A program made the translations under genes and the position numbers. Of a DNA stretch of 64,000 bases, positions 1 to 64,000 are shown piece after piece. How positions within the stretch are numbered: the stretch's first letter is position 1; each line of letters opens with the position of its first letter. The stretch spans positions 1-64,000 of the forward strand of contig JAFQAN010000019.1 in assembly GCA_017416915.1 (NCBI GenBank). The letters are read 5' to 3'. The stretch comes from Alistipes sp. Lineage in GTDB: Bacteria > Bacteroidota > Bacteroidia > Bacteroidales > Rikenellaceae. Under the pieces are notes generated by a model, which saw nothing but the letters and a program-made list of their open reading frames with translations, did not search any database and was not told where the DNA came from.

Positions 1-33
1 CACTCGGCGCCCTTCTGACACCAAGCTCTTGTC

Positions 34-103
34 GTGATAGCGGCGCATCTGCGGCACCAAGCTCGTTCGTCTGAATGGGGATGTACGCCAAGTACACCCC
101 CAT
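34..103. repeat. Intergenic hairpin repeat, copy 1
   Basis: A GTGATAGCGGCGCATC block (34-49) leads into a hairpin at 75-103: ATGGGG pairs with CCCCAT, then TGTAC pairs with GTACA around a 5-base loop. The same block and a GTAC-rich hairpin recur near 29500 and 46100, so this is one copy of a dispersed family. It lies in the gene-free first 360 bases. What it does is unknown. Confidence 0.6.
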
Positions 104-165
104 CCAGCCAAACTTCGACTTGGCACCACATCTGCACCACTCTGACGACAAGTGGCCTCGCGCAA

Positions 166-210
166 CTGAGAATGACTGAGAACGCCTGAGAACGCCTGAG
201 AACGCCTGGG
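166..210. repeat. 10-bp tandem repeat array
   Basis: Exact 10-base periodicity with the unit AACGCCTGAG, about 4.5 units, the first diverged (AATGACTGAG). The same unit makes a longer array at 29611-29708. Stop codons and intergenic position argue against coding. Confidence 0.85.
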
Positions 211-227
211 TTTTTAGCAGTCTCTTA

Positions 228-299
228 GTCCCGTCGTCCCGTCGTCCCGTCGTCTTGTGGTCTCGTTGTCTCGTGGTCTTGTGGTCTCGCAGTCTCGTA
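228..299. repeat. 8-bp tandem repeat array
   Basis: Nine consecutive 8-base units, three GTCCCGTC and then diverged GTCTTGTG/GTCTCGTN forms. Simple-sequence array between the direct and inverted decamer arrays. No gene is visible here. Confidence 0.85.
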
Positions 300-308
300 G
301 GCGCGCTT

Positions 309-358
309 CCCAGTCGTTCCCAGTCTTTCTCAGTCTTTCTCAGCCATTCCCATTCTCA
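309..358. repeat. Inverted 10-bp repeat array
   Basis: Five 10-base units of the CTCAGTCTTT type. Read on the other strand they become GAGAAAGACT-like units resembling the decamers at 166-210, so the two arrays face each other across the octamer array. Confidence 0.7.
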
Positions 359-360
359 CA

Positions 361-389
361 AAAAAAAAGGCTGACCCGCAGGTCAGCCT
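361..389 (-). terminator. Rho-independent terminator of the cysteine hydrolase gene
   Basis: AGGCTGACC and GGTCAGCCT form a perfect 9-bp stem around CGCA. Read on the minus strand it is followed by a run of T (A-run at 361-368). It sits 24 bases beyond the stop codon of the minus-strand gene at 413-964. Confidence 0.85.
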
Positions 390-412
390 ATCACTATTAG
401 CACTCCACAATG

Positions 413-964
413 TTAAAACATCTCGAACAGCTCCTCGTTGCTGTAAGCGTCTGCGCCGTAGCACTGTTTGAGGTATGCCAAGCCGTTGAGGTAGTCCTCC
501 TCCGTAAACGAGTCGGTAGCCTCGCGCGCAACAACTACGTCGTAGCCCAACGAGAAGGCATCTGCCGAGGTGTGGCGTACGCACATATGGGCGTGCAAGC
601 CCGTCATCACCACCGTCTGAACACCAAGCTCTTTGAGCAGGATGTCAAGCTCGGTCTGGAAAAAGCCACTGTAACGGCGCTTAGGTACAACATAGTCCTT
701 GTCCGAGAGGTTAAGCTCTGCGATAACCTCCGCACCAGGTGTGCCGATGATGGCGTGGTCGCCCCAGATGGTCAGCTCACGGTCGATGCCGGCGCGGTGT
801 GCGTCGTTGCAGAAGATTACGGGAACACCTGCCTCGCGCGCCTTGTCTAACAGACGTGCTGTGGCGGGAACAATAGCTTTGGCGCGGTCGCAAGTGAGAG
901 CCCCATAGACAAAGTCGTTGAGCATATCAACGACAAGAATTGCAGGTTTGTTCAACTTTTTCAT
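413..964 (-). CDS. Isochorismatase-family cysteine hydrolase
   Basis: A 183-residue cytosolic hydrolase of the nicotinamidase/isochorismatase superfamily. The Asp-Lys-Cys catalytic set is visible: D13 in VVDMLNDF, K95 in VVPKRRYSGF and C128 in HAHMCVRHT. Length is normal for the family. I chose the ATG at 964 (MKKLNKP) because the upstream in-frame extension to 1069 covers the promoter region and is not protein-like. Family members hydrolyse nicotinamide, isochorismate, ureidoacrylate or related amides. The substrate cannot be told here; a pncA role in NAD salvage is possible but the metal-site histidine pattern was not verified. It is a single gene with its own promoter and terminator. Confidence 0.85.
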   Translation of the reverse strand: MKKLNKPAILVVDMLNDFVYGALTCDRAKAIVPATARLLDKAREAGVPVIFCNDAHRAGIDRELTIWGDHAIIGTPGAEVIAELNLSDKDYVVPKRRYSGFFQTELDILLKELGVQTVVMTGLHAHMCVRHTSADAFSLGYDVVVAREATDSFTEEDYLNGLAYLKQCYGADAYSNEELFEMF

Positions 965-996
965 TACACTACAAAATTTGTTGGTATAAACTAATT

Positions 997-1004
997 CAAA
1001 GTTA
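997..1004 (-). promoter_or_regulatory. -7 promoter box of the cysteine hydrolase gene
   Basis: On the minus strand the sequence is TAACTTTG, matching the Bacteroidetes -7 consensus TAnnTTTG. It lies 32 bases upstream of the chosen ATG at 964 and supports that start over the longer frame. No clear -33 box. Confidence 0.6.
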
Positions 1005-1078
1005 TGGATAAAAAATGAAAATTGCAACTCATTTGGACGTAATGACCAATTTGGGGTAAAATATATCATTTTTAAGGG

Positions 1079-2149
1079 TTAAAGTAGCTCTTTGAGCTTC
1101 GAGCCAAGCTCCGAATTTTCCACTATGCCGTTGATATGTTCTGCCCCCGTGCCGTAGAGATATACGGGGACCATCTCTGCCGAGTGTCCATCAGTTGTCC
1201 AGCGGTACTCCACACCTTGCTCCGAGAGGTTGAAGTCGGAGTTGCTGCTTACGATAGCCATACCGCCCGTGTCGTGGTCGGCTGTAACGACTACCAGTGT
1301 GCCAGGTGTGCGGCGGGCATACTCCACGGCCGCCTCCACGGCGAGCATAAAGCTCTGCATCTCTTTTTGCATAGCCTTGGCGTCGTTGCCGTGGCCCATA
1401 CCGTCGATGAGCGACCCCTCGACCATCAGCACAAAGCCGTTGTTGTTGTCGCGCTGGTCGAGGAGCGATATTGCCCTCTTGGTGGCCTCTGCAAGATAGT
1501 CGCCCGAGTCGGCACCCACCTCCCAGTCGGCAAGTAGCGCTATGGTGCGTCGCTCTGCCGTGCAGCTATCGAGTTGCTCCATTGTGCGCGCTACGTTAAA
1601 GCCTCTGCTGTGTAGCTCCTCTATGGCTGCCTCCTCGCTGCCGTACGCCTTTATGAACTCCGCCATACCACCGCCTATGGCGACATCCAAGCTGCTCTGG
1701 GCGAGCTGACGCGATATGAGCGTATATTCGTGGCGGTTGGTGGTGTGAGCGTAGAAGGCTGCGGGGGTGGCGTGTTGTAGGTAGGTTGTTACAACCACGC
1801 CTGTTGCCATACCTTTGCGCGACGCCGCGGCGCATAGCGACTCCAACTCTGTGCCGTCGGGCAGTACGCCTAAGTAGGTGTTGTTGGTCTTCTGCCCTGT
1901 GGCAAGCGCTGTGCCTGCTGCGGCAGAGTCGGTAACGCGGTTATCCAGAGAGTATGTCTTTGTGAGTGCTATGTTATCCGCCTCGTCGAAGATGGTCTTC
2001 TCGTAGCGGTTTTCGAGCTGCATCATCGCCACAGGTGCCAAACCCATACCGTCGCCTATAAGCAAGATTATGTTTTTTACGGGTTGCTGTGCTGTGGCGT
2101 TAAACGCGAATACGACCATAAATGTCGCTAAAAGATACAATTTTCGCAT
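1079..2149 (-). CDS. Alkaline phosphatase, exported
   Basis: A 356-residue phosphomonoesterase of the alkaline phosphatase superfamily. A Sec signal peptide covers about residues 1-20 (MRKLYLLATF... ending ATAQ), so it acts in the periplasm. Metal and catalytic motifs appear in order: LIGDGMG (D33), RVTDSAAAG with nucleophile S75, QHATPAAFYAH near 125-135, then VEGSLIDGMGHGND, VTADHDTGG and TDGHSAEMVPV. It is shorter than E. coli PhoA, as is usual for Bacteroidetes versions. Likely role is release of phosphate from organic esters. It is a single gene divergent from ung. No Pho-box-like operator was recognised. Confidence 0.9.
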   Translation of the reverse strand: MRKLYLLATFMVVFAFNATAQQPVKNIILLIGDGMGLAPVAMMQLENRYEKTIFDEADNIALTKTYSLDNRVTDSAAAGTALATGQKTNNTYLGVLPDGTELESLCAAASRKGMATGVVVTTYLQHATPAAFYAHTTNRHEYTLISRQLAQSSLDVAIGGGMAEFIKAYGSEEAAIEELHSRGFNVARTMEQLDSCTAERRTIALLADWEVGADSGDYLAEATKRAISLLDQRDNNNGFVLMVEGSLIDGMGHGNDAKAMQKEMQSFMLAVEAAVEYARRTPGTLVVVTADHDTGGMAIVSSNSDFNLSEQGVEYRWTTDGHSAEMVPVYLYGTGAEHINGIVENSELGSKLKELL

Positions 2150-2175
2150 AGCATCATACTTTTTGTGATTTTATA

Positions 2176-2207
2176 TTGGCAAAAATACAAAAAAAATTGT
2201 ATCTTCG
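2176..2207 (+). promoter_or_regulatory. Promoter of ung, overlapping the alkaline phosphatase promoter
   Basis: TTGG at 2176-2179 and TATCTTCG at 2200-2207 with a 20-base spacer fit the Bacteroidetes -33/-7 pattern reading rightward. On the minus strand TATTTTTG (bases 2180-2187) is the likely -7 box of the alkaline phosphatase gene, so the two promoters overlap. Confidence 0.55.
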
Positions 2208-2245
2208 CAATTCAGAATTATAACAATATTTTTCCGATACCGCTT

Positions 2246-2911
2246 ATGGTTGATGTCCGCATTGCAGCCGACTGGAAGGCAGTCCTTCAAGAGGAGTTCT
2301 CGAAGCCCTATTTCGAGGCTCTTGTGCGCTTCGTGCGCGAGGAGTATGCCTCGGGCGAGGTCTTTCCCGCGGGGCGTAACATCTTCCGTGCCTTCGATAA
2401 GTGTCCCTTCGATAGTGTCAAGGTGGTTATCATCGGGCAGGACCCATATCACGGTGTTGGTCAAGCTAACGGGTTATGCTTCTCGGTAAACGAGGGGGTG
2501 CCTTTTCCGCCATCGTTGCAGAATATCCTACGCGAGGTACACGACGATACGGGTGCGGCTATACCTACCTCTGGCGAGTTAGACCGCTGGGCGGAGCAGG
2601 GTGTGTTGCTGCTCAACGCAGTCCTCACGGTGCGCGCACACGAGGCGGCGTCGCACGCAGGACGTGGCTGGGAGCAGTTTACCGACGCGGTGGTACGTGC
2701 CGTGGCGGAGCGTAAGCAGGGCGTTGTATATATGTTGTGGGGTAGTTATGCGCAGCGTAAGGGCGCTATTGCCGACCCCAACCGCAACCTTATACTTCGT
2801 GCGGTGCATCCCTCGCCGCTCTCGGCATATAGGGGTTTCTTTGGCTGTCGGCACTTCTCGGCGGCTAACGACTACCTGCTTGCGCGCGGTGAGCAACCGA
2901 TAGTGTGGTAG
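2246..2911 (+). CDS. ung: Uracil-DNA glycosylase
   Basis: A 221-residue family-1 uracil-DNA glycosylase that removes uracil from DNA at the start of base excision repair. Diagnostic motifs are GQDPYHG (64-70, catalytic D66), the PPSLQNI loop, LLLNAVLTV, and HPSPLSAYRGFFGCRHFS with the catalytic-site H188. Length is typical. I chose the ATG at 2246 (MVDVRIAADW) because the longer in-frame extension runs back through the promoter and reads as low-quality sequence. A small membrane-protein gene follows after 26 bases and may be co-transcribed. Confidence 0.97.
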   Translation: MVDVRIAADWKAVLQEEFSKPYFEALVRFVREEYASGEVFPAGRNIFRAFDKCPFDSVKVVIIGQDPYHGVGQANGLCFSVNEGVPFPPSLQNILREVHDDTGAAIPTSGELDRWAEQGVLLLNAVLTVRAHEAASHAGRGWEQFTDAVVRAVAERKQGVVYMLWGSYAQRKGAIADPNRNLILRAVHPSPLSAYRGFFGCRHFSAANDYLLARGEQPIVW

Positions 2912-2937
2912 TTAAATGAGAATAAAAACGAAAAATT

Positions 2938-3162
2938 ATGATAAATCAATTACGTTTCTTAAAGGTTATTTGTCTGCTTGCCGTCATCTTTGGCGCTCCT
3001 TGCAGCTTGTGGTTTGCTGCCACAGGCAGACTTATGTTTGCACTTATCACAGCTGTCGTGGTCATCGCGGCATTTACGGGCTTTATCATCTCGAAGCGCA
3101 GTATTCGAATGATGAAGGAGATGGAGTATCAGTCTGTCGATGACGACATTAAACCCGTATAG
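2938..3162 (+). CDS. Small two-helix membrane protein, unknown function
   Basis: A 74-residue protein not recognised as a known family. Two hydrophobic stretches, about residues 8-29 and 32-52, are joined by a very short turn (TGRLM), giving a helical hairpin in the inner membrane with a charged C-terminal tail (KRSIRMMKEMEYQ). It follows ung by 26 bases on the same strand and precedes a strong terminator, so it probably shares the ung transcript. A different frame starting at 2916 overlaps it but is not membrane-like. Confidence 0.6.
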   Translation: MINQLRFLKVICLLAVIFGAPCSLWFAATGRLMFALITAVVVIAAFTGFIISKRSIRMMKEMEYQSVDDDIKPV

Positions 3163-3254
3163 GCGAAGTTCGTTGTTTTATTTTCAAGGTGTTGATGCAA
3201 GGCGTTGATACAAAACGCGCCGCTTTTGGCATCAAAAGCTACTTTCAGCAATTT

Positions 3255-3287
3255 AGGCTAACCTTTTCGGGGTTAGCCTTTTTTTAC
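3255..3287. terminator. Bidirectional terminator between convergent genes
   Basis: AGGCTAACC pairs perfectly with GGTTAGCCT around TTTTCG, followed by a T-run. It ends the ung transcript. Its right edge touches the stop codon (3284) of the convergent LicD-glycosyltransferase gene, so it may also act on that strand. Confidence 0.85.
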
Positions 3288-5071
3288 ATTCCTCTGCGGC
3301 GTAGCATCCACGCCATTGAGCGGTAGAGGCTGTCGAAGAGCGGGCGTAGGGCGCGAGGTAGGCTGTTCGTTACCCTTAGGCGGCGCAGCTGTCGGCTGTT
3401 GTGGCGACTATAACCGAATGTCTCGATGGCGCGTTGTGCATCCTCCGTGCCGCCGTGTACCGACTGCGTTATAGCCTTGCCTATGCCCACGCGGGCGATA
3501 TACTCGTTGAGTGTTGGGTCACCATCCTTCGTGTAGAGTGCTGCGATGCTCTCCGCGCACCTCTCGGGGCGATATATCTTTGCTGAGCGGTTTGATGCGG
3601 TGCGGGCGTAGCGCACCAGAGGCATCGTCGAGAAGCAGAACTTCGAGCCTTGCCCGATAAGACGTATCCACAGCCATTGGTCCTCGCCTATGCGCATACC
3701 ATCGGGAAAGCCGCCTGCGCGTAGCACCGCCTCGCGGCGCAGCGTAGCGGTGGAGGGGATGATGGGGTAGCGACCCTGCAATGCCTCCTCAGCGGGGTTT
3801 ATGATGCCCTCGGTGGTGGGTGTGGGGGCTGCTATTAGCCTCTTGTTGTTTACTATGCTAAATGCCGTCGAGTAGCACTCCACGTCGGGGTAGTACTCCA
3901 TAAGTCGTGCTATCTCGGCGATATATCCCGAAAGGTAGTAGTCGTCGGCATCGAGAAGTGCTATGTACTCGGTCGTCGCCTCACCTATGGCGCGGTTACG
4001 TGCGGCACTCACGCCGCTGTTGTCCTGACGTACAAGGCGCATATTTGCCTCAGGGTGGTCGGCGATAAAGCGCTCGACGATGGCTGCTGAGCTATCCGTA
4101 GAGCCGTCATCGACGATGATGACCTCGTGCGGCGCGAGGCTCTGCTCCACAACAGAGCGTAGGCAGCGCTCCACCTCCCGCTCCTTATTATACAGTGGTA
4201 TAACTATGGTGATGCGTTGCGCCTCAGCCGATGTGAGTCGCTCGGAGAACATAAGCTGCTCGGGGGCGTGGTTTAATTGCTTCTCCTCGGGTAGCCACTT
4301 GCTAATGTCGCCGTAGTGGTTGCGCAGGTACTGCTCCAAGCTACTCGGCGCCCACACCATCATATCGCCAAAGCGACGACGCTCGGGGTTGTCGATAGCC
4401 GTGCGTGGTATCATATCTTTGGGCATACGCACGATATTGTAGCGCGTAGCGTCGGTATGGTTGTAGCGCGTAAGCTCGCGGTGTAGGCGGCGGTAGATGC
4501 GTCGCTTGCTCATCACAAGGCACGTGAGGCGTATCGCCAAGCACGATAAAAAGCCTTTGGGAAGCACTACGCCATTGTTTGCCTTGCCCCACCAGCGCCA
4601 TAGCCACACGCTCTTTGCCGTGAAGCAGTTTACCCAGAATTTTACCCTAAGCCTCTGACGTCGCTCCTTCGCGGCGTTGTCGGGAATGAGGTCGTAGGGA
4701 AAGATGTCGATATATATGCCCTGCTCGATGTCGAGACCCACCCACTCGCTCTCTACGAAGCGGGTGCCGCGCTTGCGTATCTTCGTAAAGTAGAAGGGCG
4801 TGTTGGGGTCGGTCGTAAACTCCTGCAAGATGTAGTCGGGGTGTAGGTGTTTGGGTGCTTCGCGTAGGAATCGCTCGTAGTTCTCGCGCGTCATACCTAA
4901 GTCGATGTCGTCATCCCACGGCACTATCCCCTCGAAGAAGTGGGCGCCCATAGCCGTCCCGCCCTGTATGAAGTAGGGGATGTCGCATAGCTCCGCCACA
5001 CGCACAACCTCGCGTAGGATGTCGTATAGCTCGACGTGTAGCTGTCGTAGTATGTCGCTATTGTACTTCAT
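3284..5071 (-). CDS. LicD-family phosphotransferase fused to a GT2 glycosyltransferase
   Basis: A 595-residue two-domain protein. Residues about 25-265 are a LicD/nucleotidyltransferase-fold domain with FIQGGTAMGAHFFEG and the metal-binding PWDDDIDLGM (D53-D57). Residues about 295-500 are a family-2 glycosyltransferase with ITIVIPLYNKE, VIIVDDGSTDSS, DNSGVSAARNRAIG and the DxD site LLDADDYY. LicD proteins transfer phosphocholine or other phospho-substituents to surface glycans, so the fusion probably both extends and decorates a surface polysaccharide on the cytosolic face. I chose the ATG at 5071, one base after the stop of the LuxE-like gene, which implies translational coupling. The longer frame to 5125 overlaps that gene and was rejected. 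Substrate unknown. Confidence 0.88.
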   Translation of the reverse strand: MKYNSDILRQLHVELYDILREVVRVAELCDIPYFIQGGTAMGAHFFEGIVPWDDDIDLGMTRENYERFLREAPKHLHPDYILQEFTTDPNTPFYFTKIRKRGTRFVESEWVGLDIEQGIYIDIFPYDLIPDNAAKERRQRLRVKFWVNCFTAKSVWLWRWWGKANNGVVLPKGFLSCLAIRLTCLVMSKRRIYRRLHRELTRYNHTDATRYNIVRMPKDMIPRTAIDNPERRRFGDMMVWAPSSLEQYLRNHYGDISKWLPEEKQLNHAPEQLMFSERLTSAEAQRITIVIPLYNKEREVERCLRSVVEQSLAPHEVIIVDDGSTDSSAAIVERFIADHPEANMRLVRQDNSGVSAARNRAIGEATTEYIALLDADDYYLSGYIAEIARLMEYYPDVECYSTAFSIVNNKRLIAAPTPTTEGIINPAEEALQGRYPIIPSTATLRREAVLRAGGFPDGMRIGEDQWLWIRLIGQGSKFCFSTMPLVRYARTASNRSAKIYRPERCAESIAALYTKDGDPTLNEYIARVGIGKAITQSVHGGTEDAQRAIETFGYSRHNSRQLRRLRVTNSLPRALRPLFDSLYRSMAWMLRRRGM

Positions 5072-5072
5072 A

Positions 5073-6047
5073 TTATAGGATGTCGTGTACGAGAAGGTTA
5101 CAACCACGAATATCGCTCTTGGCAATGCGCCCCTCGATGGCGAAGCTGCCGTCGTCGTATATGCGTCCTACGTCTTGCGTCTGTACGAAGGCGCACGACG
5201 AGAGGTTGCCTAAGTCTATAATGTCGATGCCGCCACGCATAGCGTGTGGATGGTGGTCAAACGGGTCGTTTATGTCGCGCACGAGGACCCTCATCCAGCG
5301 CGGCGTGCGGAAGATGCCCTCGCCCGAGGAGTATGCCTGCGACATAAGCTCCGCCATACCGTACTCCGAGGCTATATGCTCCACGCCGAAGCCGTCGCAG
5401 AGAATCTTGTGTAGCTCGCTCTTCGAAATCTCCTTGCGGCGTCCCTTCATACCGCCCGTCTCCATAACTATCGTGTTGTCGAGCTTCGGGGCGTACCTCT
5501 CCGCAAGGTCCCACAGCGCGTAGCTCACGCCGAGCAGTATCTTTGGCTTCGGGTCTGCCTTCATATCGGCGATGAGGCGCTCGTAGTCGTTGAGGTAGAA
5601 GCCGCCGCTACCAGCCTCCGCGATGAGACTATCGACCATATATACCAACGATGACCCCTCGCGCTCCAAGTACGAGGGGAGCAGACCGTAGATGCTCCAC
5701 CCCGCAGCCTTGCCGTAAAACTCCTCGAAGGCGGCTGTGAAGCAGCGGCGATAGTCGTCGAGAGATGCTACGAGGTGGCGCGAGGGCGTGGTGTTGCCCG
5801 TGTTACTCGACGTGAAGACTATCTCTGGCTCTTTGTCGGAGCAATATACATCCTCCGTCTTGAATAGCTCGATAGGCATAAAGGGTATCTCTTCGATGCT
5901 TTGCACGGCGTGGCTGTCGATGCCGAGCAATTCGATGTATCGACGATAGGGTGCGCACCGCTCGGCTTGATAGTGGAACAGGTCGAGGGCGGCAGCCTCA
6001 AACGCGGCGTCGCTATCTATCGAGAGTATTCTGTCGATGGTCATCAT
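5073..6047 (-). CDS. LuxE/PaaK-like acyl-protein synthetase family protein
   Basis: A 324-residue cytosolic protein resembling the LuxE acyl-protein synthetase family, a branch of the adenylate-forming enzymes. Supporting segments are EIPFMPIELFKTEDV near the N-terminus, the nucleotide-loop-like FTSSNTGNTTPSRH, METGGMKGRRKEIS and SEYGMAELMSQAY. Family members activate a carboxylate as an acyl-adenylate. No fatty-acid reductase (LuxC-like) gene is nearby, so bioluminescence-type chemistry is not implied. It is the first gene of a two-gene operon with the LicD-GT2 fusion, which suggests modification of a surface glycan. The ATG at 6047 is followed directly by a second ATG (6044); either may be used. 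Confidence 0.75.
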   Translation of the reverse strand: MMTIDRILSIDSDAAFEAAALDLFHYQAERCAPYRRYIELLGIDSHAVQSIEEIPFMPIELFKTEDVYCSDKEPEIVFTSSNTGNTTPSRHLVASLDDYRRCFTAAFEEFYGKAAGWSIYGLLPSYLEREGSSLVYMVDSLIAEAGSGGFYLNDYERLIADMKADPKPKILLGVSYALWDLAERYAPKLDNTIVMETGGMKGRRKEISKSELHKILCDGFGVEHIASEYGMAELMSQAYSSGEGIFRTPRWMRVLVRDINDPFDHHPHAMRGGIDIIDLGNLSSCAFVQTQDVGRIYDDGSFAIEGRIAKSDIRGCNLLVHDIL

Positions 6048-6070
6048 ACGTGTATGCGTATAGTTACTTA

Positions 6071-6078
6071 CAAAGATA
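6071..6078 (-). promoter_or_regulatory. -7 promoter box of the luxE-like/licD operon
   Basis: TATCTTTG on the minus strand, an exact TAnnTTTG match, 23 bases upstream of the ATG at 6047. Confidence 0.65.
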
Positions 6079-6128
6079 CAAAAAAATGGCTTACGCCACA
6101 CTATGCCATCCAAAAAATCGCCATTTCG

Positions 6129-6222
6129 GAGCCTCCGCCACACCTATATAAAAGATTAAGAGCCGACCAAACGTTGTGTAGGGTCGGCTCTCAATCTGTT
6201 TACCTCCGAGTGGTGGAGGCTC
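6129..6222 (-). terminator. Terminator of thrS-infC with nested inverted repeat
   Basis: The inner hairpin pairs GAGCCGACC (6160-6168) with GGTCGGCTC (6182-6190). Read on the minus strand it is followed by CTTAATCTTTT, a terminator tail. An outer 13-base inverted repeat (6129-6141 and 6210-6222, one mismatch) encloses it and abuts the infC stop codon, making a long nested stem. Confidence 0.8.
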
Positions 6223-6834
6223 TTACTTCTTGCTCTTAGGCGCGAGAATCATATTCATCTTCTTGCCGTCGAGCTTAGGCATAAGCTCCACACGTGCAAT
6301 CTCCTCCAAGTCGTTGGCGAAGCGCAACAGCAAAATCTCGCCCTGCTCCTTGAAGACGATAGAGCGGCCGCGGAAGAAGACGTATGCCTTAACCTTAGCG
6401 CCCTCTTTGAGGAAGTTCTCGGCGTGTTTAAGCTTGAAGTTGTAGTCGTGGTCGTCGGTCTGTGGACCGAAACGAATCTCCTTGATGACGACCTTAACCT
6501 GCTTAGCCTTAATCTCCTTAGCCTTCTTCTTCTGCTGGTACAGAAACTTCTGGTAGTCGGCAATGCGACATACGGGCGGCTCTGCCTTGGGCGAAATCTC
6601 GATAAGGTCGAGTTCCATCTCGTCGGCAAGGCGTATCGCCTCCTTGATGGGCAATACGAGGTTAGGCTCAACGTTTTCGCCTACCACACGCACCTGAGGT
6701 GCTGTGATTTCGTCGTTGATGCGATGCGGGTTCTCCTGCACGGGACGGCGTCCACGTGCATCGCGCTGTTGATTGTTGTTCTGGTTATTCCCCTGCACCT
6801 GTGGGCGAGGTCGGAATGGAAATTGTCCTGCCAA
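6223..6834 (-). CDS. infC: Translation initiation factor IF-3
   Basis: A 203-residue initiation factor that binds the 30S subunit and checks start-codon pairing. The N-domain has [14 protein letters not shown] and ALDLIEISP-like [24 protein letters not shown]. The C-domain has [25 protein letters not shown]. An Asn/Gln-rich tail of about 35 residues precedes the N-domain. The start is a TTG at 6834. An in-frame stop lies four codons upstream and no ATG lies between it and the conserved domain, so the rare start is forced. Rare starts are known for infC genes and allow autoregulation. It follows thrS by 34 bases. The usual partners rpmI and rplT do not follow; a terminator does. Confidence 0.95.
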
Positions 6835-6868
6835 ATTGGTTAATTGTTAGTTATACTTAAATTGTTTG

Positions 6869-8812
6869 TTATGCCTTGTTTGCTTCAATCTCGGCAGCCA
6901 CGAGTCCCTGCATAAACTCTGTGAACTCGGCGATGGTCATCTGACCCTTGTCGCCTTCGCCCTGTGCGCGTACCGACACCTTGCGCTCAGCAGCCTCCTT
7001 CTCGCCTACGATAAGCAGGTAGGGGATGCGTTTAAGCTCGTTGTCGCGAATCTTACGACCAATCTTCTCGTTGCGGTCATCAACCTGTGTGCGTACGTCG
7101 TTGATATTCAGCTCGCGAGCCACCTCCTCGGCGTAGTCGTTGTACTTCTCCGAGATGGGCAGTACGACAACCTGGTCGGGAGAGAGCCACAACGGGAACT
7201 TTCCGCCCGTATGCTCCAACAATACCGCCACGAAGCGCTCCATAGAGCCAAAGGGCGCACGGTGAATCATAATGGGACGGTGTAGCTTGTCGTCCGACCC
7301 CTTATAGGTAAGGTCGAAGCGCTCGGGCAGGTTGTAGTCCACCTGAATAGTGCCGAGCTGCCAGCTACGACCGATAGCATCCTTGACCATAAAGTCGAGC
7401 TTAGGACCGTAGAACGCCGCCTCGCCATACTCCACAATAGTCGAGAGACCCTTGTTCTTCGCAGCCTCGATGATGGCGCTCTCTGCCTTCTCCCAGTTCT
7501 CGTCCGAGCCGATATACTTCTCGGTATTCTTGGGATCGCGCAGCGATACCTGTGCCGTGAACTTATCGAACTTCAACGTGCGGAAGATGTAGAGTACAAT
7601 GTCGATAACCTTCTCGAACTCCTCCAACAGCTGGTCGGGGCGCACGAAGAGGTGAGCATCGTCCTGCGTGAACGAGCGTACACGCGTCAGGCCGTGTAAC
7701 TCGCCCGACTGCTCGTAGCGATATACCGTGCCAAACTCGGCTAAGCGTACAGGGAGGTCCTTGTACGAGCGAGGCTTCGAGCGGTATATTTCGCAGTGGT
7801 GGGGGCAGTTCATAGGTTTGAGCAGATACTGCTCGCCCTCGATGGGAGTGCTGATAGGCTGGAACGAGTCCTTGCCATACTTTGCGAAGTGTCCCGAGGT
7901 CTTGTATAGCTCGATGTTACCGATGTGGGGTGTGATAACCTGCTGGTAGCCACCCTCCTTCTGTATCTTGCGCAAGAAGCGTTCGAGACGGTCGCGAAGG
8001 TCGGCACCCTTAGGCAACCACAATGGCAGACCCTGACCCACGCGCTGCGAGAAGGTGAACAGCTCCAACTCCTTGCCCAACTTGCGGTGGTCGCGCTTCT
8101 TTGCCTCCTCCAAGAGTGCAAGATGCTCGTCGAGCATCGACTTCTTGGGGAACGATACGCCATAGATACGCGTGAGCATCTTGTTCTTCTCGTTGCCACG
8201 CCAGTAAGCGCCCGCTACCGAGGTGAGCTTAATCGCCTTGATGTATCCCGTGTTGGGAATATGTGGACCACGGCAGAGGTCCGTGAACGAGCCGTTGGTG
8301 TAGAACGATATTGTGCCATCCTCCAAGTCGGTGATAAGCTCCACCTTGTACTGGTCGCCCTTCTCGGTAAAGGTCTTCAACGCATCGGCCTTAGATACCT
8401 CGGTGCGCACGAGCTGCTCCTTGTTGCGTGATAGCTCTACCATCTTCTGCTCGATGGTTGCAAGGTCCGCTTCGGTGATAGCTACGGGCGAGTCCACGTC
8501 GTAGTAGAAGCCGTTGTCGATGGCGGGACCGATACCGAACTTAATGCCTGGGTAGAGGGCTTCGAGAGCCTCCGCGAGGAGGTGCGAAGATGTGTGCCAG
8601 AAGGCGTGCTTGCCCTCGGCGTCATCCCACTTGAAGAATTTAATCGTACAGTCGCTGTCGATTGCGCGCGTCATATCGACCGTCGCGCCGTTTACCTCGG
8701 CAGCGAGTGAGTCAGCAGCTAAACGAGGGCTGATGCTCTCTGCTACCTGAAAGGCAGTTGTCCCTTTGGCATACTCTCTTACCGAGCCATCGGGAAAGGT
8801 TACTTTAATCAT
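6869..8812 (-). CDS. thrS: Threonyl-tRNA synthetase
   Basis: A 647-residue class II synthetase charging tRNA-Thr in the cytosol. Domains in order are TGS (about 1-62, [14 protein letters not shown]), the tRNA-editing SAD domain ([11 protein letters not shown] near 73-85; [14 protein letters not shown]), the catalytic core ([10 protein letters not shown] with a zinc ligand Cys; [45 protein letters not shown]) and the HGTP anticodon-binding domain (about 545-640). Length is standard. It heads the thrS-infC operon. The ATG at 8812 is the only plausible start. Confidence 0.98.
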
Positions 8813-8896
8813 AATGTTTTAATTTTTATTAGTTGTGATGCCTTCGTAGCTCCACAATAACGAGACGGATTACTACTCAGTTGCATCGTATTTATT

Positions 8897-9097
8897 TCAC
8901 TCTTCCTTTGTCGGTTTACCTATCTCCTTTGCAAGCGCTATAAGGCGTACAAGTGCGATGATGCCTATAATGGCGTAGAAGCTAAACCATAGCCACTCTG
9001 TTGGCCCTGCACCCCTTAACTCCACTTTTAAGCAGCTCACCACTGCAAGTCCAAGCAGTACAGCGCTTGTTACGACACTTATAATCACTCTAAACAT
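8897..9097 (-). CDS. Small two-helix membrane protein, unknown function
   Basis: A 66-residue protein, not recognised. Hydrophobic segments at about 3-22 and 33-54 flank a short loop (VELRGAGPTEW), with a basic/acidic tail (AKEIGKPTKEE) likely in the cytosol. It lies 18 bases downstream of pdxA on the same strand and probably shares its transcript. Similar two-helix proteins are common next to Bacteroidetes housekeeping genes without known roles. Confidence 0.6.
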   Translation of the reverse strand: MFRVIISVVTSAVLLGLAVVSCLKVELRGAGPTEWLWFSFYAIIGIIALVRLIALAKEIGKPTKEE

Positions 9098-9115
9098 CGG
9101 CTATAAGGGGCTAAA

Positions 9116-10210
9116 TTAGTCGTTAGGCTCTGTCTCGGGCAGATCCTTTACCGATATGTCGCGACCCTTCTCACGCTCGAAGTGCTGCAACGGGTTTTCG
9201 TTCCACTCTGTCCACGCATCACGGCGACGAACAATGTCGATGGCGTCGTATATTGCGTTACGCATCGACTGCGGGTCGGCAACGCCTCGTCCAGCGATGT
9301 CGTACGCCACGCCGTGGTCGGGCGAGGTGCGCACTGCCGCAAGCGATGCCGTGAAGTTTACGCCGTCGGGCGAGAGTGTCTTGAAGGGCGCTAAGCCCTG
9401 GTCGTGGTACATTGCAAGTATCGCATCGTACTGTTTGTAGGCTCCTGCTGCGAAGAAACCATCTGCCGCGAAGGGTCCAAATGCCAAAATATCCTCGCCA
9501 TAGCACTGCTCGATAGCGGGCTTTATTATCTGCTGCTCCTCCTCGCCAAGAAGCCCGCCGTCGCCTGCGTGGGGGTTGAGTGCCATTACGGCGATGCGGG
9601 GGCGCACGATGCCGAAGTCTTGACGCAACGACGCGTTAATCTGGCGTATGCGCTTTGCGATAAGCTCTTCGCTTAGAGCCTCTGCCACCTTTGCTACGGG
9701 CAGGTGTATCGTCGCGAGGCCTACGCGCATAAGCTCCGAACACATCATCATCAGCGGCTCGCCGTCAAGCTCCTTTGCCAAAAACTCGGTGTGTCCCGTG
9801 TATGGGAAGTCGGCGCTCTGTATCATCTCCTTGTCGATAGGGGCGGTTACAAGGGCATCTATTGTGCCATCGCGTAGGTCCTGTGCTGCGCGCTGCAAGG
9901 CTGCTGCTGCCGCTGCGCCACCCTCCTTCGAGGGCTTGCCAGGGGTTATCTTTACCTCGCGCTCGCCGCACTCGATGGTGTTTACCTTGCCGTGTGCGGC
10001 GCGCTCTGCGTTGTCGATGTGGTTGAAGCGTACAGGCTCAATCTCCTGCTGGTAACGCTTCTGGTAGTAGGCCGCTGCTGCCGACTGTCCGTAGATAATC
10101 GGAGTGCATAGCTCCGTGAGGCGGTTGTCCGCAAATATTTTGAGTATAATCTCCCAACCGATACCGTTGGTATCGCCTGCCGAGATGCCAATCTTTAATC
10201 TGTTGCTCAT
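9116..10210 (-). CDS. pdxA: 4-hydroxythreonine-4-phosphate dehydrogenase
   Basis: A 364-residue dehydrogenase of the pyridoxal-phosphate pathway, oxidising 4-phosphohydroxy-L-threonine with NAD before ring closure by PdxJ. Family motifs are GISAGDTNGIGWEII at the N-terminus, TAPIDKEMIQ, YTGHTEFLA, LNPHAGDGGLLGEEE and MYHDQGLAPFKTL, the last two carrying the metal-binding histidines. Length is slightly above the E. coli enzyme because of a charged C-terminal tail after about residue 335. A promoter box lies just upstream; a small membrane-protein gene follows. pdxJ is not in the window. Confidence 0.95.
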   Translation of the reverse strand: MSNRLKIGISAGDTNGIGWEIILKIFADNRLTELCTPIIYGQSAAAAYYQKRYQQEIEPVRFNHIDNAERAAHGKVNTIECGEREVKITPGKPSKEGGAAAAAALQRAAQDLRDGTIDALVTAPIDKEMIQSADFPYTGHTEFLAKELDGEPLMMMCSELMRVGLATIHLPVAKVAEALSEELIAKRIRQINASLRQDFGIVRPRIAVMALNPHAGDGGLLGEEEQQIIKPAIEQCYGEDILAFGPFAADGFFAAGAYKQYDAILAMYHDQGLAPFKTLSPDGVNFTASLAAVRTSPDHGVAYDIAGRGVADPQSMRNAIYDAIDIVRRRDAWTEWNENPLQHFEREKGRDISVKDLPETEPND

Positions 10211-10230
10211 AGTAACATTATTTCAACCTA

Positions 10231-10238
10231 CAAATATA
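10231..10238 (-). promoter_or_regulatory. -7 promoter box of pdxA
   Basis: TATATTTG on the minus strand, an exact TAnnTTTG match 20 bases upstream of the pdxA ATG. Confidence 0.6.
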
Positions 10239-10258
10239 CAAAAAAAAGTTATGAATCA

Positions 10259-10291
10259 CACTATTAGCACAATTTATTTGCTAAAATAGTG
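10259..10291 (-). terminator. Hairpin downstream of the TrmH-family gene
   Basis: CACTATTAGC and GCTAAAATAGTG form a stem with one bulged base. It lies between the minus-strand methylase gene (ends at 10373) and pdxA. An A-rich stretch on the plus strand beyond it supplies U in the minus-strand transcript. Confidence 0.5.
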
Positions 10292-10372
10292 CAGTGAGTC
10301 TAAATATGTGGGTTGTAGGCGGGGAGGGGTAGGCGGTCGTAAATGCGCTACCGAGGTCGTTGTGTGGCGGGG

Positions 10373-11107
10373 TTACCCTCTTCTAAATTCGGCAAGTACA
10401 ATGCCCGTAGCCATTGCCACGTTCAACGACTCTGAGGTGGGGCGGTCGGCGGGGTAGGGTGGGATGTATAGCTTGTGGCTCAGCGTCTTACGGCACGCCT
10501 CGCTCAGCCCACGTCCCTCGTTGCCCATAACGATAATGCCGTGGTTAAGAAGCTCCGTGTGGTATATATTCTCGCCGTCGAGCAGTGTGCCGTATATCGG
10601 CGAGCCTTGGTCAGCGGCAGTGCGTAGGTATGCCGCCAAGTCATCGACGTAGTGTACCTTGACGCGCAAAATGGCGCCCATTGTCGCCTGTATCACCTTG
10701 GGGTTATAGCAGTCGGCACACTCTGCCGAGCAGATGATGTCCTCGACGCCAAACCAGTCGGCAAGACGTATTATCGTGCCGAGGTTACCAGGGTTCTGCA
10801 CACCGTCGAGTGCGAGGCGCAGGGCTTTGCCATCCGTAGCGGGTAGCTTATGTCGCGGCTGCTCAACGACGGCAAGGTAGTCGGTGGCTGTTTTAAGCTG
10901 TGTTATGCGCTCCATCGTCGTGCGGTCGATATGCTCGATGTCTCTTCCGACGACGTCGTGGCGGGTGGTGTATATGCGGCGTATGACAAGGCTCGACGAG
11001 CGTATCTCTTCGACGAGCTTCTCGCCCTCGGCGATGAACAGATGTTCGCTGTCGCGCTGTCGCTTGTCGCCAAGCGAACGTACAAATTGTATCTCAGCCT
11101 TAGTCAT
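10373..11107 (-). CDS. TrmH/SpoU-family RNA 2'-O-methyltransferase
   Basis: A 244-residue SPOUT-class methyltransferase that uses S-adenosylmethionine to methylate ribose 2'-OH in rRNA or tRNA. The N-terminal substrate-binding domain has FVRSLGDKRQRDSEHLFIAEG. The trefoil-knot domain has ALDGVQNPGNLGTIIRLADWFG, then VMGNEGRGLSEACR and a final LNVAMATGIVLAEF. The exact target base cannot be told. I chose the ATG at 11107, one base after the rnz stop, over an upstream TTG at 11137 that would overlap rnz. It is the last gene of the trxB-rnz-methylase run. Confidence 0.9.
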   Translation of the reverse strand: MTKAEIQFVRSLGDKRQRDSEHLFIAEGEKLVEEIRSSSLVIRRIYTTRHDVVGRDIEHIDRTTMERITQLKTATDYLAVVEQPRHKLPATDGKALRLALDGVQNPGNLGTIIRLADWFGVEDIICSAECADCYNPKVIQATMGAILRVKVHYVDDLAAYLRTAADQGSPIYGTLLDGENIYHTELLNHGIIVMGNEGRGLSEACRKTLSHKLYIPPYPADRPTSESLNVAMATGIVLAEFRRG

Positions 11108-11108
11108 A

Positions 11109-12044
11109 TTAGCGCTGTGTAAAGGGTTGTGGTTCAATGGTAAATGTCTCTCCCTCCTGAGCTATATCGCTGTTGGGGAATATCTCGCGGCACTCCTCAA
11201 CAAGTGCTTGCGTATCCTTATGTCGCGAAGAGAAGTGTCCGATGATAAGGTGCCCTGCCTCGGCAAGCTGCGCTACACGTGCGGCATCCACCGTGGAGCT
11301 GTGTCCGCGCTCTCGCGCAAGATTGTGAAGCTCTGCCGAATAGGTTGTCTCATGGTACAGCAAATCGACCCCACGCACCCTTTCTGCCGCCTTTGCCGAG
11401 TAGTTGGTGTCCGACAGGTAGGCATACGAGCGAGCCTTGTAGGGGTAGTACGTAAGTTCGCTGTTGGCGATTACCTCGCCCGAATCAAGAGTTATATCCT
11501 CGCCACGCTTGGCCGCCACAATCTGGTGTAGGTTAAGCCCGTAGCGCTCAATCTTCCACTTATCGACATTCAGCCCAGGCTGCTTCTCGCGGAAGTGGTA
11601 GCCCGCCGTGGGTACGCGGTGTCGTAGAGGTATGCTCCACACTTCGAGTGTCGAGTTCTCCATAATGAGTGCGTGTTCCGTGGTCTTCACCTCGTGCCAC
11701 ACCACCTTGTAGGGCAGCTCCGCGTCGAAGTATCGCAGATGATACTCCAATATCTCGCCCATAGGTGCTGGCGCATAGACGTCCAACGGCACCTGGCGCC
11801 CGTAAAGCCCGAGTGTCGATATTAGTGGAAAGAGACCGAAGCAGTGGTCGCCGTGCAGATGCGAGATAAATACAGCCCTAAGGCGCAGCGGATTTATGCC
11901 GCGCCTTATGAGCTGCTGTTGTACCCCCTCGCCCGCATCGACTAAGTAGTATTGCTCGTTGAGGTTTACTACCTGTGCCGAGGGGTGGGCGTTTACGGTG
12001 GGTTTTGCCGAAGCGTTGCCTAATATGGTTACGCTGAATGCCAT
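11109..12044 (-). CDS. rnz: Ribonuclease Z
   Basis: A 311-residue metallo-beta-lactamase-fold endonuclease that trims tRNA 3' ends. The metal-binding signature SHLHGDH is at residues 61-67; further ligands lie in YLSDTNYSAKA (D) and IIGHFSSRHKD (H). Length fits the short tRNase Z form. The ATG at 12044 was chosen; a TTG codon directly before it is less likely. The stop codon is one base from the methylase ATG and the gene starts six bases after trxB, so the three genes look translationally coupled. Confidence 0.95.
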   Translation of the reverse strand: MAFSVTILGNASAKPTVNAHPSAQVVNLNEQYYLVDAGEGVQQQLIRRGINPLRLRAVFISHLHGDHCFGLFPLISTLGLYGRQVPLDVYAPAPMGEILEYHLRYFDAELPYKVVWHEVKTTEHALIMENSTLEVWSIPLRHRVPTAGYHFREKQPGLNVDKWKIERYGLNLHQIVAAKRGEDITLDSGEVIANSELTYYPYKARSYAYLSDTNYSAKAAERVRGVDLLYHETTYSAELHNLARERGHSSTVDAARVAQLAEAGHLIIGHFSSRHKDTQALVEECREIFPNSDIAQEGETFTIEPQPFTQR

Positions 12045-12050
12045 CAACTA

Positions 12051-12977
12051 CTACTGCGCTAACAACCAACGCTCGCAGTCCAGCGCAGCGATACAGCCTG
12101 AGCCTGCTGCGGTGATAGCCTGACGGTAGTGCGGATCCTTGACGTCGCCAGCTGCGAAGACGCCCTCGACAGATGTCTTCGAGGTGCCAGGCTCAACCTT
12201 GATGTAGCCCTGCTCGTCGAGAGCGAGCTGACCCTTGAATACCTCGGTGTTGGGGTGGTGACCAATAGCGAGGAAGAAGCCCGTGATGTCGATGGTGCGC
12301 TCCTCGCCCGTTACGCTGTGGTAGAGAAGTGCGCCCGTAACGCCATTCTCGTCGCCCAATACCTCGCGGGTGTTATGCTCGAAGAGTACCTCGATGTTGG
12401 GGGTGTTGAATACGCGCTCCTGCATAGCCTTTGAAGCTCGTAGGTAGTTCTTGCGAACAACCAAATATACCTTACGGCAGATTGATGCAAGGTATGTCGC
12501 CTCCTCGCAAGCGGTGTCGCCACCACCTACCACTGCAACATCCTGCTTGCGGTAGAAGAAGCCGTCGCACGTAGCGCAGGCGCTCACGCCCATACCGCGA
12601 TACTTAGCCTCCGACTCCAAGCCGAGATACTTTGCCGAAGCACCAGTACATACGATAACGCTCTCTGCCTCAATCTTATGCTCGTGGTCCACGGTAACCT
12701 TAAAGGGGCGCTCCGAGAGGTCGATGTCGGTGATGATGCCACGACGTACGTCGGCACCAAAGCGCAGAGCCTGCTTCTTCAAGTCCTCCATCATTGCCGT
12801 GCCTGTGATGCCCTCGGGATAGCCAGGGAAGTTCTCAATCTCGGTGGTGGTGGTAAGCTGACCACCAGGCTCGATGCCCTCGTAGAGTACGGGCGAGAGG
12901 TTAGCTCGCGATGTGTAAATTGCTGATGTGAAGCCGGCAGGACCGCTGCCGATAATCAATACTTTAATCTTCTCCAT
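12051..12977 (-). CDS. trxB: Thioredoxin reductase
   Basis: A 308-residue NADPH-dependent flavoprotein that reduces thioredoxin. Visible features are the FAD-binding GSGPAGFTSAIYTSRA at 11-26, the redox pair C134-A-T-C137 in SACATCDGF, the NADPH-binding VVGGGDTACEEATYLA and the C-terminal FAD loop FAAGDVKDPHYRQAITAAG. Length is typical of the low-molecular-weight enzyme. It is the first gene of the trxB-rnz-methylase run. Confidence 0.97.
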   Translation of the reverse strand: MEKIKVLIIGSGPAGFTSAIYTSRANLSPVLYEGIEPGGQLTTTTEIENFPGYPEGITGTAMMEDLKKQALRFGADVRRGIITDIDLSERPFKVTVDHEHKIEAESVIVCTGASAKYLGLESEAKYRGMGVSACATCDGFFYRKQDVAVVGGGDTACEEATYLASICRKVYLVVRKNYLRASKAMQERVFNTPNIEVLFEHNTREVLGDENGVTGALLYHSVTGEERTIDITGFFLAIGHHPNTEVFKGQLALDEQGYIKVEPGTSKTSVEGVFAAGDVKDPHYRQAITAAGSGCIAALDCERWLLAQ

Positions 12978-13074
12978 AGTTAAGGTTCTTTTAAGTTATT
13001 ATCTTAATTGTGTTTCGTTATATCTCGCTGTGTTTCATCTATCTTGGTGTCTATTCATAGCGTTGCTGCCTCTG

Positions 13075-14793
13075 CTAACGCGTGTTTTTGAAGTCCTGCT
13101 CGCGTACGTCCACCTCGCGGAAGTCGTAGCCATAGCCTATCCACATATCTTCGCCCGCGTCGCGACGACGGTCGTTGTCGGTGGTCTCGCGCATGCGAGC
13201 GAGGATGTTCTCGCCTGCCGTTATGGTCTCTCGAACCTCCTCCTCGGAGGGCTGGTGTCCCATAAGACGTGCAAGTGTCGAGTAGGCGTATGTTGCCGCC
13301 ATATCATCATACTCCGCCATCGCCTTGTCGAGCGTCTCGTGCAAGTCGTCGAGCGTGAGGCTGTTGTTGGCTGCTTGGTCGAGTATCTGCTCCACTATCG
13401 CTAAGGGCAGGTACTGTCCTGCGAGGTCTATCCACTCGCCGTCGCACGGAGCTGTGCTGGTATGCCTACCCGCGCTGAGCATAGCGCCGAGTGATGCCGC
13501 TATGGCGCTGTTGTATAGCTTGATGCCGCGCGCCAACATCGATGCCTTTATGACGGTGCGGTTGTAGGTGTATGTCTTCGCCTCGGGGTCGTTCTCGCGC
13601 ATACGTGTCAGCGCATCTACGCCGCGAAGCATCTTGCCAGTGAGGAAGGGGTTAAACTCCTCGAAACGTATGTTGTCGCGCTTCTCGGTGCGTTTGTCGC
13701 GTGTCTTCCACTTCTCCGTGTCGCGCACTGCGCCATAGCTCGTCAGCGCCATAGCTGGCAGCAGCGACGACTGCCCATTCTCCTCGATGAGGTAGGCGTA
13801 GGGCATATCTTGCAGGTCGTGGTGTCGCGTGTGGCGACCGAGAATCACGGTGTAGGGACCCTCGATGGCGGGTGCCATAACGTAGGCGTTGCTGCCGAAC
13901 TTCGTACCGCGCATATGTATCGCCTGGTGTACTGCGCCGCTCTTGAAGAGGTGGTTCGACTGGTTGGTGCCACTTCCCGCGTTGAAGAACGAGAAGACGC
14001 CAGCGATGAGCAGCGACGACTTATGGTGCGATACGGTGTATGGACCAGCAAATATCGCTGCCGCCTCGCCATTCTCGCAGTGGCAGTTGGCGAAGAAGAG
14101 TGAATCTACCGCCGTAAAGCCGTTCGAGAGTATGGTGTTTGCGCCTACGTAGCAGCGCTCGACAATCGCGCCACCCTTAACCTTGCTGTCCTCGGCAAAG
14201 ATGAAGTCCTCGGCACGTACATCCACGCCCACCGTGGCACGACGTCCTACCGTGCCATTCTCCAAGAGCGATGCGCCCTCGATTGTCGCGTCCTGCTCGA
14301 CAAGTACCTCGCGTAGGAACTTAACGCCAATGATTCGCACGTTATCCGCTACTATGCCCTGCTCCGAGCGTCGTCTCTCGGCAGCATCCTCTGCCAACAC
14401 CGCGAGGGCGTTGGTCGCCGCCTTGTTGTGGCGCATCATCGCCATAAGGTAGGCACACTGTGCCGTTAAGTTACGATATATCACAACCTCACGACCCCCA
14501 TTTTCGTTTACTGCCGATACGCGCACACCCTCGCCAAAGCGGGTGCTGTGGCGACACTCCATACGCGTTACCGACTCAATGAGGCAGTTGTCGCCGATGG
14601 CGTAGTTGCATATCACGGCATCCGTGATGCGGCTCTTAGCGCCTATCGACACCTGCCCCTCGAAGCGCACGTTGCGTAGCTGCGTAACCTCGAACTCGGG
14701 GGCAACCTGCACGTCGTCCCAGTTGTCAGCAATGCAGCCGCGTTGTTCGAGTGCTGCGCGCTCCTCGGCGGTTAATAATCGTCTATAACTCAT
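13075..14793 (-). CDS. DUF4954 family protein, left-handed beta-helix
   Basis: A 572-residue protein resembling the Bacteroidetes DUF4954 family. The middle (about residues 40-330) is rich in hexapeptide-type turns such as VSIGAKSRITDAVICNYAIGDNCLIE and VDVRAEDFIFAEDSKVKGGAIVERCYVGANTIL, typical of nucleotide-sugar or acyl transferases with a parallel beta-helix. Biochemical function is not established. The C-terminal 200 residues are mostly helical. I chose the ATG at 14793, one base after the rsmG stop; the longer frame to 14847 overlaps rsmG. The pairing with rsmG implies co-translation but not a shared role. Confidence 0.85.
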   Translation of the reverse strand: MSYRRLLTAEERAALEQRGCIADNWDDVQVAPEFEVTQLRNVRFEGQVSIGAKSRITDAVICNYAIGDNCLIESVTRMECRHSTRFGEGVRVSAVNENGGREVVIYRNLTAQCAYLMAMMRHNKAATNALAVLAEDAAERRRSEQGIVADNVRIIGVKFLREVLVEQDATIEGASLLENGTVGRRATVGVDVRAEDFIFAEDSKVKGGAIVERCYVGANTILSNGFTAVDSLFFANCHCENGEAAAIFAGPYTVSHHKSSLLIAGVFSFFNAGSGTNQSNHLFKSGAVHQAIHMRGTKFGSNAYVMAPAIEGPYTVILGRHTRHHDLQDMPYAYLIEENGQSSLLPAMALTSYGAVRDTEKWKTRDKRTEKRDNIRFEEFNPFLTGKMLRGVDALTRMRENDPEAKTYTYNRTVIKASMLARGIKLYNSAIAASLGAMLSAGRHTSTAPCDGEWIDLAGQYLPLAIVEQILDQAANNSLTLDDLHETLDKAMAEYDDMAATYAYSTLARLMGHQPSEEEVRETITAGENILARMRETTDNDRRRDAGEDMWIGYGYDFREVDVREQDFKNTR

Positions 14794-14794
14794 A

Positions 14795-15424
14795 CTATCT
14801 CTTTTCGGTGTAAACCACACGTTTTGTCTCAAAAAAGTCGTCGTCAAACATAGTGCTTATGTCGTATAGGTCCCAGTGGCGACGGGTTGCTGCTAACTCC
14901 TCGGCAAGCTCTCCGCCTTTGAGGTATAGGATGCCATTGGGTAGTGTGCCGCGCTGACCCTTGCGCAGTAACCCCCACGCCCACGGCATAAAACGCGCCA
15001 TCTCGGTAACGGCACGTGATACCACGTAGTCGAAGCGTCGGTCGAGCTGCTCGGCACGGCAGTTTATGGCGCTTAGGTTTGCGATGTTGGCGCCTGCCGC
15101 CACGCCCTCCACAACACGTATCTTCTTGCCTATGGAGTCCACACCCGTAAAGTGTGCCTCGGGAAACATTATCGCCAACGGCACCGACGGGAAGCCTCCG
15201 CCACACCCTATATCGACAATCTCTGCCCCTGCCTCGAACTGACACACCTTGGCTATTGCTAACGAGTGGAGTATGTGGCGCGTGTAGAGATGCTCCATAT
15301 CCTTGCGCGATATGACGTTTATGCGGCTGTTCCACTCCGTGTAGAGCGCCCCTAACGCCTCATACTGCTCCTTCTGACGGTCGGTCAGCTCGGGGAAGTG
15401 TCGTATTATCGGGTCAATATTCAT
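14795..15424 (-). CDS. rsmG: 16S rRNA (guanine-N7)-methyltransferase
   Basis: A 209-residue SAM-dependent methyltransferase that modifies G527 (E. coli numbering) of 16S rRNA. Visible: N-terminal YTEWNSRINVISRKDMEHLYTRHILHSLA, the SAM-binding EIVDIGCGGGFPSVPLAI, VDSIGKKIRVVEGV and NCRAEQL followed by FDYVVSRAV. Length is normal. Loss of this enzyme gives low-level streptomycin resistance in several bacteria. It is followed after one base by the DUF4954 gene. Confidence 0.96.
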   Translation of the reverse strand: MNIDPIIRHFPELTDRQKEQYEALGALYTEWNSRINVISRKDMEHLYTRHILHSLAIAKVCQFEAGAEIVDIGCGGGFPSVPLAIMFPEAHFTGVDSIGKKIRVVEGVAAGANIANLSAINCRAEQLDRRFDYVVSRAVTEMARFMPWAWGLLRKGQRGTLPNGILYLKGGELAEELAATRRHWDLYDISTMFDDDFFETKRVVYTEKR

Positions 15425-15486
15425 AATCTTCTGTTTTCGCCACCGCCTTCGTGTGCCGTGGCTAATCTTCTGTTTTCGCCGCTGCC
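15424..15486. repeat. Short direct repeat upstream of rsmG
   Basis: TAATCTTCTGTTTTCGCC occurs at 15424-15441 and again at 15463-15480, each followed by a CNCYGCC-like tail. The first copy overlaps the rsmG start codon region. Probably a local duplication of the translation start region. Confidence 0.6.
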
Positions 15487-15562
15487 CTTAAAATACCGCC
15501 GCTAATCACTTATACTTGTTGCCGCCCTTTGTCTGTCGCCTCGTTATTAAATATTCAGTCTC

Positions 15563-16132
15563 TTACTCCTTATCGACAATCATTTTGCATACGGCGGCTT
15601 TGGCACGACGTATCTGCGTCTTTATGGTGTTGAGCGGTCGTCCGAGCTTCTCGGCAATCTCCTCGTAGGAGTACTCCTCCAAGAAGCGCATCTCGATAAT
15701 CTGGCGATACTCCTCCGAAAGCTCGTCGAGCGACGCCTCGAAGTGTGCGCGTGTCTGGTTTATTATCACGCTCTCCTCGGGTGTCGGCGTCGTCGCCGCG
15801 GGTGCGCAGAAGCGCTCGTCGAGGGCTACGTCGTCGGCACGGCGGCGTAGGTGGTCCACCAGCGTATTGCGCGCTATGGTATATACCCACTGCCCGAAGG
15901 TGTAGCTGTCGGAGTAGTTGCTCAGGTGCAGATATACCTTGATGAAGGTCTCCTGCAAGAGGTCGCTTGCCGTCGCCTTGTCGCCTATGCGCTGCTCAAA
16001 GAGGCGCATAATAGCCTCGCGATAGCGGGCAAAGAGGTACTCGAATGCCTGCTGATCGCCCTTGGCAGCGTGTGCCACAAGCTGAGCGTCGGTTGCGACG
16101 ATGTAATCTACTATCTCCACGCCGTAGTGCAT
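15563..16132 (-). CDS. ECF-type RNA polymerase sigma factor
   Basis: A 189-residue extracytoplasmic-function sigma factor. Region 2 (about residues 25-95) has AFEYLFARYREAIMRLF, DLLQETFIKVYLHL and FGQWVYTIARNTLVDHLRR. Region 4 (about 130-185) has YRQIIEMRFLEEYSYEEIAEKLGRPLNTIKTQIRRAK, a helix-turn-helix for the -35 element. No anti-sigma (FecR-like) gene is adjacent and no linked TonB receptor. Its ATG lies inside the 3' end of the glycosyltransferase gene (22-base overlap), so expression is probably coupled to it. Confidence 0.93.
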   Translation of the reverse strand: MHYGVEIVDYIVATDAQLVAHAAKGDQQAFEYLFARYREAIMRLFEQRIGDKATASDLLQETFIKVYLHLSNYSDSYTFGQWVYTIARNTLVDHLRRRADDVALDERFCAPAATTPTPEESVIINQTRAHFEASLDELSEEYRQIIEMRFLEEYSYEEIAEKLGRPLNTIKTQIRRAKAAVCKMIVDKE

Positions 16133-17268
16133 TTTTGGCTGCGGTGTGTGGCGATGTGTCGCTCGATGAGGGGTCCCACGAGGTCAAACATCCAGTAGCG
16201 CCACGCTATGCCGCGTTCGCCAAGTTTACGTGCCACACGTCTTACCACGTGTAGGACGACGATATATCTGAGCAGCACCAGCAGTGCCGCCAATAGTTTC
16301 AGTTCGAGGGGTAGTACGACCATTGCCACGAGTGCCACCAGCAGGAAGAGCATACGGCTACCTCGCTCCCAGCGCTGGAAGGTGCCTATGTAGGAGGGGT
16401 AGTAGAGCTTCGTGTAGTCGTTGAAGCGCATAATATCTACCCACTCGTCCCAGTCGTCGTTGCGCACCTCGTTTACTATGGCGTTGGGTGTCATCACCAC
16501 CGCCGTATTCTTCGACGTTGCTATCGACTGCAAGTATAGGTCGTTCTCGCCGAGGTCCAAGTTGAGGTGGTCGAAGCCTCGTGTAGAGTCGTAGAGGGAG
16601 CGCGTAAAGCCGAAGTTGCTGCGGGGCGCCCAATACATCTTACCCTGCACGGCAAGTGCCATGGCGTTGCTTGCGCGGTGCAGCTCCGTAAGACGCATAA
16701 AATATGTCTTTGTAGTCGCCGTCTCGAAGGTCGCCACTGCGGGAGCGAGTACCACCGAGCCGCGCTCGAAGCCACGTGCCATCGTCGCCACCCACTCCTC
16801 GGTGCGGGGCATTGCGCCTGGCGTGGTAAAGAGTAGGCACTCATACTGCGCGCGCTTGATGCCCACGTTGAGAGCCTGCTTTGTGGTGATGTAGATGCGC
16901 TCGTTGCCACCCATACGTGTCAGGTGCATATGCGGGGTGTTGTTCTCGATAATCTGTAACTCGCCGCAGTACTCCATATCGCCGCCGACATAGACCACGA
17001 CCACTTCGTAGAGGGGGTAGTCTTGTGCCAAGAGTGAGGGTAGCTCCTTGAAGAGGAAATCTTCGTTCTCGCCGCGCGCCACCACGATAACCGATATGGG
17101 TGGGTCTTTGCGGAATGCCTTGTGTGTACGCATCAGTCGGTAGCGATAGATGCGTCGGTAGGCGATGGCGTAGTAGTAGAACTGCACCAAGAAGAGTATG
17201 AGGAGTATGGCGATGAGGGCTATGCCCTGCCAAGAGTAAAAATCTAAAATATTGTGGATAAACAGCAT
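16111..17268 (-). CDS. Membrane-bound GT2-like glycosyltransferase with degenerate active site
   Basis: A 385-residue membrane protein with one N-terminal helix (about 14-34), a cytosolic domain of GT-A type (about 50-280) and two C-terminal helices (about 300-345). The layout ISVIVVARGENEDFLFKELPSLLAQDYPLYEVVVV matches family-2 glycosyltransferases. The usual DDGS and DxD metal sites are not apparent: VVVVYVGGDMEY and LLFTTPGAMPRTEEW occupy those places. A later acidic stretch, DLGENDLYL, may correspond to the acceptor-base region. It may be inactive, regulatory, or use a different mechanism. A -7 box precedes it and the ECF sigma gene overlaps its end. Confidence 0.8.
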   Translation of the reverse strand: MLFIHNILDFYSWQGIALIAILLILFLVQFYYYAIAYRRIYRYRLMRTHKAFRKDPPISVIVVARGENEDFLFKELPSLLAQDYPLYEVVVVYVGGDMEYCGELQIIENNTPHMHLTRMGGNERIYITTKQALNVGIKRAQYECLLFTTPGAMPRTEEWVATMARGFERGSVVLAPAVATFETATTKTYFMRLTELHRASNAMALAVQGKMYWAPRSNFGFTRSLYDSTRGFDHLNLDLGENDLYLQSIATSKNTAVVMTPNAIVNEVRNDDWDEWVDIMRFNDYTKLYYPSYIGTFQRWERGSRMLFLLVALVAMVVLPLELKLLAALLVLLRYIVVLHVVRRVARKLGERGIAWRYWMFDLVGPLIERHIATHRSQKCTTAWR

Positions 17269-17294
17269 AGTTCCTATTTAATACATATAGCGCA

Positions 17295-17302
17295 CAAAGA
17301 TA
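17295..17302 (-). promoter_or_regulatory. -7 promoter box of the glycosyltransferase/sigma operon
   Basis: TATCTTTG on the minus strand, an exact TAnnTTTG match 26 bases upstream of the ATG at 17268. Confidence 0.65.
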
Positions 17303-17358
17303 CGAAGAAAAGATAAAATATGCAACAGAAAATTCTCTTATTTGTCGATAAAACTTTG

Positions 17359-17366
17359 TATCTTTG
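17359..17366 (+). promoter_or_regulatory. -7 promoter box of the 17399 lipoprotein gene
   Basis: TATCTTTG, an exact TAnnTTTG match 32 bases upstream of the ATG at 17399. It confirms the start MKHNLYS over a longer in-frame reading from 17342 that would contain the promoter. Confidence 0.7.
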
Positions 17367-17398
17367 TGCTGCAAATAAGACGAAAATCCAAACTTATT

Positions 17399-19120
17399 AT
17401 GAAACATAATCTCTATTCGGTTGTGCTGATGGCTGTCAGCCTCCTTTTTGTTGCCGCCTGCTCGTCGCCCGACCCCGAGGCTACCGAGCAACGCTACCTC
17501 GCATCTGTCGAGCCTATGGTAACCCTCTACACCTTCGCCGAGGAGGGTGTTACGCCTCACGCCGAGGTGGTGCGTGCGACGCAGATTACCGCCTATCCAA
17601 ATTGTGTTGAGCAGCGCGATGGCGTAGAGTATATGAAGGTTGTCTATCAGGGTGTAACGTGCTATGTGCCAACCGATAATCTCGCGGTAAGTGCCGATGA
17701 TGTGGTGCGCGAGAAGGAGGTGTGGGTGCGTACTCCGACAACCATCCTTCGCGATGTGGAAAGCTCGAAGATTGCGGGCTTTGCCGACAAGGGGGCAAAG
17801 CTTGTGGTGCTGGGCTACGATGCACTTGCCGAGAGCGGTCGTGTGGCGACCTATCACGTCCGTTTAGGCGATGTCGAGGGCTATGTCTATGGTCGCTATG
17901 TTGTCGCCACGGAGGCGGCGGCTTTGCTACGCTATAAGGCGGAGGAGTATGACCCCATTCACTCGGCTGTAAAGGACTCGTTTGGTGGTGGCGAGGCGAT
18001 AGGTTGTGATTTCTATCCTGTTGAAAAACCGAAGTTCGAGGATAACCCTATGCCTGAGGCTTGTTACTCGCTCTATATCAATGCGGGAGGCAATGCGCTG
18101 AAAAATATTGAGAGTTATATATCGTTGGCAAAACAGAGCAAAATAAATACATTTGTCATCGACATCAAAGATAACCAAACACCAGGCTTTAAGGCCTCGG
18201 CTATGGAGGAGTATTCGCCTACGAATTACCGTCGTGCGCCCAACAACGAGGAGCTTTATCGCAACGCCGTAAAACGTCTGCACGAGGAGGGCTTCTATGT
18301 GGTCGGTCGTATCACCTGTTTCAAGGATTCGTACTTTGTGCAAGATAACCCGCAATGTGCTATTACAGAGCGCGCCACGAGCGAGCCATTCAAGCATAAT
18401 AAGGCGTACTGGCCCAGCGGCTTCGACCGTCGCGTGTGGGAGTTCAACGTGGCATTGGCGAAGGAGGCTGTCGAGAAGTTTGGTTTCAACGAGATAAACT
18501 TCGACTATGTGCGCTTTCCCGACCGTATGACACGTGTCGAGGAGCTTGTTGATTATCATAATCGTTATGGCGAGTCTAAGGTGCAGGCTATTCAGCGTTT
18601 TGTGCGCTACGCTACCGACGAGATACATAAGCTGGGCGCCTACGTCTCGATAGATGTCTTTGGCGAGAGTGCCAACCCAGGCTATACCACGGCGTATGGT
18701 CAATATTGGGCGGCTATAAGCAACGTGGCGGATGTCATCTGCGGTATGCCCTATCCCGACCACTTCTCGGCGGGCTACTACGGCATTAGCAAGCCGTGGA
18801 ATTCGCCCTTCGAGATTATGTATCAGTGGGGTCGCCGTGTGCAGTCGCGCCAGGCGGTAACCCCTACGCCCGCCGTTGTCCGCACGTGGATACAGGCATA
18901 TAATGTTATGCGCCACGTCGATCCCAACGGTATCGCCTACGATGCCGAGAATGTTGAGAAGGAGATTCGCGGACTCTATGCTGCCGACCTTACGGGTGGG
19001 TATATCACGTGGTTGGCTTCGTCCAACCTCGAAAAATATAAGCAGCAGTTAGATGCTTACAAAAAGGACTATCTTGCTGATTGGAAGCGAGGTGCTGTTG
19101 CTGCCGAGCAAGAGAGATAA
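17399..19120 (+). CDS. Lipoprotein with SH3-like region and DUF4015-type glycosidase-like domain
   Basis: A 573-residue exported lipoprotein: signal peptide with lipobox LFVAAC and acylated C21. Residues about 40-180 form two SH3-like repeats (KVVYQGVTCYVPTDNL; YHVRLGDVEGYVYGRYV) of the kind that bind cell-wall peptides. Residues about 230-560 resemble the DUF4015 putative glycoside hydrolase family, a TIM barrel with INTFVIDIKDNQTPGFKAS, YVVGRITCFKD, EINFDYVRFPDR and AYVSIDVFGESANPG. Family enzymes are predicted to act on cell-envelope or extracellular polysaccharide; the substrate is unknown. Single gene between a divergent promoter pair and a terminator. Confidence 0.8.
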   Translation: MKHNLYSVVLMAVSLLFVAACSSPDPEATEQRYLASVEPMVTLYTFAEEGVTPHAEVVRATQITAYPNCVEQRDGVEYMKVVYQGVTCYVPTDNLAVSADDVVREKEVWVRTPTTILRDVESSKIAGFADKGAKLVVLGYDALAESGRVATYHVRLGDVEGYVYGRYVVATEAAALLRYKAEEYDPIHSAVKDSFGGGEAIGCDFYPVEKPKFEDNPMPEACYSLYINAGGNALKNIESYISLAKQSKINTFVIDIKDNQTPGFKASAMEEYSPTNYRRAPNNEELYRNAVKRLHEEGFYVVGRITCFKDSYFVQDNPQCAITERATSEPFKHNKAYWPSGFDRRVWEFNVALAKEAVEKFGFNEINFDYVRFPDRMTRVEELVDYHNRYGESKVQAIQRFVRYATDEIHKLGAYVSIDVFGESANPGYTTAYGQYWAAISNVADVICGMPYPDHFSAGYYGISKPWNSPFEIMYQWGRRVQSRQAVTPTPAVVRTWIQAYNVMRHVDPNGIAYDAENVEKEIRGLYAADLTGGYITWLASSNLEKYKQQLDAYKKDYLADWKRGAVAAEQER

Positions 19121-19152
19121 AAGGTGCGAAATATTAAGTTTTGGTATAACGT

Positions 19153-19178
19153 GGGCGTCGGATAGTTGTTTGACGCCC
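19153..19178 (+). terminator. Hairpin terminator of the 17399 gene
   Basis: GGGCGTC and GACGCCC form a 7-bp stem around GATAGTTGTTT, followed by TCTATTTATCTT. It lies 33 bases after the stop codon. Confidence 0.7.
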
Positions 19179-19250
19179 TCTATTTATCTTGTGGGTATTT
19201 ATCTATTAAATTAAATTGCAGTTATTTTAGAAACTTTGTAAAAAATATGT

Positions 19251-19258
19251 TATATTTG
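19251..19258 (+). promoter_or_regulatory. -7 promoter box for the structured RNA/leader
   Basis: TATATTTG, an exact TAnnTTTG match. A start site about 6-8 bases downstream would place the 5' end of the transcript at the small hairpin beginning at 19264. Confidence 0.55.
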
Positions 19259-19263
19259 TAGCG

Positions 19264-19430
19264 TTATTGCAGAATATGCAGTAATTGTTAAAGGCATTTA
19301 GGCTATTGTTGTTACTGAGTAAAACGACCAAATTATTACGGCGAACACACAATAGGCACACTGAATGCCCGCGCTTGCGTGGGTGTGCTTATGTTCGTTT
19401 GGGCGCTTGGTCGTGCCTTCTCAGTAGTAA
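19264..19430 (+). ncRNA. Putative structured RNA or long 5' leader
   Basis: No coding frame is visible in the 399-base gap 19121-19519, but the sequence folds strongly. A 7-bp hairpin comes first (TTATTGC 19264-19270 with GCAGTAA 19278-19284). Then a rod of about 120 bases follows: TTGTTACTGAG (19309-19319) pairs with CTCAGTAGTAA (19420-19430). ACGACCAA (19324-19331) pairs with TTGGTCGT (19407-19414). CGAACA (19342-19347) pairs with TGTTCG (19392-19397), and GCACAC (19356-19361) with GTGTGC (19383-19388), capped by a CCCGC/GCGTGG stem. A nearly symmetric loop of about ten bases per side sits mid-rod. It could be a free RNA (6S-like shape) or the leader of the lipoprotein gene at 19520. It is not recognised as a known family. 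Confidence 0.6.
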
Positions 19431-19519
19431 GTTCGTCCACGCTCTCTTTTCTTTGTTTTAAGTTGAGCGGTTGTCGTTTAATGATTTGCTAATTAATCGT
19501 TTAACTTAAAAATATTATT

Positions 19520-20032
19520 ATGAAAGTTTTTGTACGTTGGGCTTTGATGTTAGCCGTGGCAGTTGTATGTGGCGCGTGTGAACAAGATGTTATAAAGAGC
19601 AATGTCTTTGAGTTTTCAGGTAAGTCGTTCGTATATTGGCAAGGAGAGTTTAATAACGACGGCGTGTGCGAGGATGGAGAGTGTGTGGTTTGCGAATTTG
19701 ATGAAAAGGGCGGTCTTCGTATTTACGGAAAGGTCGTAAAAGAGGTTGAGGGTGTTCTACGTGAGATAGAATTTAATACGGACGATAAATCGCTCTATTA
19801 TAATTTTGATGGGTCGCGTATTACGATTTACCGAGGTAAGAAGGGTTGGTCGAAAGATGAGCGAAATACGGTATATGCCTCTGGCTCGTACTACTCTGAG
19901 TGTCTGATGTTGAATATAGAGGAGCTGTCTAATTTGATTGATAATGAGTCTATTGTCTTGGCGTGGGATATGTTAGTGAATGCTGAATGGAGAAAATTTG
20001 TCAGCACCCCTCAGCTAAGAAACAATAACTAA
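19520..20032 (+). CDS. Lipoprotein, unknown function
   Basis: A 170-residue lipoprotein with lipobox VVCGAC and acylated C20. It is not a recognised family. The mature part is strongly acidic with alternating aromatic residues (SFVYWQGEFNNDG; SLYYNFDGSRITIYRG), suggesting a beta-rich domain, and has a cysteine cluster near 55-63 (VCEDGECVVCEF). Codon use is more AT-rich than neighbouring housekeeping genes. It is preceded by about 250 bases of structured leader and followed by a strong terminator, so it is transcribed alone. Confidence 0.7.
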   Translation: MKVFVRWALMLAVAVVCGACEQDVIKSNVFEFSGKSFVYWQGEFNNDGVCEDGECVVCEFDEKGGLRIYGKVVKEVEGVLREIEFNTDDKSLYYNFDGSRITIYRGKKGWSKDERNTVYASGSYYSECLMLNIEELSNLIDNESIVLAWDMLVNAEWRKFVSTPQLRNNN

Positions 20033-20062
20033 ATCGGCTCTGCGATTGATAGTGTAGCAGTG

Positions 20063-20103
20063 CGGCGGCGAGGCTTTACGGTTGTGTAGAAGCCTCGCCG
20101 CCG
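20063..20103 (+). terminator. Strong hairpin terminator
   Basis: CGGCGGCGAGGCTT pairs perfectly over 14 bases with AAGCCTCGCCGCCG around a 13-base loop. It ends the lipoprotein transcript before the tgt promoter. The downstream T-run is weak. Confidence 0.8.
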
Positions 20104-20167
20104 TATATCTTTGTTGTGGCGCTGTCGGATAGTTCGCTGTGGCGCAGGGCGAAAGGGTGGTTAAAAG

Positions 20168-20198
20168 TTGTGATTTTACAATTTTTTTACTACCTTTG
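20168..20198 (+). promoter_or_regulatory. Promoter of the tgt-lptG-mqnE operon
   Basis: TTG at 20168-20170 and TACCTTTG at 20191-20198 with a 20-base spacer match the Bacteroidetes -33/-7 pattern. The -7 box ends 17 bases before the tgt ATG at 20216, giving a short leader. Confidence 0.7.
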
Positions 20199-20215
20199 TG
20201 CGTTATATATACACT

Positions 20216-21346
20216 ATGGAGTTTACGCTACAACATACAGCACCGCAGACAAAGGCTCGCGCGGGCGAGCTGCGCACCGACCACGGAGTGGTCCACACCC
20301 CGATATTTATGCCCGTGGGAACGGCTGCCGCGATGAAGGGCATCTTCCATCGCGACATCCTTAATGAGGCTCACGCCGAGATAATTCTTGCCAACACCTA
20401 CCATCTCTACCTACGCCCTGGTATGGATATTATCGAAAAGGCGGGTGGCGTACACCGCTTCTCGTCGTGGGATAGGCCTATGCTTACCGATAGCGGCGGC
20501 TTTCAGGTGTTCTCGTTGGCGGCGTGTCGCAAGCTCAAAGAGGAGGGGTGCCACTTCCAGTCGCATATCGACGGCTCGCGCCATCTCTTCACGCCCGAGA
20601 GCGTCATCGACACCGAGCGTACCATTGGTGCCGATATTATGATGGCCTTCGACGAGTGTCCCCCTGGAGACGCTCCGCACGACTACGCCGCAAAGTCGTT
20701 GGCGCTGACCGAGCGTTGGCTCGACCGCTGCTTCAATCGCTACCATCAGACCGCGCCCAAGTGGGGTCATTATCAGGCGCTGTTTCCTATTGTGCAGGGC
20801 TGTGGCTATGCCGATTTGCGCGAGAAGGCAGCGCGTAATGTGTTGCAATACAATGCCGACGGCTACGCTATTGGCGGCTTGGCGGTAGGAGAGCCTACGG
20901 AGGTGATGTACTCTATGATTGAGGTGTGTAACGCCATACTTCCCGAGGACCGTCCGCGCTACCTGATGGGTGTCGGCACTCCCGTAAACATCTTGGAGGG
21001 CATCGACCGCGGTGTCGATATGTTTGACTGCGTTATGCCCACAAGAAATGGTCGCAACGGACAGCTCTTCACCTCGGAGGGCGTCATCAACATCCGCAAC
21101 AAAAAGTGGGAGGATGACTTCTCGCCCATCGACCCCAACGGTGTGGCATTTGTCGATAAGCAATATACGAAGGCCTATCTGCACCACTTGGTGGTGTGCG
21201 GCGAGATGCTTGCTGCGCAGATTGCATCGTTGCACAATACGGCATTCTACCTGTGGCTTGTTGGCGAGGCGCGCAAACATATCATCGACGGCGATTTCAA
21301 GCAGTGGAAGGAGCAGATGGTAGTAAAGCTTGCCCGCCGCCTATAA
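20216..21346 (+). CDS. tgt: tRNA-guanine transglycosylase
   Basis: A 376-residue enzyme that swaps guanine 34 for the queuine precursor preQ1 in tRNAs with GUN anticodons. Motifs: GVVHTPIFMPVGTAAAMKG, MLTDSGGFQVFSLA with the active-site Asp, GGLAVGEPTEVMY, and FDCVMPTRNGRNGQLFT with the nucleophile Asp. The zinc-binding CxCxxC of the E. coli enzyme is absent: the equivalent stretch reads DPNGVAFVDKQY before AYLHHL. Similar replacements seem common in Bacteroidetes. I chose the ATG at 20216 (MEFTLQHTA), just downstream of the promoter, over an upstream in-frame start. First gene of the operon. Confidence 0.95.
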   Translation: MEFTLQHTAPQTKARAGELRTDHGVVHTPIFMPVGTAAAMKGIFHRDILNEAHAEIILANTYHLYLRPGMDIIEKAGGVHRFSSWDRPMLTDSGGFQVFSLAACRKLKEEGCHFQSHIDGSRHLFTPESVIDTERTIGADIMMAFDECPPGDAPHDYAAKSLALTERWLDRCFNRYHQTAPKWGHYQALFPIVQGCGYADLREKAARNVLQYNADGYAIGGLAVGEPTEVMYSMIEVCNAILPEDRPRYLMGVGTPVNILEGIDRGVDMFDCVMPTRNGRNGQLFTSEGVINIRNKKWEDDFSPIDPNGVAFVDKQYTKAYLHHLVVCGEMLAAQIASLHNTAFYLWLVGEARKHIIDGDFKQWKEQMVVKLARRL

Positions 21347-21385
21347 CCGAGCTACAAAACGTCGAATAGAAACAAACCAAGCGAA

Positions 21386-22495
21386 GTGAAACTAAGATTT
21401 AGCATACCTGGTTATCGTACCATAGATAGGTATATCCTCGGCAAGTTCATAAGAACGTACATCTTTGGACTGTTGATGATTGTCATTATCGTTGTGATGT
21501 TCGACTATGTCGAAAAGGTAGATGACTTTACGGAGCTGAAAGCGCCGTGGAAGGGTATCGTCTTCGACTACTATCTCAACTTTATCCCATACTTCGTCAA
21601 TCAGTTCTCGTCGCTGTTTACCTTTATCTCCGTAATCTTCTTTACCTCGAAGATGGCTATGCAGACCGAGATTGTGGCGATACTGTCGGGTGGTGTGAGC
21701 TTCCGCCGCCTTATGTGGCCCTACTTTGTGGGTGCTACGCTTATCGCAGGGTTGAGTCTGTGGCTGAGCCTATGGGTTATCCCCACGTCGCAGCGCGCAA
21801 GTATGGAGTTTCAGAGTAAGTACCTGACCAAGAATCAGGTTATTATGTACCCCGAGCACGTCTATCGCCAGATAGAGCCTAATACGTTTGCCTATGTGCG
21901 AGGCTATACGCCACATATCGAGCGAGTGCCTTTCTTCGCGCTCACGACCTTCGACGGGGCGCAGATGGTCGAGTCGCTGGATGCCGCCAGCGCCTCGTTC
22001 GACGAGGAGACAGGACGCTGGACAGCACCGCGCTACACCATATCGCGCCGTACCGAGGAGGGGTATATGGAGTTTAAGCAGTACCGCAACTTAGATACGC
22101 TCATCAACCTCGACGCCCGCGAGCTTAGTGAGGTGCAGTCGCTCATTAAGACGATGACCCTCGACGAGCTCAACGACTTCCTCGCGCAGCAGCGTCGTAA
22201 AGGCTCCGACGAAGTGTATCTTATCGAGGTGGAGCGCCACGCCCGCTTCTCGTACCCTATATCGACGTTTATCCTCACGCTTATCGGCGTGGCTATCTCG
22301 TCGCGCAAGGTGCGTGGAGGTATGGGTATGCACATCGGATTGGGTATAACCCTCTGTTTTAGCTATATTATGTTAGGACGTGTCTTCGAGCAGATTGCCA
22401 TCAGTGGCTCTATGGAGCCGTGGCTCGGCGTATGGCTACCCAACATAATATTTGCCTTTATCGCAATAATTGTCTATCTCAAAGCACCTAAATAG
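21386..22495 (+). CDS. LptF/LptG-family lipopolysaccharide export permease
   Basis: A 369-residue inner-membrane protein of the YjgP/YjgQ family, which with LptB moves LPS from the inner membrane onto the Lpt bridge. An N-terminal helix (about 22-45, FIRTYIFGLLMIVIIVVMFDYV) and further helices near 60-85 and 105-125 precede a periplasmic beta-jellyroll (about 135-270). Three C-terminal helices follow (TFILTLIGVAIS, GLGITLCFSYIMLG, LPNIIFAFIAIIVYL). The start is GTG at 21386, 39 bases after tgt; no ATG lies close enough. It ends two bases before the mqnE-PASTA gene, implying tight coupling. Which of LptF or LptG it is cannot be told. Confidence 0.9.
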   Translation: MKLRFSIPGYRTIDRYILGKFIRTYIFGLLMIVIIVVMFDYVEKVDDFTELKAPWKGIVFDYYLNFIPYFVNQFSSLFTFISVIFFTSKMAMQTEIVAILSGGVSFRRLMWPYFVGATLIAGLSLWLSLWVIPTSQRASMEFQSKYLTKNQVIMYPEHVYRQIEPNTFAYVRGYTPHIERVPFFALTTFDGAQMVESLDAASASFDEETGRWTAPRYTISRRTEEGYMEFKQYRNLDTLINLDARELSEVQSLIKTMTLDELNDFLAQQRRKGSDEVYLIEVERHARFSYPISTFILTLIGVAISSRKVRGGMGMHIGLGITLCFSYIMLGRVFEQIAISGSMEPWLGVWLPNIIFAFIAIIVYLKAPK

Positions 22496-22497
22496 AA

Positions 22498-24873
22498 ATG
22501 TCTTTGCTCAGCGATATTATCGAAAAAGTACGTCGCAACGAACGTATAACACCTGCCGAGGCCGTTGTGTTGTGGCAGGATGCTCCGCTGTGGCTGCTTG
22601 GCGAGCTCGCCACCGAGCGCAAGCGTAAGGCGAGTGGCAACGAGGTCTATTACAACCGTAATGTGCATCTCGAACCTACGAATATATGTCTGTTCAACTG
22701 CGAGTTCTGCTCGTTCCGTCGTCGTGAGGGCGATGCCGATGCGTGGAATATGTCGCTCGACGACATCACGGCGCGCGCGAGGGAGTTGCAGGGTAGCGAC
22801 ATTACCGAGGTCCATATCGTCGGTGGCGTACACCCCAAGCACGACCTGGATACCTACTGCGCGATGATACGTCGTGTGAAGAGTGTGTTGCCCGACGTTA
22901 CGGTCAAGGCATATACGGCTGTTGAGATATTCTATATGATACGCAAGGCGGAGGTCAGCGTTGTCGAGGGTCTCAGACGGTTGAAGGAGGCGGGAATGGA
23001 GTGTATCCCTGGCGGAGGTGCTGAGATTTTTGACGAGACGCTACGCCGTAAGATATGCCCCGATAAGTGTTCGTCTGAGGAGTGGTTGGCGGTACACCGT
23101 GCCGCACACAATATGGGCATCCCGACCAACTGCACGATGCTCTACGGACACGTTGAGACCATTGAGCAGAGGGTGGACCACTTAGACCGTCTGCGCACGT
23201 TGCAAGATACCGCCCCAGGCTTCGATGCCTTCATCCCGTTGAAGTACCGCAGTCGCAACAACCGTATGTCGGAGGTGGGCGAGTGTTCCGTGGAGGAGGA
23301 CCTGCGTACTATCGCTATGAGCCGCATATATTTGGATAACATCCCGCATATCAAGGCCTATTGGGTGGCATACGGCAAGCCTACGACCGAGATGGCATTG
23401 GCCTTCGGTGCTGACGATATTGATGGCACGATAGATAACTCGACGAAGATATACTCTATGGCGGGCGCCGATGCTCGTCCTACGATGTGTGTCGAGGAGT
23501 TGGAGGAGTTAGTGTGTAACGCAGGCTTTGTCGCTGTCGAGCGCGATTCGCATTACCGACGTGTCGAGCGAACAGCGATGCGAGCAACTGTTGTCGCACC
23601 CGTTGAGGAGGTGTCAGAGCCTATCGTTGCGCCCGAGCCTGTTATTGAGCCTACACCCGTTGTGGAGCCTACGCCCGAGCCTATTGTTGCGCCGCAACCT
23701 ATTGTGCAGCCCGTGCCGCAACCCCAAGCGGAGGAGCCGCAATCCGAAAAAGAGGAAATTGTCAAAGAGGAGAATACTGCTATGAATAATCAACCTATGC
23801 GCCAACCGTCGCGCGATAATAAGCCTACGAGCAGCCCCGATAGGGGTGGTAAGCCGAGTCTATGGCAACGAGTAAAGGAGAGCTTTGCGAAGATATATGC
23901 CCGCTTTCCAATCTTGTGCCATATGTTCTTCATCTTCTTGGTGGGAGTGTTGCTGTTGCTGTGCCTCTACTTAGGTCTTCGCTGGGGTACACGCCACGGC
24001 GAGGCTATTGTTGTCCCCAACCTTGTAGGCGAGTCGGTGGATGATGCACGTCGCATCGCCGACCGTCTCGACCTCGAAATTGTCGTTGCCGACTCGGTAT
24101 TCGACTCAGATGTGCCAGGCGGTACGGTTATGGACCAGCTGCCACGTACGTCGGATGTGCGCGAGGTAACGGTAAAGTCGGGACGAAAGATTTACGTTAC
24201 GATAAACGCCTACAACCGCCGTATGATGAAGGTGCCTAACGTGGTGCAGCTCTCATTGGTGCAGGCTCTGAACCAGTTGGAGCGTTCGGGCTTCACGGTC
24301 GAGAAGCTTGTATATGAGGTTGATGCCATATCTACCGACGTGGTTATGCGCGAGAAGATAGGACGCCGCGAGATTACGCCCACAACAAATGCCGAGATGC
24401 CCTTTGGTACAGGTGTAACGCTCCACGTTACCTACCGCCGTGAGGACCAGCTCACCTCCGTACCACGCCTTCTGGGTATGCGTCTGTCGCAGGCGCGCCG
24501 CACGGTGTGGAACAAGGGTCTCAACGTCGAGAAGATTGTCTATGATGAGACCGTTACCGACTTCAAGACGCGTCGTGAGGCTACCGTGTATAAGCAGTCG
24601 TTGCCAGCAAGCTCGGGGGCGCGTCGTGGTGCGGGTATAACGCTATATATGACCTGCAATCAGTCTCTTGCCGACTCGTTAGCACGTCAGGCAGACGCCA
24701 AGACCAAGTCTTTCGATGCCGAGCGTCGCCGCCGCGAGGAGGAGCTAAGGGCGCAAATCGAGGCGGATGAGCTTAGCCAGAGCTCTTCGCACGTTGAAGA
24801 GGTGCAGAGTATGGAGGAGGCAACATCTATGGCCCCCGCCGTTGAGGCTTCGACTGAGGATGCTGAGTTATAG
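22498..24873 (+). CDS. mqnE: Aminofutalosine synthase (MqnE) fused in frame to a membrane PASTA protein
   Basis: A 791-residue frame with two unrelated halves. Residues 1 to about 362 are a radical SAM enzyme with the cluster motif C64-x3-C68-x2-C71 (NICLFNCEFCSF) and EVHIVGGVHP, the MqnE type that makes aminofutalosine in the futalosine route to menaquinone. Residues about 364-428 are a Pro/Glu/Val linker. The second half has a basic juxtamembrane stretch, one transmembrane helix (about 472-494), three PASTA domains (about 503-570, 574-645, 651-718) and a Glu/Arg-rich tail. PASTA proteins next to rluD are usually separate genes. An internal ATG at 23782 (MNNQPMRQPS), preceded by AGAGGAG nine bases upstream, could produce the PASTA protein alone. 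No stop codon separates the halves. Confidence 0.88.
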   Translation: MSLLSDIIEKVRRNERITPAEAVVLWQDAPLWLLGELATERKRKASGNEVYYNRNVHLEPTNICLFNCEFCSFRRREGDADAWNMSLDDITARARELQGSDITEVHIVGGVHPKHDLDTYCAMIRRVKSVLPDVTVKAYTAVEIFYMIRKAEVSVVEGLRRLKEAGMECIPGGGAEIFDETLRRKICPDKCSSEEWLAVHRAAHNMGIPTNCTMLYGHVETIEQRVDHLDRLRTLQDTAPGFDAFIPLKYRSRNNRMSEVGECSVEEDLRTIAMSRIYLDNIPHIKAYWVAYGKPTTEMALAFGADDIDGTIDNSTKIYSMAGADARPTMCVEELEELVCNAGFVAVERDSHYRRVERTAMRATVVAPVEEVSEPIVAPEPVIEPTPVVEPTPEPIVAPQPIVQPVPQPQAEEPQSEKEEIVKEENTAMNNQPMRQPSRDNKPTSSPDRGGKPSLWQRVKESFAKIYARFPILCHMFFIFLVGVLLLLCLYLGLRWGTRHGEAIVVPNLVGESVDDARRIADRLDLEIVVADSVFDSDVPGGTVMDQLPRTSDVREVTVKSGRKIYVTINAYNRRMMKVPNVVQLSLVQALNQLERSGFTVEKLVYEVDAISTDVVMREKIGRREITPTTNAEMPFGTGVTLHVTYRREDQLTSVPRLLGMRLSQARRTVWNKGLNVEKIVYDETVTDFKTRREATVYKQSLPASSGARRGAGITLYMTCNQSLADSLARQADAKTKSFDAERRRREEELRAQIEADELSQSSSHVEEVQSMEEATSMAPAVEASTEDAEL

Positions 24874-24894
24874 TGAAAACCGAGGAGAAGAAGG

Positions 24895-26004
24895 ATGACT
24901 ACAAACCCTAAATATAACATCGACGATAGGGATATTGACCTCGACGACGTGGATATTGCCGCGGGAATGTCGGAGGGTGGCGATGAGGGCGACGAGCTGT
25001 TCGAACACTTTGCCGTAACGGTGGATAAGGGGCAGTCGATGATGCGTCTCGACAAGTTTCTCACCGTGCGCTTGGAGCATACCTCGCGCAACCGTATTCA
25101 GGCGGCTGCCGATGGAGGCAATATCCTTGTAAATGGCAAGGCGCAGAAATCGAGCTACAAGGTAAAGCCCCTCGACCAAATATCTATTGTGCTGCCCTAT
25201 CCGCGCCGTAAGGAGGAGATTGTACCCGAAGATATACCGCTCGACATCGTCTATGAGGATGACGATATTATAGTGATTAACAAGGCTGCGGGTATGGTTG
25301 TCCACCCTGGCGTGGGTAACCATAGCGGCACATTGGTACACGCACTCTCGTACCACCTCAAAAACCTGCCTATGTTCTCCGAGGGCAATGCCCGCGCAGG
25401 TCTTGTGCATCGCATCGACAAGGACACCTCGGGACTGCTCGTCGTGGCAAAGAACGAGAAGGCTCACGCCTCGCTTGCCAAGCAATTTTTCGACCACACC
25501 ATCTATCGCCGATATGTGGCGCTTGTATGGGGCAATATCGCCGAGGATGAGGGTACTATAACGGGCCATATTGGTCGTAACCCCAAAGACCGCCTGCAAA
25601 TGTATGTCTTTGCCGATGGCTCGGAGGGTAAGCACGCCGTAACGCACTTCAAGGTGCTACGCCGCTATGGATATGTTACGCTTGTGGAGTGCCGCTTGGA
25701 GACGGGGCGTACCCACCAGATACGTGTGCATATGTCGTGGCAGGGGCATCCGCTCTTCAACGATGAGCGCTACGGTGGCGACCGCATATTGAAGGGTACT
25801 ACATTTGTAAAGTATAAGCAGTTCATCGAAAACTGCTTCAAGCTAATACCGCGCCAGTCGCTACACGCCCGCGCCTTGGGCTTCGAGCATCCGACTACGG
25901 GTAAGTATGTGCAGTTCGACTCGGAGCTGCCCGAGGACTTCTGCGCCGTATTGAAGAAGTGGGATACCTACACCGACGCACAACATATCGACGACGGTAT
26001 TTAG
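24895..26004 (+). CDS. rluD: RluA/RluD-family 23S rRNA pseudouridine synthase
   Basis: A 369-residue pseudouridine synthase. An acidic N-terminal stretch (about 1-40) precedes an S4 RNA-binding domain (about 50-110, MMRLDKFLTVRLEHTSRNRIQAAADGGNILVNG). The catalytic domain has IVINKAAGMVVHPGVGNHSGTLVHAL and HRIDKDTSGLLVVAKN with catalytic D175, then ECRLETGRTHQIRVHMSWQGHPL. Family enzymes isomerise uridines in 23S rRNA; RluD targets the helix 69 loop. It is the fourth gene of the tgt operon, with a GAGGAGAAGAAGG stretch ahead of its ATG. Confidence 0.92.
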   Translation: MTTNPKYNIDDRDIDLDDVDIAAGMSEGGDEGDELFEHFAVTVDKGQSMMRLDKFLTVRLEHTSRNRIQAAADGGNILVNGKAQKSSYKVKPLDQISIVLPYPRRKEEIVPEDIPLDIVYEDDDIIVINKAAGMVVHPGVGNHSGTLVHALSYHLKNLPMFSEGNARAGLVHRIDKDTSGLLVVAKNEKAHASLAKQFFDHTIYRRYVALVWGNIAEDEGTITGHIGRNPKDRLQMYVFADGSEGKHAVTHFKVLRRYGYVTLVECRLETGRTHQIRVHMSWQGHPLFNDERYGGDRILKGTTFVKYKQFIENCFKLIPRQSLHARALGFEHPTTGKYVQFDSELPEDFCAVLKKWDTYTDAQHIDDGI

Positions 26005-26095
26005 GCGATTGAGTAGCGGTAGGAGGGGTAGCAGCGAGTAGTGGTGCATAATAAATTGGTGTTAAGTAAAATAGAGAAAAGCAAAACCAGAATAG

Positions 26096-27946
26096 ATGTT
26101 TCTGCCAACAACCATAAAGGAGGTGCGTGAGCGCGGCTGGGACGAGTTGGATGTCATCATCTTCTCGGGCGACGCCTATATAGACCATCCCGCCTTTGGT
26201 CCTGCTGTTATCGGCAGAATATTGGAGGCTGAGGGCTACCGTGTGGCGATAGTGCCGCAGCCCAACTGGCGCGACGACCTACGCGACTTCCGCAAGTTCG
26301 GACAGCCACGCCTCTTCTTTGCCGTTACGGCGGGAGCTATGGACTCTATGGTGAACCACTACACGGCAAATCTGCGTCTGCGCTCCAATGATGCCTATAC
26401 CCCTGGCGGCAAGGCGGGCTTCCGCCCCGACCGTGCGGTGGATACCTACACACGCATCCTCAAACGCCTCTATCCGCACACTCCCGTCGTTGTGGGTGGC
26501 ATCGAGGCGTCGCTAAGACGCCTCACGCACTACGACTACTGGACCAACTCGCTACGCCGCTCGGTGCTTGTCAGCTCGGGTGCCGACCTGCTCATATATG
26601 GTATGGGCGATAAGGTTATCCGCGAGGTGGTACGTGCTATGCGCAACGGCTTCAATATGAAGCTGCTCAGGGGCTTGCGTCAGGTGGGCTTCCGTGCCGA
26701 TAGGGAGTATGTCGAACGCTTGAAGGCGGAGACGACGCTGCATCTTCACTCCTTCGAGGAGTGTTGCGCCTCGAACGAGGCGTTCGGCAAGAACTTTGTC
26801 GAGGAGGAGACGTTGAGCAATATGATGTCGTGCGACACTACGCTTGTCGAGGCGGTCGATGATGGATATGTTGTCATCACGCCGCCCCACGTAACGCTCA
26901 CTACCGAGGAGCTTGACCACTCGTTTGACCTGCCCTACGAGCGGGCGCCACACCCCCGCTACAATGGCAAGGGCGACATCCCCGCGTGGGAGATGATAAA
27001 GCACTCGATAAACATACATCGAGGCTGCTTTGGTGGCTGCTCATTCTGCACCATATCGGCACATCAGGGTAAGTTTATCAACTCGCGCTCGGAGCGCTCT
27101 ATCCTCGAAGAGGTTAAGCGTGTGGTGGCGATGCCCGACTTCAAGGGCTATATATCGGATATTGGCGCCCCTTCGGCAAATATGTATCGTATGCGCGGTA
27201 AAAATGAGGAGCTGTGCCAGCGATGTCGCCGCCCCTCGTGCCTACATCCTAAGCTATGCCCCAATATGAATAACGACCACCGTCCGCTCTTGGAGCTGTA
27301 CCGCAAGATACGCGAGACGAAGGGTGTTAAGCGCGCCTTCATCGGCAGTGGCATACGCTATGACCTCTTCGACGACTCGGAGTACTTCGCAACGGTGGTA
27401 AAATACCACACCTCGGGACGCTTGAAGGTGGCACCCGAACACACCGAAAATCACGTCCTTAGACTTATGCGTAAGCCTCCGTTTGCGATGTTCGAGAGGC
27501 TCAACGAGCGCTTCGCGGAGGTGTGCCGTCGTGAGGGTCTTAAATACCAGCTTATCCCCTATTTCATATCGTCGCATCCAGGCTGCGAGGAGCGTGATAT
27601 GCAGGCTCTTGCCGATAAGGTGCTTGGACGTCTGCACTTTACCTTGGAGCAGGTGCAGGACCTTACGCCTACGCCTATGACCCTCTCGTCGGTGATGTTC
27701 TACACGGGCGTAAATCCCTATACGGGCGAGGAGGTATATGTGGCGCGCTCGCAGGAGGATAAACGCCGACAGAAGGCCTACTTCTTCGGCGGTAAGCTGC
27801 CCACGGAGCAAAATATGCAGAGGCGCAGTGCATCGTCAAGACCTGCTGCGAAGCCCTATGCGGCGCCGCCAAAGGGTAAAAAGTCGGCAGTACAAGGTGT
27901 TGAACGTAGCGCCTCGCCGAAGAGAAGATTTGCAAAAAAGAGATAA
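26096..27946 (+). CDS. YgiQ-family radical SAM protein
   Basis: A 616-residue radical SAM protein of the YgiQ family. An N-terminal cobalamin-binding-like region (about 1-290) carries WDELDVIIFSGDAYIDHPAFG and VVVGGIEASLRRLTHYDYW. The cluster-binding motif is C311-x3-C315-x2-C318 (HRGCFGGCSFCTIS). Later parts include GSGIRYDL and VAPEHTENHVLRLMRKP. The C-terminal 60 residues are basic and low-complexity (ending SPKRRFAKKR), as is usual in the family. The reaction is not established. It starts 91 bases after rluD; a hairpin terminator follows. Confidence 0.92.
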   Translation: MFLPTTIKEVRERGWDELDVIIFSGDAYIDHPAFGPAVIGRILEAEGYRVAIVPQPNWRDDLRDFRKFGQPRLFFAVTAGAMDSMVNHYTANLRLRSNDAYTPGGKAGFRPDRAVDTYTRILKRLYPHTPVVVGGIEASLRRLTHYDYWTNSLRRSVLVSSGADLLIYGMGDKVIREVVRAMRNGFNMKLLRGLRQVGFRADREYVERLKAETTLHLHSFEECCASNEAFGKNFVEEETLSNMMSCDTTLVEAVDDGYVVITPPHVTLTTEELDHSFDLPYERAPHPRYNGKGDIPAWEMIKHSINIHRGCFGGCSFCTISAHQGKFINSRSERSILEEVKRVVAMPDFKGYISDIGAPSANMYRMRGKNEELCQRCRRPSCLHPKLCPNMNNDHRPLLELYRKIRETKGVKRAFIGSGIRYDLFDDSEYFATVVKYHTSGRLKVAPEHTENHVLRLMRKPPFAMFERLNERFAEVCRREGLKYQLIPYFISSHPGCEERDMQALADKVLGRLHFTLEQVQDLTPTPMTLSSVMFYTGVNPYTGEEVYVARSQEDKRRQKAYFFGGKLPTEQNMQRRSASSRPAAKPYAAPPKGKKSAVQGVERSASPKRRFAKKR

Positions 27947-27966
27947 TATTCATATATTTGTTGTAA

Positions 27967-27995
27967 AATTAGTTTTTTAGAGAACAAAACTAATT
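27967..27995 (+). terminator. Terminator after the YgiQ gene
   Basis: AATTAGTTTT and AAAACTAATT form a perfect 10-bp AT-rich stem around TTAGAGAAC. A second small inverted repeat (ACTATG/CATAGT) lies near 28013-28030. The stem is weak in GC, so confidence is moderate. Confidence 0.5.
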
Positions 27996-28037
27996 GCTTG
28001 AACACCATTCAACTATGTCAAAACATAGTATAACATA

Positions 28038-28148
28038 TGTAAACTAAAACTTTTTTACGCAGCTTTGTGATTGTATTCGCGCTATTTTTCAGTATGGGAT
28101 GCGTGAGAGATAATGTGGATTTATTGTGTTGTCTTATTAAAATATAGC
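28038..28148 (+). pseudogene. Remnant of a lipoprotein gene with a stop at codon 2
   Basis: The frame reads ATG, then TAA, then TKTFLRSFVIVFALFFSMGC and VRDNVDLLCCLIKI before a TAG. The first part is a textbook lipoprotein signal with lipobox FFSMGC, yet the second codon is a stop and only about 14 residues follow the cysteine. No alternative ATG restores it. It is probably a decayed paralogue of the AT-rich lipoprotein gene that starts ten bases downstream. Confidence 0.55.
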
Positions 28149-28157
28149 AGATAGGTT

Positions 28158-28820
28158 ATGAAAAAGATTATTACAGTATTGGTGGTCGCTTTTTCTTGTG
28201 TATTAACGTCGTGCGATAAATTAAAAGAACTGGGCATCATAGATCCTACAAAGTATTTTATAGAGATGGAATTAACCTTTGACGAATGGGAACTTGAAAA
28301 TGCAACAATCTCAACATATACAGATTTTACATTTAATCCCGTTTCTGGTGAAAACATGAGATTTATGATCATGGAAAACTATAACTATGATGGGAGAACT
28401 CGGTTTGAACTTTCGAGGGACGATATTCCTATTTACTGCAAAGATAATCAACTAAAAGAATTAGGCTTGGGGTTTTCGCTATTCCTTCGAGATATTCCAC
28501 TTATTGAGGGCGTAAAATATTATTTGGGTGATGTTGATGAGATTAACACAAGTGATGGAGTTGTTGTGCCTAATGAAGATAGCTGGACAATTAGTGGAAT
28601 TAGAATGTGGGGGGATGGTATCCGAACTCAAAGATCCACATTCGGTTGGATGAAGTTTACAAGAATTGAGTATGTTAGCAAAGATCATTACACAGGTTAC
28701 GAAATAGATTTGGAGTTTGAATTTGAGGTTAAGGACCCCGAAACAGGCGAAATAACGTTAAAGGTGGAAAATGGCAAAATATTCGATAACCCAGGTGAAT
28801 GGACGGTTAATGAAATTTAA
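28158..28820 (+). CDS. AT-rich lipoprotein, unknown function
   Basis: A 220-residue lipoprotein with lipobox VLTSC and acylated C19. It is not a recognised family. The mature chain is acidic and rich in aromatic and beta-prone stretches (EMELTFDEWELENATIS; YEIDLEFEFEVKDPETGEITLKV), suggesting a beta-sandwich. Base composition is clearly more AT-rich than surrounding housekeeping genes and codon choice differs, consistent with recent acquisition or fast evolution. A decayed lipoprotein leader lies immediately upstream. Confidence 0.7.
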   Translation: MKKIITVLVVAFSCVLTSCDKLKELGIIDPTKYFIEMELTFDEWELENATISTYTDFTFNPVSGENMRFMIMENYNYDGRTRFELSRDDIPIYCKDNQLKELGLGFSLFLRDIPLIEGVKYYLGDVDEINTSDGVVVPNEDSWTISGIRMWGDGIRTQRSTFGWMKFTRIEYVSKDHYTGYEIDLEFEFEVKDPETGEITLKVENGKIFDNPGEWTVNEI

Positions 28821-29008
28821 TCATTGACTAATTTTGTCATTTTGTTGTTGTACCTTAAAAAGTGTTTATCTAATATTAGGTTTTGTCTAATAATTATAGA
28901 AATATTCAAGGAATACAGTAGCTAAGCTATTATAAATTATGAACTGACGATAATAAATCTTGAAAATTTAAGTAATTTACATTAATCAATTCAAATAATT
29001 CAAACGCT

Positions 29009-29464
29009 ATGAAAAAACTTATGATTTTGGCCGCTATGTTCGGTTTTGTAGCATGCGGCGGCGCCGATAAGGCAGAGGAGAAGGATGATGCACAGGTTGT
29101 AGAGGAGGCTGTTGAGGCTACCGAGGAGGCTACCGAGGAGGTAGTTGAGGAGGTTCAGACAGCTACGGCTGTTGCTGCTCCCGAGGTAAAGGCTGAAAAG
29201 CCCTCACTCGAAGATATGGAGGTTAAGCAGGTAGCACCCGCAAAGGCTCAGTTAAGCACTGGTAAGGAGGTTGTAAAAGAGGGTGTTGAGGCTGCTAAGG
29301 TTGTCCCCGCTAAGGTTAAGACCACGGTTGATGGTGCTATCAACACCGCAGAGTTGAAGGTTGTCGGTGCTGGTGAGCAGGTTATCACTCGCGTAGAGGA
29401 GGGTGCCAAGGAGATTACCAAGGAGACGAAGATGAAGGTGCAGAACCAGTTGGTTGTAAAATAA
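29009..29464 (+). CDS. Low-complexity acidic/helical lipoprotein, unknown function
   Basis: A 151-residue lipoprotein with lipobox GFVAC and acylated C16. The mature part is almost entirely Glu, Val, Ala, Lys and Thr. An acidic block (about 20-48, VEEAVEATEEATEEVVEEV) is followed by KAEKPSLEDMEVKQVAPAK and repeated amphipathic segments (EVVKEGVEAAKVVPAKVK; EEGAKEITKETKMK). This pattern suggests long amphipathic helices or a disordered linker anchored to a membrane. Family not recognised. It sits between an AT-rich gap (28821-29008, nothing recognised) and a hairpin repeat region. Confidence 0.7.
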   Translation: MKKLMILAAMFGFVACGGADKAEEKDDAQVVEEAVEATEEATEEVVEEVQTATAVAAPEVKAEKPSLEDMEVKQVAPAKAQLSTGKEVVKEGVEAAKVVPAKVKTTVDGAINTAELKVVGAGEQVITRVEEGAKEITKETKMKVQNQLVVK

Positions 29465-29513
29465 ACCTTTTTCTTGGTGTGATAGCTTGACGTGATAGCG
29501 GCGCATCAGCGTC

Positions 29514-29584
29514 CTATCCCCAAAAGTAGAGTGCCGTGGGCTGTACGTTTTAGTACTATCCCTCGGCACTCTCTTTTGCGATAG
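29514..29584. repeat. Intergenic hairpin repeat, copy 2
   Basis: Preceded by GTGATAGCGGCGCATCAGCG. The outer stem pairs CTATC with GATAG and CAAAAG with CTTTTG; the inner stem pairs AGAGTGCCG with CGGCACTCT; the loop contains GGGCTGTACGTTTTAGTACT. Copy 3 at 46116-46186 keeps the loop and the CCCCAAAAG/CTTTTGCG blocks while both stems change in a compensating way. It lies between two convergent genes. Confidence 0.75.
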
Positions 29585-29610
29585 AACACTGCTGCACCAC
29601 TCTGACGCCA

Positions 29611-29708
29611 AGCTGCCTCGCACCGCCTCGCACCGCCTCGCACAACTGAGAACGCCTGGGAACGCCTGGGAACGCCTGAGAACGCCTGAGAACGCCTGAG
29701 AACGCCTG
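29611..29708. repeat. 10-bp tandem repeat array, second locus
   Basis: About ten consecutive 10-base units: three of the CACCGCCTCG type, then CACAACTGAG and six of AACGCCTGRG. The adjoining CACCACTCTGACG segment also occurs next to the array at 166-210, so hairpin and array form a composite repeat present twice in the window. Confidence 0.85.
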
Positions 29709-29757
29709 TGTCTTAAACTACTGAGAAGGGCTGAGCGCGCCCTCTCGTTACTCATAG

Positions 29758-31215
29758 CTATCTGCTCAGTCGCACCTCAAAGGGGGTAACGGGCAGACCT
29801 TCACAGCTTTTCAGGTTGCCAGGCTTAAAGTCGCCCCAGCCGTAGCGCACCACCTGTGGGTCGTGAACATACTCCGAGCGAACGCGTAGCAGACGGCTAT
29901 CCCACTCGAAATATGCAAATGTCACGGGGTAGAAGATGCCCTCGCTGCCTGCAACCTCCAAGCCCTCGATGTCGCGCCAACGGTTCAAACCGTTAGGCAC
30001 GTGGCTGAGTCGTACGCCAATCTCGTTGCTGTTGGGCAGTGCCACAGCCTCTTCTGCCTCGGGCGAGTAGCAGGCGACATGCTCAAAGCCGTAGTCGCGG
30101 TGCAGTGCCAACCACGCAAGGCGCTCGCCAACGGGCTCTTTGCGCATAGGGTGTATGTTGTCCTTCTCGAAGGGCTCTACAAGGTCGTTGGTAACCACAA
30201 TAGCACTATTCGGAATGGTACGTGCCGCCTCGTGCTGAGCCTCACGCAGCAATGCTGCCGACTCATACTGCTCCGAACTCTTATAGCGGTAGGGTGCTAT
30301 CTCCACGGTGTAGAAGGGTAGGCGGCAATCCTTATCGTCGTTCCAATCCTCTCGCCACGCATCGACCATATTTGTCATACGCTCCACAAAGCGACCATCC
30401 TCGCCCACGTTGGAGCATCCCTGATACCATATAAAGCCTCGTATCGTATAGCCACGCAAGGGGCATAGCATAGCGTTATACATAACCATAGGGCGGTAGT
30501 AGTGCGTCGTCATAGCGTCGATGGCCTCGCGCGAGAGATTTACATCGTCGTACCCCTCCAAAACGTCGCGCGGCGTCCAACTCTCGACCTTTGCACCGCC
30601 ATACGCCGCGTTGAGGATGCCTACTGGCACGTCGAGCGCACGTGATAGATGTGCCGCAAAGAAGTATGCCGTGGCGCTCATCTCCTTAACCTCGGCGGGT
30701 GTGGCGCGCAACCACGCACCCTCGCAATAGCGCTCCTCGTTGTGCGACTGCGTGAGCTTGACGTTGAACATACGCACGTGGTCGCCACCTGCGGGGCAGG
30801 CGAAGACGCGATTAGCACCCTCGACGGGTGAGTTGAAGAAGCCGCGCAGGGGCATCTCCATATTCGACTGTCCCGAGGCAAGCCATATCTCGCCGATAAG
30901 CACGTCGCCAACGGCAATCTGCTCCTTGCCGTCGCTGAAAAGTATGGTGTAGGGGGTATATCCGCCCTCGGGCGTTGCCACGCTAAGCTCCCATCTGCCG
31001 CTCTTATCTGCCTTGGTGGTGTGTGTAAGGTTGTCCCACGAGGTGGTTACGCTGATTGTCGCACCACTTGCCGCCTCGCCCCATAGCTTTGCCTCGCTCG
31101 ATTGGAGCAGTACCATACCATCGGTAATAGGCGACGCCAAGCGTAGCTGTGCAGAGAGTGTTGCGGTGGTAAGTAGCAGTGCTACGACCATCGTCATTCG
31201 TCCAAAAAGTCTCAT
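29758..31215 (-). CDS. Sialate O-acetylesterase-like carbohydrate esterase
   Basis: A 485-residue exported esterase with a signal peptide (about 1-22, ending LSAQ). The SGNH nucleophile block is GEIWLASGQSNMEMPL (near 112-127), with AAYGGAKVESWTPRDVL and FIWYQGCSNVGEDGRF as further family motifs. A beta-sandwich segment (about 25-105) precedes the catalytic part. Sialate O-acetylesterase relatives in polysaccharide loci remove O-acetyl groups from plant glycans. Here it probably deacetylates hemicellulose fragments for the nearby GH enzymes. It lies 99 bases downstream of the xylose transporter gene, behind its own hairpin and -7 box. Confidence 0.85.
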   Translation of the reverse strand: MRLFGRMTMVVALLLTTATLSAQLRLASPITDGMVLLQSSEAKLWGEAASGATISVTTSWDNLTHTTKADKSGRWELSVATPEGGYTPYTILFSDGKEQIAVGDVLIGEIWLASGQSNMEMPLRGFFNSPVEGANRVFACPAGGDHVRMFNVKLTQSHNEERYCEGAWLRATPAEVKEMSATAYFFAAHLSRALDVPVGILNAAYGGAKVESWTPRDVLEGYDDVNLSREAIDAMTTHYYRPMVMYNAMLCPLRGYTIRGFIWYQGCSNVGEDGRFVERMTNMVDAWREDWNDDKDCRLPFYTVEIAPYRYKSSEQYESAALLREAQHEAARTIPNSAIVVTNDLVEPFEKDNIHPMRKEPVGERLAWLALHRDYGFEHVACYSPEAEEAVALPNSNEIGVRLSHVPNGLNRWRDIEGLEVAGSEGIFYPVTFAYFEWDSRLLRVRSEYVHDPQVVRYGWGDFKPGNLKSCEGLPVTPFEVRLSR

Positions 31216-31238
31216 ATTCGTACAATTTAGGTTAATCT

Positions 31239-31273
31239 AAGAGAGGCAAATTTACGAAAAATTTACCTCTCTT
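31239..31273 (-). terminator. Hairpin between the transporter and esterase genes
   Basis: AAGAGAGG pairs with CCTCTCTT and AAATTT with AAATTT inside it, forming a 35-base stem-loop downstream of the minus-strand transporter gene. It may terminate or attenuate the xyl operon before the esterase gene. Confidence 0.6.
31247..31254 (-). promoter_or_regulatory. -7 promoter box of the esterase gene
   Basis: TAAATTTG on the minus strand, an exact TAnnTTTG match 31 bases upstream of the ATG at 31215. It lies inside the hairpin at 31239-31273. Confidence 0.5.
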
Positions 31274-31314
31274 GAAAAAAGTTCTCTATAAATGTTTGTA
31301 AAAGGGGTAGCGGG

Positions 31315-32754
31315 CTACTCCTTACGCCATAGTTTCGACATATCCTCCAACGTCTTGCCCTTGGTCTCGGGGACCATACGCCAAACGAAGATTGCCGAAA
31401 TTACGCATATAGCGCCATAGATGCCATATGCCGTAAAGGGGCTGAACTCGTAGAGCGCAGGGAAGGTAGAAGAGACGATAAAGTTGAATATCCACTGGAA
31501 CGCCACCGCGATAGCCACCGCCTGACCACGTATCGTATTGGGGAATATCTCGGCGATAAGCACCCAGCAGATAGGACCCCACGACATCATAAAGAATGCC
31601 GAATAGACGATAATCGAGAGTACGGGGACAAGACCCGTGATGCCCATAACGTCGCACGCTGCAACGGCAAAAGCACCAACAGCCATACCCGTAGAGCCGA
31701 TGATAAGCAACGGCTTACGACCAAAGCGCTCGACGGTAAGTATGGCGACAACCGTAAAGACGATGTTCACGATGCCCATAACTACGGTCTGCATCATACC
31801 GCCACCCTCGACGCCTGCACCCTCGAAGATGCGGGGTGCATAGTATAGCACGGCGTTGATGCCGATAGCCTGCTGGAAGACCGAGAGCAGTATGCCCACG
31901 ATGATAACCACCTTGCCGTAAGCAAACAGCCTCTCGCGCTTCTCGGCTGTTGTCGCCTTGATGTCGGCGAGGATGGTCGAGGCACGCTCCGTACCGTTGA
32001 TACGCTCCAAAATGTTGAGTGCCGCACTATCGTTGCCCGTAAGCACCAAGTAGCGCGGGGTCTTAGGCACGAAGAAGAGCAACGTGCAGAAGAGTGCCGC
32101 AGGAGCAGCCTCCGAGACGAACATATAGCGCCAGCCCGTAGCCACCATCCAACCGTCGGCAGGGTCGGTAACCACGCCATCGACGATAGTGGGGTTCAGG
32201 TGGTCGCCCATAATGAGGTAGTTCACGAAATATACCACCAGCATACCGAAGATGATGGCAAACTGGTTGCACGACACCAAGCGACCGCGAATCTCCGAGG
32301 GTGCGACCTCGGCGATATACATCGGGCATATAGCCGAGGCGAGACCTACGCCCACGCCGCCCAAGATGCGGTAGAGGTTAAAGGCGATAAAGAGGTCGCG
32401 CGAGGGTACACCCTCCTCGAAGAATAGAAACTCGGGGTAGTATGAGCCCAGAGCCGAGAGAAAGAAGAGTACCGAGGCTATACGCAACGAGTTACGACGT
32501 CCTATGCCCGAGGCGAAGAAGCCCGAGATAGCACCGCCGATGACGCAGCCTATAAGTGCGCTCGACGAGGTAATGCCGTGCATAAGGGTCGTATATTCGA
32601 AGTCCTTGGCGCCGAGGAAGAAGGCCTGCAAGCCCTTCTCGGCACCCGATATTACTGCTGTGTCGTAGCCGAAGAGCAGACCACCCAACACCGCCACCAA
32701 AATTATGGAGTAGAGGTAGGCGCGGCTGCCCTGCTTAGTTGCTGTTGCGTTCAT
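31315..32754 (-). CDS. xylE: Sugar/proton symporter of the MFS, XylE-like
   Basis: A 479-residue inner-membrane transporter with twelve predicted helices. Sugar-porter signatures are GGLLFGYDTAVISGA in helix 1, the GRRNSLRIAS loop, RILGGVGVGLASAICPMYIAEVAPSEIRGRLVS, VPKTPRYLV, QQAIGINAVLYYAPRIFEG and the final VPETKGKTLEDM. Closest in pattern to the D-xylose:H+ symporter XylE. The gene lies 11 bases downstream of xylA, so it probably imports xylose released in the periplasm. Confidence 0.9.
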   Translation of the reverse strand: MNATATKQGSRAYLYSIILVAVLGGLLFGYDTAVISGAEKGLQAFFLGAKDFEYTTLMHGITSSSALIGCVIGGAISGFFASGIGRRNSLRIASVLFFLSALGSYYPEFLFFEEGVPSRDLFIAFNLYRILGGVGVGLASAICPMYIAEVAPSEIRGRLVSCNQFAIIFGMLVVYFVNYLIMGDHLNPTIVDGVVTDPADGWMVATGWRYMFVSEAAPAALFCTLLFFVPKTPRYLVLTGNDSAALNILERINGTERASTILADIKATTAEKRERLFAYGKVVIIVGILLSVFQQAIGINAVLYYAPRIFEGAGVEGGGMMQTVVMGIVNIVFTVVAILTVERFGRKPLLIIGSTGMAVGAFAVAACDVMGITGLVPVLSIIVYSAFFMMSWGPICWVLIAEIFPNTIRGQAVAIAVAFQWIFNFIVSSTFPALYEFSPFTAYGIYGAICVISAIFVWRMVPETKGKTLEDMSKLWRKE

Positions 32755-32765
32755 AGCTAACCTGC

Positions 32766-34082
32766 TTAGATATAAAGGTTTACAATCGACTCATATAGCT
32801 CCTGCTTGCCGCTTATAGCCTTCGGCTCGCCGCACTTGCGGGCATAATCCGTAACCTCCTCCAACGTAAGCTCGCCCTGCTCGAAGCGCTTGCCCAAGCC
32901 CTCGTCGAACGAAGCGTAACGCTCCTTACGCATAGCCTCGATAGGCGAGTTGTCGAGCAAGTCGGCAGCGATAAGTAGCGCACGTGCCATAGTATCCATT
33001 GCCGAGATGTGTGCGATGAAGATGTCCTCCAAGTCGGTAGAGTTGCGACGTGTCTTGGCGTCGAAGTTGGTGCCGCCCGTAGCGAAGCCGCCAGCACGCA
33101 GGATGACCAACATAGCCTGTACCAACTCGTTGAGGTCGGTGGGGAACTGGTCGGTATCCCAGCCATTCTGATAGTCGCCACGGTTGGCATCTATCGAGCC
33201 GAGCATATCGGCGTCGGCAGCGCACTGCAACTCGTGCTCGAAGGTGTGTCCTGCGAGTGTGGCGTGGTTTACCTCGATGTTGAGCTTGAAGTCCTTGTCC
33301 AAGCCGTGGGCGCGCAAGAAACCGATAACGGTCTCTGCATCAACGTCGTACTGGTGCTTGGTAGGCTCCATAGGCTTAGGCTCGATAAGGAACGTACCCG
33401 TAAAGCCCTGCTTACGACCGTAGTCGCGTGCCATACGCAACATCGTTGCAAGGTGCTCCTTCTCGCGCTTCATATCGGTATTGAGTAGCGACATATAGCC
33501 CTCGCGTCCGCCCCAAAATACGTAGTTCGTACCGCCCAAAGCGATGGTGGCGTCAATCGAATTTTTAATCTGCAACATAGCACGTGCCGCAGCGTCGAAG
33601 TCGGGGTTGGTGGCTGCACCGTTCATATAGCGCTTGTGACCAAAGACATTCGCCGTACCCCACAATAGCTTGATGCCCGTCTGCTCCTGCTTCTGCTTGG
33701 CATAGGCAACAATCTCGCGGTAGTTTGCCTCGTACTGCTCGACATCCTCAGCCTCCTCGACCAAATCCACATCGTGGAAGCAGTAGTACTCGATGCCGAG
33801 CTTCTGCATAATCTCGAAGCCGGCGTCCATCTTATTCTTTGCGCGCTCCATAGGTGTTGCACCCTCGTTCCACGGGAACGTCTTGGTGCCACCGCCAAAC
33901 TGGTCGGCACCCTCGGCGCAGAGTGTATGCCACCACGCCATAGAGAAGCGGAACCAATCTTTTAACTTCTTGCCACGCACCACGCGCTCGGGGTCGTAGT
34001 AGTGGAACGCCATAGGATTCTTAGATGCTGTGCCCTCGAAGGCTACGCCCTCGATTTGGGGAAAATAGGTTTTGTTTGCCAT
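32766..34082 (-). CDS. xylA: Xylose isomerase
   Basis: A 438-residue enzyme converting D-xylose to D-xylulose in the cytosol. Family motifs are YCFHDVDLVEEA with the catalytic His, VFWGGREGYMSLLNTD, FLIEPKPMEPTKHQYD with the metal-binding Glu, NIEVNHATLAGHTFEHEL and GSIDANRGDYQNGWDTDQFP. Length matches class II xylose isomerases. I chose the ATG at 34082 (MANKTYFPQ); an in-frame extension to 34262 runs back over xylB and lacks protein-like composition. It starts seven bases after the xylB stop. Confidence 0.97.
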   Translation of the reverse strand: MANKTYFPQIEGVAFEGTASKNPMAFHYYDPERVVRGKKLKDWFRFSMAWWHTLCAEGADQFGGGTKTFPWNEGATPMERAKNKMDAGFEIMQKLGIEYYCFHDVDLVEEAEDVEQYEANYREIVAYAKQKQEQTGIKLLWGTANVFGHKRYMNGAATNPDFDAAARAMLQIKNSIDATIALGGTNYVFWGGREGYMSLLNTDMKREKEHLATMLRMARDYGRKQGFTGTFLIEPKPMEPTKHQYDVDAETVIGFLRAHGLDKDFKLNIEVNHATLAGHTFEHELQCAADADMLGSIDANRGDYQNGWDTDQFPTDLNELVQAMLVILRAGGFATGGTNFDAKTRRNSTDLEDIFIAHISAMDTMARALLIAADLLDNSPIEAMRKERYASFDEGLGKRFEQGELTLEEVTDYARKCGEPKAISGKQELYESIVNLYI

Positions 34083-34089
34083 AGTTGTA

Positions 34090-35580
34090 TTATTTTTCGT
34101 TAATCTTGTTTTCGACAATCTTTTTCCAGCGCTTGTAGCCCTCCGTGAGCGTCTTACGCCACTCATCGCACGGCTCGACAACCTCCAATAGTCGTAACTC
34201 TCCGAAGCACTCCTCGCGCGAAGAGTATATGCCCGCGCCAAGAGCTGCTCCACGTGCTGCACCCAACGCTCCGTCCGTGTCGAAGAGCTCGATACGTGCG
34301 CCCGTGAGTGTTGCCAATGTCTGTCGGAAGAGCGGCGAGAGCATCATATTTGCCTTACCAGCACGTATCACACGCGGCTCGATACCCAACGTGCGCATAA
34401 TCTCCACGCCGTAGTTGAACGAGTAGGCTATACCCTCTTGTGCTGCGCGCAGCAGGTGTGCCTGCGTATGGCGGTTGAAGTCGATACCCTCTATCGAGGC
34501 CCCCGTAAGGCGGTCGCCCAAGACGCGCTCGGCACCGTTGCCAAAGGGTACTATCGTAAGACCATCCGAGCCGCAAGGTGCTGTTGCAGCGATGCGGTTT
34601 ATCTCGTCGTAGCTCAGTTCGGGAGCTACCTGACGGCGCATCCACGAGTTGAGGATGCCCGTGCCGTTTATGCAGAGTAGTACGCCATAGTGGGGGTCGG
34701 CGGCACTATGGTTTACGTGTAGGAAGGTATTTACGCGCGACTCGCTGTCTGCCTTAGGAAGGCTGCTTACGCCATATACCACGCCACTTGTGCCTGCCGT
34801 GGCGGCAATCTCGCCCGTCTGCATCACGTTGAGCGAGAAGGCGTTGTTGGGCTGGTCGCCCGCACGATACGATATGGGCGTATGCTCCTTAATGCCCAAC
34901 TCGCGCTCTATGGCAGCGGTGGTGTATGCCTGAATACCTATTGCGGGGTGTTGCTCGGGAATGAGCGATAGGGGTATATCGTAGTATTTGGCGACATAGT
35001 CGGCACAACGCTCCTCGCTGAAATCCCACAATATCTGCTCCGAGAGACCTCCAAAGGTCGTCTGCGGCGTGCCACTGAGACGATAGGCGATATAGTCGCC
35101 AGGCAGCATAAAGTGTGCTATGCGCTCGAAAATAGCGGGCTCGTTACGCTTCACCCACGCAAGTTTCGAGGCGGTGAAGTTTCCCGGCGAGTTGAGCAGG
35201 TGTTCCAAGCAGAACTCCTTGCCAAGAGCCGCATTTGCCTCACGACCAATCTCTACGGCGCGAGAGTCGCACCAAATAATAGCCTTGCGCAGAGGCTCAC
35301 CCGCGCTATCCAAGCAGACCAAGCCGTGCATCTGATAGCTGATGCCTATGGCGCGGATGTCGCTAATGTCAAAGCGCGCTGATAGCTCCTTGATGCCCTC
35401 GACAATATATCCCCACCACATCTGAGGGTCTTGCTCGGCGAAGCCCGCCTCCGAAGAGTCGATGTGCATCTCCTCGGATGGCTTCGTGACGGCGGCTGCG
35501 GCAGTACCCGTAGCGATGTCGAGCAGCGATAGTTTTATCGACGAGGAGCCGAGGTCGATGCCTAATGTGTAGCCTTTCAT
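34090..35580 (-). CDS. xylB: Xylulokinase
   Basis: A 496-residue FGGY-family carbohydrate kinase that phosphorylates D-xylulose to xylulose 5-phosphate, feeding the pentose phosphate pathway. Motifs: N-terminal GIDLGSSSIKLSLLD, AEQDPQMWW, AIGISYQMHGLVCLD, ATAGTSGVVYGVSS in the second nucleotide-binding region, and IRAGKANMMLSPLFRQ. Length is standard. It lies 18 bases downstream of the GH31 gene and seven upstream of xylA, so all four genes form one operon. Confidence 0.96.
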   Translation of the reverse strand: MKGYTLGIDLGSSSIKLSLLDIATGTAAAAVTKPSEEMHIDSSEAGFAEQDPQMWWGYIVEGIKELSARFDISDIRAIGISYQMHGLVCLDSAGEPLRKAIIWCDSRAVEIGREANAALGKEFCLEHLLNSPGNFTASKLAWVKRNEPAIFERIAHFMLPGDYIAYRLSGTPQTTFGGLSEQILWDFSEERCADYVAKYYDIPLSLIPEQHPAIGIQAYTTAAIERELGIKEHTPISYRAGDQPNNAFSLNVMQTGEIAATAGTSGVVYGVSSLPKADSESRVNTFLHVNHSAADPHYGVLLCINGTGILNSWMRRQVAPELSYDEINRIAATAPCGSDGLTIVPFGNGAERVLGDRLTGASIEGIDFNRHTQAHLLRAAQEGIAYSFNYGVEIMRTLGIEPRVIRAGKANMMLSPLFRQTLATLTGARIELFDTDGALGAARGAALGAGIYSSREECFGELRLLEVVEPCDEWRKTLTEGYKRWKKIVENKINEK

Positions 35581-35598
35581 AGCTGTTAAGCGTATTTG

Positions 35599-38382
35599 TT
35601 AGAACTTAACCTCCTGAGCCTCGCCGTTATAGCTGATGCTATGCTCCACGACGCCATCCTTCGAGATAAGGCGTACAAGAAGCTCTCGCTCGGTAATCAT
35701 ACCCTCGTAGCTGCCCTCGCGTGTCTCGACACGGAAGGTGCGCTCCTGCTCGTTCCACGACATAGGCGTACGAGCGTATGCGCCCGTCTCGTAGTCGTAG
35801 GTAGTACCCTCATCCTCGTAGAGCGTGAAGGCGGCATCCTTGCCCGAGTAGATATTTATCGTAAGGTCGCGCTGCTCCGCTGCGGTGCTCTCTACAAACT
35901 CTCCCATCGGGACAATCTCGCCACCGCGAACGTACATCGGTGAGCGGTGGTAGGGTGCCTCGGCAGTGATACGCTGACCACCCTCTACTGCGGCGTTGGT
36001 GTAGAAGTCGTACCATAGGTTGTCGGCGGGCAGATATACCTCTCTCTCTCGTGCCTTATACTCATATACGGGGCATATCATTAGCGCGTCGCCAAACATA
36101 AACTGATCCGAAATGTTGAGTGCTGTGCTGTCCTCGGCGAAGTCCATCACGAAGGGACGCATAATGGTATAATCGTCAAACCACGTGCGCGATGCGAGCG
36201 TATATATATAAGGCATAAGCTCGTAGCGCAGACGGTTGTAGTAGGCGATGCTCTGATATGCGGGGTGCTGCTCGGGAGCGATGTTGTAAACCTCGCGGAA
36301 GGGGTACTGACCGTGAGCGCGGTAGAGGGGTGTAAATGCTCCCCACTGGTGCCAACGAGCGTTGAGCTCACGCCACTCCTCCATAGCCTCGCTACCCTCG
36401 GTTGCCGTCTCAAACTTCTTCTGCACCGAGAATCCGCCCACGTCCTGCGTCCAGTAGGGAACACCCGAGATAGAGAAGTTGAGACCTGCCGAAATCTGAG
36501 CCTTCATATCCTCCCAGCAGGTGCCTATATCGCCCGACCACGTTGCCGTAGAGTAGCGCTGCAAGCCTGCAAAGCCCGAACGTGTGAGAAGGAATACGCG
36601 CTTGTTGGGGAGTACCTCACGCTGACCGTTGTATATCGCCTCGGCATTCATCAGAGCGTAGGTGTTGAAGTAGCGTGTCGATGAGCCTAAGTAGGTGGGC
36701 GACATCAGCTCCTTGCGGTACTGCATCGAGGCGTTCGACAGGATGTCGGGCTCCGAGGCGTCCATCCACCAAGCATCGACGCCCAAGGGCAGGTAGTGCT
36801 CCTCCATCTGCTTCCAGAAGAGCTTGCGTGCCTCGGGGTTGTAGGCGTCGTAGAACGAGCCTACGTAACCACCATTGCCAATCCAGTCGTGGATGTCATC
36901 CTCCACAGCGCGCTGATACATAGCACCGATGGCGTCGAGCTCCTTGTAGTGCTCCGTCGTTACGTAGAACTTGGGCCATACCGACACCATAAAGCGTGCA
37001 TCCATCGAGTGGATGTCGTCAATCATCTTCTTCGGGTCGTCGAAACGTGCGGGGTCAAAGACGTGGCTGCCCCACGACTCCTCTACCCAATGCGACCAAT
37101 CCATAACGATATTGTCCAGTCCCAAGCCACGCTCGCGGTGGTCGCGTACTGCGCCAACAATCTCGTCCTGAGTCTTATAACGCTCGCGGCTCTGCCAGAA
37201 GCCCATCGCCCACTTAGGCATAATGGGGCTCTTACCCGTGATGGTACGGTAGCCCGAGATAACGCCGTCGGCATCGCCACCGTGAATGAAGTAGTAGTCG
37301 ATTTGGTCGCCCATCTCCGACCACCACGACATCTTCTGCTGCTCGCGCTCCTCGACGGGTGCCAACGCCTTCAACGAGATGTACGAGATGCCGCCGTCGG
37401 GCTTCCACTCGATGCGGATATTTTGTCTCTTACCCTTTGTCATATCGAGCGCAAACTTCACGCTGTTGGGATTCCACGCTGTGCGCCAATGCTCCTTGAC
37501 AACCTCCTCGCCATCGACCCACAGCTTGGTGTAGCCTGCGTAGTAGAGTATGAAGTTGTACTTGCCCGAGGTCTTCGGCGTAAAGTCGCCCTCCCAGACG
37601 ATTGTCGAACCGTAGAAGCGGTTGTTGGCACGGAACTCCTCGGGGAATAGCTCCACCTTATCCAAGTCGGCGTAGTCGAGACGCTCCTCGATGCGCTCCA
37701 CCTTCTGGCCACGAGCGTCGGTGTAGGTGGCACGTATGCCGCCCTCGATGGTGAAGAGCTCGTCGAGGTTCGAGTAGTCGAGCGGGTTGCCCCAGCGCGT
37801 GAGCGAGTAGTTATCCCAAAGGATGCCGTAGCCCTTGTTCGAGACGATGAACGGCACCGATACCTTGGTATTGTATTGGTAGAGGGTCTCGTTCTTGCCC
37901 TTGTAGTTGAACTCGTCGCTCTGGTGCTGTCCCAAGCCATAGAACGCCTCGTCGTCGGGTGAGTTGAAGACCTGTCGTACGGTGTAACCCTTGTCGCCAT
38001 CAACCTCGATAGGCGAGAACTCGCGGCGGTCCTCGTTAAGCAGGGCATTACCCTCCTTGTCGAAGAACGATACATTGCCGCTAAGACGATTCACCTCGAC
38101 GCGCAGCTTATCGGTGGTAAGCGTTACGGTCGAACTGTTGTGCTCGACATCGAACTCGGGCGTTGCAGCCTGCTCGACGGTGATGAGCGATTCGCGCTCC
38201 GAGAACGACATATCCTCGCCAACGGCGCTGACGCGCACGATATTGTCGGCGATAACCTCCAAACGCACCTTCTGGTCGGAAGATGCCTCGACAATGACAC
38301 CATTGTCGGTAATCTGAACGGTGTCGTCGCTACAAGCTACCATAGCGGTAGCGGCAAGTAGCAGTGTAAAAAGTCTCTTCAT
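35599..38382 (-). CDS. GH31 alpha-xylosidase-like lipoprotein with PA14 insert
   Basis: A 927-residue family 31 glycoside hydrolase. Signal peptide with lipobox AMVAC (C17). An N-terminal beta-sandwich (about 20-210) has DEAFYGLGQHQSDEFNYKG. A PA14-like insert (about 235-350) has WEGDFTPKTSGKYNFILYYAGYTKLWVDGEE. The barrel then carries the nucleophile D541 in WWMDASEPD and the acid/base D618 in WSGDIG. C-terminal beta domains include a DUF5110-like part. The PA14-bearing arrangement matches the xyloglucan alpha-xylosidase described in Bacteroides ovatus, which removes xylose from the non-reducing end of xyloglucan oligosaccharides. It heads the operon with xylB, xylA and the xylose transporter. 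Confidence 0.9.
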   Translation of the reverse strand: MKRLFTLLLAATAMVACSDDTVQITDNGVIVEASSDQKVRLEVIADNIVRVSAVGEDMSFSERESLITVEQAATPEFDVEHNSSTVTLTTDKLRVEVNRLSGNVSFFDKEGNALLNEDRREFSPIEVDGDKGYTVRQVFNSPDDEAFYGLGQHQSDEFNYKGKNETLYQYNTKVSVPFIVSNKGYGILWDNYSLTRWGNPLDYSNLDELFTIEGGIRATYTDARGQKVERIEERLDYADLDKVELFPEEFRANNRFYGSTIVWEGDFTPKTSGKYNFILYYAGYTKLWVDGEEVVKEHWRTAWNPNSVKFALDMTKGKRQNIRIEWKPDGGISYISLKALAPVEEREQQKMSWWSEMGDQIDYYFIHGGDADGVISGYRTITGKSPIMPKWAMGFWQSRERYKTQDEIVGAVRDHRERGLGLDNIVMDWSHWVEESWGSHVFDPARFDDPKKMIDDIHSMDARFMVSVWPKFYVTTEHYKELDAIGAMYQRAVEDDIHDWIGNGGYVGSFYDAYNPEARKLFWKQMEEHYLPLGVDAWWMDASEPDILSNASMQYRKELMSPTYLGSSTRYFNTYALMNAEAIYNGQREVLPNKRVFLLTRSGFAGLQRYSTATWSGDIGTCWEDMKAQISAGLNFSISGVPYWTQDVGGFSVQKKFETATEGSEAMEEWRELNARWHQWGAFTPLYRAHGQYPFREVYNIAPEQHPAYQSIAYYNRLRYELMPYIYTLASRTWFDDYTIMRPFVMDFAEDSTALNISDQFMFGDALMICPVYEYKAREREVYLPADNLWYDFYTNAAVEGGQRITAEAPYHRSPMYVRGGEIVPMGEFVESTAAEQRDLTINIYSGKDAAFTLYEDEGTTYDYETGAYARTPMSWNEQERTFRVETREGSYEGMITERELLVRLISKDGVVEHSISYNGEAQEVKF

Positions 38383-38450
38383 AGTGGTATTGTATTAATT
38401 TTTGTTTCCGAAATTCAGCTGTTTTAGCCGCTATGCGTGTGGTCGTATTG

Positions 38451-38458
38451 CAAAGATA
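38451..38458 (-). promoter_or_regulatory. -7 promoter box of the GH31-xylBAE operon
   Basis: TATCTTTG on the minus strand, an exact TAnnTTTG match about 70 bases upstream of the GH31 ATG. The shared 15-bp motif at 38478-38492 begins 20 bases further upstream, where an activator bound near -33 would sit. Confidence 0.7.
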
Positions 38459-38477
38459 ATATATTATTATACGTATG

Positions 38478-38492
38478 AGGGGTATCGTTTGT
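38478..38492 (-). promoter_or_regulatory. Predicted regulator-binding site, GH31 side
   Basis: On the minus strand ACAAACGATACCCCT, identical to 38637-38651 on the plus strand. A weaker TACCC half-site lies exactly 22 bases upstream of the TACCC of this copy on the minus strand. Likely target of the hybrid two-component regulator encoded at 48079. Confidence 0.65.
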
Positions 38493-38633
38493 ATCAAATA
38501 AGGGTAATGAATCGCTTATTTTGCCCTTTGCACCCACATCTGGTCTAACGCCTACTACCCTCACACGGCACTCTTAGCCATAAAATAGCCCCGTACCTCC
38601 ATTTTCGGTTTATATTTACTAAAAATGCACCTT

Positions 38634-38667
38634 GCAACAAACGATACCCCTATCTGCAACAAACGAG
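38634..38667 (+). promoter_or_regulatory. Predicted regulator-binding sites, SusC side
   Basis: GCAACAAACGA occurs at 38634-38644 and 38656-38666, 22 bases apart (two helical turns). The first copy continues into the full ACAAACGATACCCCT. The pair lies just upstream of the -33 region of the susC promoter, fitting an activator. The rest of this 452-base gap (38383-38834) holds AT-rich leader sequence and no gene. Confidence 0.65.
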
Positions 38668-38692
38668 GGCGTTTACTCATATTTTAATATTG

Positions 38693-38700
38693 TAATTTTG
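38693..38700 (+). promoter_or_regulatory. -7 promoter box of the first susC operon
   Basis: TAATTTTG, matching TAnnTTTG. There is no good -33 box, consistent with activator dependence. The leader to the ATG is about 130 bases, A-rich and apparently unstructured. Confidence 0.6.
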
Positions 38701-38834
38701 TTTTCAGAAACCGTAACATAAATTTTGACCACTCAGAAAAACCGAAAAACAGAGCGAAAAACGATAAACCCTAACATATAAGCAAATCAAAAACAAATTC
38801 GAAAAAATTTATTGTCTAACTTAAAACTATCTCT

Positions 38835-41800
38835 ATGGAAAGAAATTTTCCCAAATTGAGTAAGGTACTCCTCGCGGTGCTGCTGGTGGCAGTATCGTTG
38901 ATTTCGTGGGAGGGAGCTTCGGCTCAGTCTCGTGAGATTAGAGGTAAGGTAACCTCGAAGAATACGGGTGACGCCATTATTGGCGCATCTGTAACGGTTG
39001 AGGGTACAACAATCGGTGTATCGACCGGCGCTGACGGCTCGTACCTGATTGACGTTCCCGCTTCGACCACGGCACTCACTTACAGCTTCCTCGGTTACGA
39101 GTCGGAGGTTGTGGAGATTGGCTCACGCACCACTATCGACGTTGCGTTGGCGGAGTCTTCTACCGAGATGGACGAGGTTGTGGTTGTGGGTTACGGTGTT
39201 CAGAAGAAGAAACTGACCACGGGCGCAAACCTAAACATCAAGGCTGATGACATTATGAAGCGCTCGACGGCAGACCCCATCCGCGCGTTGCAGGGTCAGA
39301 CCCCTGGTATGCAGATTACCTCGACTTCGGGTCAGCCCGGCGAGAGCCTCAAAGTAACTATCCGTGGTTTGGGTACTACGGGTAGCTCGGGTCCCCTCTA
39401 CATCGTCGATGGTATCCCCGGCGATATCTCGAAGATTAACCCCGCCGACATCGAGTCTATCGACGTATTGAAGGATGCAGCTTCGGCAGCTATCTACGGT
39501 TCGCAGGCAGCAAACGGCGTCGTGCTGGTAACTACCAAGCAGGGTAAGGAGGGCACAGCTCAGGTATATTACGATGGCTACTGCGGTATTCAGACCGTAT
39601 ATCGTGATGCTCAGATGCTCAATGCCGAGCAGTACAAGGTGTTGATGGATGAGTCGGCACTCAACTCGGGTAAGGCTGCTCACGATTGGTCGTTGTACGA
39701 CACTGCCGATACGGATTGGGTGAAGCAGATGTTCCGCAAGTCAGCTCCTACGCAGAACCACACCGTAGGTATCACAGGTGGTGGCAAGACGTCGGTTTAT
39801 GCTATCTCGTTCAACTATACCGACCAGCAGGGTTTGGTTGGCTCGAAGGAGAAGTCGCGCTACGAGAGCTATAAGTTCCGTACCAATACCGAGCACCGCC
39901 TCTACAAGGATATCTTGAAGGTAGGTCAGCACTTTACCTTTGTATATGGTACGCAGGCGGGTATCGGCGTGGGTAACCAGTACAACAACACGCTGCGTGG
40001 TGCCTTCAACACCTCGCCTTTGGCACCTGTCTATGGCGACAACCTCTACGATTGGGGTGACGAAGGTGGCGAGTGGAACGACTCGTCGCTCAGCGACAAA
40101 ACGTGGTATAACAACGACGGTAACCCCTACGCATCGATGATGTTGGGTCGCTCGGAGACAAAATCTACCAATGTTATGGCAGACGTCTATGCCGAGCTTA
40201 CACCCGTTAAGGGTCTTACAATCCGCTCTACATTCGGTATTTCGTACTACGGCTCACGTGGCCACGGTATCTCGTTCCCCGCAAAGTGGAACTCTTACGG
40301 TACTACTCCTTCGTTGGAGTCGGACTACTATGCCGATGTAAATCAGTCGCAGTCGAACGGTATCTCGATGTCGTGGATTAACACCGCAACCTATGAGACC
40401 ACATTTGGCGATGGTCATAACTTCTTGGCTATGGTCGGCTCGGAGTGGGATACCAACGAGGGCGAGTGGATGTACGGTAACAACAAGATTGCTGTCGAGC
40501 AGTTCAAGGATTTCGAGCACGCTTGGCTTAACAACGGTACATCGGACAACTCTTACTGGGGCAAGCCTCAGGGTAACGTGAACGACATCGACCGCACAAT
40601 GTCGGTATTTGGTCGTATCGGTTACAACTACAAGGAGCGCTACATCGTAAACGTGACGTTGCGTGGCGATGCTTCGTCGAAGTTCGCTAAGGGCAACCGT
40701 TGGGGTATCTTCCCGTCGGTATCGGCAGGTTGGGTACTTACCGAGGAGGCTTGGGCTAAGGATAGCCGTTGGCTCGACTTCTTCAAGATTCGCGGTTCGT
40801 GGGGTCAGGTAGGTAACAAGAATATCTCGAACTACGCCTACACAGCTCCTATCTCGACCAACAACCACACCTACAACTTTGGTACGGGTCTCGGCTCGTC
40901 GGCAGAGGTTATCGGTGCTATTCAGGAGCGCTTGGCAAACTCTGATATTAGATGGGAGACCTCTGAGCAGCTCGACTTCGGTTTCGACGCTCGTCTGTTC
41001 CGCGACCGTTTCGGCATTGCCTTCGACTGGTATCGTAAGACTACTCGCGATTGGTTGATTGAGGCACCTATCATCGCTACGGCAGGTACGGGGGCTCCCT
41101 ACATCAACGGTGGTGATGTCCTAAATACGGGTGTTGAGTTGGCATTGAATTGGAGCGACAACGCAGGAGACTTCCATTATTATATAGGTGTAAATGGTGC
41201 CTACAACAAGAACACCGTAGGTAACATTCCCAATACGGATGGTATCATCCACGGTCAGTCGAATATGCTCTTCGATAACGCTAAGGAGTTCTATCGCGCC
41301 GAGAACGGTCATTCGATTGGTTACTGGTGGGGTCTCGAAACCGACGGCATCTTCCAGAATCAGCAGGAGATTGACGAGTGGAAGGCTGCTGGCAACGGCA
41401 TCTTGCAGGGTAATGTTGCTCCGGGTGATGTTCGCTTCGTAGATCAGAACCACGACGGTAAGATTAATGACGACGATAAGGTCGATTTGGGTAACGGTAT
41501 GCCGTCGTTCACCTACGGCTTCTCGCTCGGCTTCGACTGGAAGGGTCTCGACTTCAACGTAACGGCTTACGGTGCTGCGGGCAACAAGATTGTGCAGTCG
41601 TACCGCAACCACGCTAACGCCTACGCCAACTTCACCACGGCGGCTCTTGACCGCTGGACAGGCGAGGGCACGTCGAACCGTATGCCTCGCGTAGAGGATA
41701 CCGCTTCGAACTGGAAGGAGTTCTCGGATTTGTACTTGCAGGACGGCTCATACTTGCGTATCTCGAACATCACGCTCGGTTACGACTTCGCTACGCTTAC

Positions 41801-41984
41801 CAACGTATCGTGGTTGGGTCAGTTGCGCCTCTACTTCTCGGTACAGAACCCCTTCACCTTCACCAAGTATGACGGTATGGACCCCGAGATTGGTTACGGT
41901 ATGGATAGCTGGGTATCGGGCGTAGATTTGGGTTACTATCCTCACCCGCGCACATATCTGGTAGGTCTTAACATCAAGTTCTAA
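38835..41984 (+). CDS. SusC-family TonB-dependent outer-membrane glycan transporter
   Basis: A 1049-residue outer-membrane receptor. A signal peptide (about 1-30, ending GASAQ) is followed by a CarboxypepD_reg-like beta-sandwich (about 33-115, REIRGKVTSKNTGDAIIGASVTVEG), a plug domain (about 125-235, with VVVVGYGVQKKK and GSSGPLYIVDGIPGD) and a 22-strand barrel ending in LVGLNIKF. With its SusD partner it imports oligosaccharides bound at the surface, using TonB energy. Context with GH5, GH31, GH95 and GH43 points to xyloglucan fragments. First gene of the operon with susD (20-base gap) and a glycan-binding lipoprotein. Confidence 0.96.
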   Translation: MERNFPKLSKVLLAVLLVAVSLISWEGASAQSREIRGKVTSKNTGDAIIGASVTVEGTTIGVSTGADGSYLIDVPASTTALTYSFLGYESEVVEIGSRTTIDVALAESSTEMDEVVVVGYGVQKKKLTTGANLNIKADDIMKRSTADPIRALQGQTPGMQITSTSGQPGESLKVTIRGLGTTGSSGPLYIVDGIPGDISKINPADIESIDVLKDAASAAIYGSQAANGVVLVTTKQGKEGTAQVYYDGYCGIQTVYRDAQMLNAEQYKVLMDESALNSGKAAHDWSLYDTADTDWVKQMFRKSAPTQNHTVGITGGGKTSVYAISFNYTDQQGLVGSKEKSRYESYKFRTNTEHRLYKDILKVGQHFTFVYGTQAGIGVGNQYNNTLRGAFNTSPLAPVYGDNLYDWGDEGGEWNDSSLSDKTWYNNDGNPYASMMLGRSETKSTNVMADVYAELTPVKGLTIRSTFGISYYGSRGHGISFPAKWNSYGTTPSLESDYYADVNQSQSNGISMSWINTATYETTFGDGHNFLAMVGSEWDTNEGEWMYGNNKIAVEQFKDFEHAWLNNGTSDNSYWGKPQGNVNDIDRTMSVFGRIGYNYKERYIVNVTLRGDASSKFAKGNRWGIFPSVSAGWVLTEEAWAKDSRWLDFFKIRGSWGQVGNKNISNYAYTAPISTNNHTYNFGTGLGSSAEVIGAIQERLANSDIRWETSEQLDFGFDARLFRDRFGIAFDWYRKTTRDWLIEAPIIATAGTGAPYINGGDVLNTGVELALNWSDNAGDFHYYIGVNGAYNKNTVGNIPNTDGIIHGQSNMLFDNAKEFYRAENGHSIGYWWGLETDGIFQNQQEIDEWKAAGNGILQGNVAPGDVRFVDQNHDGKINDDDKVDLGNGMPSFTYGFSLGFDWKGLDFNVTAYGAAGNKIVQSYRNHANAYANFTTAALDRWTGEGTSNRMPRVEDTASNWKEFSDLYLQDGSYLRISNITLGYDFATLTNVSWLGQLRLYFSVQNPFTFTKYDGMDPEIGYGMDSWVSGVDLGYYPHPRTYLVGLNIKF

Positions 41985-42004
41985 GCACTAAAATCGACAA
42001 CATT

Positions 42005-43738
42005 ATGAAAAAGACATTAAAATATATTTCGGTTGTTCTGCTGTCGGTGGTAGGCTTTTCGGCTTGCTCGCTTGACACCGAGTCGATGTCGAGTATCGAC
42101 TCGCAGACATATTACAAGACACAGGCAGACGCCGAGGCAGCTCTTGTAGGCTGCTACGACGGCTATCGTCGCACCGTGTCGGGTGGTGGTAACGCTGCTA
42201 TAACCTTCTCGTTCTTCGTTGCTTCGGAGATTCTTAGCGACGACTGCTTCGGTGGTACGGGTCATACCGACGGTATGAATCACCGCGCTCTTGACCGCTT
42301 CGACAGGTCTATCGAGCCCACTATGACCAACGACTATGAGGGTTTGTGGGAGCACTACTATCGTGCTATCTTCAACTGTAACTCACTGCTCGTGCAGCTC
42401 GACAACATTGCTTGGGAGGCAAGCTCGACATTCAATACCACAACCCCCGAGCAGACTCGTGCTGCCGTTGAGGCTGAGGCTCGCTTCTTGCGCGCTATCG
42501 AGTACTTCGACTTGGTGCGTATGTTCGGTCGAGTACCCCTTCTTACCACTCCTACCAAGGACATCGTGCCTCAGGCAGAGCCTAAGCAGACCTTCGAGCT
42601 TATCTTCAATGATTTGAAGTTCGCTATGGAGCACATCAAGTATCAGCCTACTGCCGCTTGGCACGCTCAGAATGATGGTCGTGCAACTAAGGAGGCTGCT
42701 GCTGCCATCCTTGCACGTGCCTACCTCTTCTACACGGGCTACTATGGCGAGGAGCACGAGGCTTGCACCAAGCAGGAGGCTATCGACGCTCTTAATATGG
42801 TTGTTACGGGTGGCTACTACGGTCTTGTTCAGGCTACTACCGACGCCGATGGCGAGGAGCAGAACGGCTTTAAGCGTCTGTGGCGTGCTGCCAGCGCAAC
42901 CGACAATGGCGATGGCAAGCTCAACAACCACGCATACGTAGGTCGTGCTTGCTCGGAGGCGGAGGTAAACGAGTATCTCTTCACTCAGAAGTTCAACCAC
43001 ACGCACGACTACAACGGCGTAAACACAGGTAACCAGTGGCTCGTGATGGTTGGTTTGCGTGATGTAACCAACGCTAAGGCTGTGCCTTATGGTCGCGGCT
43101 GGGGTGCTTGTACGGTAAATCCCGACGCTTTGACAATCTTCGAGGAGGGTGATGCACGTAAGAGTGCTACCATCATCGACATCGAGGGCGAGGGTCGTGG
43201 CGAGATTATCGACGACGCTATCCTTGCTGGTTGGAGAGAATATACGGGCTACAACTTGAAGAAGTATATACCGCTGGCATACAATGTCGATGGTACGGCT
43301 GTTCCCGAGGTTCAGGCAGAGTCTGAGTGGGAGGGTAACCACGACTTTATGATTTCGCAGTATCAGGACTACATCGTTGTACGCTATGCCGACGTATTGC
43401 TTATGCTCTCGGAGCTTACCGAGGATGCTCAGTATATGAATCAGGTGCGTAAGCGTGCTGGTTTGTCGGATGTTGCTTACTCTAAGGAGACTATCATCGA
43501 GGAGCGTCACCGTGAGTTTATGGGCGAGGGTATCCGCTATTGGGACTTGCTCCGTCAGGGTGTTGATTACGCTGCCGAGAAGATTGCAGGCGAGTGGACC
43601 GTTAAGTCGGGCGGTGTTGATGAAGTTGTTACCATTGACGCTGCAAACATCACCTCGAAGAGGGGTCTTTGCCCCATCCCCGAGAACCAGATTATCGCAT
43701 CGGGTGGTGTATATGAGCAGAACCCTGGCTGGAATTAG
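42005..43738 (+). CDS. SusD-family surface glycan-binding lipoprotein
   Basis: A 577-residue lipoprotein with lipobox GFSAC (C21) that caps its SusC barrel and binds the glycan at the cell surface. Typical features are an N-terminal SQTYYKTQADAEAALVGCYDGY, tetratricopeptide-type helices (AAVEAEARFLRAIEYFDLVRMFGRVPLL), VVRYADVLLMLSEL and a C-terminal RHREFMGEGIRYWDLLRQG with a final PIPENQI...NPGW. Length is usual for the family. It is translated 20 bases after susC. Confidence 0.95.
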   Translation: MKKTLKYISVVLLSVVGFSACSLDTESMSSIDSQTYYKTQADAEAALVGCYDGYRRTVSGGGNAAITFSFFVASEILSDDCFGGTGHTDGMNHRALDRFDRSIEPTMTNDYEGLWEHYYRAIFNCNSLLVQLDNIAWEASSTFNTTTPEQTRAAVEAEARFLRAIEYFDLVRMFGRVPLLTTPTKDIVPQAEPKQTFELIFNDLKFAMEHIKYQPTAAWHAQNDGRATKEAAAAILARAYLFYTGYYGEEHEACTKQEAIDALNMVVTGGYYGLVQATTDADGEEQNGFKRLWRAASATDNGDGKLNNHAYVGRACSEAEVNEYLFTQKFNHTHDYNGVNTGNQWLVMVGLRDVTNAKAVPYGRGWGACTVNPDALTIFEEGDARKSATIIDIEGEGRGEIIDDAILAGWREYTGYNLKKYIPLAYNVDGTAVPEVQAESEWEGNHDFMISQYQDYIVVRYADVLLMLSELTEDAQYMNQVRKRAGLSDVAYSKETIIEERHREFMGEGIRYWDLLRQGVDYAAEKIAGEWTVKSGGVDEVVTIDAANITSKRGLCPIPENQIIASGGVYEQNPGWN

Positions 43739-43774
43739 TCATTGATAGGTTATTAACCAAAACAATTATCAACT

Positions 43775-46078
43775 ATGAAAAAGTACATTAAACTGATAAT
43801 GGTCTCGATTATGGCTATGGCGGTTGCGGCTTGTACGCCTGACAGCCACGAGCTTGGCGAGGTTGACGTTACGGCGGAACAGCTTGTCAATGGCGTAGCG
43901 TTCAGCGTCGAGCAGGATGCCGAAGACCCCAATACTATCTACCTCAAAAACCTTATGACGGGTTATACACCCCTCTGGGAGCATCCGCAGGGTCGCTCAC
44001 AGGCAAACGAGGTAACCCTCAAAATCCCCTTCAAGGGCGATTATACCGTTAAGTTCGGCGTTATGACCCGCGGTGGTTATGTCTATGGCGAGCCCTACAC
44101 CTTTACGCTCACTACCGACAACCTCGCATACGTCGATGACCCGCTCTGGAACACCCTTTCGGGCGGTCCTGGCAACGAGAAGACGTGGGTACTCGACATC
44201 AATGCCGAGGGCGTATGTAAGTACTTCGTAGGTCCTTTGTACTTCTACGGTACGGACGATACGTACGACGTTGTTACCAACGGCAATGCCGCTATCGACT
44301 ACAACGGCGACGGTACTATCGACTCTTGGAGCTGGGCTGCCGATTGGGCAGGTAACGGCTCGTGGATGTTCGGCTCGACAGGTGCTATGGACTACGGTAC
44401 TATGACTTTCGACTTGAAGGATGGCGCACACGTTATCGTCGAGAATCTCGCTTCGGGTGAGACTTTCAATGGTAGCTATATGCTTGACGTAGAGAACTAT
44501 ACTCTTACGCTTTCGGATGCCGAGTTGTTGCACGACCCGGGTCGCGATGCTATCGTTACCAAGTGGGGCGACTGCCGTGTGCTGTCGCTTACCGAGAACG
44601 CTATGCAGCTTGGCGTTATCCGCGATAACGACCCCAGCGAGGGTCCCTGCTTGTTGGTTTACAACTTCATCTCGAAGGAGTATGCCGATAATTGGACTCC
44701 TGCTGCTCCCTCGGAGCCCGCAGAGCCCGAGTTGCCCGAAGGCTGGCAGCAGACCGTAGGTCAGATTTCGCAGACCGCCATCAAGTGGACTATTGATGCG
44801 AATCTGCCTCTCGATTGGTTCTCGCCCGCAGGTGCTTCTCTGAATAACTGGACATCGGGTACTGAGTATCCCGATTGGTTGGGCGTATTGGATGCTTCGT
44901 TGTACGAGGGCTTCTCGCTCACGTTGGATAGCGCCGATAACAGCTATACGGCAGTTGGTGTCGATGGCGTTGAGACTACTGGTACGTTTACTCTCGACCA
45001 GAAGGGTATCTATACCTTCGATAACGGTCTTCCTACCTTCGCTTTGGTAGGCTGGGCTACGTTTGCTGCGGATGCCGACAATCAGCTCCGTATCCTCGCG
45101 ATTAATACCAACAAGGCGGGCATTATCTCGGATATGTGGGTAGGTGCCAAGGCATTGAACGAGGATGGCTCTATTAAGGAGTATATGGGTTATCACCTCA
45201 TCGCCAACGTAGGTGCAGGCGGTGGCGTTGTTGAGCCCGAGCCTGCTGGCTACTCTACATCTATCTATTTCACCAACTCGGGTTGGTGGCCTTCGGGCAA
45301 TGGCGAGGCTATCACCGTTACGGGCGATGGCTCATACACCTGCTCATTCTCGGCAGGTGGCACAGCTACCAACGACGTTATGGTATTCTGCGTCGATATG
45401 GTAGGCTTGCGCCAGGACTACCCCTTGGCATCGGCTAAGGTTACCGCTATTCGTGCCGACGGCGTTGCTATCGACTTCGACCCCGCCAAGATTGCCTATG
45501 GCGATTTGGAGAATAACGGCAACCTGCGTATCGAGATTGCCAATACTTGGGGCTTAACGGCAGGTAACTACGCTATTGCCGAGAGCACCAGCTTCTCGGA
45601 TACTATCGAGGTGGACTTCGAGGTATCGTTCGAGGGCGCGTATAAGGGTCAGGTGATGCTTACCAACGATGGTTGGTGGCCTGGCTACTCGGGTGTCGAT
45701 AACGTAGGTATGAGTGGTCCGGGTATCTATAAGTTCTATACGGATATGACCTCGGCAGGTGCTGCTATCAGCGTGCCTATGATTTTCTGCTTCGACCTGT
45801 TGGCATACCCCGACGCTACTACGGCTGTTGCTGGCGTACGCTCGATTAAGGCTACCTACGAGGATGAGACCTCGGCAGAGCTTACCATCAAGCCCGAGAA
45901 CCTTAACTATGGTGACTTGGAGCAGAAGGGTAACCTGCGTTGGGACTTCTTCAACATTTACAGCCCCACGGGTAATGGTGTAACATCTGCTCCTTATGAC
46001 TACTCGCTTTCGGTTATCGACGGTGCGGAGTTCGCAGCAGGTGTAGTAGGTTTGGAGTTTGTGCTTACGATAGAGTAA
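43775..46078 (+). CDS. SusE/SusF-type surface glycan-binding lipoprotein
   Basis: A 767-residue lipoprotein with lipobox AVAAC (C20). Its place directly after susC and susD and its multidomain beta-sandwich look mark it as a surface glycan-binding protein. Two related domains form the C-terminus (about 495-610 and 620-767). Each has a WWP motif (FTNSGWWPSGNGE; LTNDGWWPGYSG), a MVFCVD or MIFCFD strand and IAYGDLENNGNLR or LNYGDLEQKGNLR. Exposed tryptophans of this kind often bind glycan. The N-terminal 330 residues contain different domains and a Pro/Glu hinge (PSEPAEPELPEG). Ligand inferred from context to be xyloglucan. Confidence 0.8.
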   Translation: MKKYIKLIMVSIMAMAVAACTPDSHELGEVDVTAEQLVNGVAFSVEQDAEDPNTIYLKNLMTGYTPLWEHPQGRSQANEVTLKIPFKGDYTVKFGVMTRGGYVYGEPYTFTLTTDNLAYVDDPLWNTLSGGPGNEKTWVLDINAEGVCKYFVGPLYFYGTDDTYDVVTNGNAAIDYNGDGTIDSWSWAADWAGNGSWMFGSTGAMDYGTMTFDLKDGAHVIVENLASGETFNGSYMLDVENYTLTLSDAELLHDPGRDAIVTKWGDCRVLSLTENAMQLGVIRDNDPSEGPCLLVYNFISKEYADNWTPAAPSEPAEPELPEGWQQTVGQISQTAIKWTIDANLPLDWFSPAGASLNNWTSGTEYPDWLGVLDASLYEGFSLTLDSADNSYTAVGVDGVETTGTFTLDQKGIYTFDNGLPTFALVGWATFAADADNQLRILAINTNKAGIISDMWVGAKALNEDGSIKEYMGYHLIANVGAGGGVVEPEPAGYSTSIYFTNSGWWPSGNGEAITVTGDGSYTCSFSAGGTATNDVMVFCVDMVGLRQDYPLASAKVTAIRADGVAIDFDPAKIAYGDLENNGNLRIEIANTWGLTAGNYAIAESTSFSDTIEVDFEVSFEGAYKGQVMLTNDGWWPGYSGVDNVGMSGPGIYKFYTDMTSAGAAISVPMIFCFDLLAYPDATTAVAGVRSIKATYEDETSAELTIKPENLNYGDLEQKGNLRWDFFNIYSPTGNGVTSAPYDYSLSVIDGAEFAAGVVGLEFVLTIE

Positions 46079-46115
46079 TTTGTTGAATTTGTTGAGATAA
46101 GGGCGCATCTGCGTC

Positions 46116-46186
46116 GCATCCCCAAAAGAAAAGCCCCTCGGGCTGTACGCTTGGGTACTATCCCGAGGAGCTCTCTTTTGCGATGC
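46116..46186. repeat. Intergenic hairpin repeat, copy 3
   Basis: Preceded by GATAAGGGCGCATCTGCG. GCATC pairs with GATGC, CAAAAG with CTTTTG, and CCTCGGG with CCCGAGG around a loop with CTGTACGCTTGGGTACTATC. Relative to copy 2 both stems differ but keep pairing, while the loop and CAAAAG blocks are conserved. Confidence 0.75.
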
Positions 46187-46252
46187 AACACATCTACGGT
46201 CCCCTCTTTCAACAAACTTTGTTGCGATAAGCAAGCTTCGGCTTCCGCTAAC

Positions 46253-46307
46253 GAATAGATGTTGGTAATGGGCAGTATCACTTGGTACGCCCATCGCCGA
46301 CAAATTC
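46253..46307. repeat. Intergenic hairpin repeat, copy 4 (diverged, inverted loop)
   Basis: TGTTGG pairs with CCGACA and ATGGGC with GCCCAT around AGTATCACTTGGTAC. The loop read on the opposite strand (GTACCAAGTGATACT) resembles the loops of copies 2 and 3. It is preceded by GTTGCGATAAGC, similar to the block ahead of the other copies. A 15-base palindrome CAACAAACTTTGTTG lies at 46210-46224 between copies 3 and 4. Confidence 0.55.
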
Positions 46308-46325
46308 GCCTACTTTTATAGATGA

Positions 46326-46353
46326 AAATTCCTGCCCCGAGGGGTGGGAATTC
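46326..46353 (+). terminator. Hairpin between the binding-protein and GH5 genes
   Basis: AATTCC pairs with GGAATT and CCCC with GGGG, followed by CTCTTAAATTG. It may end the susC-susD-binding-protein transcript. No promoter was recognised in the 25 bases left before the GH5 ATG, so read-through is likely. Confidence 0.5.
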
Positions 46354-46378
46354 TCTTAAATTGTTGTAACTTTACGCT

Positions 46379-47977
46379 ATGAAACTAAAAAATCTGATTT
46401 ACCAACTTTCGCACCTACTCCTTGTTGCGATACTCCTCGTGGGAGCGAGCGCGTGTGGTGATGAGCCGACACCTCCTACCCAACAGCCCGAAGCACCTAC
46501 ATTGAGCGTCTCGCCTACGCTTATTGAGGCGGGCGTCGAGGGTAACTTGGAGGGTTTTGCGGTAACTATCACCACCACCTCTACCTCGTGGTGTATAACC
46601 TCTGACGAGGTTGCCGACTGGGCGTATGCCAACATTACAACGGGTCTTAAAGGCTCGAAGAGCGTGCGCATCATCGTCAAGCAGAACGAGGGCGAGGCAC
46701 GCGAGACATCGCTCACGGTAACGGCACCCAACTGCACCGACGTAAAGATTACGGTGCGTCAGGCGGGTGTTGTTGTAGAGCCTCCCGTTGATGAGGGCAG
46801 TTTCTACGGCGGCGAACTATCAATCCCTGCCGACAGCTCCGAGATGGGCGATACTGCGGCTATTGACATCATCGCCGATATGGGCTTGGCGTGGAACTTG
46901 GGCAACACGTTGGAGTGCCCAGGCAACGAGTATGCGTGGGGCAATGTTCACACCACCAAGGAGATTATCGACGCCGTGGCGGCTATGGGCTTCAAGACCG
47001 TGCGCCTGCCTATCGCGTGGGGTCAGTACTACGATGGCGAGTATGGCGACTACCACATCAGCACGGAGTGGTTAGACCGTGTGCAGGAGATTGTCGATTG
47101 GTGCTTGGAGAACGATATGTACGTTATGATTAACGAGCATTGGGATAACGACAAGCTCAACCAGCTCAAAGCCTCGGAGCGTGAGCAGCTAAATGCCGAG
47201 TTCGCCGTAATGTGGCGACGCATAGCCATACGCTTCCGCGACTACGACTACCGCCTGATATTTGCTGGTACGAACGAGGTTAGCGACTCGGAGCTTACCA
47301 AGAACGGTGGCGACGGTTATCAAGACGAGGCGTTCGAGTCGCAGAATATGCTGCTCGAAACCTTCGTGCGCACGGTGCGCGAGACGGGTGGTCGCAATGC
47401 CTACCGCTACCTCGCCGTGCAGGCGTTCAACACCAATATAGACCTGTTGCACCGCTTGCAGCTTCCCGAAGATACGGTCGAGGGTCGTATGATGCTCGAA
47501 TGTCACTACTACACGCCCTATCCCTTCTGCCTTATGGAGAAGTACGAGACGTGGTTGGGCGACCAGCGATATATGTTCCTCTGGGATAAGTATCTGCCCG
47601 AGGATATGCAGAGCAACACCTTCTACACCCGTGAGCAGACGCTGCGCGACATCAAGAAGTTTGGCGACTACTGCAAGGAGCACAACGTGGGAGGTCTGTT
47701 GGGCGAGTTCGCGGCAACGTCGCGTGTGTCAATGTCGCGCGATGCGGGCTATCTCAACGAGTGGCACGAGTCTCGCGCTTGGTGGCACTACACCGTGGTA
47801 GAGCAGTGCTTGGAGCACAACATCTGCCCTATGTTGTGGGACAATGGCGACGCCAAATCAAAGGATGTTGATGGCGGCGGCTGGATAAACCGCAACCGCA
47901 AGGAGTTTGTATATAGCTCGGTGCTTAACGCTATGCTCGATGCTATGGAAGGTAAACCCTTCGAGTATCGCGAATAA
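46379..47977 (+). CDS. GH5 endoglucanase with BACON domain, lipoprotein
   Basis: A 532-residue lipoprotein with lipobox GASAC (C26). A BACON beta-sandwich (about 40-130, TLSVSPTLIEAGVEG; SWCITSDEVADWAYAN) precedes the catalytic barrel (about 155-525). The barrel shows LAWNLGNTLECPG, VRLPIAWGQYY, VMINEHWDND, the acid/base E300 in AGTNEVSD and the nucleophile E443 in LLGEFAAT. The pattern fits subfamily 4 of GH5, which includes the BACON-bearing endo-xyloglucanase of Bacteroides ovatus. Likely surface-anchored and making the first cuts in the xyloglucan backbone. Its own terminator follows. Confidence 0.88.
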   Translation: MKLKNLIYQLSHLLLVAILLVGASACGDEPTPPTQQPEAPTLSVSPTLIEAGVEGNLEGFAVTITTTSTSWCITSDEVADWAYANITTGLKGSKSVRIIVKQNEGEARETSLTVTAPNCTDVKITVRQAGVVVEPPVDEGSFYGGELSIPADSSEMGDTAAIDIIADMGLAWNLGNTLECPGNEYAWGNVHTTKEIIDAVAAMGFKTVRLPIAWGQYYDGEYGDYHISTEWLDRVQEIVDWCLENDMYVMINEHWDNDKLNQLKASEREQLNAEFAVMWRRIAIRFRDYDYRLIFAGTNEVSDSELTKNGGDGYQDEAFESQNMLLETFVRTVRETGGRNAYRYLAVQAFNTNIDLLHRLQLPEDTVEGRMMLECHYYTPYPFCLMEKYETWLGDQRYMFLWDKYLPEDMQSNTFYTREQTLRDIKKFGDYCKEHNVGGLLGEFAATSRVSMSRDAGYLNEWHESRAWWHYTVVEQCLEHNICPMLWDNGDAKSKDVDGGGWINRNRKEFVYSSVLNAMLDAMEGKPFEYRE

Positions 47978-47984
47978 CTTCGCT

Positions 47985-48040
47985 GTGGGCGAATAATGGG
48001 GGCTTTTCGGTGCCGCTCGATTATTCGCCCACTTTTATTT
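47985..48040 (+). terminator. Terminator after the GH5 gene
   Basis: GTGGGCGAATAAT and ATTATTCGCCCAC form a perfect 13-bp stem with a 22-base loop, followed by TTTTATTTTTA. It separates GH5 from the regulator gene. Confidence 0.85.
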
Positions 48041-48078
48041 TTATAGAACCTTAACAACTTTTACAAACCTACTACGTT

Positions 48079-51000
48079 ATGCGCACACTTCGCCTACGTC
48101 GATTTTTTGTCGCTATCGCACTATCCATCTATACGTTATGCGCCTCGGCAGCAGCACCTGCGGAGGAGTATATGTTTGACCACGTGGTGACGACCAACGC
48201 CTCGATAAACTGCATCTTCTCGGATGCCGACGGCGTGGTATGGCTCGGCACACGCAGCGGTCTTATGCGATATATGGGCAGCGTGGCAGGTGTCGGCGAA
48301 AGATACTACGTGGGCGAGCCTGTGGACGACATACAGCAGGATGCCGACGGCGTGCTGTGGCTCAACCTGCACTCGCGCTACGAGGCGTACGACCCACGCT
48401 TGGGCAAGAGCGTCGAAAATCGCCTGTCGAAGGAGCTGTCGGTGTTGAAACTCGCCATTGACCGCTCGGGTGCTATGTGGTGGATTGTCGAGGATGAACT
48501 ATGGTTCGAGATGCCCACAACACGCAAACATACCCTTGTGGCAGATGGTGTTGATACGGGAAATATTTATGACCTTGCGTGCGACGACCGCAAACTATAC
48601 CTTCTCTATCGTGACGGCAGACTCGACCGCTACGAGTACGACACGGCGGGACGCATCGTGCGCCTTTCGTCTATCGCACCCCCTGTCGGCGCCTCCGACG
48701 ACACCTTCCGTATGATGTTCATCGACTCGAAGCACGGCGTATGGCTCTCGCAGGGATATAGCGGCGTGTGGTATATGCCCGATGCCCAAGGTCTCTACAC
48801 GCACTTCTCGGCAGAAAGCACCGAAAATCGCATCCTCCCTGGTCCTGTGTATAGCATTGTTGAGGATGGCAATGGCGCAATATGGATTGCCTCGGACCAC
48901 GGCGGCATATCGATATACCGTCCCGACGAGGGTCTTGTATATCTCAGCCACGACCCGATGGACAACAACACCATTGTCAGCGACAACGTAACGTCGCTAA
49001 GCCGCGACAACGACGGCAATATATGGGTGGGCTACAATAAACGCGGTGCATCACTCTGGCGCGCAGGACGTAAGGCATACTCGATAAACCACCTCAAAAC
49101 GCTACGTGAGCGCAACATCCCCGACGACATCAACGTTACGATGGAGACTCCCGACGGCACTTTATGGTTTGGTACCGATGGCAACGGTCTCTACTCGCTT
49201 AATCCCGAAACGGGCGAGGAGCACTGTTTTGCGACACACAATAGCGATATTAGTAGCGATGTTATTACCTCGATGTACTACGACTCGCGCGGACGTATGT
49301 GGGTTGGCACCTACTACGGTGGTATGACACTCTACGACGGACACAGCCTCAGAATATTTCGCCACGACGACAGCAACAGCCGCTCGTTGGCGCACAACGA
49401 CGTGTGGAGTATCGTGGAGGATGAGCGTGGGCGCATTTGGATAGGTACGCTTGGTGGCGGTGTGGACCTCTACGACGAGGCAACCGACAGCTTTATACAC
49501 TACAACAGCACCACGACGCTCTCGAACGACTATGTGCTGCAACTCGACATCCACGATGCGACGCTCTATGTTGCCACGGCACACGGTCTTACGGTCTATG
49601 ATATTTCGGGCGATGAGGCGAAGCTGCGCGATACGCTCTACTTTGACGGCTCGCTCATAGGTGTTACTGTCGATAAGTTCGGCTTGGTGTGGCTCAACTG
49701 TATGTCGTCGGTGGTTATGTATGACCCCTCGACGGGCGAGCGACACCTCTTCGATAACTTTGGCGAGTACGAGGTACTCGGTCTTATCGAGGGAAAAGAT
49801 GGCGATGTGTGGTGTGTTACGGATGTCGCGCTGCACGCCCTTCGTGTGGATAGTCGAGGTGCTGATAACCGTTACACCTTCCACACCGACAGCTATCGCT
49901 TCTCGGAGGTTGGTGGCTTGCAGTTCAACGAGCGCTCGATGTGCCGCACCTTGGCGGGCGACTTAATCATTGGCAGCTTCGACGGCTATGTGCGTGTGGC
50001 GTCATCGTTCCACGCCGAATGCGACTGCTTCTCGGCGCGCCTATGCTTTACGGACCTTGCGATAAACAATCAGCCTATCGAGGTGGGCGAGCGCTACGAC
50101 GGACACCTTATCCTCGACCGCGCTATGGAATATACCTCGCGCTTGGATTTGCGCTACGACGAGAATGTCATCACGCTAAACTACGCCTGCTTGGACTACT
50201 CGTCGTCGTTTGGCTACGAGCTCTTCTACCGCGTTGTGGGTATGTCGGATAAGTGGCTGCCGCTGACCGATAACTCGAATAGTTTGACCCTCTATAACCT
50301 CGACCCGGGTAAGTATCGCCTCGAATTGGCTATGGCGACAGGTCACGGCGAACAAATCGAGTCGCGTTGCTCACTCGAAATCGTCGTGCGTCCGCCGTGG
50401 TGGCTGTCGAAGGGTGCTGTGGTGTGCTATATTCTGTTCTCGATACTTGCTGTGGTGGTGATAGTTATGATTGTGCGTCGCACGATGCGTCGCCGCTTCG
50501 AGCAGCGACAGAAGAGTATCGCCGAGCAGCATCGCAGCTATGTCGAGCAGATGAAGATGCAGTTCTTTACCAACGTAAGCCACGACTTCCGCACGCCGCT
50601 GACGCTCATCATATCGCCCTTGGAGGAGATGTTGCGCAACAACGCAGCACGTGACGACGAGTCGATAAATACGATATATCGCAACGCTCGACGTCTGCTC
50701 ACACTCGTAAATCAGCTTTTGGACCTTCGCAAGTTGGATGCCTACGGTATGAAACTTAACCTCTCGCACGGCGATATCGCCAATACGGTGGTCGATACCA
50801 CGGAGGCGTTCCGCCTGCTATCGAAAAATAGTAATGTCGGGCTGAGCGTGGTGGGATGTAGCGTGCCTCTGCCGATGGACTTCGACCGCGACAAGGTTGT
50901 CAAGATACTTACCAACCTGCTCTCCAACGCCTTTAAGTTTACGCCCGAGGGCGGAGAAATTGTCGTGAGTGTCGAGCGCACCGCTACGAATCGTGTTACC

Positions 51001-52077
51001 ATCGCCGTTACGGATAGCGGTCGCGGCATTGCCGACGCCGACAAACGCCGCATCTTCGACCGCTTCTACCAGTCGAAGTCGAGTGCTGCAACAAGTGGCA
51101 CGGGAATTGGATTGCATATCGTGCGCGAGTTCGTGGCGCTGCACGGCGGCGAGGTGTCGGTCGAGGATAATAAACCGTCAGGCTCACGTTTCAGCTTCAC
51201 GCTGCCCATACAACAAGCACAGCAGAGCGTGGCAGAGGCTGTGGTAGAGGAAGATGCTGCCGAGGAGGAGCTTAGCGGCGAGAGTGCCGAGACGCAGTCG
51301 GAGCGTAAGACGGTGCTTGTGGTCGATGACAACGACGACTTCCGCAAGTGGTTGGGCGATATGCTCGCGGCAGATTACAACGTCATAGATGCAGCAAATG
51401 GTCGTGAGGCGTTGCGTGCCGTGGCGCGCAACGATGTCGATGTTGTAGTGTGTGATGTGATGATGCCCGTGATGGATGGTATGGAGTTCTGCCGTACGAT
51501 GAAGTCCGATATCAACACCTCGCACATACCCATCATCCTTCTCACGGCGCGCAGTATGCCCGATGACGAGTTCTCGGGTTTGGAGTCGGGTGCCGATGAC
51601 TATGTTCGTAAGCCCTTCAATATGGCAATTCTGAGACTGCGTATCGCCAAGTTTTTGGAGTGGCGCCGCAAGACCCACGCTATGTTCCGCACGCAGTTGG
51701 AGGTTGCCCCCGACGAGATTACTACCACTACGATTGACGATAAGCTGATTAAGCAGGCTATCGAGGTGGTAAACAGCAATATCGACAATGCCGACTTCTC
51801 GGTCGCCGACCTCTCGGCAGCACTCGGTATGCACCGTACGCACCTCTACAAGAAACTGTCGTGCATCACGGGCAAGGCACCGTTGGAGTTTATCCGCTCT
51901 ATGCGCCTAAAACGTGCTGCACAGCTCTTGGAGAACGACCGCGTCTATGTCTCGGAGATAGCCTATATGGTGGGCTTCAACTCGCCCAAGCTCTTTGCCC
52001 GTCACTTCCGCGACGAGTTCGGTATGTCGCCTTCGGAGTACCGCCAAAATCGCAAGGCACAAAATAGTTCGAATTAA
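48079..52077 (+). CDS. Hybrid two-component system regulator of the xyloglucan locus
   Basis: A 1332-residue one-protein two-component system. A signal peptide (about 1-25) leads to a periplasmic sensor of two beta-propellers (about 30-690, repeated blades such as [29 protein letters not shown] and [15 protein letters not shown]) and a Y_Y_Y domain (about 690-765). One transmembrane helix (about 778-798) follows. The cytosolic part has a HisKA domain with H835 in [12 protein letters not shown], a HATPase domain (about 940-1055), a receiver with D1126 in [13 protein letters not shown] and an AraC-type DNA-binding domain (about 1230-1325). Such proteins bind a specific oligosaccharide and activate the locus. 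Its likely sites are the repeats at 38478-38667. Confidence 0.95.
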
Positions 52078-52094
52078 CAAGCAAAACACATACA

Positions 52095-54458
52095 ATGAGA
52101 CATTTACGATTGATATATATGCTGTGTGTAGCGCTTCTTATGGCTGCGTGTGATGAGGAACGCTCCACATCACATACCGCCGCCGAGCCTTCCGATAAGC
52201 GCAATGGCGACCTTATACTATGGTACGACGAGCCCGCCGAGATATGGGAGGAGTATCTGCCTCTGGGTAACGGACGCCTCGGTATGATGCCCGAGGGAGG
52301 TGTTCGACGCGACCATATCGTTCTGAACGAGGGTACTATGTGGTGCGGCGGTAGGCAGAAGACCTCGAATCGTGCCGCCCTTGCCGCCCTACCCAAGATA
52401 CGCGAAAGGCTGCTTGCGGGCGATAACCGCGCCGCCGAGGAGCTTATGCGCAAGCACTTTACCTGTTCGGGTGGTGGCAGCTCTTCGTCGGATTATGGCA
52501 GCTATCAGATATTTGCAGATATGTTCATCGAAACGGATGTAGATACGCTTGCTGTGCGCCGCTACCGTCGTCAGTTGGACCTCTCGACGGCTGTCGCTAC
52601 GACAAAGTTTGATGCCAATGGCGTGAACTACGAACGTAACTACTTTACCTCGATGGCGGATAATGTGGGCGTGGTGCAGTTGCTCTCGTCTGCCCCCGTG
52701 TCGTATCGTGTGTGGCTTGCGCGTGAGGAGCGCGCCGAGGTGAAGGTTGTGGATGGCGACATCACGATTTCGGGATGGCTTGCGGGCGTAGGCAAGCAGA
52801 ACGGCATAGGCTTCTACGGGCGTCTGCGCGTGGTGGGCGATGCCGATGTTGTGGTCGAGGGTAATACGCTGCGTATCAGCAATGCACGTAACGTAACGCT
52901 GCTCTTCTCGGCGGCGACAACCTATGCCGACGAGGATATTCGCAGTACGGTGGACGGAGCGATATACCGCTGCTCGAAGTTTACGGCACAGCCTCTCAGA
53001 GAGAGCCACGAAGAGGCATACGGCGAACTCTTTAACCGCGTAGAGATAGACCTCGGCAATCAGCGCTTGGACATACCTACTAATGAGCGTCTTGGACGCT
53101 ACGCCGATGGTGGCGATGTGGCTCTTGCGGCGCTCTATGCGCAGTATGGACGCTATCTGCTTATTGCCTCGGCACACAACGCCGTGCTTCCGCCCGCCTT
53201 GCAGGGTATATGGGCAAATACGACGTGGTGTCCGTGGAATGGCGATATGCACCTCAATATAAATCAGCAGATGAACCATTGGCCGTTGGAGGTAGGAAAC
53301 CTCGCGGAGCTTATCGACCCTCTTACGCGCTATGTCGAGGGTCTTGCCGAGTCGGGCGAGCAGACGGCGCGCGACTTTTATGGTGCTGAGGGCTGGTGTG
53401 CTCACGTGCTTGCCAATGCTTGGTACTTTACCGCTCCGTCCGAAGACCCGTCGTGGGGTGCAACCAATACGGGTGGCGCGTGGATAGCACTACACCTGTG
53501 GGAGCACTACCTCTATACGCTCGACAAGGAGTATCTTTCGCGTGTATATCCTACGCTACGTGGTGCTGCCGACTTCCTATGCTCGATACTTGTCGAAGAC
53601 CCCGCCTCGGGCTATCTGGTAACAGCACCCACGACATCGCCCGAGAACGGCTTCTACCTCTCGGACGAGGATGCCGAAGCGGGTATCGTTACGCACGTAT
53701 GCGTAGGCTCGACGATGGATAATCAGATAGCGCGCGAATTAATGTTGGCAGTCGCCGACGCCGCAGACATCCTGTCGATGGATGCCGCCTATGCCGAGCG
53801 TCTGCGCGCGACCGTTAAGCGGCTTATGCCCAACCGAGTATCCTCGGATGGTCGCCTTATGGAGTGGTCAGAGGAGTACCGTGAGGCGGAGCCAGAACAC
53901 CGTCACGTATCGCACTTGTTCGGACTATATCCCGCAGCACAGATTACCCGTTCCGAGCCTGAACTGATGGAGGCGGCACGTCGCACGCTCGAAGTGCGTG
54001 GCGACGGCGGCACGGGCTGGTCACGAGCGTGGAAGATATGCTTCTGGGCGCGCTTGGGCGACGGCAACCGTGCGCAAAAGCTGCTCAGAAACCTCCTCGA
54101 ACCCGCCGTCACGGAGTGGGGACATCGCGGAGGTACGTTCCCCAATCTGTTCTGTGCGCATCCTCCCTTTCAGATTGACGGTAACTTCGGCGGTGCGGCA
54201 GGCATTATGGAGATGCTACTGCAAAGCCACGACGGCACCATTGCGCTGCTTCCCGCCCTGCCCGATAGCTGGGCTGATGGCTCGTTCGACGGTCTGATGG
54301 CACGTGGAAATGTGGAGGTGTCGTGTCGCTGGGAGCAGGGTAGTGTGGTTGAGGCTACGCTCCTTACGAAGGACGACCGCACCGTTACGCTATCTGCCAA
54401 TGGCGAGCAGCGAGAGGTGGCACTCGCCGCGAACGAAAAGCAGACAATTAATTTTTAG
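52095..54458 (+). CDS. GH95 alpha-L-fucosidase-like lipoprotein
   Basis: A 787-residue glycoside hydrolase of family 95 with lipobox LMAAC (C19). Motifs in order are [29 protein letters not shown], the catalytic asparagine region [61 protein letters not shown] and [11 protein letters not shown] with catalytic D695. The family removes terminal alpha-1,2-L-fucose, or alpha-L-galactose in some members. In this locus it would strip the fucosyl-galactose side chains of dicot xyloglucan. It starts 17 bases after the regulator gene, so the two are probably co-transcribed. Confidence 0.92.
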
Positions 54459-54478
54459 ACCTACAAAACTCGTTGATT

Positions 54479-56047
54479 ATGAATATTCGCGCTATCTTAT
54501 TGACGGCTGCTATGCTGGTCGCAACTACCGTGTCGGCACAGCAGACCCACGGCTACTCAAACCCTGTTATCAAGGGCTTCTATCCCGACCCGAGCGTCTG
54601 CCGCGTAGGCGAGGATTACTACTTGGTAAACAGTAGCTTTGTCTATTGGCCAGGTGTGCCTATCTTCCATAGCCGCGACCTTATACATTGGCAGCAGATA
54701 GGCAACTGCCTCGACCGCCCCTCGCAGCTTAAAGTTGCCGAACAGCCCCATTGGGGCGGCATCTACGCCCCGACAATACGCCACCACGACGGCATATTCT
54801 ATATGATTACGACAAATACGTCGGATAGGGGTAACTTCCTCGTCTATACCGACGACCCGCGAGGTCCGTGGTCCGACCCCGTATGGTTGAAGCAGGGCGG
54901 TATCGACCCCTCGCTATACTTCGAGGATGGCGTATGCTATATGGTAAGCAACCCCGAGGATGGCATATCGCTATGCACCATCGACCCCAAGACGGGCGAG
55001 CAGCTTACACCGTCGCGTGTCATCTGGCGCGGCACGGGAGGTCGCTACCCCGAGGCTCCACACATCTACAAGCACAACGGCTGGTACTATCTGCTTATCT
55101 CGGAGGGCGGCACTGAGTTCGGACATAGCGTAACTATCGCACGTAGCCGCTCTATCGACGGCGAGTACGAGGTAAACCCCGATAACCCTATCCTCACGCA
55201 CTTCAAGCAGGCGGGGCAGAATAGCCCCATTCAAGGTGTCGGACACGCCGACTTTGTCGAGGCTCACGATGGTAGCTGGTGGCTGGTATGCTTGGCATTC
55301 CGTATTCAGGGCGGTCAGCACCACCTTCTCGGTCGTGAGACCTTTCTCGCGCCTGTGGAGTGGAACGATGAGGGGTGGCCCGTGGTAAATAAGGTGGGTA
55401 TGGTGTCGCTCGAAATGGATGTGCCGACGCTTACGCAGGTAGAGATGCCGCAGCTGCCCGAGATAGAGGAGTTTAACGGCACGGAGATAGGTATGGAGTG
55501 GCTACGTCTGCGTGAGCCGCAGTTCGAGAACTATCGCCTCAGTGGCGGCAGGCTGATACTTACACCCACCGAGACAACCCTTGATGAGCAGGCGTCGCCC
55601 ACGTTCATAGCGCGCCGTCAGCAGGATATTTTCTTTGAGGCGACAACGGCACTATCGCTCTTCGACGCTTCGCAGGGCGACCGTGCGGGGCTAAGTGTCT
55701 ATATGGACCCCGGGGCGCACTACGACCTATACATCGAGCGTGGGGCTAAGGGGTGCTATGTTGTGTTGAGCTATCGTCTTGGCAAACTCGAACATAAGGC
55801 ACGTATGGTAAAGTTGAAGAAAAACCGTGCTACGCTGCGTGTCGAGGGAAGCGACTATATGTATAGCTTCTCGTATTCGGAGAATGGCAAGGACTTTATG
55901 CCATTAGGCTCTATGGATACGAAGTATCTCAGTTCCGAGACTAATGGCGGCTTCACGGGTGTTGTCCTTGGTCTCTACGCCACCAAGTATTCTGCCGCCT
56001 CACGTGCAACAGCCGAGGTGGAGTACTTTGAGTATAAGGGTAGATAG
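54479..56047 (+). CDS. GH43 arabinofuranosidase/xylosidase-like enzyme
   Basis: A 522-residue exported enzyme with a signal peptide (about 1-20, ending TVSAQ). The five-bladed propeller (about 28-320) shows the family 43 triad: base D37 in GFYPDPS, D143 in GGIDPSLYF and acid E192 in RYPEAPHI. A C-terminal concanavalin-like domain (about 325-520) starts near LPEIEEFNGTEIG. Members with this layout release arabinofuranose or xylose; paired GH43 enzymes in xyloglucan loci remove arabinose side chains of solanaceous xyloglucan. The ATG at 54479 was chosen over a TTG at 54473. It is the last gene of the block, 20 bases after GH95. Confidence 0.88.
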   Translation: MNIRAILLTAAMLVATTVSAQQTHGYSNPVIKGFYPDPSVCRVGEDYYLVNSSFVYWPGVPIFHSRDLIHWQQIGNCLDRPSQLKVAEQPHWGGIYAPTIRHHDGIFYMITTNTSDRGNFLVYTDDPRGPWSDPVWLKQGGIDPSLYFEDGVCYMVSNPEDGISLCTIDPKTGEQLTPSRVIWRGTGGRYPEAPHIYKHNGWYYLLISEGGTEFGHSVTIARSRSIDGEYEVNPDNPILTHFKQAGQNSPIQGVGHADFVEAHDGSWWLVCLAFRIQGGQHHLLGRETFLAPVEWNDEGWPVVNKVGMVSLEMDVPTLTQVEMPQLPEIEEFNGTEIGMEWLRLREPQFENYRLSGGRLILTPTETTLDEQASPTFIARRQQDIFFEATTALSLFDASQGDRAGLSVYMDPGAHYDLYIERGAKGCYVVLSYRLGKLEHKARMVKLKKNRATLRVEGSDYMYSFSYSENGKDFMPLGSMDTKYLSSETNGGFTGVVLGLYATKYSAASRATAEVEYFEYKGR

Positions 56048-56071
56048 TGCCAATGAGCAATATATATAAGT

Positions 56072-56107
56072 AGTAGCGCGGGTATTGAAGGTGATACCCG
56101 CGCTACT
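56072..56107 (+). terminator. Strong terminator after the GH43 gene
   Basis: AGTAGCGCGGGTAT and ATACCCGCGCTACT form a perfect 14-bp stem around TGAAGGTG. It marks the right end of the xyloglucan locus, 16 bases before the left copy of the kinase-end repeat. Confidence 0.9.
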
Positions 56108-56122
56108 ATTATTGCTGTATTG

Positions 56123-56214
56123 CTTTTAGAATAGATACTTCTCCGTGCGCACCCTCTCTGTGAGCTGGAAAATCTCGCGCCACGCCTCCTCGCCAAGGAT
56201 TGTGCCTACAACCT
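56123..56214. repeat. Left 92-bp direct repeat (kinase gene 3' end)
   Basis: Matches 61041-61132 base for base except at two positions near the right side (CCAAGGATTG versus CCAAAGGTTG). Identity stops abruptly at both ends. Together the two copies bracket the second susC/susD pair. Confidence 0.95.
56126..56214 (-). pseudogene. 3' fragment of the pfkB-family kinase gene
   Basis: On the minus strand this encodes GTILGEEAWREIFQ followed by LTERVRTEKYLF and TAA, which is the C-terminal end of the kinase at 61044-62045 with two substitutions (intact gene: GTTFGEEAW). It has no start, no promoter and no remaining kinase domain. It is the displaced or duplicated end of that gene, separated from it by 4.8 kb. 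Confidence 0.9.
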
Positions 56215-56288
56215 ATACCTCATTGTCATTTCACCCCCTATTTACGTCGTTTAACCGCTTTTTTGTGCAAAATAATGACTATAATTGT

Positions 56289-56296
56289 TATATTTG
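56289..56296 (+). promoter_or_regulatory. -7 promoter box of the second susC operon
   Basis: TATATTTG, an exact TAnnTTTG match, with TTTG at 56262-56265 as a possible -33 box (23-base spacer, slightly long). The ACAAACGATACCCCT motif of the first locus is absent here, so regulation differs. Confidence 0.6.
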
Positions 56297-56340
56297 CAAC
56301 CCGAATTCTTATTGTATTGTGCTTAAAGAAGGATTAAACG

Positions 56341-59295
56341 ATGAGAAAACTTATTTACAAACTACTTTTATGCGTAGCTATATCTACCATATTTGCCCAA
56401 TCTTCCCTCTTAAAGGCTCAACAGCCTTTTGATGATATTACCATTACGGGAACTGTAATGAACGAGGATGGAGAGGTTATTGTTGGTGCGACAGTCATAC
56501 TTAAAGGACACACGACTCGTGGTACATCAACAGACTCTAACGGTAGATACAGCCTCGCCGTCCCGCCTGGTTCAACACTTCTGGTATCGTTCATTGGCTA
56601 TGATGATCAAGAAGTAGTGCTTCAACCCGATGAAAATGACTATCTGACAACGCTTAATGAGTCGCAGACGCGCATTAATGATGTGGTCATTGTGGGTTAT
56701 GGCGAAATTAAGAAGAGCGACCTGACAGGCTCCGTATCTGTTGTTAGCGAGCGTAGCTTCTATGACCAACCAGTAAAGAGTGTGTCGGAGATACTTCAAG
56801 GTCGTTCGTCGGGTGTCGAGGTAACCACGATAAGTGGTATGCCTGGTGCAAGTACTAAGGTGCGTGTACGTGGTACCACCTCAATAAACAAGTCGAGCGA
56901 TCCGCTATACGTTATAGATGGTATCATCAGCACAAGTGGACTTGACGGCATCAACCCGCAAGACATCGCCTCGATGCAGATTCTCAAAGATGCATCCTCG
57001 ACATCGGTGTATGGCTCGCGCGGAGCCAATGGCGTAGTCTTAATAACTACTAGAAATGGTCAGTCGGGCGATGCTCGCATTACGTTTAGCTCAAAGATTG
57101 GTATTTCCGACGTGAGAAAGAGCTACGACCTGCTATCGCCATACGAGTACGCATTGGCTCTGAACGATATACGCGGAGCTGGCACCATAAGCGATGACGA
57201 TGTAGAGCTATACCGCCTCGGCGAGAAGGGTATTGACTGGATAGACCTGATGACACGTACGGCGATAAGTCAGGACTATAACCTGAGCTTTACGGGTGGT
57301 GGCGATAAGGTCCGTTATATGCTATCGGGCAACATCCTCGACCAGGAGGCGGTAACCATCGATTCGAAGTATATGCGTTATGGCCTACGCGCCAATATCG
57401 AGGCAGATATTAAACCTTGGCTCACGATTAGCACAAAGCTAAATGGCTCGATACTTCACCAAAAAAATGGTGCGCCCAACTGGTTTCACGTTTTGAACTA
57501 CTCGCCCACGATGGAGCTGATGGATGCTACAACAGGCATATACAACAAAGACCCGTATAACATCCTCAGCAATAACCCCTATGGCGTAATAAAAGAGACC
57601 GATAGCGACACTTACAGCTATAACATAAATGCCAATGCGGGGCTAACCTTTCACATCGTAAGGGGCTTGACGCTTGGCATACAGGGTGGCTACGACTTCG
57701 ATTATGCGCCATCCTACTCGTTCGTGTCGAGCCGTGTGGCACCTGGTGCGACAAATAGTATGTCTAACACCTCGGCACTACATCAGTATTGGCAGAATAC
57801 CAACAACCTAACTTACAGCAACACCTTTGGTCGTCATACCCTTGCTGCCACAGCCGTTTTTGAGCTAAGCAGCACAACAGATACACGTATGAGCATCAGT
57901 GGCTCGGGGCTAAGCAACGAGAGTGTAGGATACTGGGATGTTACCAATGCTGCAACACGTAGTGAGACAAACTCATATACCGAGTCGTCGCTAATGTCGG
58001 GTATTATGCGCGTGAACTACGACTATGGCAAGCGCTACTTCTTCACCGCGGCGGTCCGTGCCGACGGCTCGTCGAAGTTTCAGTCGGAACATCGCTGGGG
58101 TCTCTTCCCCTCGGCGGCTGTTGCCTGGGATATTGCGGCGGAGCGCTTCATGAAGAGCCAGCGGGTGGTATCGCAACTTAAATTACGCGCCAGCTTTGGT
58201 ATTACGGGTAACGAGGGTATCTCAGCGTACAACACACTCGGTATGTTATCAAGCACGTCGTATGGATGGGGTACCTCGACAGGCTATACGGGCTACTGGG
58301 GAAACACCTTTGCATCGCCCGACTTGACGTGGGAGAAGACCACGCAGTGGGATGTAGGTCTTGATGCAACAATTCACGGTATTAACATATCATTCGACTG
58401 GTTTCGCAAAGATACCGAAGATCTGCTCTTCCAAAAGCAGGTGCCTCACTACAACGGTGGTGGTACATATTGGGTAAATCAGGGAGCGCTTAAAAATAGC
58501 GGATACGAGTTTTCACTCAATACCTTTGTCATCGACAGAGCTGTCAAGTGGGAGACTACGGCAAACGTATCGTATATTGTCAATGAAGTTGTGGATTTGG
58601 CGGGTAACGACTTCGTCCTCACTGCCAATTATAGCGACCTCGGAGGCCCTATGCAGATTATGAAGCCTGGCTATCCTCTCGGCTCCTTCTACGTCTATGA
58701 TTGGATAGAGTTTGACAACGCAGGAGCTAACGTCTATCGCAAGGCCGACGGTGGCACAACCACTGCTCCTACCTCTGCGGACCTTGTAATTCGTGGTAAC
58801 GCCACACCTAAGTGGCTTGTGGGTTGGAATAACTCTATTATATGGCGTAACCTCTCGGTAAATCTCTTCTTCTATGGAGCTTTCGACTACGACCGTCTAA
58901 ACATAAGTCGTTTCACGACGGCGTCGATGAGTGGTGGCTCACGTTTTATATCGCTCCGCGACTCATATTTTAAGGGCTGGGACTATGTCGAGGATAAGTC
59001 TCAGGCGCAGTATGCAAGCGTTAAAAATACGAATAATAAGAGTTATGCCAACACCACATTTTGGCTTGAAGATGCATCGTTCGTAAAGCTTAAAAACGTA
59101 ACCATATCGTACACCATACCTCGACATACTACCCGTTTTGCCGATATTCAGCTCTCGGTCAGCGCGCAGGATATATTTACCCTGACAAAATATAAGGGTA
59201 TGGACCCAGAGGTCTATTCAAGTTACGAGGGTTTGGACTACGGCGCCTATCCCGTGCCTCGCACCATTACATTTGGTCTTAAACTAACATTCTAA
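56341..59295 (+). CDS. SusC-family TonB-dependent transporter, second pair
   Basis: A 984-residue outer-membrane receptor: signal peptide (about 1-27), CarboxypepD_reg-like domain (about 33-110, ITITGTVMNEDGEVIVGATVILKG), plug with VVIVGYGEIKKSDLTGSV and SSDPLYVIDGI, and a barrel ending FGLKLTF. It is about 65 residues shorter than the first SusC and only distantly similar, so it is not a recent duplicate. Codon use looks somewhat more AT-rich than in the first locus. No glycosidase, regulator or binding protein accompanies it, so the imported glycan is unknown. Forms an operon with the susD gene six bases downstream. Confidence 0.95.
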   Translation: MRKLIYKLLLCVAISTIFAQSSLLKAQQPFDDITITGTVMNEDGEVIVGATVILKGHTTRGTSTDSNGRYSLAVPPGSTLLVSFIGYDDQEVVLQPDENDYLTTLNESQTRINDVVIVGYGEIKKSDLTGSVSVVSERSFYDQPVKSVSEILQGRSSGVEVTTISGMPGASTKVRVRGTTSINKSSDPLYVIDGIISTSGLDGINPQDIASMQILKDASSTSVYGSRGANGVVLITTRNGQSGDARITFSSKIGISDVRKSYDLLSPYEYALALNDIRGAGTISDDDVELYRLGEKGIDWIDLMTRTAISQDYNLSFTGGGDKVRYMLSGNILDQEAVTIDSKYMRYGLRANIEADIKPWLTISTKLNGSILHQKNGAPNWFHVLNYSPTMELMDATTGIYNKDPYNILSNNPYGVIKETDSDTYSYNINANAGLTFHIVRGLTLGIQGGYDFDYAPSYSFVSSRVAPGATNSMSNTSALHQYWQNTNNLTYSNTFGRHTLAATAVFELSSTTDTRMSISGSGLSNESVGYWDVTNAATRSETNSYTESSLMSGIMRVNYDYGKRYFFTAAVRADGSSKFQSEHRWGLFPSAAVAWDIAAERFMKSQRVVSQLKLRASFGITGNEGISAYNTLGMLSSTSYGWGTSTGYTGYWGNTFASPDLTWEKTTQWDVGLDATIHGINISFDWFRKDTEDLLFQKQVPHYNGGGTYWVNQGALKNSGYEFSLNTFVIDRAVKWETTANVSYIVNEVVDLAGNDFVLTANYSDLGGPMQIMKPGYPLGSFYVYDWIEFDNAGANVYRKADGGTTTAPTSADLVIRGNATPKWLVGWNNSIIWRNLSVNLFFYGAFDYDRLNISRFTTASMSGGSRFISLRDSYFKGWDYVEDKSQAQYASVKNTNNKSYANTTFWLEDASFVKLKNVTISYTIPRHTTRFADIQLSVSAQDIFTLTKYKGMDPEVYSSYEGLDYGAYPVPRTITFGLKLTF

Positions 59296-59301
59296 CCTAA
59301 T

Positions 59302-60906
59302 ATGTCAATGAGAATTAAATATATAGCTATCCTATTAGCAGCATCGCTGCTATTGCCCGCCTGCTCTGATTTTCTCGATGAAGATCCGAAGGGCAAGATG
59401 CCGAGCGATGGGTTCTTTACAAGCAAAAAGGACCTTGACGCTTCGCTAAATGCACTCTACTCGGTTGTTACCTCCTCGCAACGTGCCAACAACCTCATCG
59501 GCACCAACTTCCTATCGGGTGATGACATCTCGACGCATCCTGCCAGCAACAAGCAGTCGCTAAGAGAACACGACCAGTATGACGTAACGGATAACAACGC
59601 CTGGATGGTAAGTATGTGGGAGCAGCGATATAAGGTTATCAAGGCGGCGAATTTTATTATCAATAATGCTGAGCGTACGCCCAATGTTAGTAAAGAGGAG
59701 ATTCGTCAGGCAGTGGCGCAGGCTCACTATTGGCGTGGCTTCTCATACTTCTACCTTGTTACAACTTGGGGCAAGGTGCCTGTTATGCTTGATGAAACAA
59801 TAGACTATAATACCCCGCTAAGCAGCATTGAGGATATATACGAACTTATCCTCGACGATATGCGTATTGCAGAGGAGGGCTGCCCCGTAAATTATAGTGC
59901 AGCACCATATTGGCAAAATGGGGTTAATGTGGCAGTTAGTCAAGGTGCCGTAAAGGCGACAATGGCATATATTTATATGTGTATGGCGGGCTGGCCAATG
60001 AACCTCGGTACGGAGTATTATAAGCTGGCAGCCAAGAAGGCTGAGGAGGTCATAGATCTCGCTGATAGTGGCGTATATTACTATCGACTCCTCGACAACT
60101 ACTCGGATATATACTCGATGGCTTATAGCAAGTCTAATCCCGAGCTTCTCGTTGGACTATATTACCACCGCGACCGCTCTTCTCACGCTATGCCTCTTAC
60201 AGATTTTCTGCTTGAAATGAAGCAGGGTGGCTGGGGAGATACCAATGGCGAGATTAAATTCTGGAAGGAGTTCCCCGAGGGTCCGCGTAAGGATGCCACC
60301 TACTTCCCTAAGGTTATGCTCGCCGATGGAAAACTCTACGATTGGTGGTATGACACCGACCCTAAGTCGCGCGAGGTTGTTGCTCCGCTGTTTATTAAGA
60401 CCGCCGAGTCGGCAATACGCGGTGCAGAGTTCGACTATGCCGATCCTACGCCAGGAGTGTCGGCAGGCGAGAAGACGTTGCAAATAATACGTCTGGCGGA
60501 GGTGTACTGCTGGTATGCCGAGGCGACGGCGCGCGCTGGCGAGGTAACGCAGAAGGCTGTCGATGTTCTCAACCGTGTCCGTAACCGCGCAGATGGCAAA
60601 CTTTCCAATATTTACACTATGGCGATGAGTGCCGAGGAGCTTGCCGAAGCGGCATATAACGAGCATGGTTGGGAGATTGCGGGGTACTATTGGTGCGGCT
60701 TTGCATCGCGCTCACGCGATATGTTCCGTATGTACCGTATGAAAGAACACTTCGAGTACCGTAAGCAAAACCCTATGATTGAGGTTGCGCCAGGCATCTT
60801 CCGCAATGAGGCAGTCGCTGTGTCTGGAACTTGGGATGACAGTAAGATGTATTGCCCATATCCGTATGAGGATAAGGCTCTTAACCCTGAATTGAAGGCT
60901 CAGTAA
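59302..60906 (+). CDS. SusD-family lipoprotein, second pair
   Basis: A 534-residue lipoprotein with lipobox LLPAC (C21). Typical features are CSDFLDEDPKGKMPSDGFFTSKKDLDASLNALYS, AVAQAHYWRGFSYFYLVTTWGKVPVML, IIRLAEVYCWYAEATAR and NRVRNRADG, with a C-terminal PYPYEDKALNPELK in place of the usual PIP motif. It caps the adjoining SusC. The ATG at 59302 is six bases after susC; a second ATG at 59308 is also possible. Ligand unknown. Confidence 0.94.
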   Translation: MSMRIKYIAILLAASLLLPACSDFLDEDPKGKMPSDGFFTSKKDLDASLNALYSVVTSSQRANNLIGTNFLSGDDISTHPASNKQSLREHDQYDVTDNNAWMVSMWEQRYKVIKAANFIINNAERTPNVSKEEIRQAVAQAHYWRGFSYFYLVTTWGKVPVMLDETIDYNTPLSSIEDIYELILDDMRIAEEGCPVNYSAAPYWQNGVNVAVSQGAVKATMAYIYMCMAGWPMNLGTEYYKLAAKKAEEVIDLADSGVYYYRLLDNYSDIYSMAYSKSNPELLVGLYYHRDRSSHAMPLTDFLLEMKQGGWGDTNGEIKFWKEFPEGPRKDATYFPKVMLADGKLYDWWYDTDPKSREVVAPLFIKTAESAIRGAEFDYADPTPGVSAGEKTLQIIRLAEVYCWYAEATARAGEVTQKAVDVLNRVRNRADGKLSNIYTMAMSAEELAEAAYNEHGWEIAGYYWCGFASRSRDMFRMYRMKEHFEYRKQNPMIEVAPGIFRNEAVAVSGTWDDSKMYCPYPYEDKALNPELKAQ

Positions 60907-60971
60907 ACTGCGGTTTTTCGGGCATCGCAAGCCTAAAACCACATCTTTTTATTCGACCTCCTAACAAAGAT

Positions 60972-61003
60972 GGGGATGACTAAATTACCTCTTAGTCATC
61001 CCC
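60972..61003 (+). terminator. Terminator of the second susC/susD operon
   Basis: GGGGATGACTAA and TTAGTCATCCCC form a perfect 12-bp stem around ATTACCTC. It lies 65 bases after the susD stop and 37 before the right repeat. Confidence 0.85.
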
Positions 61004-61040
61004 TTAGTGTGCAGTGGCGTCGCTTTTTACATCGTCGCCT

Positions 61041-61132
61041 CTTTTAGAATAGATACTTCTCCGTGCGCACCCTCTCTGTGAGCTGGAAAATCTCGCGCCA
61101 CGCCTCCTCGCCAAAGGTTGTGCCTACAACCT
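61041..61132. repeat. Right 92-bp direct repeat (kinase gene 3' end)
   Basis: The intact counterpart of 56123-56214. It spans the last 29 codons of the kinase gene, its stop codon and three bases beyond. See the left copy. Confidence 0.95.
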
Positions 61133-62045
61133 CGATAACCTTGCCCGCCGTGATAGCGCCGATAGTGCCGCACTGCCTTAGCGATAGCCCCTCACACAGT
61201 GCCGAGAGGAAGCCTGCGGCGTAGAAGTCGCCCGCACCTGTGGTATCTACTCGCTTGGCAGCCGCCATAATGCCCACGTGAACAACCTCGTCGCCACGCT
61301 TGATAAGTGCGCCGCGTGTGCCAATCTTCACAACGACCAACTCGCACATACGGCTGATATGCTGCAAGGCGTTGAGCGGCTCCTGCTCGTGGCTGAAAGC
61401 GCGCGCCTCATCCTCGTTGGCAAATAGAATATCTACATAGCGCTCGACCAACTCACGCAAGAAGTCGCGGTTCTCCTCCACCACGTTGAACGAGGCGAGG
61501 TCGATAGCGACCTTCAAGCCGTGTGCCTTAGCCTTCTCGATGGTGGTGCGTATAAGGTCGTGGTCCTGCACCAAGTAGCCCTCGATATATAGGCAGTCGT
61601 AGCTGTCGAAGATGTCGCCATCGACATCCGAGGGGTGTAGGTCTGCCGCTGCGCCGAGGTGTGTAACGAGGGTGCGCTCGCCGTCGGGCGATACCAACGA
61701 TACGCACTTGCCCGACTTATGCCCCGAACGCAACATAAACGGCTCGACGCCCACGTTGCGCAGTGCCTGCTCGTAGAAGTCGCCCGTAGTGTCGTTGCCC
61801 ACCTTGCCGATGAAGCCTACCGCGGTGCCAAGGCGCGCCATAGCACGTATCGTATTACCCGCCGAGCCGCCGAGCGACAGCGAGTAGGGGCATCCTGCCA
61901 CCGACTTCGACACGTCGGTCTGCATCTGACTATCTACAAGGCTCATAGAGCCTTTGGCGAGCTGATATTGCGCAAGCACCTCGTCGTTCGAGAGGTTTAC
62001 AAGCATATCGGTAAGGGCATTTCCTATGCCTATGACACGTTTCAT
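61044..62045 (-). CDS. PfkB-family carbohydrate/nucleoside kinase
   Basis: A 333-residue ribokinase-fold kinase resembling adenosine/sugar kinases. The N-terminal GIGNALTDMLVNLSND, the SLGGSAGNTIRAMARLG signature with VGFIGKVGNDTTGDFY, and the C-terminal DTTGAGDFYAAGFLSAL with the catalytic Asp are all present. The substrate (adenosine, fructose or another sugar) cannot be told. It is the last gene of a pspC-pfkA-pfkB operon (39 bases after pfkA). Its last 29 codons are duplicated 4.9 kb away beside the GH43 gene, so its 3' end appears to have been an insertion point. Confidence 0.9.
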   Translation of the reverse strand: MKRVIGIGNALTDMLVNLSNDEVLAQYQLAKGSMSLVDSQMQTDVSKSVAGCPYSLSLGGSAGNTIRAMARLGTAVGFIGKVGNDTTGDFYEQALRNVGVEPFMLRSGHKSGKCVSLVSPDGERTLVTHLGAAADLHPSDVDGDIFDSYDCLYIEGYLVQDHDLIRTTIEKAKAHGLKVAIDLASFNVVEENRDFLRELVERYVDILFANEDEARAFSHEQEPLNALQHISRMCELVVVKIGTRGALIKRGDEVVHVGIMAAAKRVDTTGAGDFYAAGFLSALCEGLSLRQCGTIGAITAGKVIEVVGTTFGEEAWREIFQLTERVRTEKYLF

Positions 62046-62084
62046 CGTTGGGTTGTTATTTTTTAAGGTTGGGTATCTTATTTG

Positions 62085-63065
62085 TTAGATTGACAGCATC
62101 TTGACGATGTCGATGCCCTCGTGGTCAATCGTGCGGCTGTGGCACGTCGCCTTCGAGAAGGGTACGTATATAAGTTCTCCATTTTTGATGCCTATCATCA
62201 CGTTGCGCTGCCCCTCGCCGAGTGCCGTTATCGCCTGTGCGCCCATGCGTGAGGCGAGGATGCGGTCGGCAGCCGTCGGCGAGCCGCCACGTTGCAGGTG
62301 TCCGAGGATTGTTACGCGGGCGTCATACTCGGGAAACTCCTCTTTGATGCGCTGTGCAAGGCCCATAGCTCCTCCCGTCTCGGGGTTCTCGGCGACGAGG
62401 ACTATCGCCGAGGACTTACTCTTGCGGAAGCCGCGGTTGATAAGGTCGGCAAGCTGGTCTATCTCGGTCTCCATTTCGGGTATTATCGCAGCCTCGGCAC
62501 CCGACGCTATTGCGCTGTTTAGGGCGAGGTAGCCCGCCATATGTCCCATAACCTCGACAAAGAAGAGGCGTTCGTGGCTTGTTGCTGTATCGCGAATCTT
62601 ATCCACCGCCTCGACAATGGTGTTTAGTGCCGTGTCGTAGCCTATGGTGCGGTCGGTGCCGCCGAGGTCGTTGTCGATGGTGCCAGGCAGACCGACGATG
62701 GGTATGTCGTACTCCTCGGCGAAGATGCGCGCGCCGCTTAGCGAGCCGTCGCCACCGATGACTACAAGAGCGTCGATGCCTGCCGCCTTCATATTCTCGT
62801 AGGCGGCCTTGCGACCCTCGGGCGTTGTGAACTCCTTGCAGCGCGCAGTTTTGAGTATTGTGCCGCCCTGCTGTATGATGTTGCTCACGGACTTCGATGT
62901 GAACTCCTCAATCTCGTTGAATACTAAGCCGTAGTAGCCGCGCTTGATGCCCATAACGCGGAAGCCGTTGTATATCGCCGTGCGCGTTACGGCACGTACT
63001 GCTGCGTTCATGCCTGGGGCATCGCCTCCCGACGTGAGAACGCCTATTGTCTTGATTTGTGCCAT
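62085..63065 (-). CDS. pfkA: ATP-dependent 6-phosphofructokinase
   Basis: A 326-residue glycolytic kinase making fructose 1,6-bisphosphate. Motifs: [35 protein letters not shown] for ATP binding, [22 protein letters not shown] with the catalytic Asp, [14 protein letters not shown] and [17 protein letters not shown]. The glycine in GGDGS marks the ATP-using rather than pyrophosphate-using type. Its ATG directly abuts the stop of the upstream pspC gene, implying coupled translation. Confidence 0.96.
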
Positions 63066-63758
63066 TTAATCCTCTCTTGTTTCGTCGTTACCCTTTGTCG
63101 TATCAATAACATTGCCGTTAATGTCGTATAGCGGCTCCTCGGGAACGATATACCACATTATGAAGTAGGCTATAAGGGTCAATCCTGCCACTAAGATAAG
63201 CACAAGGGCGACGACGCGTAGCTTCGATACTGGGATGTTGGTGTATTTGGCGATGCCGCCGCACACACCCGCTATCATACGCTCGTCGCGCGAGCGGTAT
63301 AGATGCGATGGATAGTCGTAAGGCTCGCGTGTGGCGATAGGCTGTGCTGGTAGGTTGCGCTCATCGTGTGCTACGATGGCGCTCTGCACCTTACACTCTG
63401 TGTCGTCGGCGTGAACAACAACCTCGGTGGGCTGCTTTGGTGCGTGGTGCGTTGTCGTTACCACCTCGGCATCCTCGTCGTAGTGGCGAGACTCCGTGCG
63501 AAGCTGACCGAATGATGCGGGGGTGCCTATTAGCGCCATCGCCTCCTTGACCATTGCGAGGTCTATAACCTGACGCGCCTCATTCAGACGGCTGTCGAAG
63601 AGGCGAGCTATGCGTAGCTCGATATTCGACATCGAGCCGTGGTCGTCAGCGCCGAGGCGCGCCTCGATGTCGTTCAAATAGTCGTTAAGAGTCTGGTAGG
63701 CATTGTCGTCCATAGTGAAGGGCAACGAGCCGATGTTTACGTTTACGGTCTTTCGCAT
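63066..63758 (-). CDS. PspC-domain membrane protein
   Basis: A 230-residue protein. The N-terminal part (about 1-90) is soluble and helical (TMDDNAYQTLNDYLNDIEARLG; ELRIARLFDSRLNEARQVIDLAMV), followed by a variable linker. A PspC domain follows at about 145-215 (HLYRSRDERMIAGVCGGIAKYTNI) with one or two transmembrane helices (LRVVALVLILVAGLTLIAYFIMWYIV). PspC proteins sense or answer envelope stress. In Bacteroidetes this layout often follows a PadR-type regulator, which is not visible here. First gene of the pspC-pfkA-pfkB operon. Confidence 0.88.
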   Translation of the reverse strand: MRKTVNVNIGSLPFTMDDNAYQTLNDYLNDIEARLGADDHGSMSNIELRIARLFDSRLNEARQVIDLAMVKEAMALIGTPASFGQLRTESRHYDEDAEVVTTTHHAPKQPTEVVVHADDTECKVQSAIVAHDERNLPAQPIATREPYDYPSHLYRSRDERMIAGVCGGIAKYTNIPVSKLRVVALVLILVAGLTLIAYFIMWYIVPEEPLYDINGNVIDTTKGNDETRED

Positions 63759-63786
63759 CGTTACTAAATATTTATATATACTGCCT

Positions 63787-63794
63787 CAAAGTTA
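63787..63794 (-). promoter_or_regulatory. -7 promoter box of the pspC-pfkA-pfkB operon
   Basis: TAACTTTG on the minus strand, an exact TAnnTTTG match 28 bases upstream of the pspC ATG. Confidence 0.6.
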
Positions 63795-63815
63795 AGAAAA
63801 ATATAGCAAATAAAA

Positions 63816-63860
63816 AAGCGGAGCGGTAAAAAGGTTTATGCCCCTTTTAACCGCCCGCTT
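63816..63860 (-). terminator. Terminator of the partial right-edge gene
   Basis: AAGCGGAGCGGTAAAAAGG and CCTTTTAACCGCCCGCTT form an imperfect 18-bp stem. On the minus strand it is followed by a T-run (A-run at 63812-63817). It lies 43 bases after the stop of the minus-strand frame at 63904. Confidence 0.75.
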
Positions 63861-63903
63861 TCAACTATAACTTAAATATAGCCTTGTTATTGGTTATCGC
63901 CCA

Positions 63904-64000
63904 TTATTGCAAATTGCCGTTGAAATAGAAGGTCTTATCCTTTATTACAAGGTTAATTGTGTATGTGCCATCGCTGTTTGCTGTTACAACCATTGAATTA
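63904..64000 (-). CDS. C-terminal end of an unidentified protein (partial)
   Basis: The minus strand reads NSMVVTANSDGTYT then INLVIKDKTFYFNGNLQ and TAA, open to the window edge. Alternating beta-prone residues with DGTYT and FNGNLQ resemble the final strands of Bacteroidetes surface lipoproteins, whose C-terminal repeats often read DGTYTI...G. Only 31 residues are visible, so the family cannot be named. A terminator follows at the expected place. Confidence 0.6.
   Translation of the reverse strand, partial: NSMVVTANSDGTYTINLVIKDKTFYFNGNLQ

Follow-up and report, generated by a model that had tools for sequence, protein, structure and literature searches.

The window analysed here is a 64,000-nucleotide stretch of an Alistipes genome. 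A SusC/SusD importer unit lies in it between the last gene of a xyloglucan-type utilization locus and an intact kinase gene, and both of its ends carry a copy of the same 92 bp of kinase gene end. The features concerned, in window coordinates, are:

54473..56047, + strand: GH43 gene, the end of the xyloglucan-type utilization locus and left neighbour of the unit (Pfam PF04616, PF17851)
56123..56214, - strand: left 92-bp copy, an orphan kinase 3' end matching 61041-61132 at 90/92 bases and carrying a derived base
56215..61040, + strand: insert of 4,826 bp bounded by the repeat copies (operator-like site, promoter region, susC, susD, terminator-like repeat)
56230..56256, + strand: direct repeat TTCACC-N15-TTAACC resembling an operator, 15 bp in from the left boundary
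56341..59295, + strand: susC2, SusC/RagA-family TonB-dependent outer-membrane transporter, 984 aa (NCBIfam TIGR04056, 793 bits; Pfam Plug and barrel)
59302..60906, + strand: susD2, SusD/RagB-family lipoprotein, 534 aa (Pfam SusD-like_3, SusD_RagB)
60891..61005, + strand: interspersed intergenic repeat, hairpin-bearing and terminator-like, that overlaps the final susD2 codons
61041..61132, - strand: right 92-bp copy, within the intact kinase gene (by sequence comparison)
61044..62045, - strand: intact pfkB-family carbohydrate kinase gene, 333 aa (Pfam PF00294, 175.7 bits)

An earlier sequence-only reading of this DNA claimed a duplication with two mismatches at the end of the kinase gene, and the copies do align ungapped at 90 of 92 bases; by a simple formula, no chance repeat of this kind is expected in 64 kb. 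The same reading placed the GH43 gene 75 bases away, which holds (the gene ends at 56047, 75 bp from the repeat block), and took the block for the last 29 codons and stop of the kinase gene. Kinase end and stop are there, while the codon count needs correction: 89 bp belong to the kinase (its stop, its final 28 codons and 2 bases), and the remaining 3 bp lie just past the stop. At least one base of the orphan fragment is derived: it is T where the intact gene, like 58 of 58 kinases compared (its own included), has C. At the second differing base the intact gene has T, as in 43 of the 58, and the fragment C, as in 15. Sliding windows gave no clear signal of mosaicism in the kinase.

The genome is a draft in 42 contigs, and the 92-bp repeat and the interspersed repeat sit at the junctions, which could speak for an assembly artefact. 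However, the two copies share no exact run longer than 74 bp and have two differing bases, which makes the fragment a distinct sequence; moreover, the junction between the fragment and the region upstream of susC lies outside any repeat found. We consider an artefact very improbable.

The description of the insert as a promoter-susC-susD-terminator unit free of enzymes is borne out, susC and susD being the only genes between the repeats. A SusC/RagA receptor with plug and barrel (793 bits against a TIGR04056 cutoff of 368) adjoins a SusD-family lipoprotein gene, as expected of an importer pair; with neither enzymes nor a sensor or regulator inside the unit, it is not a canonical polysaccharide utilization locus. 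Other open reading frames of at least 60 aa in the insert, taken from the ORF list and not domain-scanned, all overlap susC or susD (169 aa at most). The absence of a recombinase gene, also claimed before, is confirmed for 56123-61132 (Pfam and NCBIfam on the susC and susD genes, and the ORF list). Within 60 bp of the insert ends the best inverted 20-mer match is 13/20, no better than shuffled sequence at its 95th percentile (13); with no clear inverted repeats and a duplication of 92 bp rather than a short one, the insert does not qualify as a transposon or composite transposon. Orphan SusC/SusD pairs occur in Bacteroidota, and the present one is like them in combining a TonB-dependent SusC with a SusD partner. 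Relatives of susC2 adjoin relatives of susD2 in 72 of 79 loci of a Bacteroidales scan, and the best match of known structure, the listed SusC homolog 8aa4_A (429 bits, residues 30-984), is only a distant relative.

Elsewhere in this genome the terminator-like repeat recurs in 10 more matches spread over 9 places, and several of these matches are partial. The operator-like motif, which was picked after inspection, scores at least 10/12 upstream of susC in 13 of 15 species, and the site at 56230-56256 is the sole one in the window with at least 11/12. A scan of the genome for a regulon gave 13 matches with at most one mismatch against 11 for the reversed control and is thus uninformative; three of the matching loci were inspected.

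The kinase end was searched in 180 genomes of the genus, of which 123 matched and 57 were without any match (at most four candidates were scored per genome). Among the matches listed, a second high-identity copy is found in the own genome only, and the kinase ends of other species are at best 87% identical across the whole block (at most 92% in short sub-stretches), compared with 98% between the two copies here. Judging by these sequences, the duplication looks recent and lineage-specific, and the difference between 98% and 87% speaks against an import of the copy from another species. The proposed search for further cassettes bounded by this kinase end returned none among the matches listed in the other 179 genomes. 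This susCD pair lies 3' of the kinase in none of 57 relatives (47 with the full 3 kb there, 10 with 94 to 2,618 bp).

The pair itself is found elsewhere in the genus. In the susD2 search 25 of 180 genomes passed E 1e-20; 15 of them, the own included, hold orthologues with at least 66% identity, and the remaining 10, with at most 32%, were left out. Leaving the own genome aside, 14 out of 179 thus hold one orthologue apiece, with 66-89% identity; the genomes being incomplete, the single-copy and absence figures are lower bounds. The pair occupies about ten neighbourhoods, the present one included, and in the 14 other species it never stands beside the kinase. Six species have it after ung-AlkP, where it occurs in three of the 30 ung-AlkP loci inspected. 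Genome G091 has it between the release-factor gene prfB and dnaG, where G005 has 48 bp, and G156 between pheT and a dicarboxylate-symporter gene, where G091 has 452 bp and G083 685 bp. At both places the unit thus lies between core genes that adjoin in relatives without it. The vacant prfB-dnaG site is not uniform (G083 and G156 have other sequence there), and simple adjacency is not kept in G128 and G080. That such pairs are gained or lost without enzymes is supported by these two sites, each found both filled and vacant. The notion of a minimal cassette is supported: an enzyme-free pair stands at many sites, two of them with filled and vacant versions.

Integrative elements insert at the 3' ends of genes or tRNAs, and the present case is similar in that the gene remains intact while its 3' end is directly repeated. 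One could therefore suppose a susCD circle with an attP mimicking the kinase end and an integrase supplied in trans, the direct repeats being attL and attR; the repeat stops 3 bp beyond the stop codon and leaves a complete gene, which is what integration into a gene 3' end should produce. Against this, the insert holds no recombinase and no clear terminal inverted repeats, no second kinase-end copy is among the matches listed in the other 179 genomes, and no direct repeat comparable to 92 bp was found at the 14 other genus sites (for G115 just 190 bp were available on one side). The best direct match there is 15 bp (G161, E 0.019), others are weaker, and a 17-bp match at the G123 site is inverted. 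The other sites share no att, and the whole insert is 4.8 kb with two genes. Of the 79 loci in the Bacteroidales scan, up to 14 come from Alistipes or Rikenellaceae assemblies that also supplied the genus sites. Flanks were long enough in 63 of the 79, and among these a flanking direct repeat at E up to 0.05 is absent in 56 and present in seven. Two of the seven were inspected, and neither is a gene-end fragment: the 27-bp repeat at L200 comes from two complete tRNA-Ser genes with the same 3' end, and at L220 a canonical-looking locus is flanked by an intergenic repeat of 87 bp (82%). The others were seen in the repeat scan only: several longer repeats at L264, a region with two SusCD pairs, and short direct matches of 15-24 bp (E 0.018) at L193, L207, L218 and L245. 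We regard the integrase explanation offered by the sequence-only reading as improbable.

The nearest vacant site is found in G127: 29 bp separate the kinase stop from an esterase gene there, and the kinase end is single. G127 is without both the susCD pair and the entire enzyme locus, so the comparison with adjoining core genes applies here to the whole 29.8-kb stretch from esterase gene to kinase; its kinship to the own genome is weakly supported, the kinase and pfkA trees being in disagreement. Given the absence of this stretch in G127, the enzyme locus may likewise have been inserted here. It could then be proposed that susCD stood beside the kinase first and that the xyloglucan-type locus came later from a donor in which GH43 abutted the kinase end. 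The best relative of the GH43 gene in the genus is 44% identical, and no relative has the same GH43. Such an arrival calls for a donor that is near-conspecific and for two separate events at the same point, whereas insertion of susCD between GH43 and the kinase explains the pattern in one step; we believe the later arrival of the enzyme locus to be unlikely.

The GC content of the pair is 48.7% against 55.3% in the flanks, a difference of 6.6 points that is the largest among 15 species (the next is 3.1), and susC2 and susD2 have the second and third lowest GC3 among 38 window genes. The gap suggests a source of the unit with lower GC. The closest pair, that of G142, has a third-position identity of 51% for susC and 56% for susD, the core genes having 52-66%; a recent transfer between G142 and the own genome is unsupported at synonymous sites, where the pair is no closer than the core genes, and relocation of a resident copy is accordingly possible too. 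Between G080 and G091 the third-position identities are 58% (susC) and 56% (susD) against 39% for the kinase and 40% for pfkA, and this comparison with two core genes independently supports transfer of the pair for G080. A donor signature was sought in flanking core genes; the compared species are not close, and synonymous sites are near saturation. No donor with matching flanks was found.

Relocation within the genome could proceed by tandem duplication of the segment from the kinase end to a resident susCD, followed by deletion of most of one copy, which would leave the kinase tail. In G109, G123, G113 and G161 (stretch read through) susC does lie 29-31 kb 5' of the kinase in the required orientation, and the pair is single-copy in the own genome. 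However, the gene order on the 5' side of the kinase is of the G127 type (pfkA, PspC) and not of the G109 type, AlkP, the neighbour of susCD in G109-type species, is about 59 kb off on the 3' side in the window, and the GC of the pair does not match its flanks. We find this relocation unlikely too, if the least so of the alternatives.

The explanation that we favour, somewhat more readily than not, is that the importer unit was joined to the kinase end by recombination free of a recombinase, which duplicated 92 bp of the recipient's DNA. The repeat, the unit, the other locations of the pair in relatives and the two vacant sites are shown. The segment 56215-61040 is a self-contained importer unit with its own operator-like site, promoter region, susC, susD and terminator-like repeat, a member of a Bacteroidales-wide orphan SusCD family whose pairs may be gained, lost and relocated without enzymes. 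A copy, probably from a relative with lower GC, would have entered DNA at the 3' end of the pfkB-family kinase gene when the xyloglucan-type locus already adjoined it. Since the joining step would have copied 92 bp of the recipient's own kinase end, the gene would have stayed whole at one junction, with a dead 3' fragment left at the other. Most probably no dedicated recombinase took part. The joining may have been a staggered or template-switched repair copying the 92 bp twice, or else homology-facilitated illegitimate recombination within the kinase, the donor being conspecific. The donor, the chemistry of the repair and the sequence in which things happened are inferred; the operator motif and the mechanism were formulated after the data had been seen.

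Homology-facilitated illegitimate recombination is known from Acinetobacter, Pseudomonas stutzeri and pneumococcus, where it was described for transformation; foreign DNA beside a homologous stretch can leave partial duplications, which is similar to the present case, although no donor was found here. It is also conceivable, if improbable, that the 92-bp repeats delimit a RecA-excisable cassette, released as a 4.9-kb circle with operator, susC, susD and the kinase tail, for which one crossover would suffice to enter any strain at its kinase end. If true, Bacteroidales would have a class of recombinase-free, gene-end-tagged transporter circles, by which importers spread independently of enzymes.

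With respect to vehicles, susD2 was the only query. Viral contigs gave no relatives; phage records gave seven matches, the best 40% identical, and plasmid records two (28% and 71%). The 71% match, 'plasmid 10' of Bacteroides finegoldii, looks chromosomal, with pgk, pheS and other core genes aboard.

Utilization loci are usually discussed as spreading whole or on conjugative elements. PMC8845570 presents the same view; it also describes, for Bacteroides ovatus/xylanisolvens, variable loci between core-gene 'genomic nodes', mostly without mobile-element functions, for which chromosome transfer and homologous exchange between nodes are proposed. The likeness consists in glycan-utilization genes placed precisely between core genes and varying among relatives; the difference is that here the mover is a single enzyme-free susC-susD pair, at about ten places in the genus, with a 92-bp gene-end duplication. 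The case may thus resemble node-type exchange of utilization loci at its smallest scale. In the titles and abstract openings of open-licence literature we found no account of a stand-alone SusCD pair moving with a gene-end duplication, and at the sensitivity used the genus has no second case of it among the matches listed.

Gene-end duplication may be a general by-product of how SusCD pairs arrive. Within one genus an importer alone, with its own control site, stands at about ten places. One of these arrivals is so young that its junction scar is still there, which makes the mechanism of arrival testable.

The sequence-only reading described 92-bp direct repeats around the second SusC/SusD pair (susCD2), derived from the end of the kinase gene; this duplication is confirmed. 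The two copies are identical at 90 of 92 positions, and the block comprises the kinase stop, the last 28 codons and 2 bases, plus 3 bp past the stop. The features are as follows.

56123-56214, left repeat copy, an orphan kinase 3' end ("the fragment")
56215-61040, segment between the copies, 4,826 bp, holding susC2 and susD2 with control sequence
60891-61005, interspersed intergenic repeat overlapping the final codons of susD2
61041-61132, right repeat copy
61044-62045, minus strand, intact pfkB-family kinase gene

The remaining ORFs of the segment do not exceed 169 aa, and all overlap susC2 or susD2. At the first mismatch, C is found in 58 of the 58 kinases compared (own included) and T in the fragment; judged by this base, it is the fragment that has drifted. 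The second mismatch varies by species: T, the kinase state, in 43/58 and C, the fragment state, in 15/58.

A 106-base kinase-end query was compared with 180 genomes of the genus, at most four candidates being scored per genome. Among the matches listed, it was found in 123 genomes, the best other species reaching 87% over nearly the full query (short sub-stretches, at most 92%); the other 57 gave no match, probably due to divergence. The search for further kinase-end duplications yielded, among the same matches, no second high-identity copy outside the own genome. Given 98% identity between the window copies, the most likely origin of the duplication is within this lineage and, on these species' scale, a recent one.

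The interspersed repeat (about 60-115 bp) consists of a hairpin and a AAAAGATGTAGTTTTAGGC-type segment, with inverted GAATAAAAA ends on some copies. The own genome contains 10 more matches at 9 further places (e.g., L145-L151), several partial, and relatives such as G123, G092 and G021 are also matched. At L145 and L146 (G000 contigs C37 and C4) similar stretches beside it carry the same two ORFs at equal distances, near contig ends; a duplicated region or strain variants are possible.

A susCD2-type pair 3' of the kinase was found in none of 57 relatives (47 covered over the full 3 kb, 10 over 94 to 2,618 bp); 16 of them have a YgiQ-type radical-SAM gene on this side, no more than 3 kb away. 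Genome G127, which shares the order kinase, pfkA, PspC with the window, groups with the window genome in the kinase and pfkA tree (support 0.92), and separate DNA trees disagree over the closest relative. It has a single kinase end, with an esterase orthologue (74% to the window esterase, 29758-31215) 29 bp from the kinase stop. The same interval in the window is 29.8 kb (31216-61040), a stretch absent from G127, and holds in order a sugar transporter, a xylose-isomerase-like gene, an FGGY kinase, GH31, the first SusCD pair, a lipoprotein-like gene, GH5, a hybrid two-component regulator, GH95, GH43, the fragment and susCD2. With 29.8 kb against 29 bp, it seems that two loci have built up at a single point. 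The enzyme locus, which we read as xyloglucan-type from its gene set, may have arrived on the kinase 3' side by an insertion of its own. Its GH43 has no orthologue among the relatives (best 44%); its first SusC has 72-73% orthologues in three other genomes, the next being 45% (at most four candidates scored per genome). One of the three, the distant genus member G072 (L168, L169), likewise has the orthologous locus (GH31, SusCD, regulator, GH95) near the kinase, at a distance of about 5 kb; neither a GH43 nor a susCD2 orthologue turned up in this stretch. A very low-GC ORF at 28158-28820 (36%, GC3 33%) has no Pfam match; the adjoining 29008-29144 is similar in DNA to the start of a small lipoprotein gene of G127 and is possibly a decayed copy of such a gene.

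Orthologues of susD2 (66-89%) are present in 14 of 179 other genomes, one copy each; these are lower bounds, the genomes being incomplete.

Sites of the pair in other genomes of the genus
Behind ung-AlkP: G004, G109, G113, G117, G123, G161
NqrA and TatD: G142
Peptidase M1 and glycerate kinase: G119
CvpA-like: G083
pheT and dicarboxylate symporter: G156
SPFH and HAD: G128
Release factor (prfB) and dnaG: G091
MFS and C-N hydrolase: G080
Beside an 842-aa ORF, contig end: G115

The 15 species, window included, thus give about ten contexts, and relatives show vacant versions of two. Between the homology ends, prfB-dnaG spans 4,867 bp in G091 (filled) against 48 bp in G005; G083 and G156 have other sequence there, and simple adjacency is not kept in G128 and G080. 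The pheT-symporter interval is 4,809 bp in G156 (filled) against 452 bp in G091 and 685 bp in G083. In all 30 loci fetched, ung and AlkP are close neighbours, with susC2 behind AlkP in 3; the remaining species with the pair there were identified apart from these loci. The earlier proposal of a minimal cassette, a susC-susD unit without enzymes, is supported by these contexts and vacant sites; from this comparison between species, insertion at the kinase end is the probable reading.

Insertion by an integrase targeting the gene end is not supported. Were a site-specific integrase at work, one would expect a recombinase, an att in common with other insertions and, usually, a gene-end copy of foreign origin; none was seen here, and no flanking direct repeat comparable to the window's was found at the 14 other sites in the genus (the G115 flank is 190 bp on one side). 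Tandem duplication followed by loss is possible, but the gene order it requires is not seen in the window. We presume instead that a long duplication of the recipient's own kinase end would have formed via a staggered break or template switch or, alternatively, that homology-facilitated illegitimate recombination with a conspecific donor took place. Either would explain why the copies are nearly identical, why the kinase is intact and why repeats are lacking elsewhere; the data do not separate the two.

Just inside the left boundary, at a distance of 15 bp (56230), is an operator-like direct repeat, TTCACC-N15-TTAACC. When the 160 bp preceding susC are compared with TTCACC-N15/17-TTCACC, 13 of the 15 species reach at least 10/12 (9/12 in G115 and G156); the test is partly circular, the motif having been chosen by eye from the same sequences. 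The window has no second match of at least 11/12; genome-wide, a related pattern is not commoner than its reversed control (13 vs 11).

In the pair tree the window genome groups with G142 (88% SusC, 91% SusD). Third positions are near saturation between species, and recent transfer from G142 is not supported: susCD (51% and 56%) is no closer at these positions than core genes (52-66%). Between G080 (L115) and G091 (L114), susCD is much closer than kinase and pfkA, also in third-position identity (58% and 56% for susC and susD, 39% and 40% for kinase and pfkA), which supports a likely transfer of the pair, as judged from two core genes. The GC content of the window pair is 48.7% vs 55.3% in the flanks (gap at most 3.1 points in the 14 other species). 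With GC3 values of 52.8 and 55.0, its two genes rank second and third lowest among the 38 window ORFs of at least 200 aa (other 36: mean 66.6, SD 6.8). This fits a lower-GC source but does not prove one.

A scan extending beyond the genus (84,980 species, one genome per species) gave at least 79 loci of the family, in Bacteroides, Phocaeicola, Tannerella-type, Dysgonomonas and others; among the matches listed, the susC relative adjoins a susD relative in 72 of 79. The named genus relatives among them are "Alistipes sp." or Rikenellaceae metagenome assemblies; the record titles place all the former in gut samples of ruminants or deer. In L200 (Bacteroides cutis, 5286-11211) two complete tRNA-Ser genes (GGA, TGA) flank the pair; L220, a Bacteroides assembly, has an 87-bp, 82% direct repeat (5687-5772 / 10619-10704) in the intergenes around the pair; L264, a region with two such pairs, has several flanking direct repeats of about 95-156 bp (85-92%). 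A separate record, L320 (NZ_OY725912.1), bears the label B. finegoldii plasmid 10, but with pgk, pheS, ruvC and further core genes on it, it appears to be chromosomal.

In Bacteroides and Phocaeicola the pair stands among core genes, e.g., pheS, mfd and mutS2 (named by reading translations; pheS also annotated). A Bacteroides study describes variable utilization loci that sit exactly between core genes and for the most part lack mobile-element functions, and proposes Hfr-like transfer with homologous exchange for them (PMC8845570). Compared with those loci, the window case is a minimal version with its scar visible.
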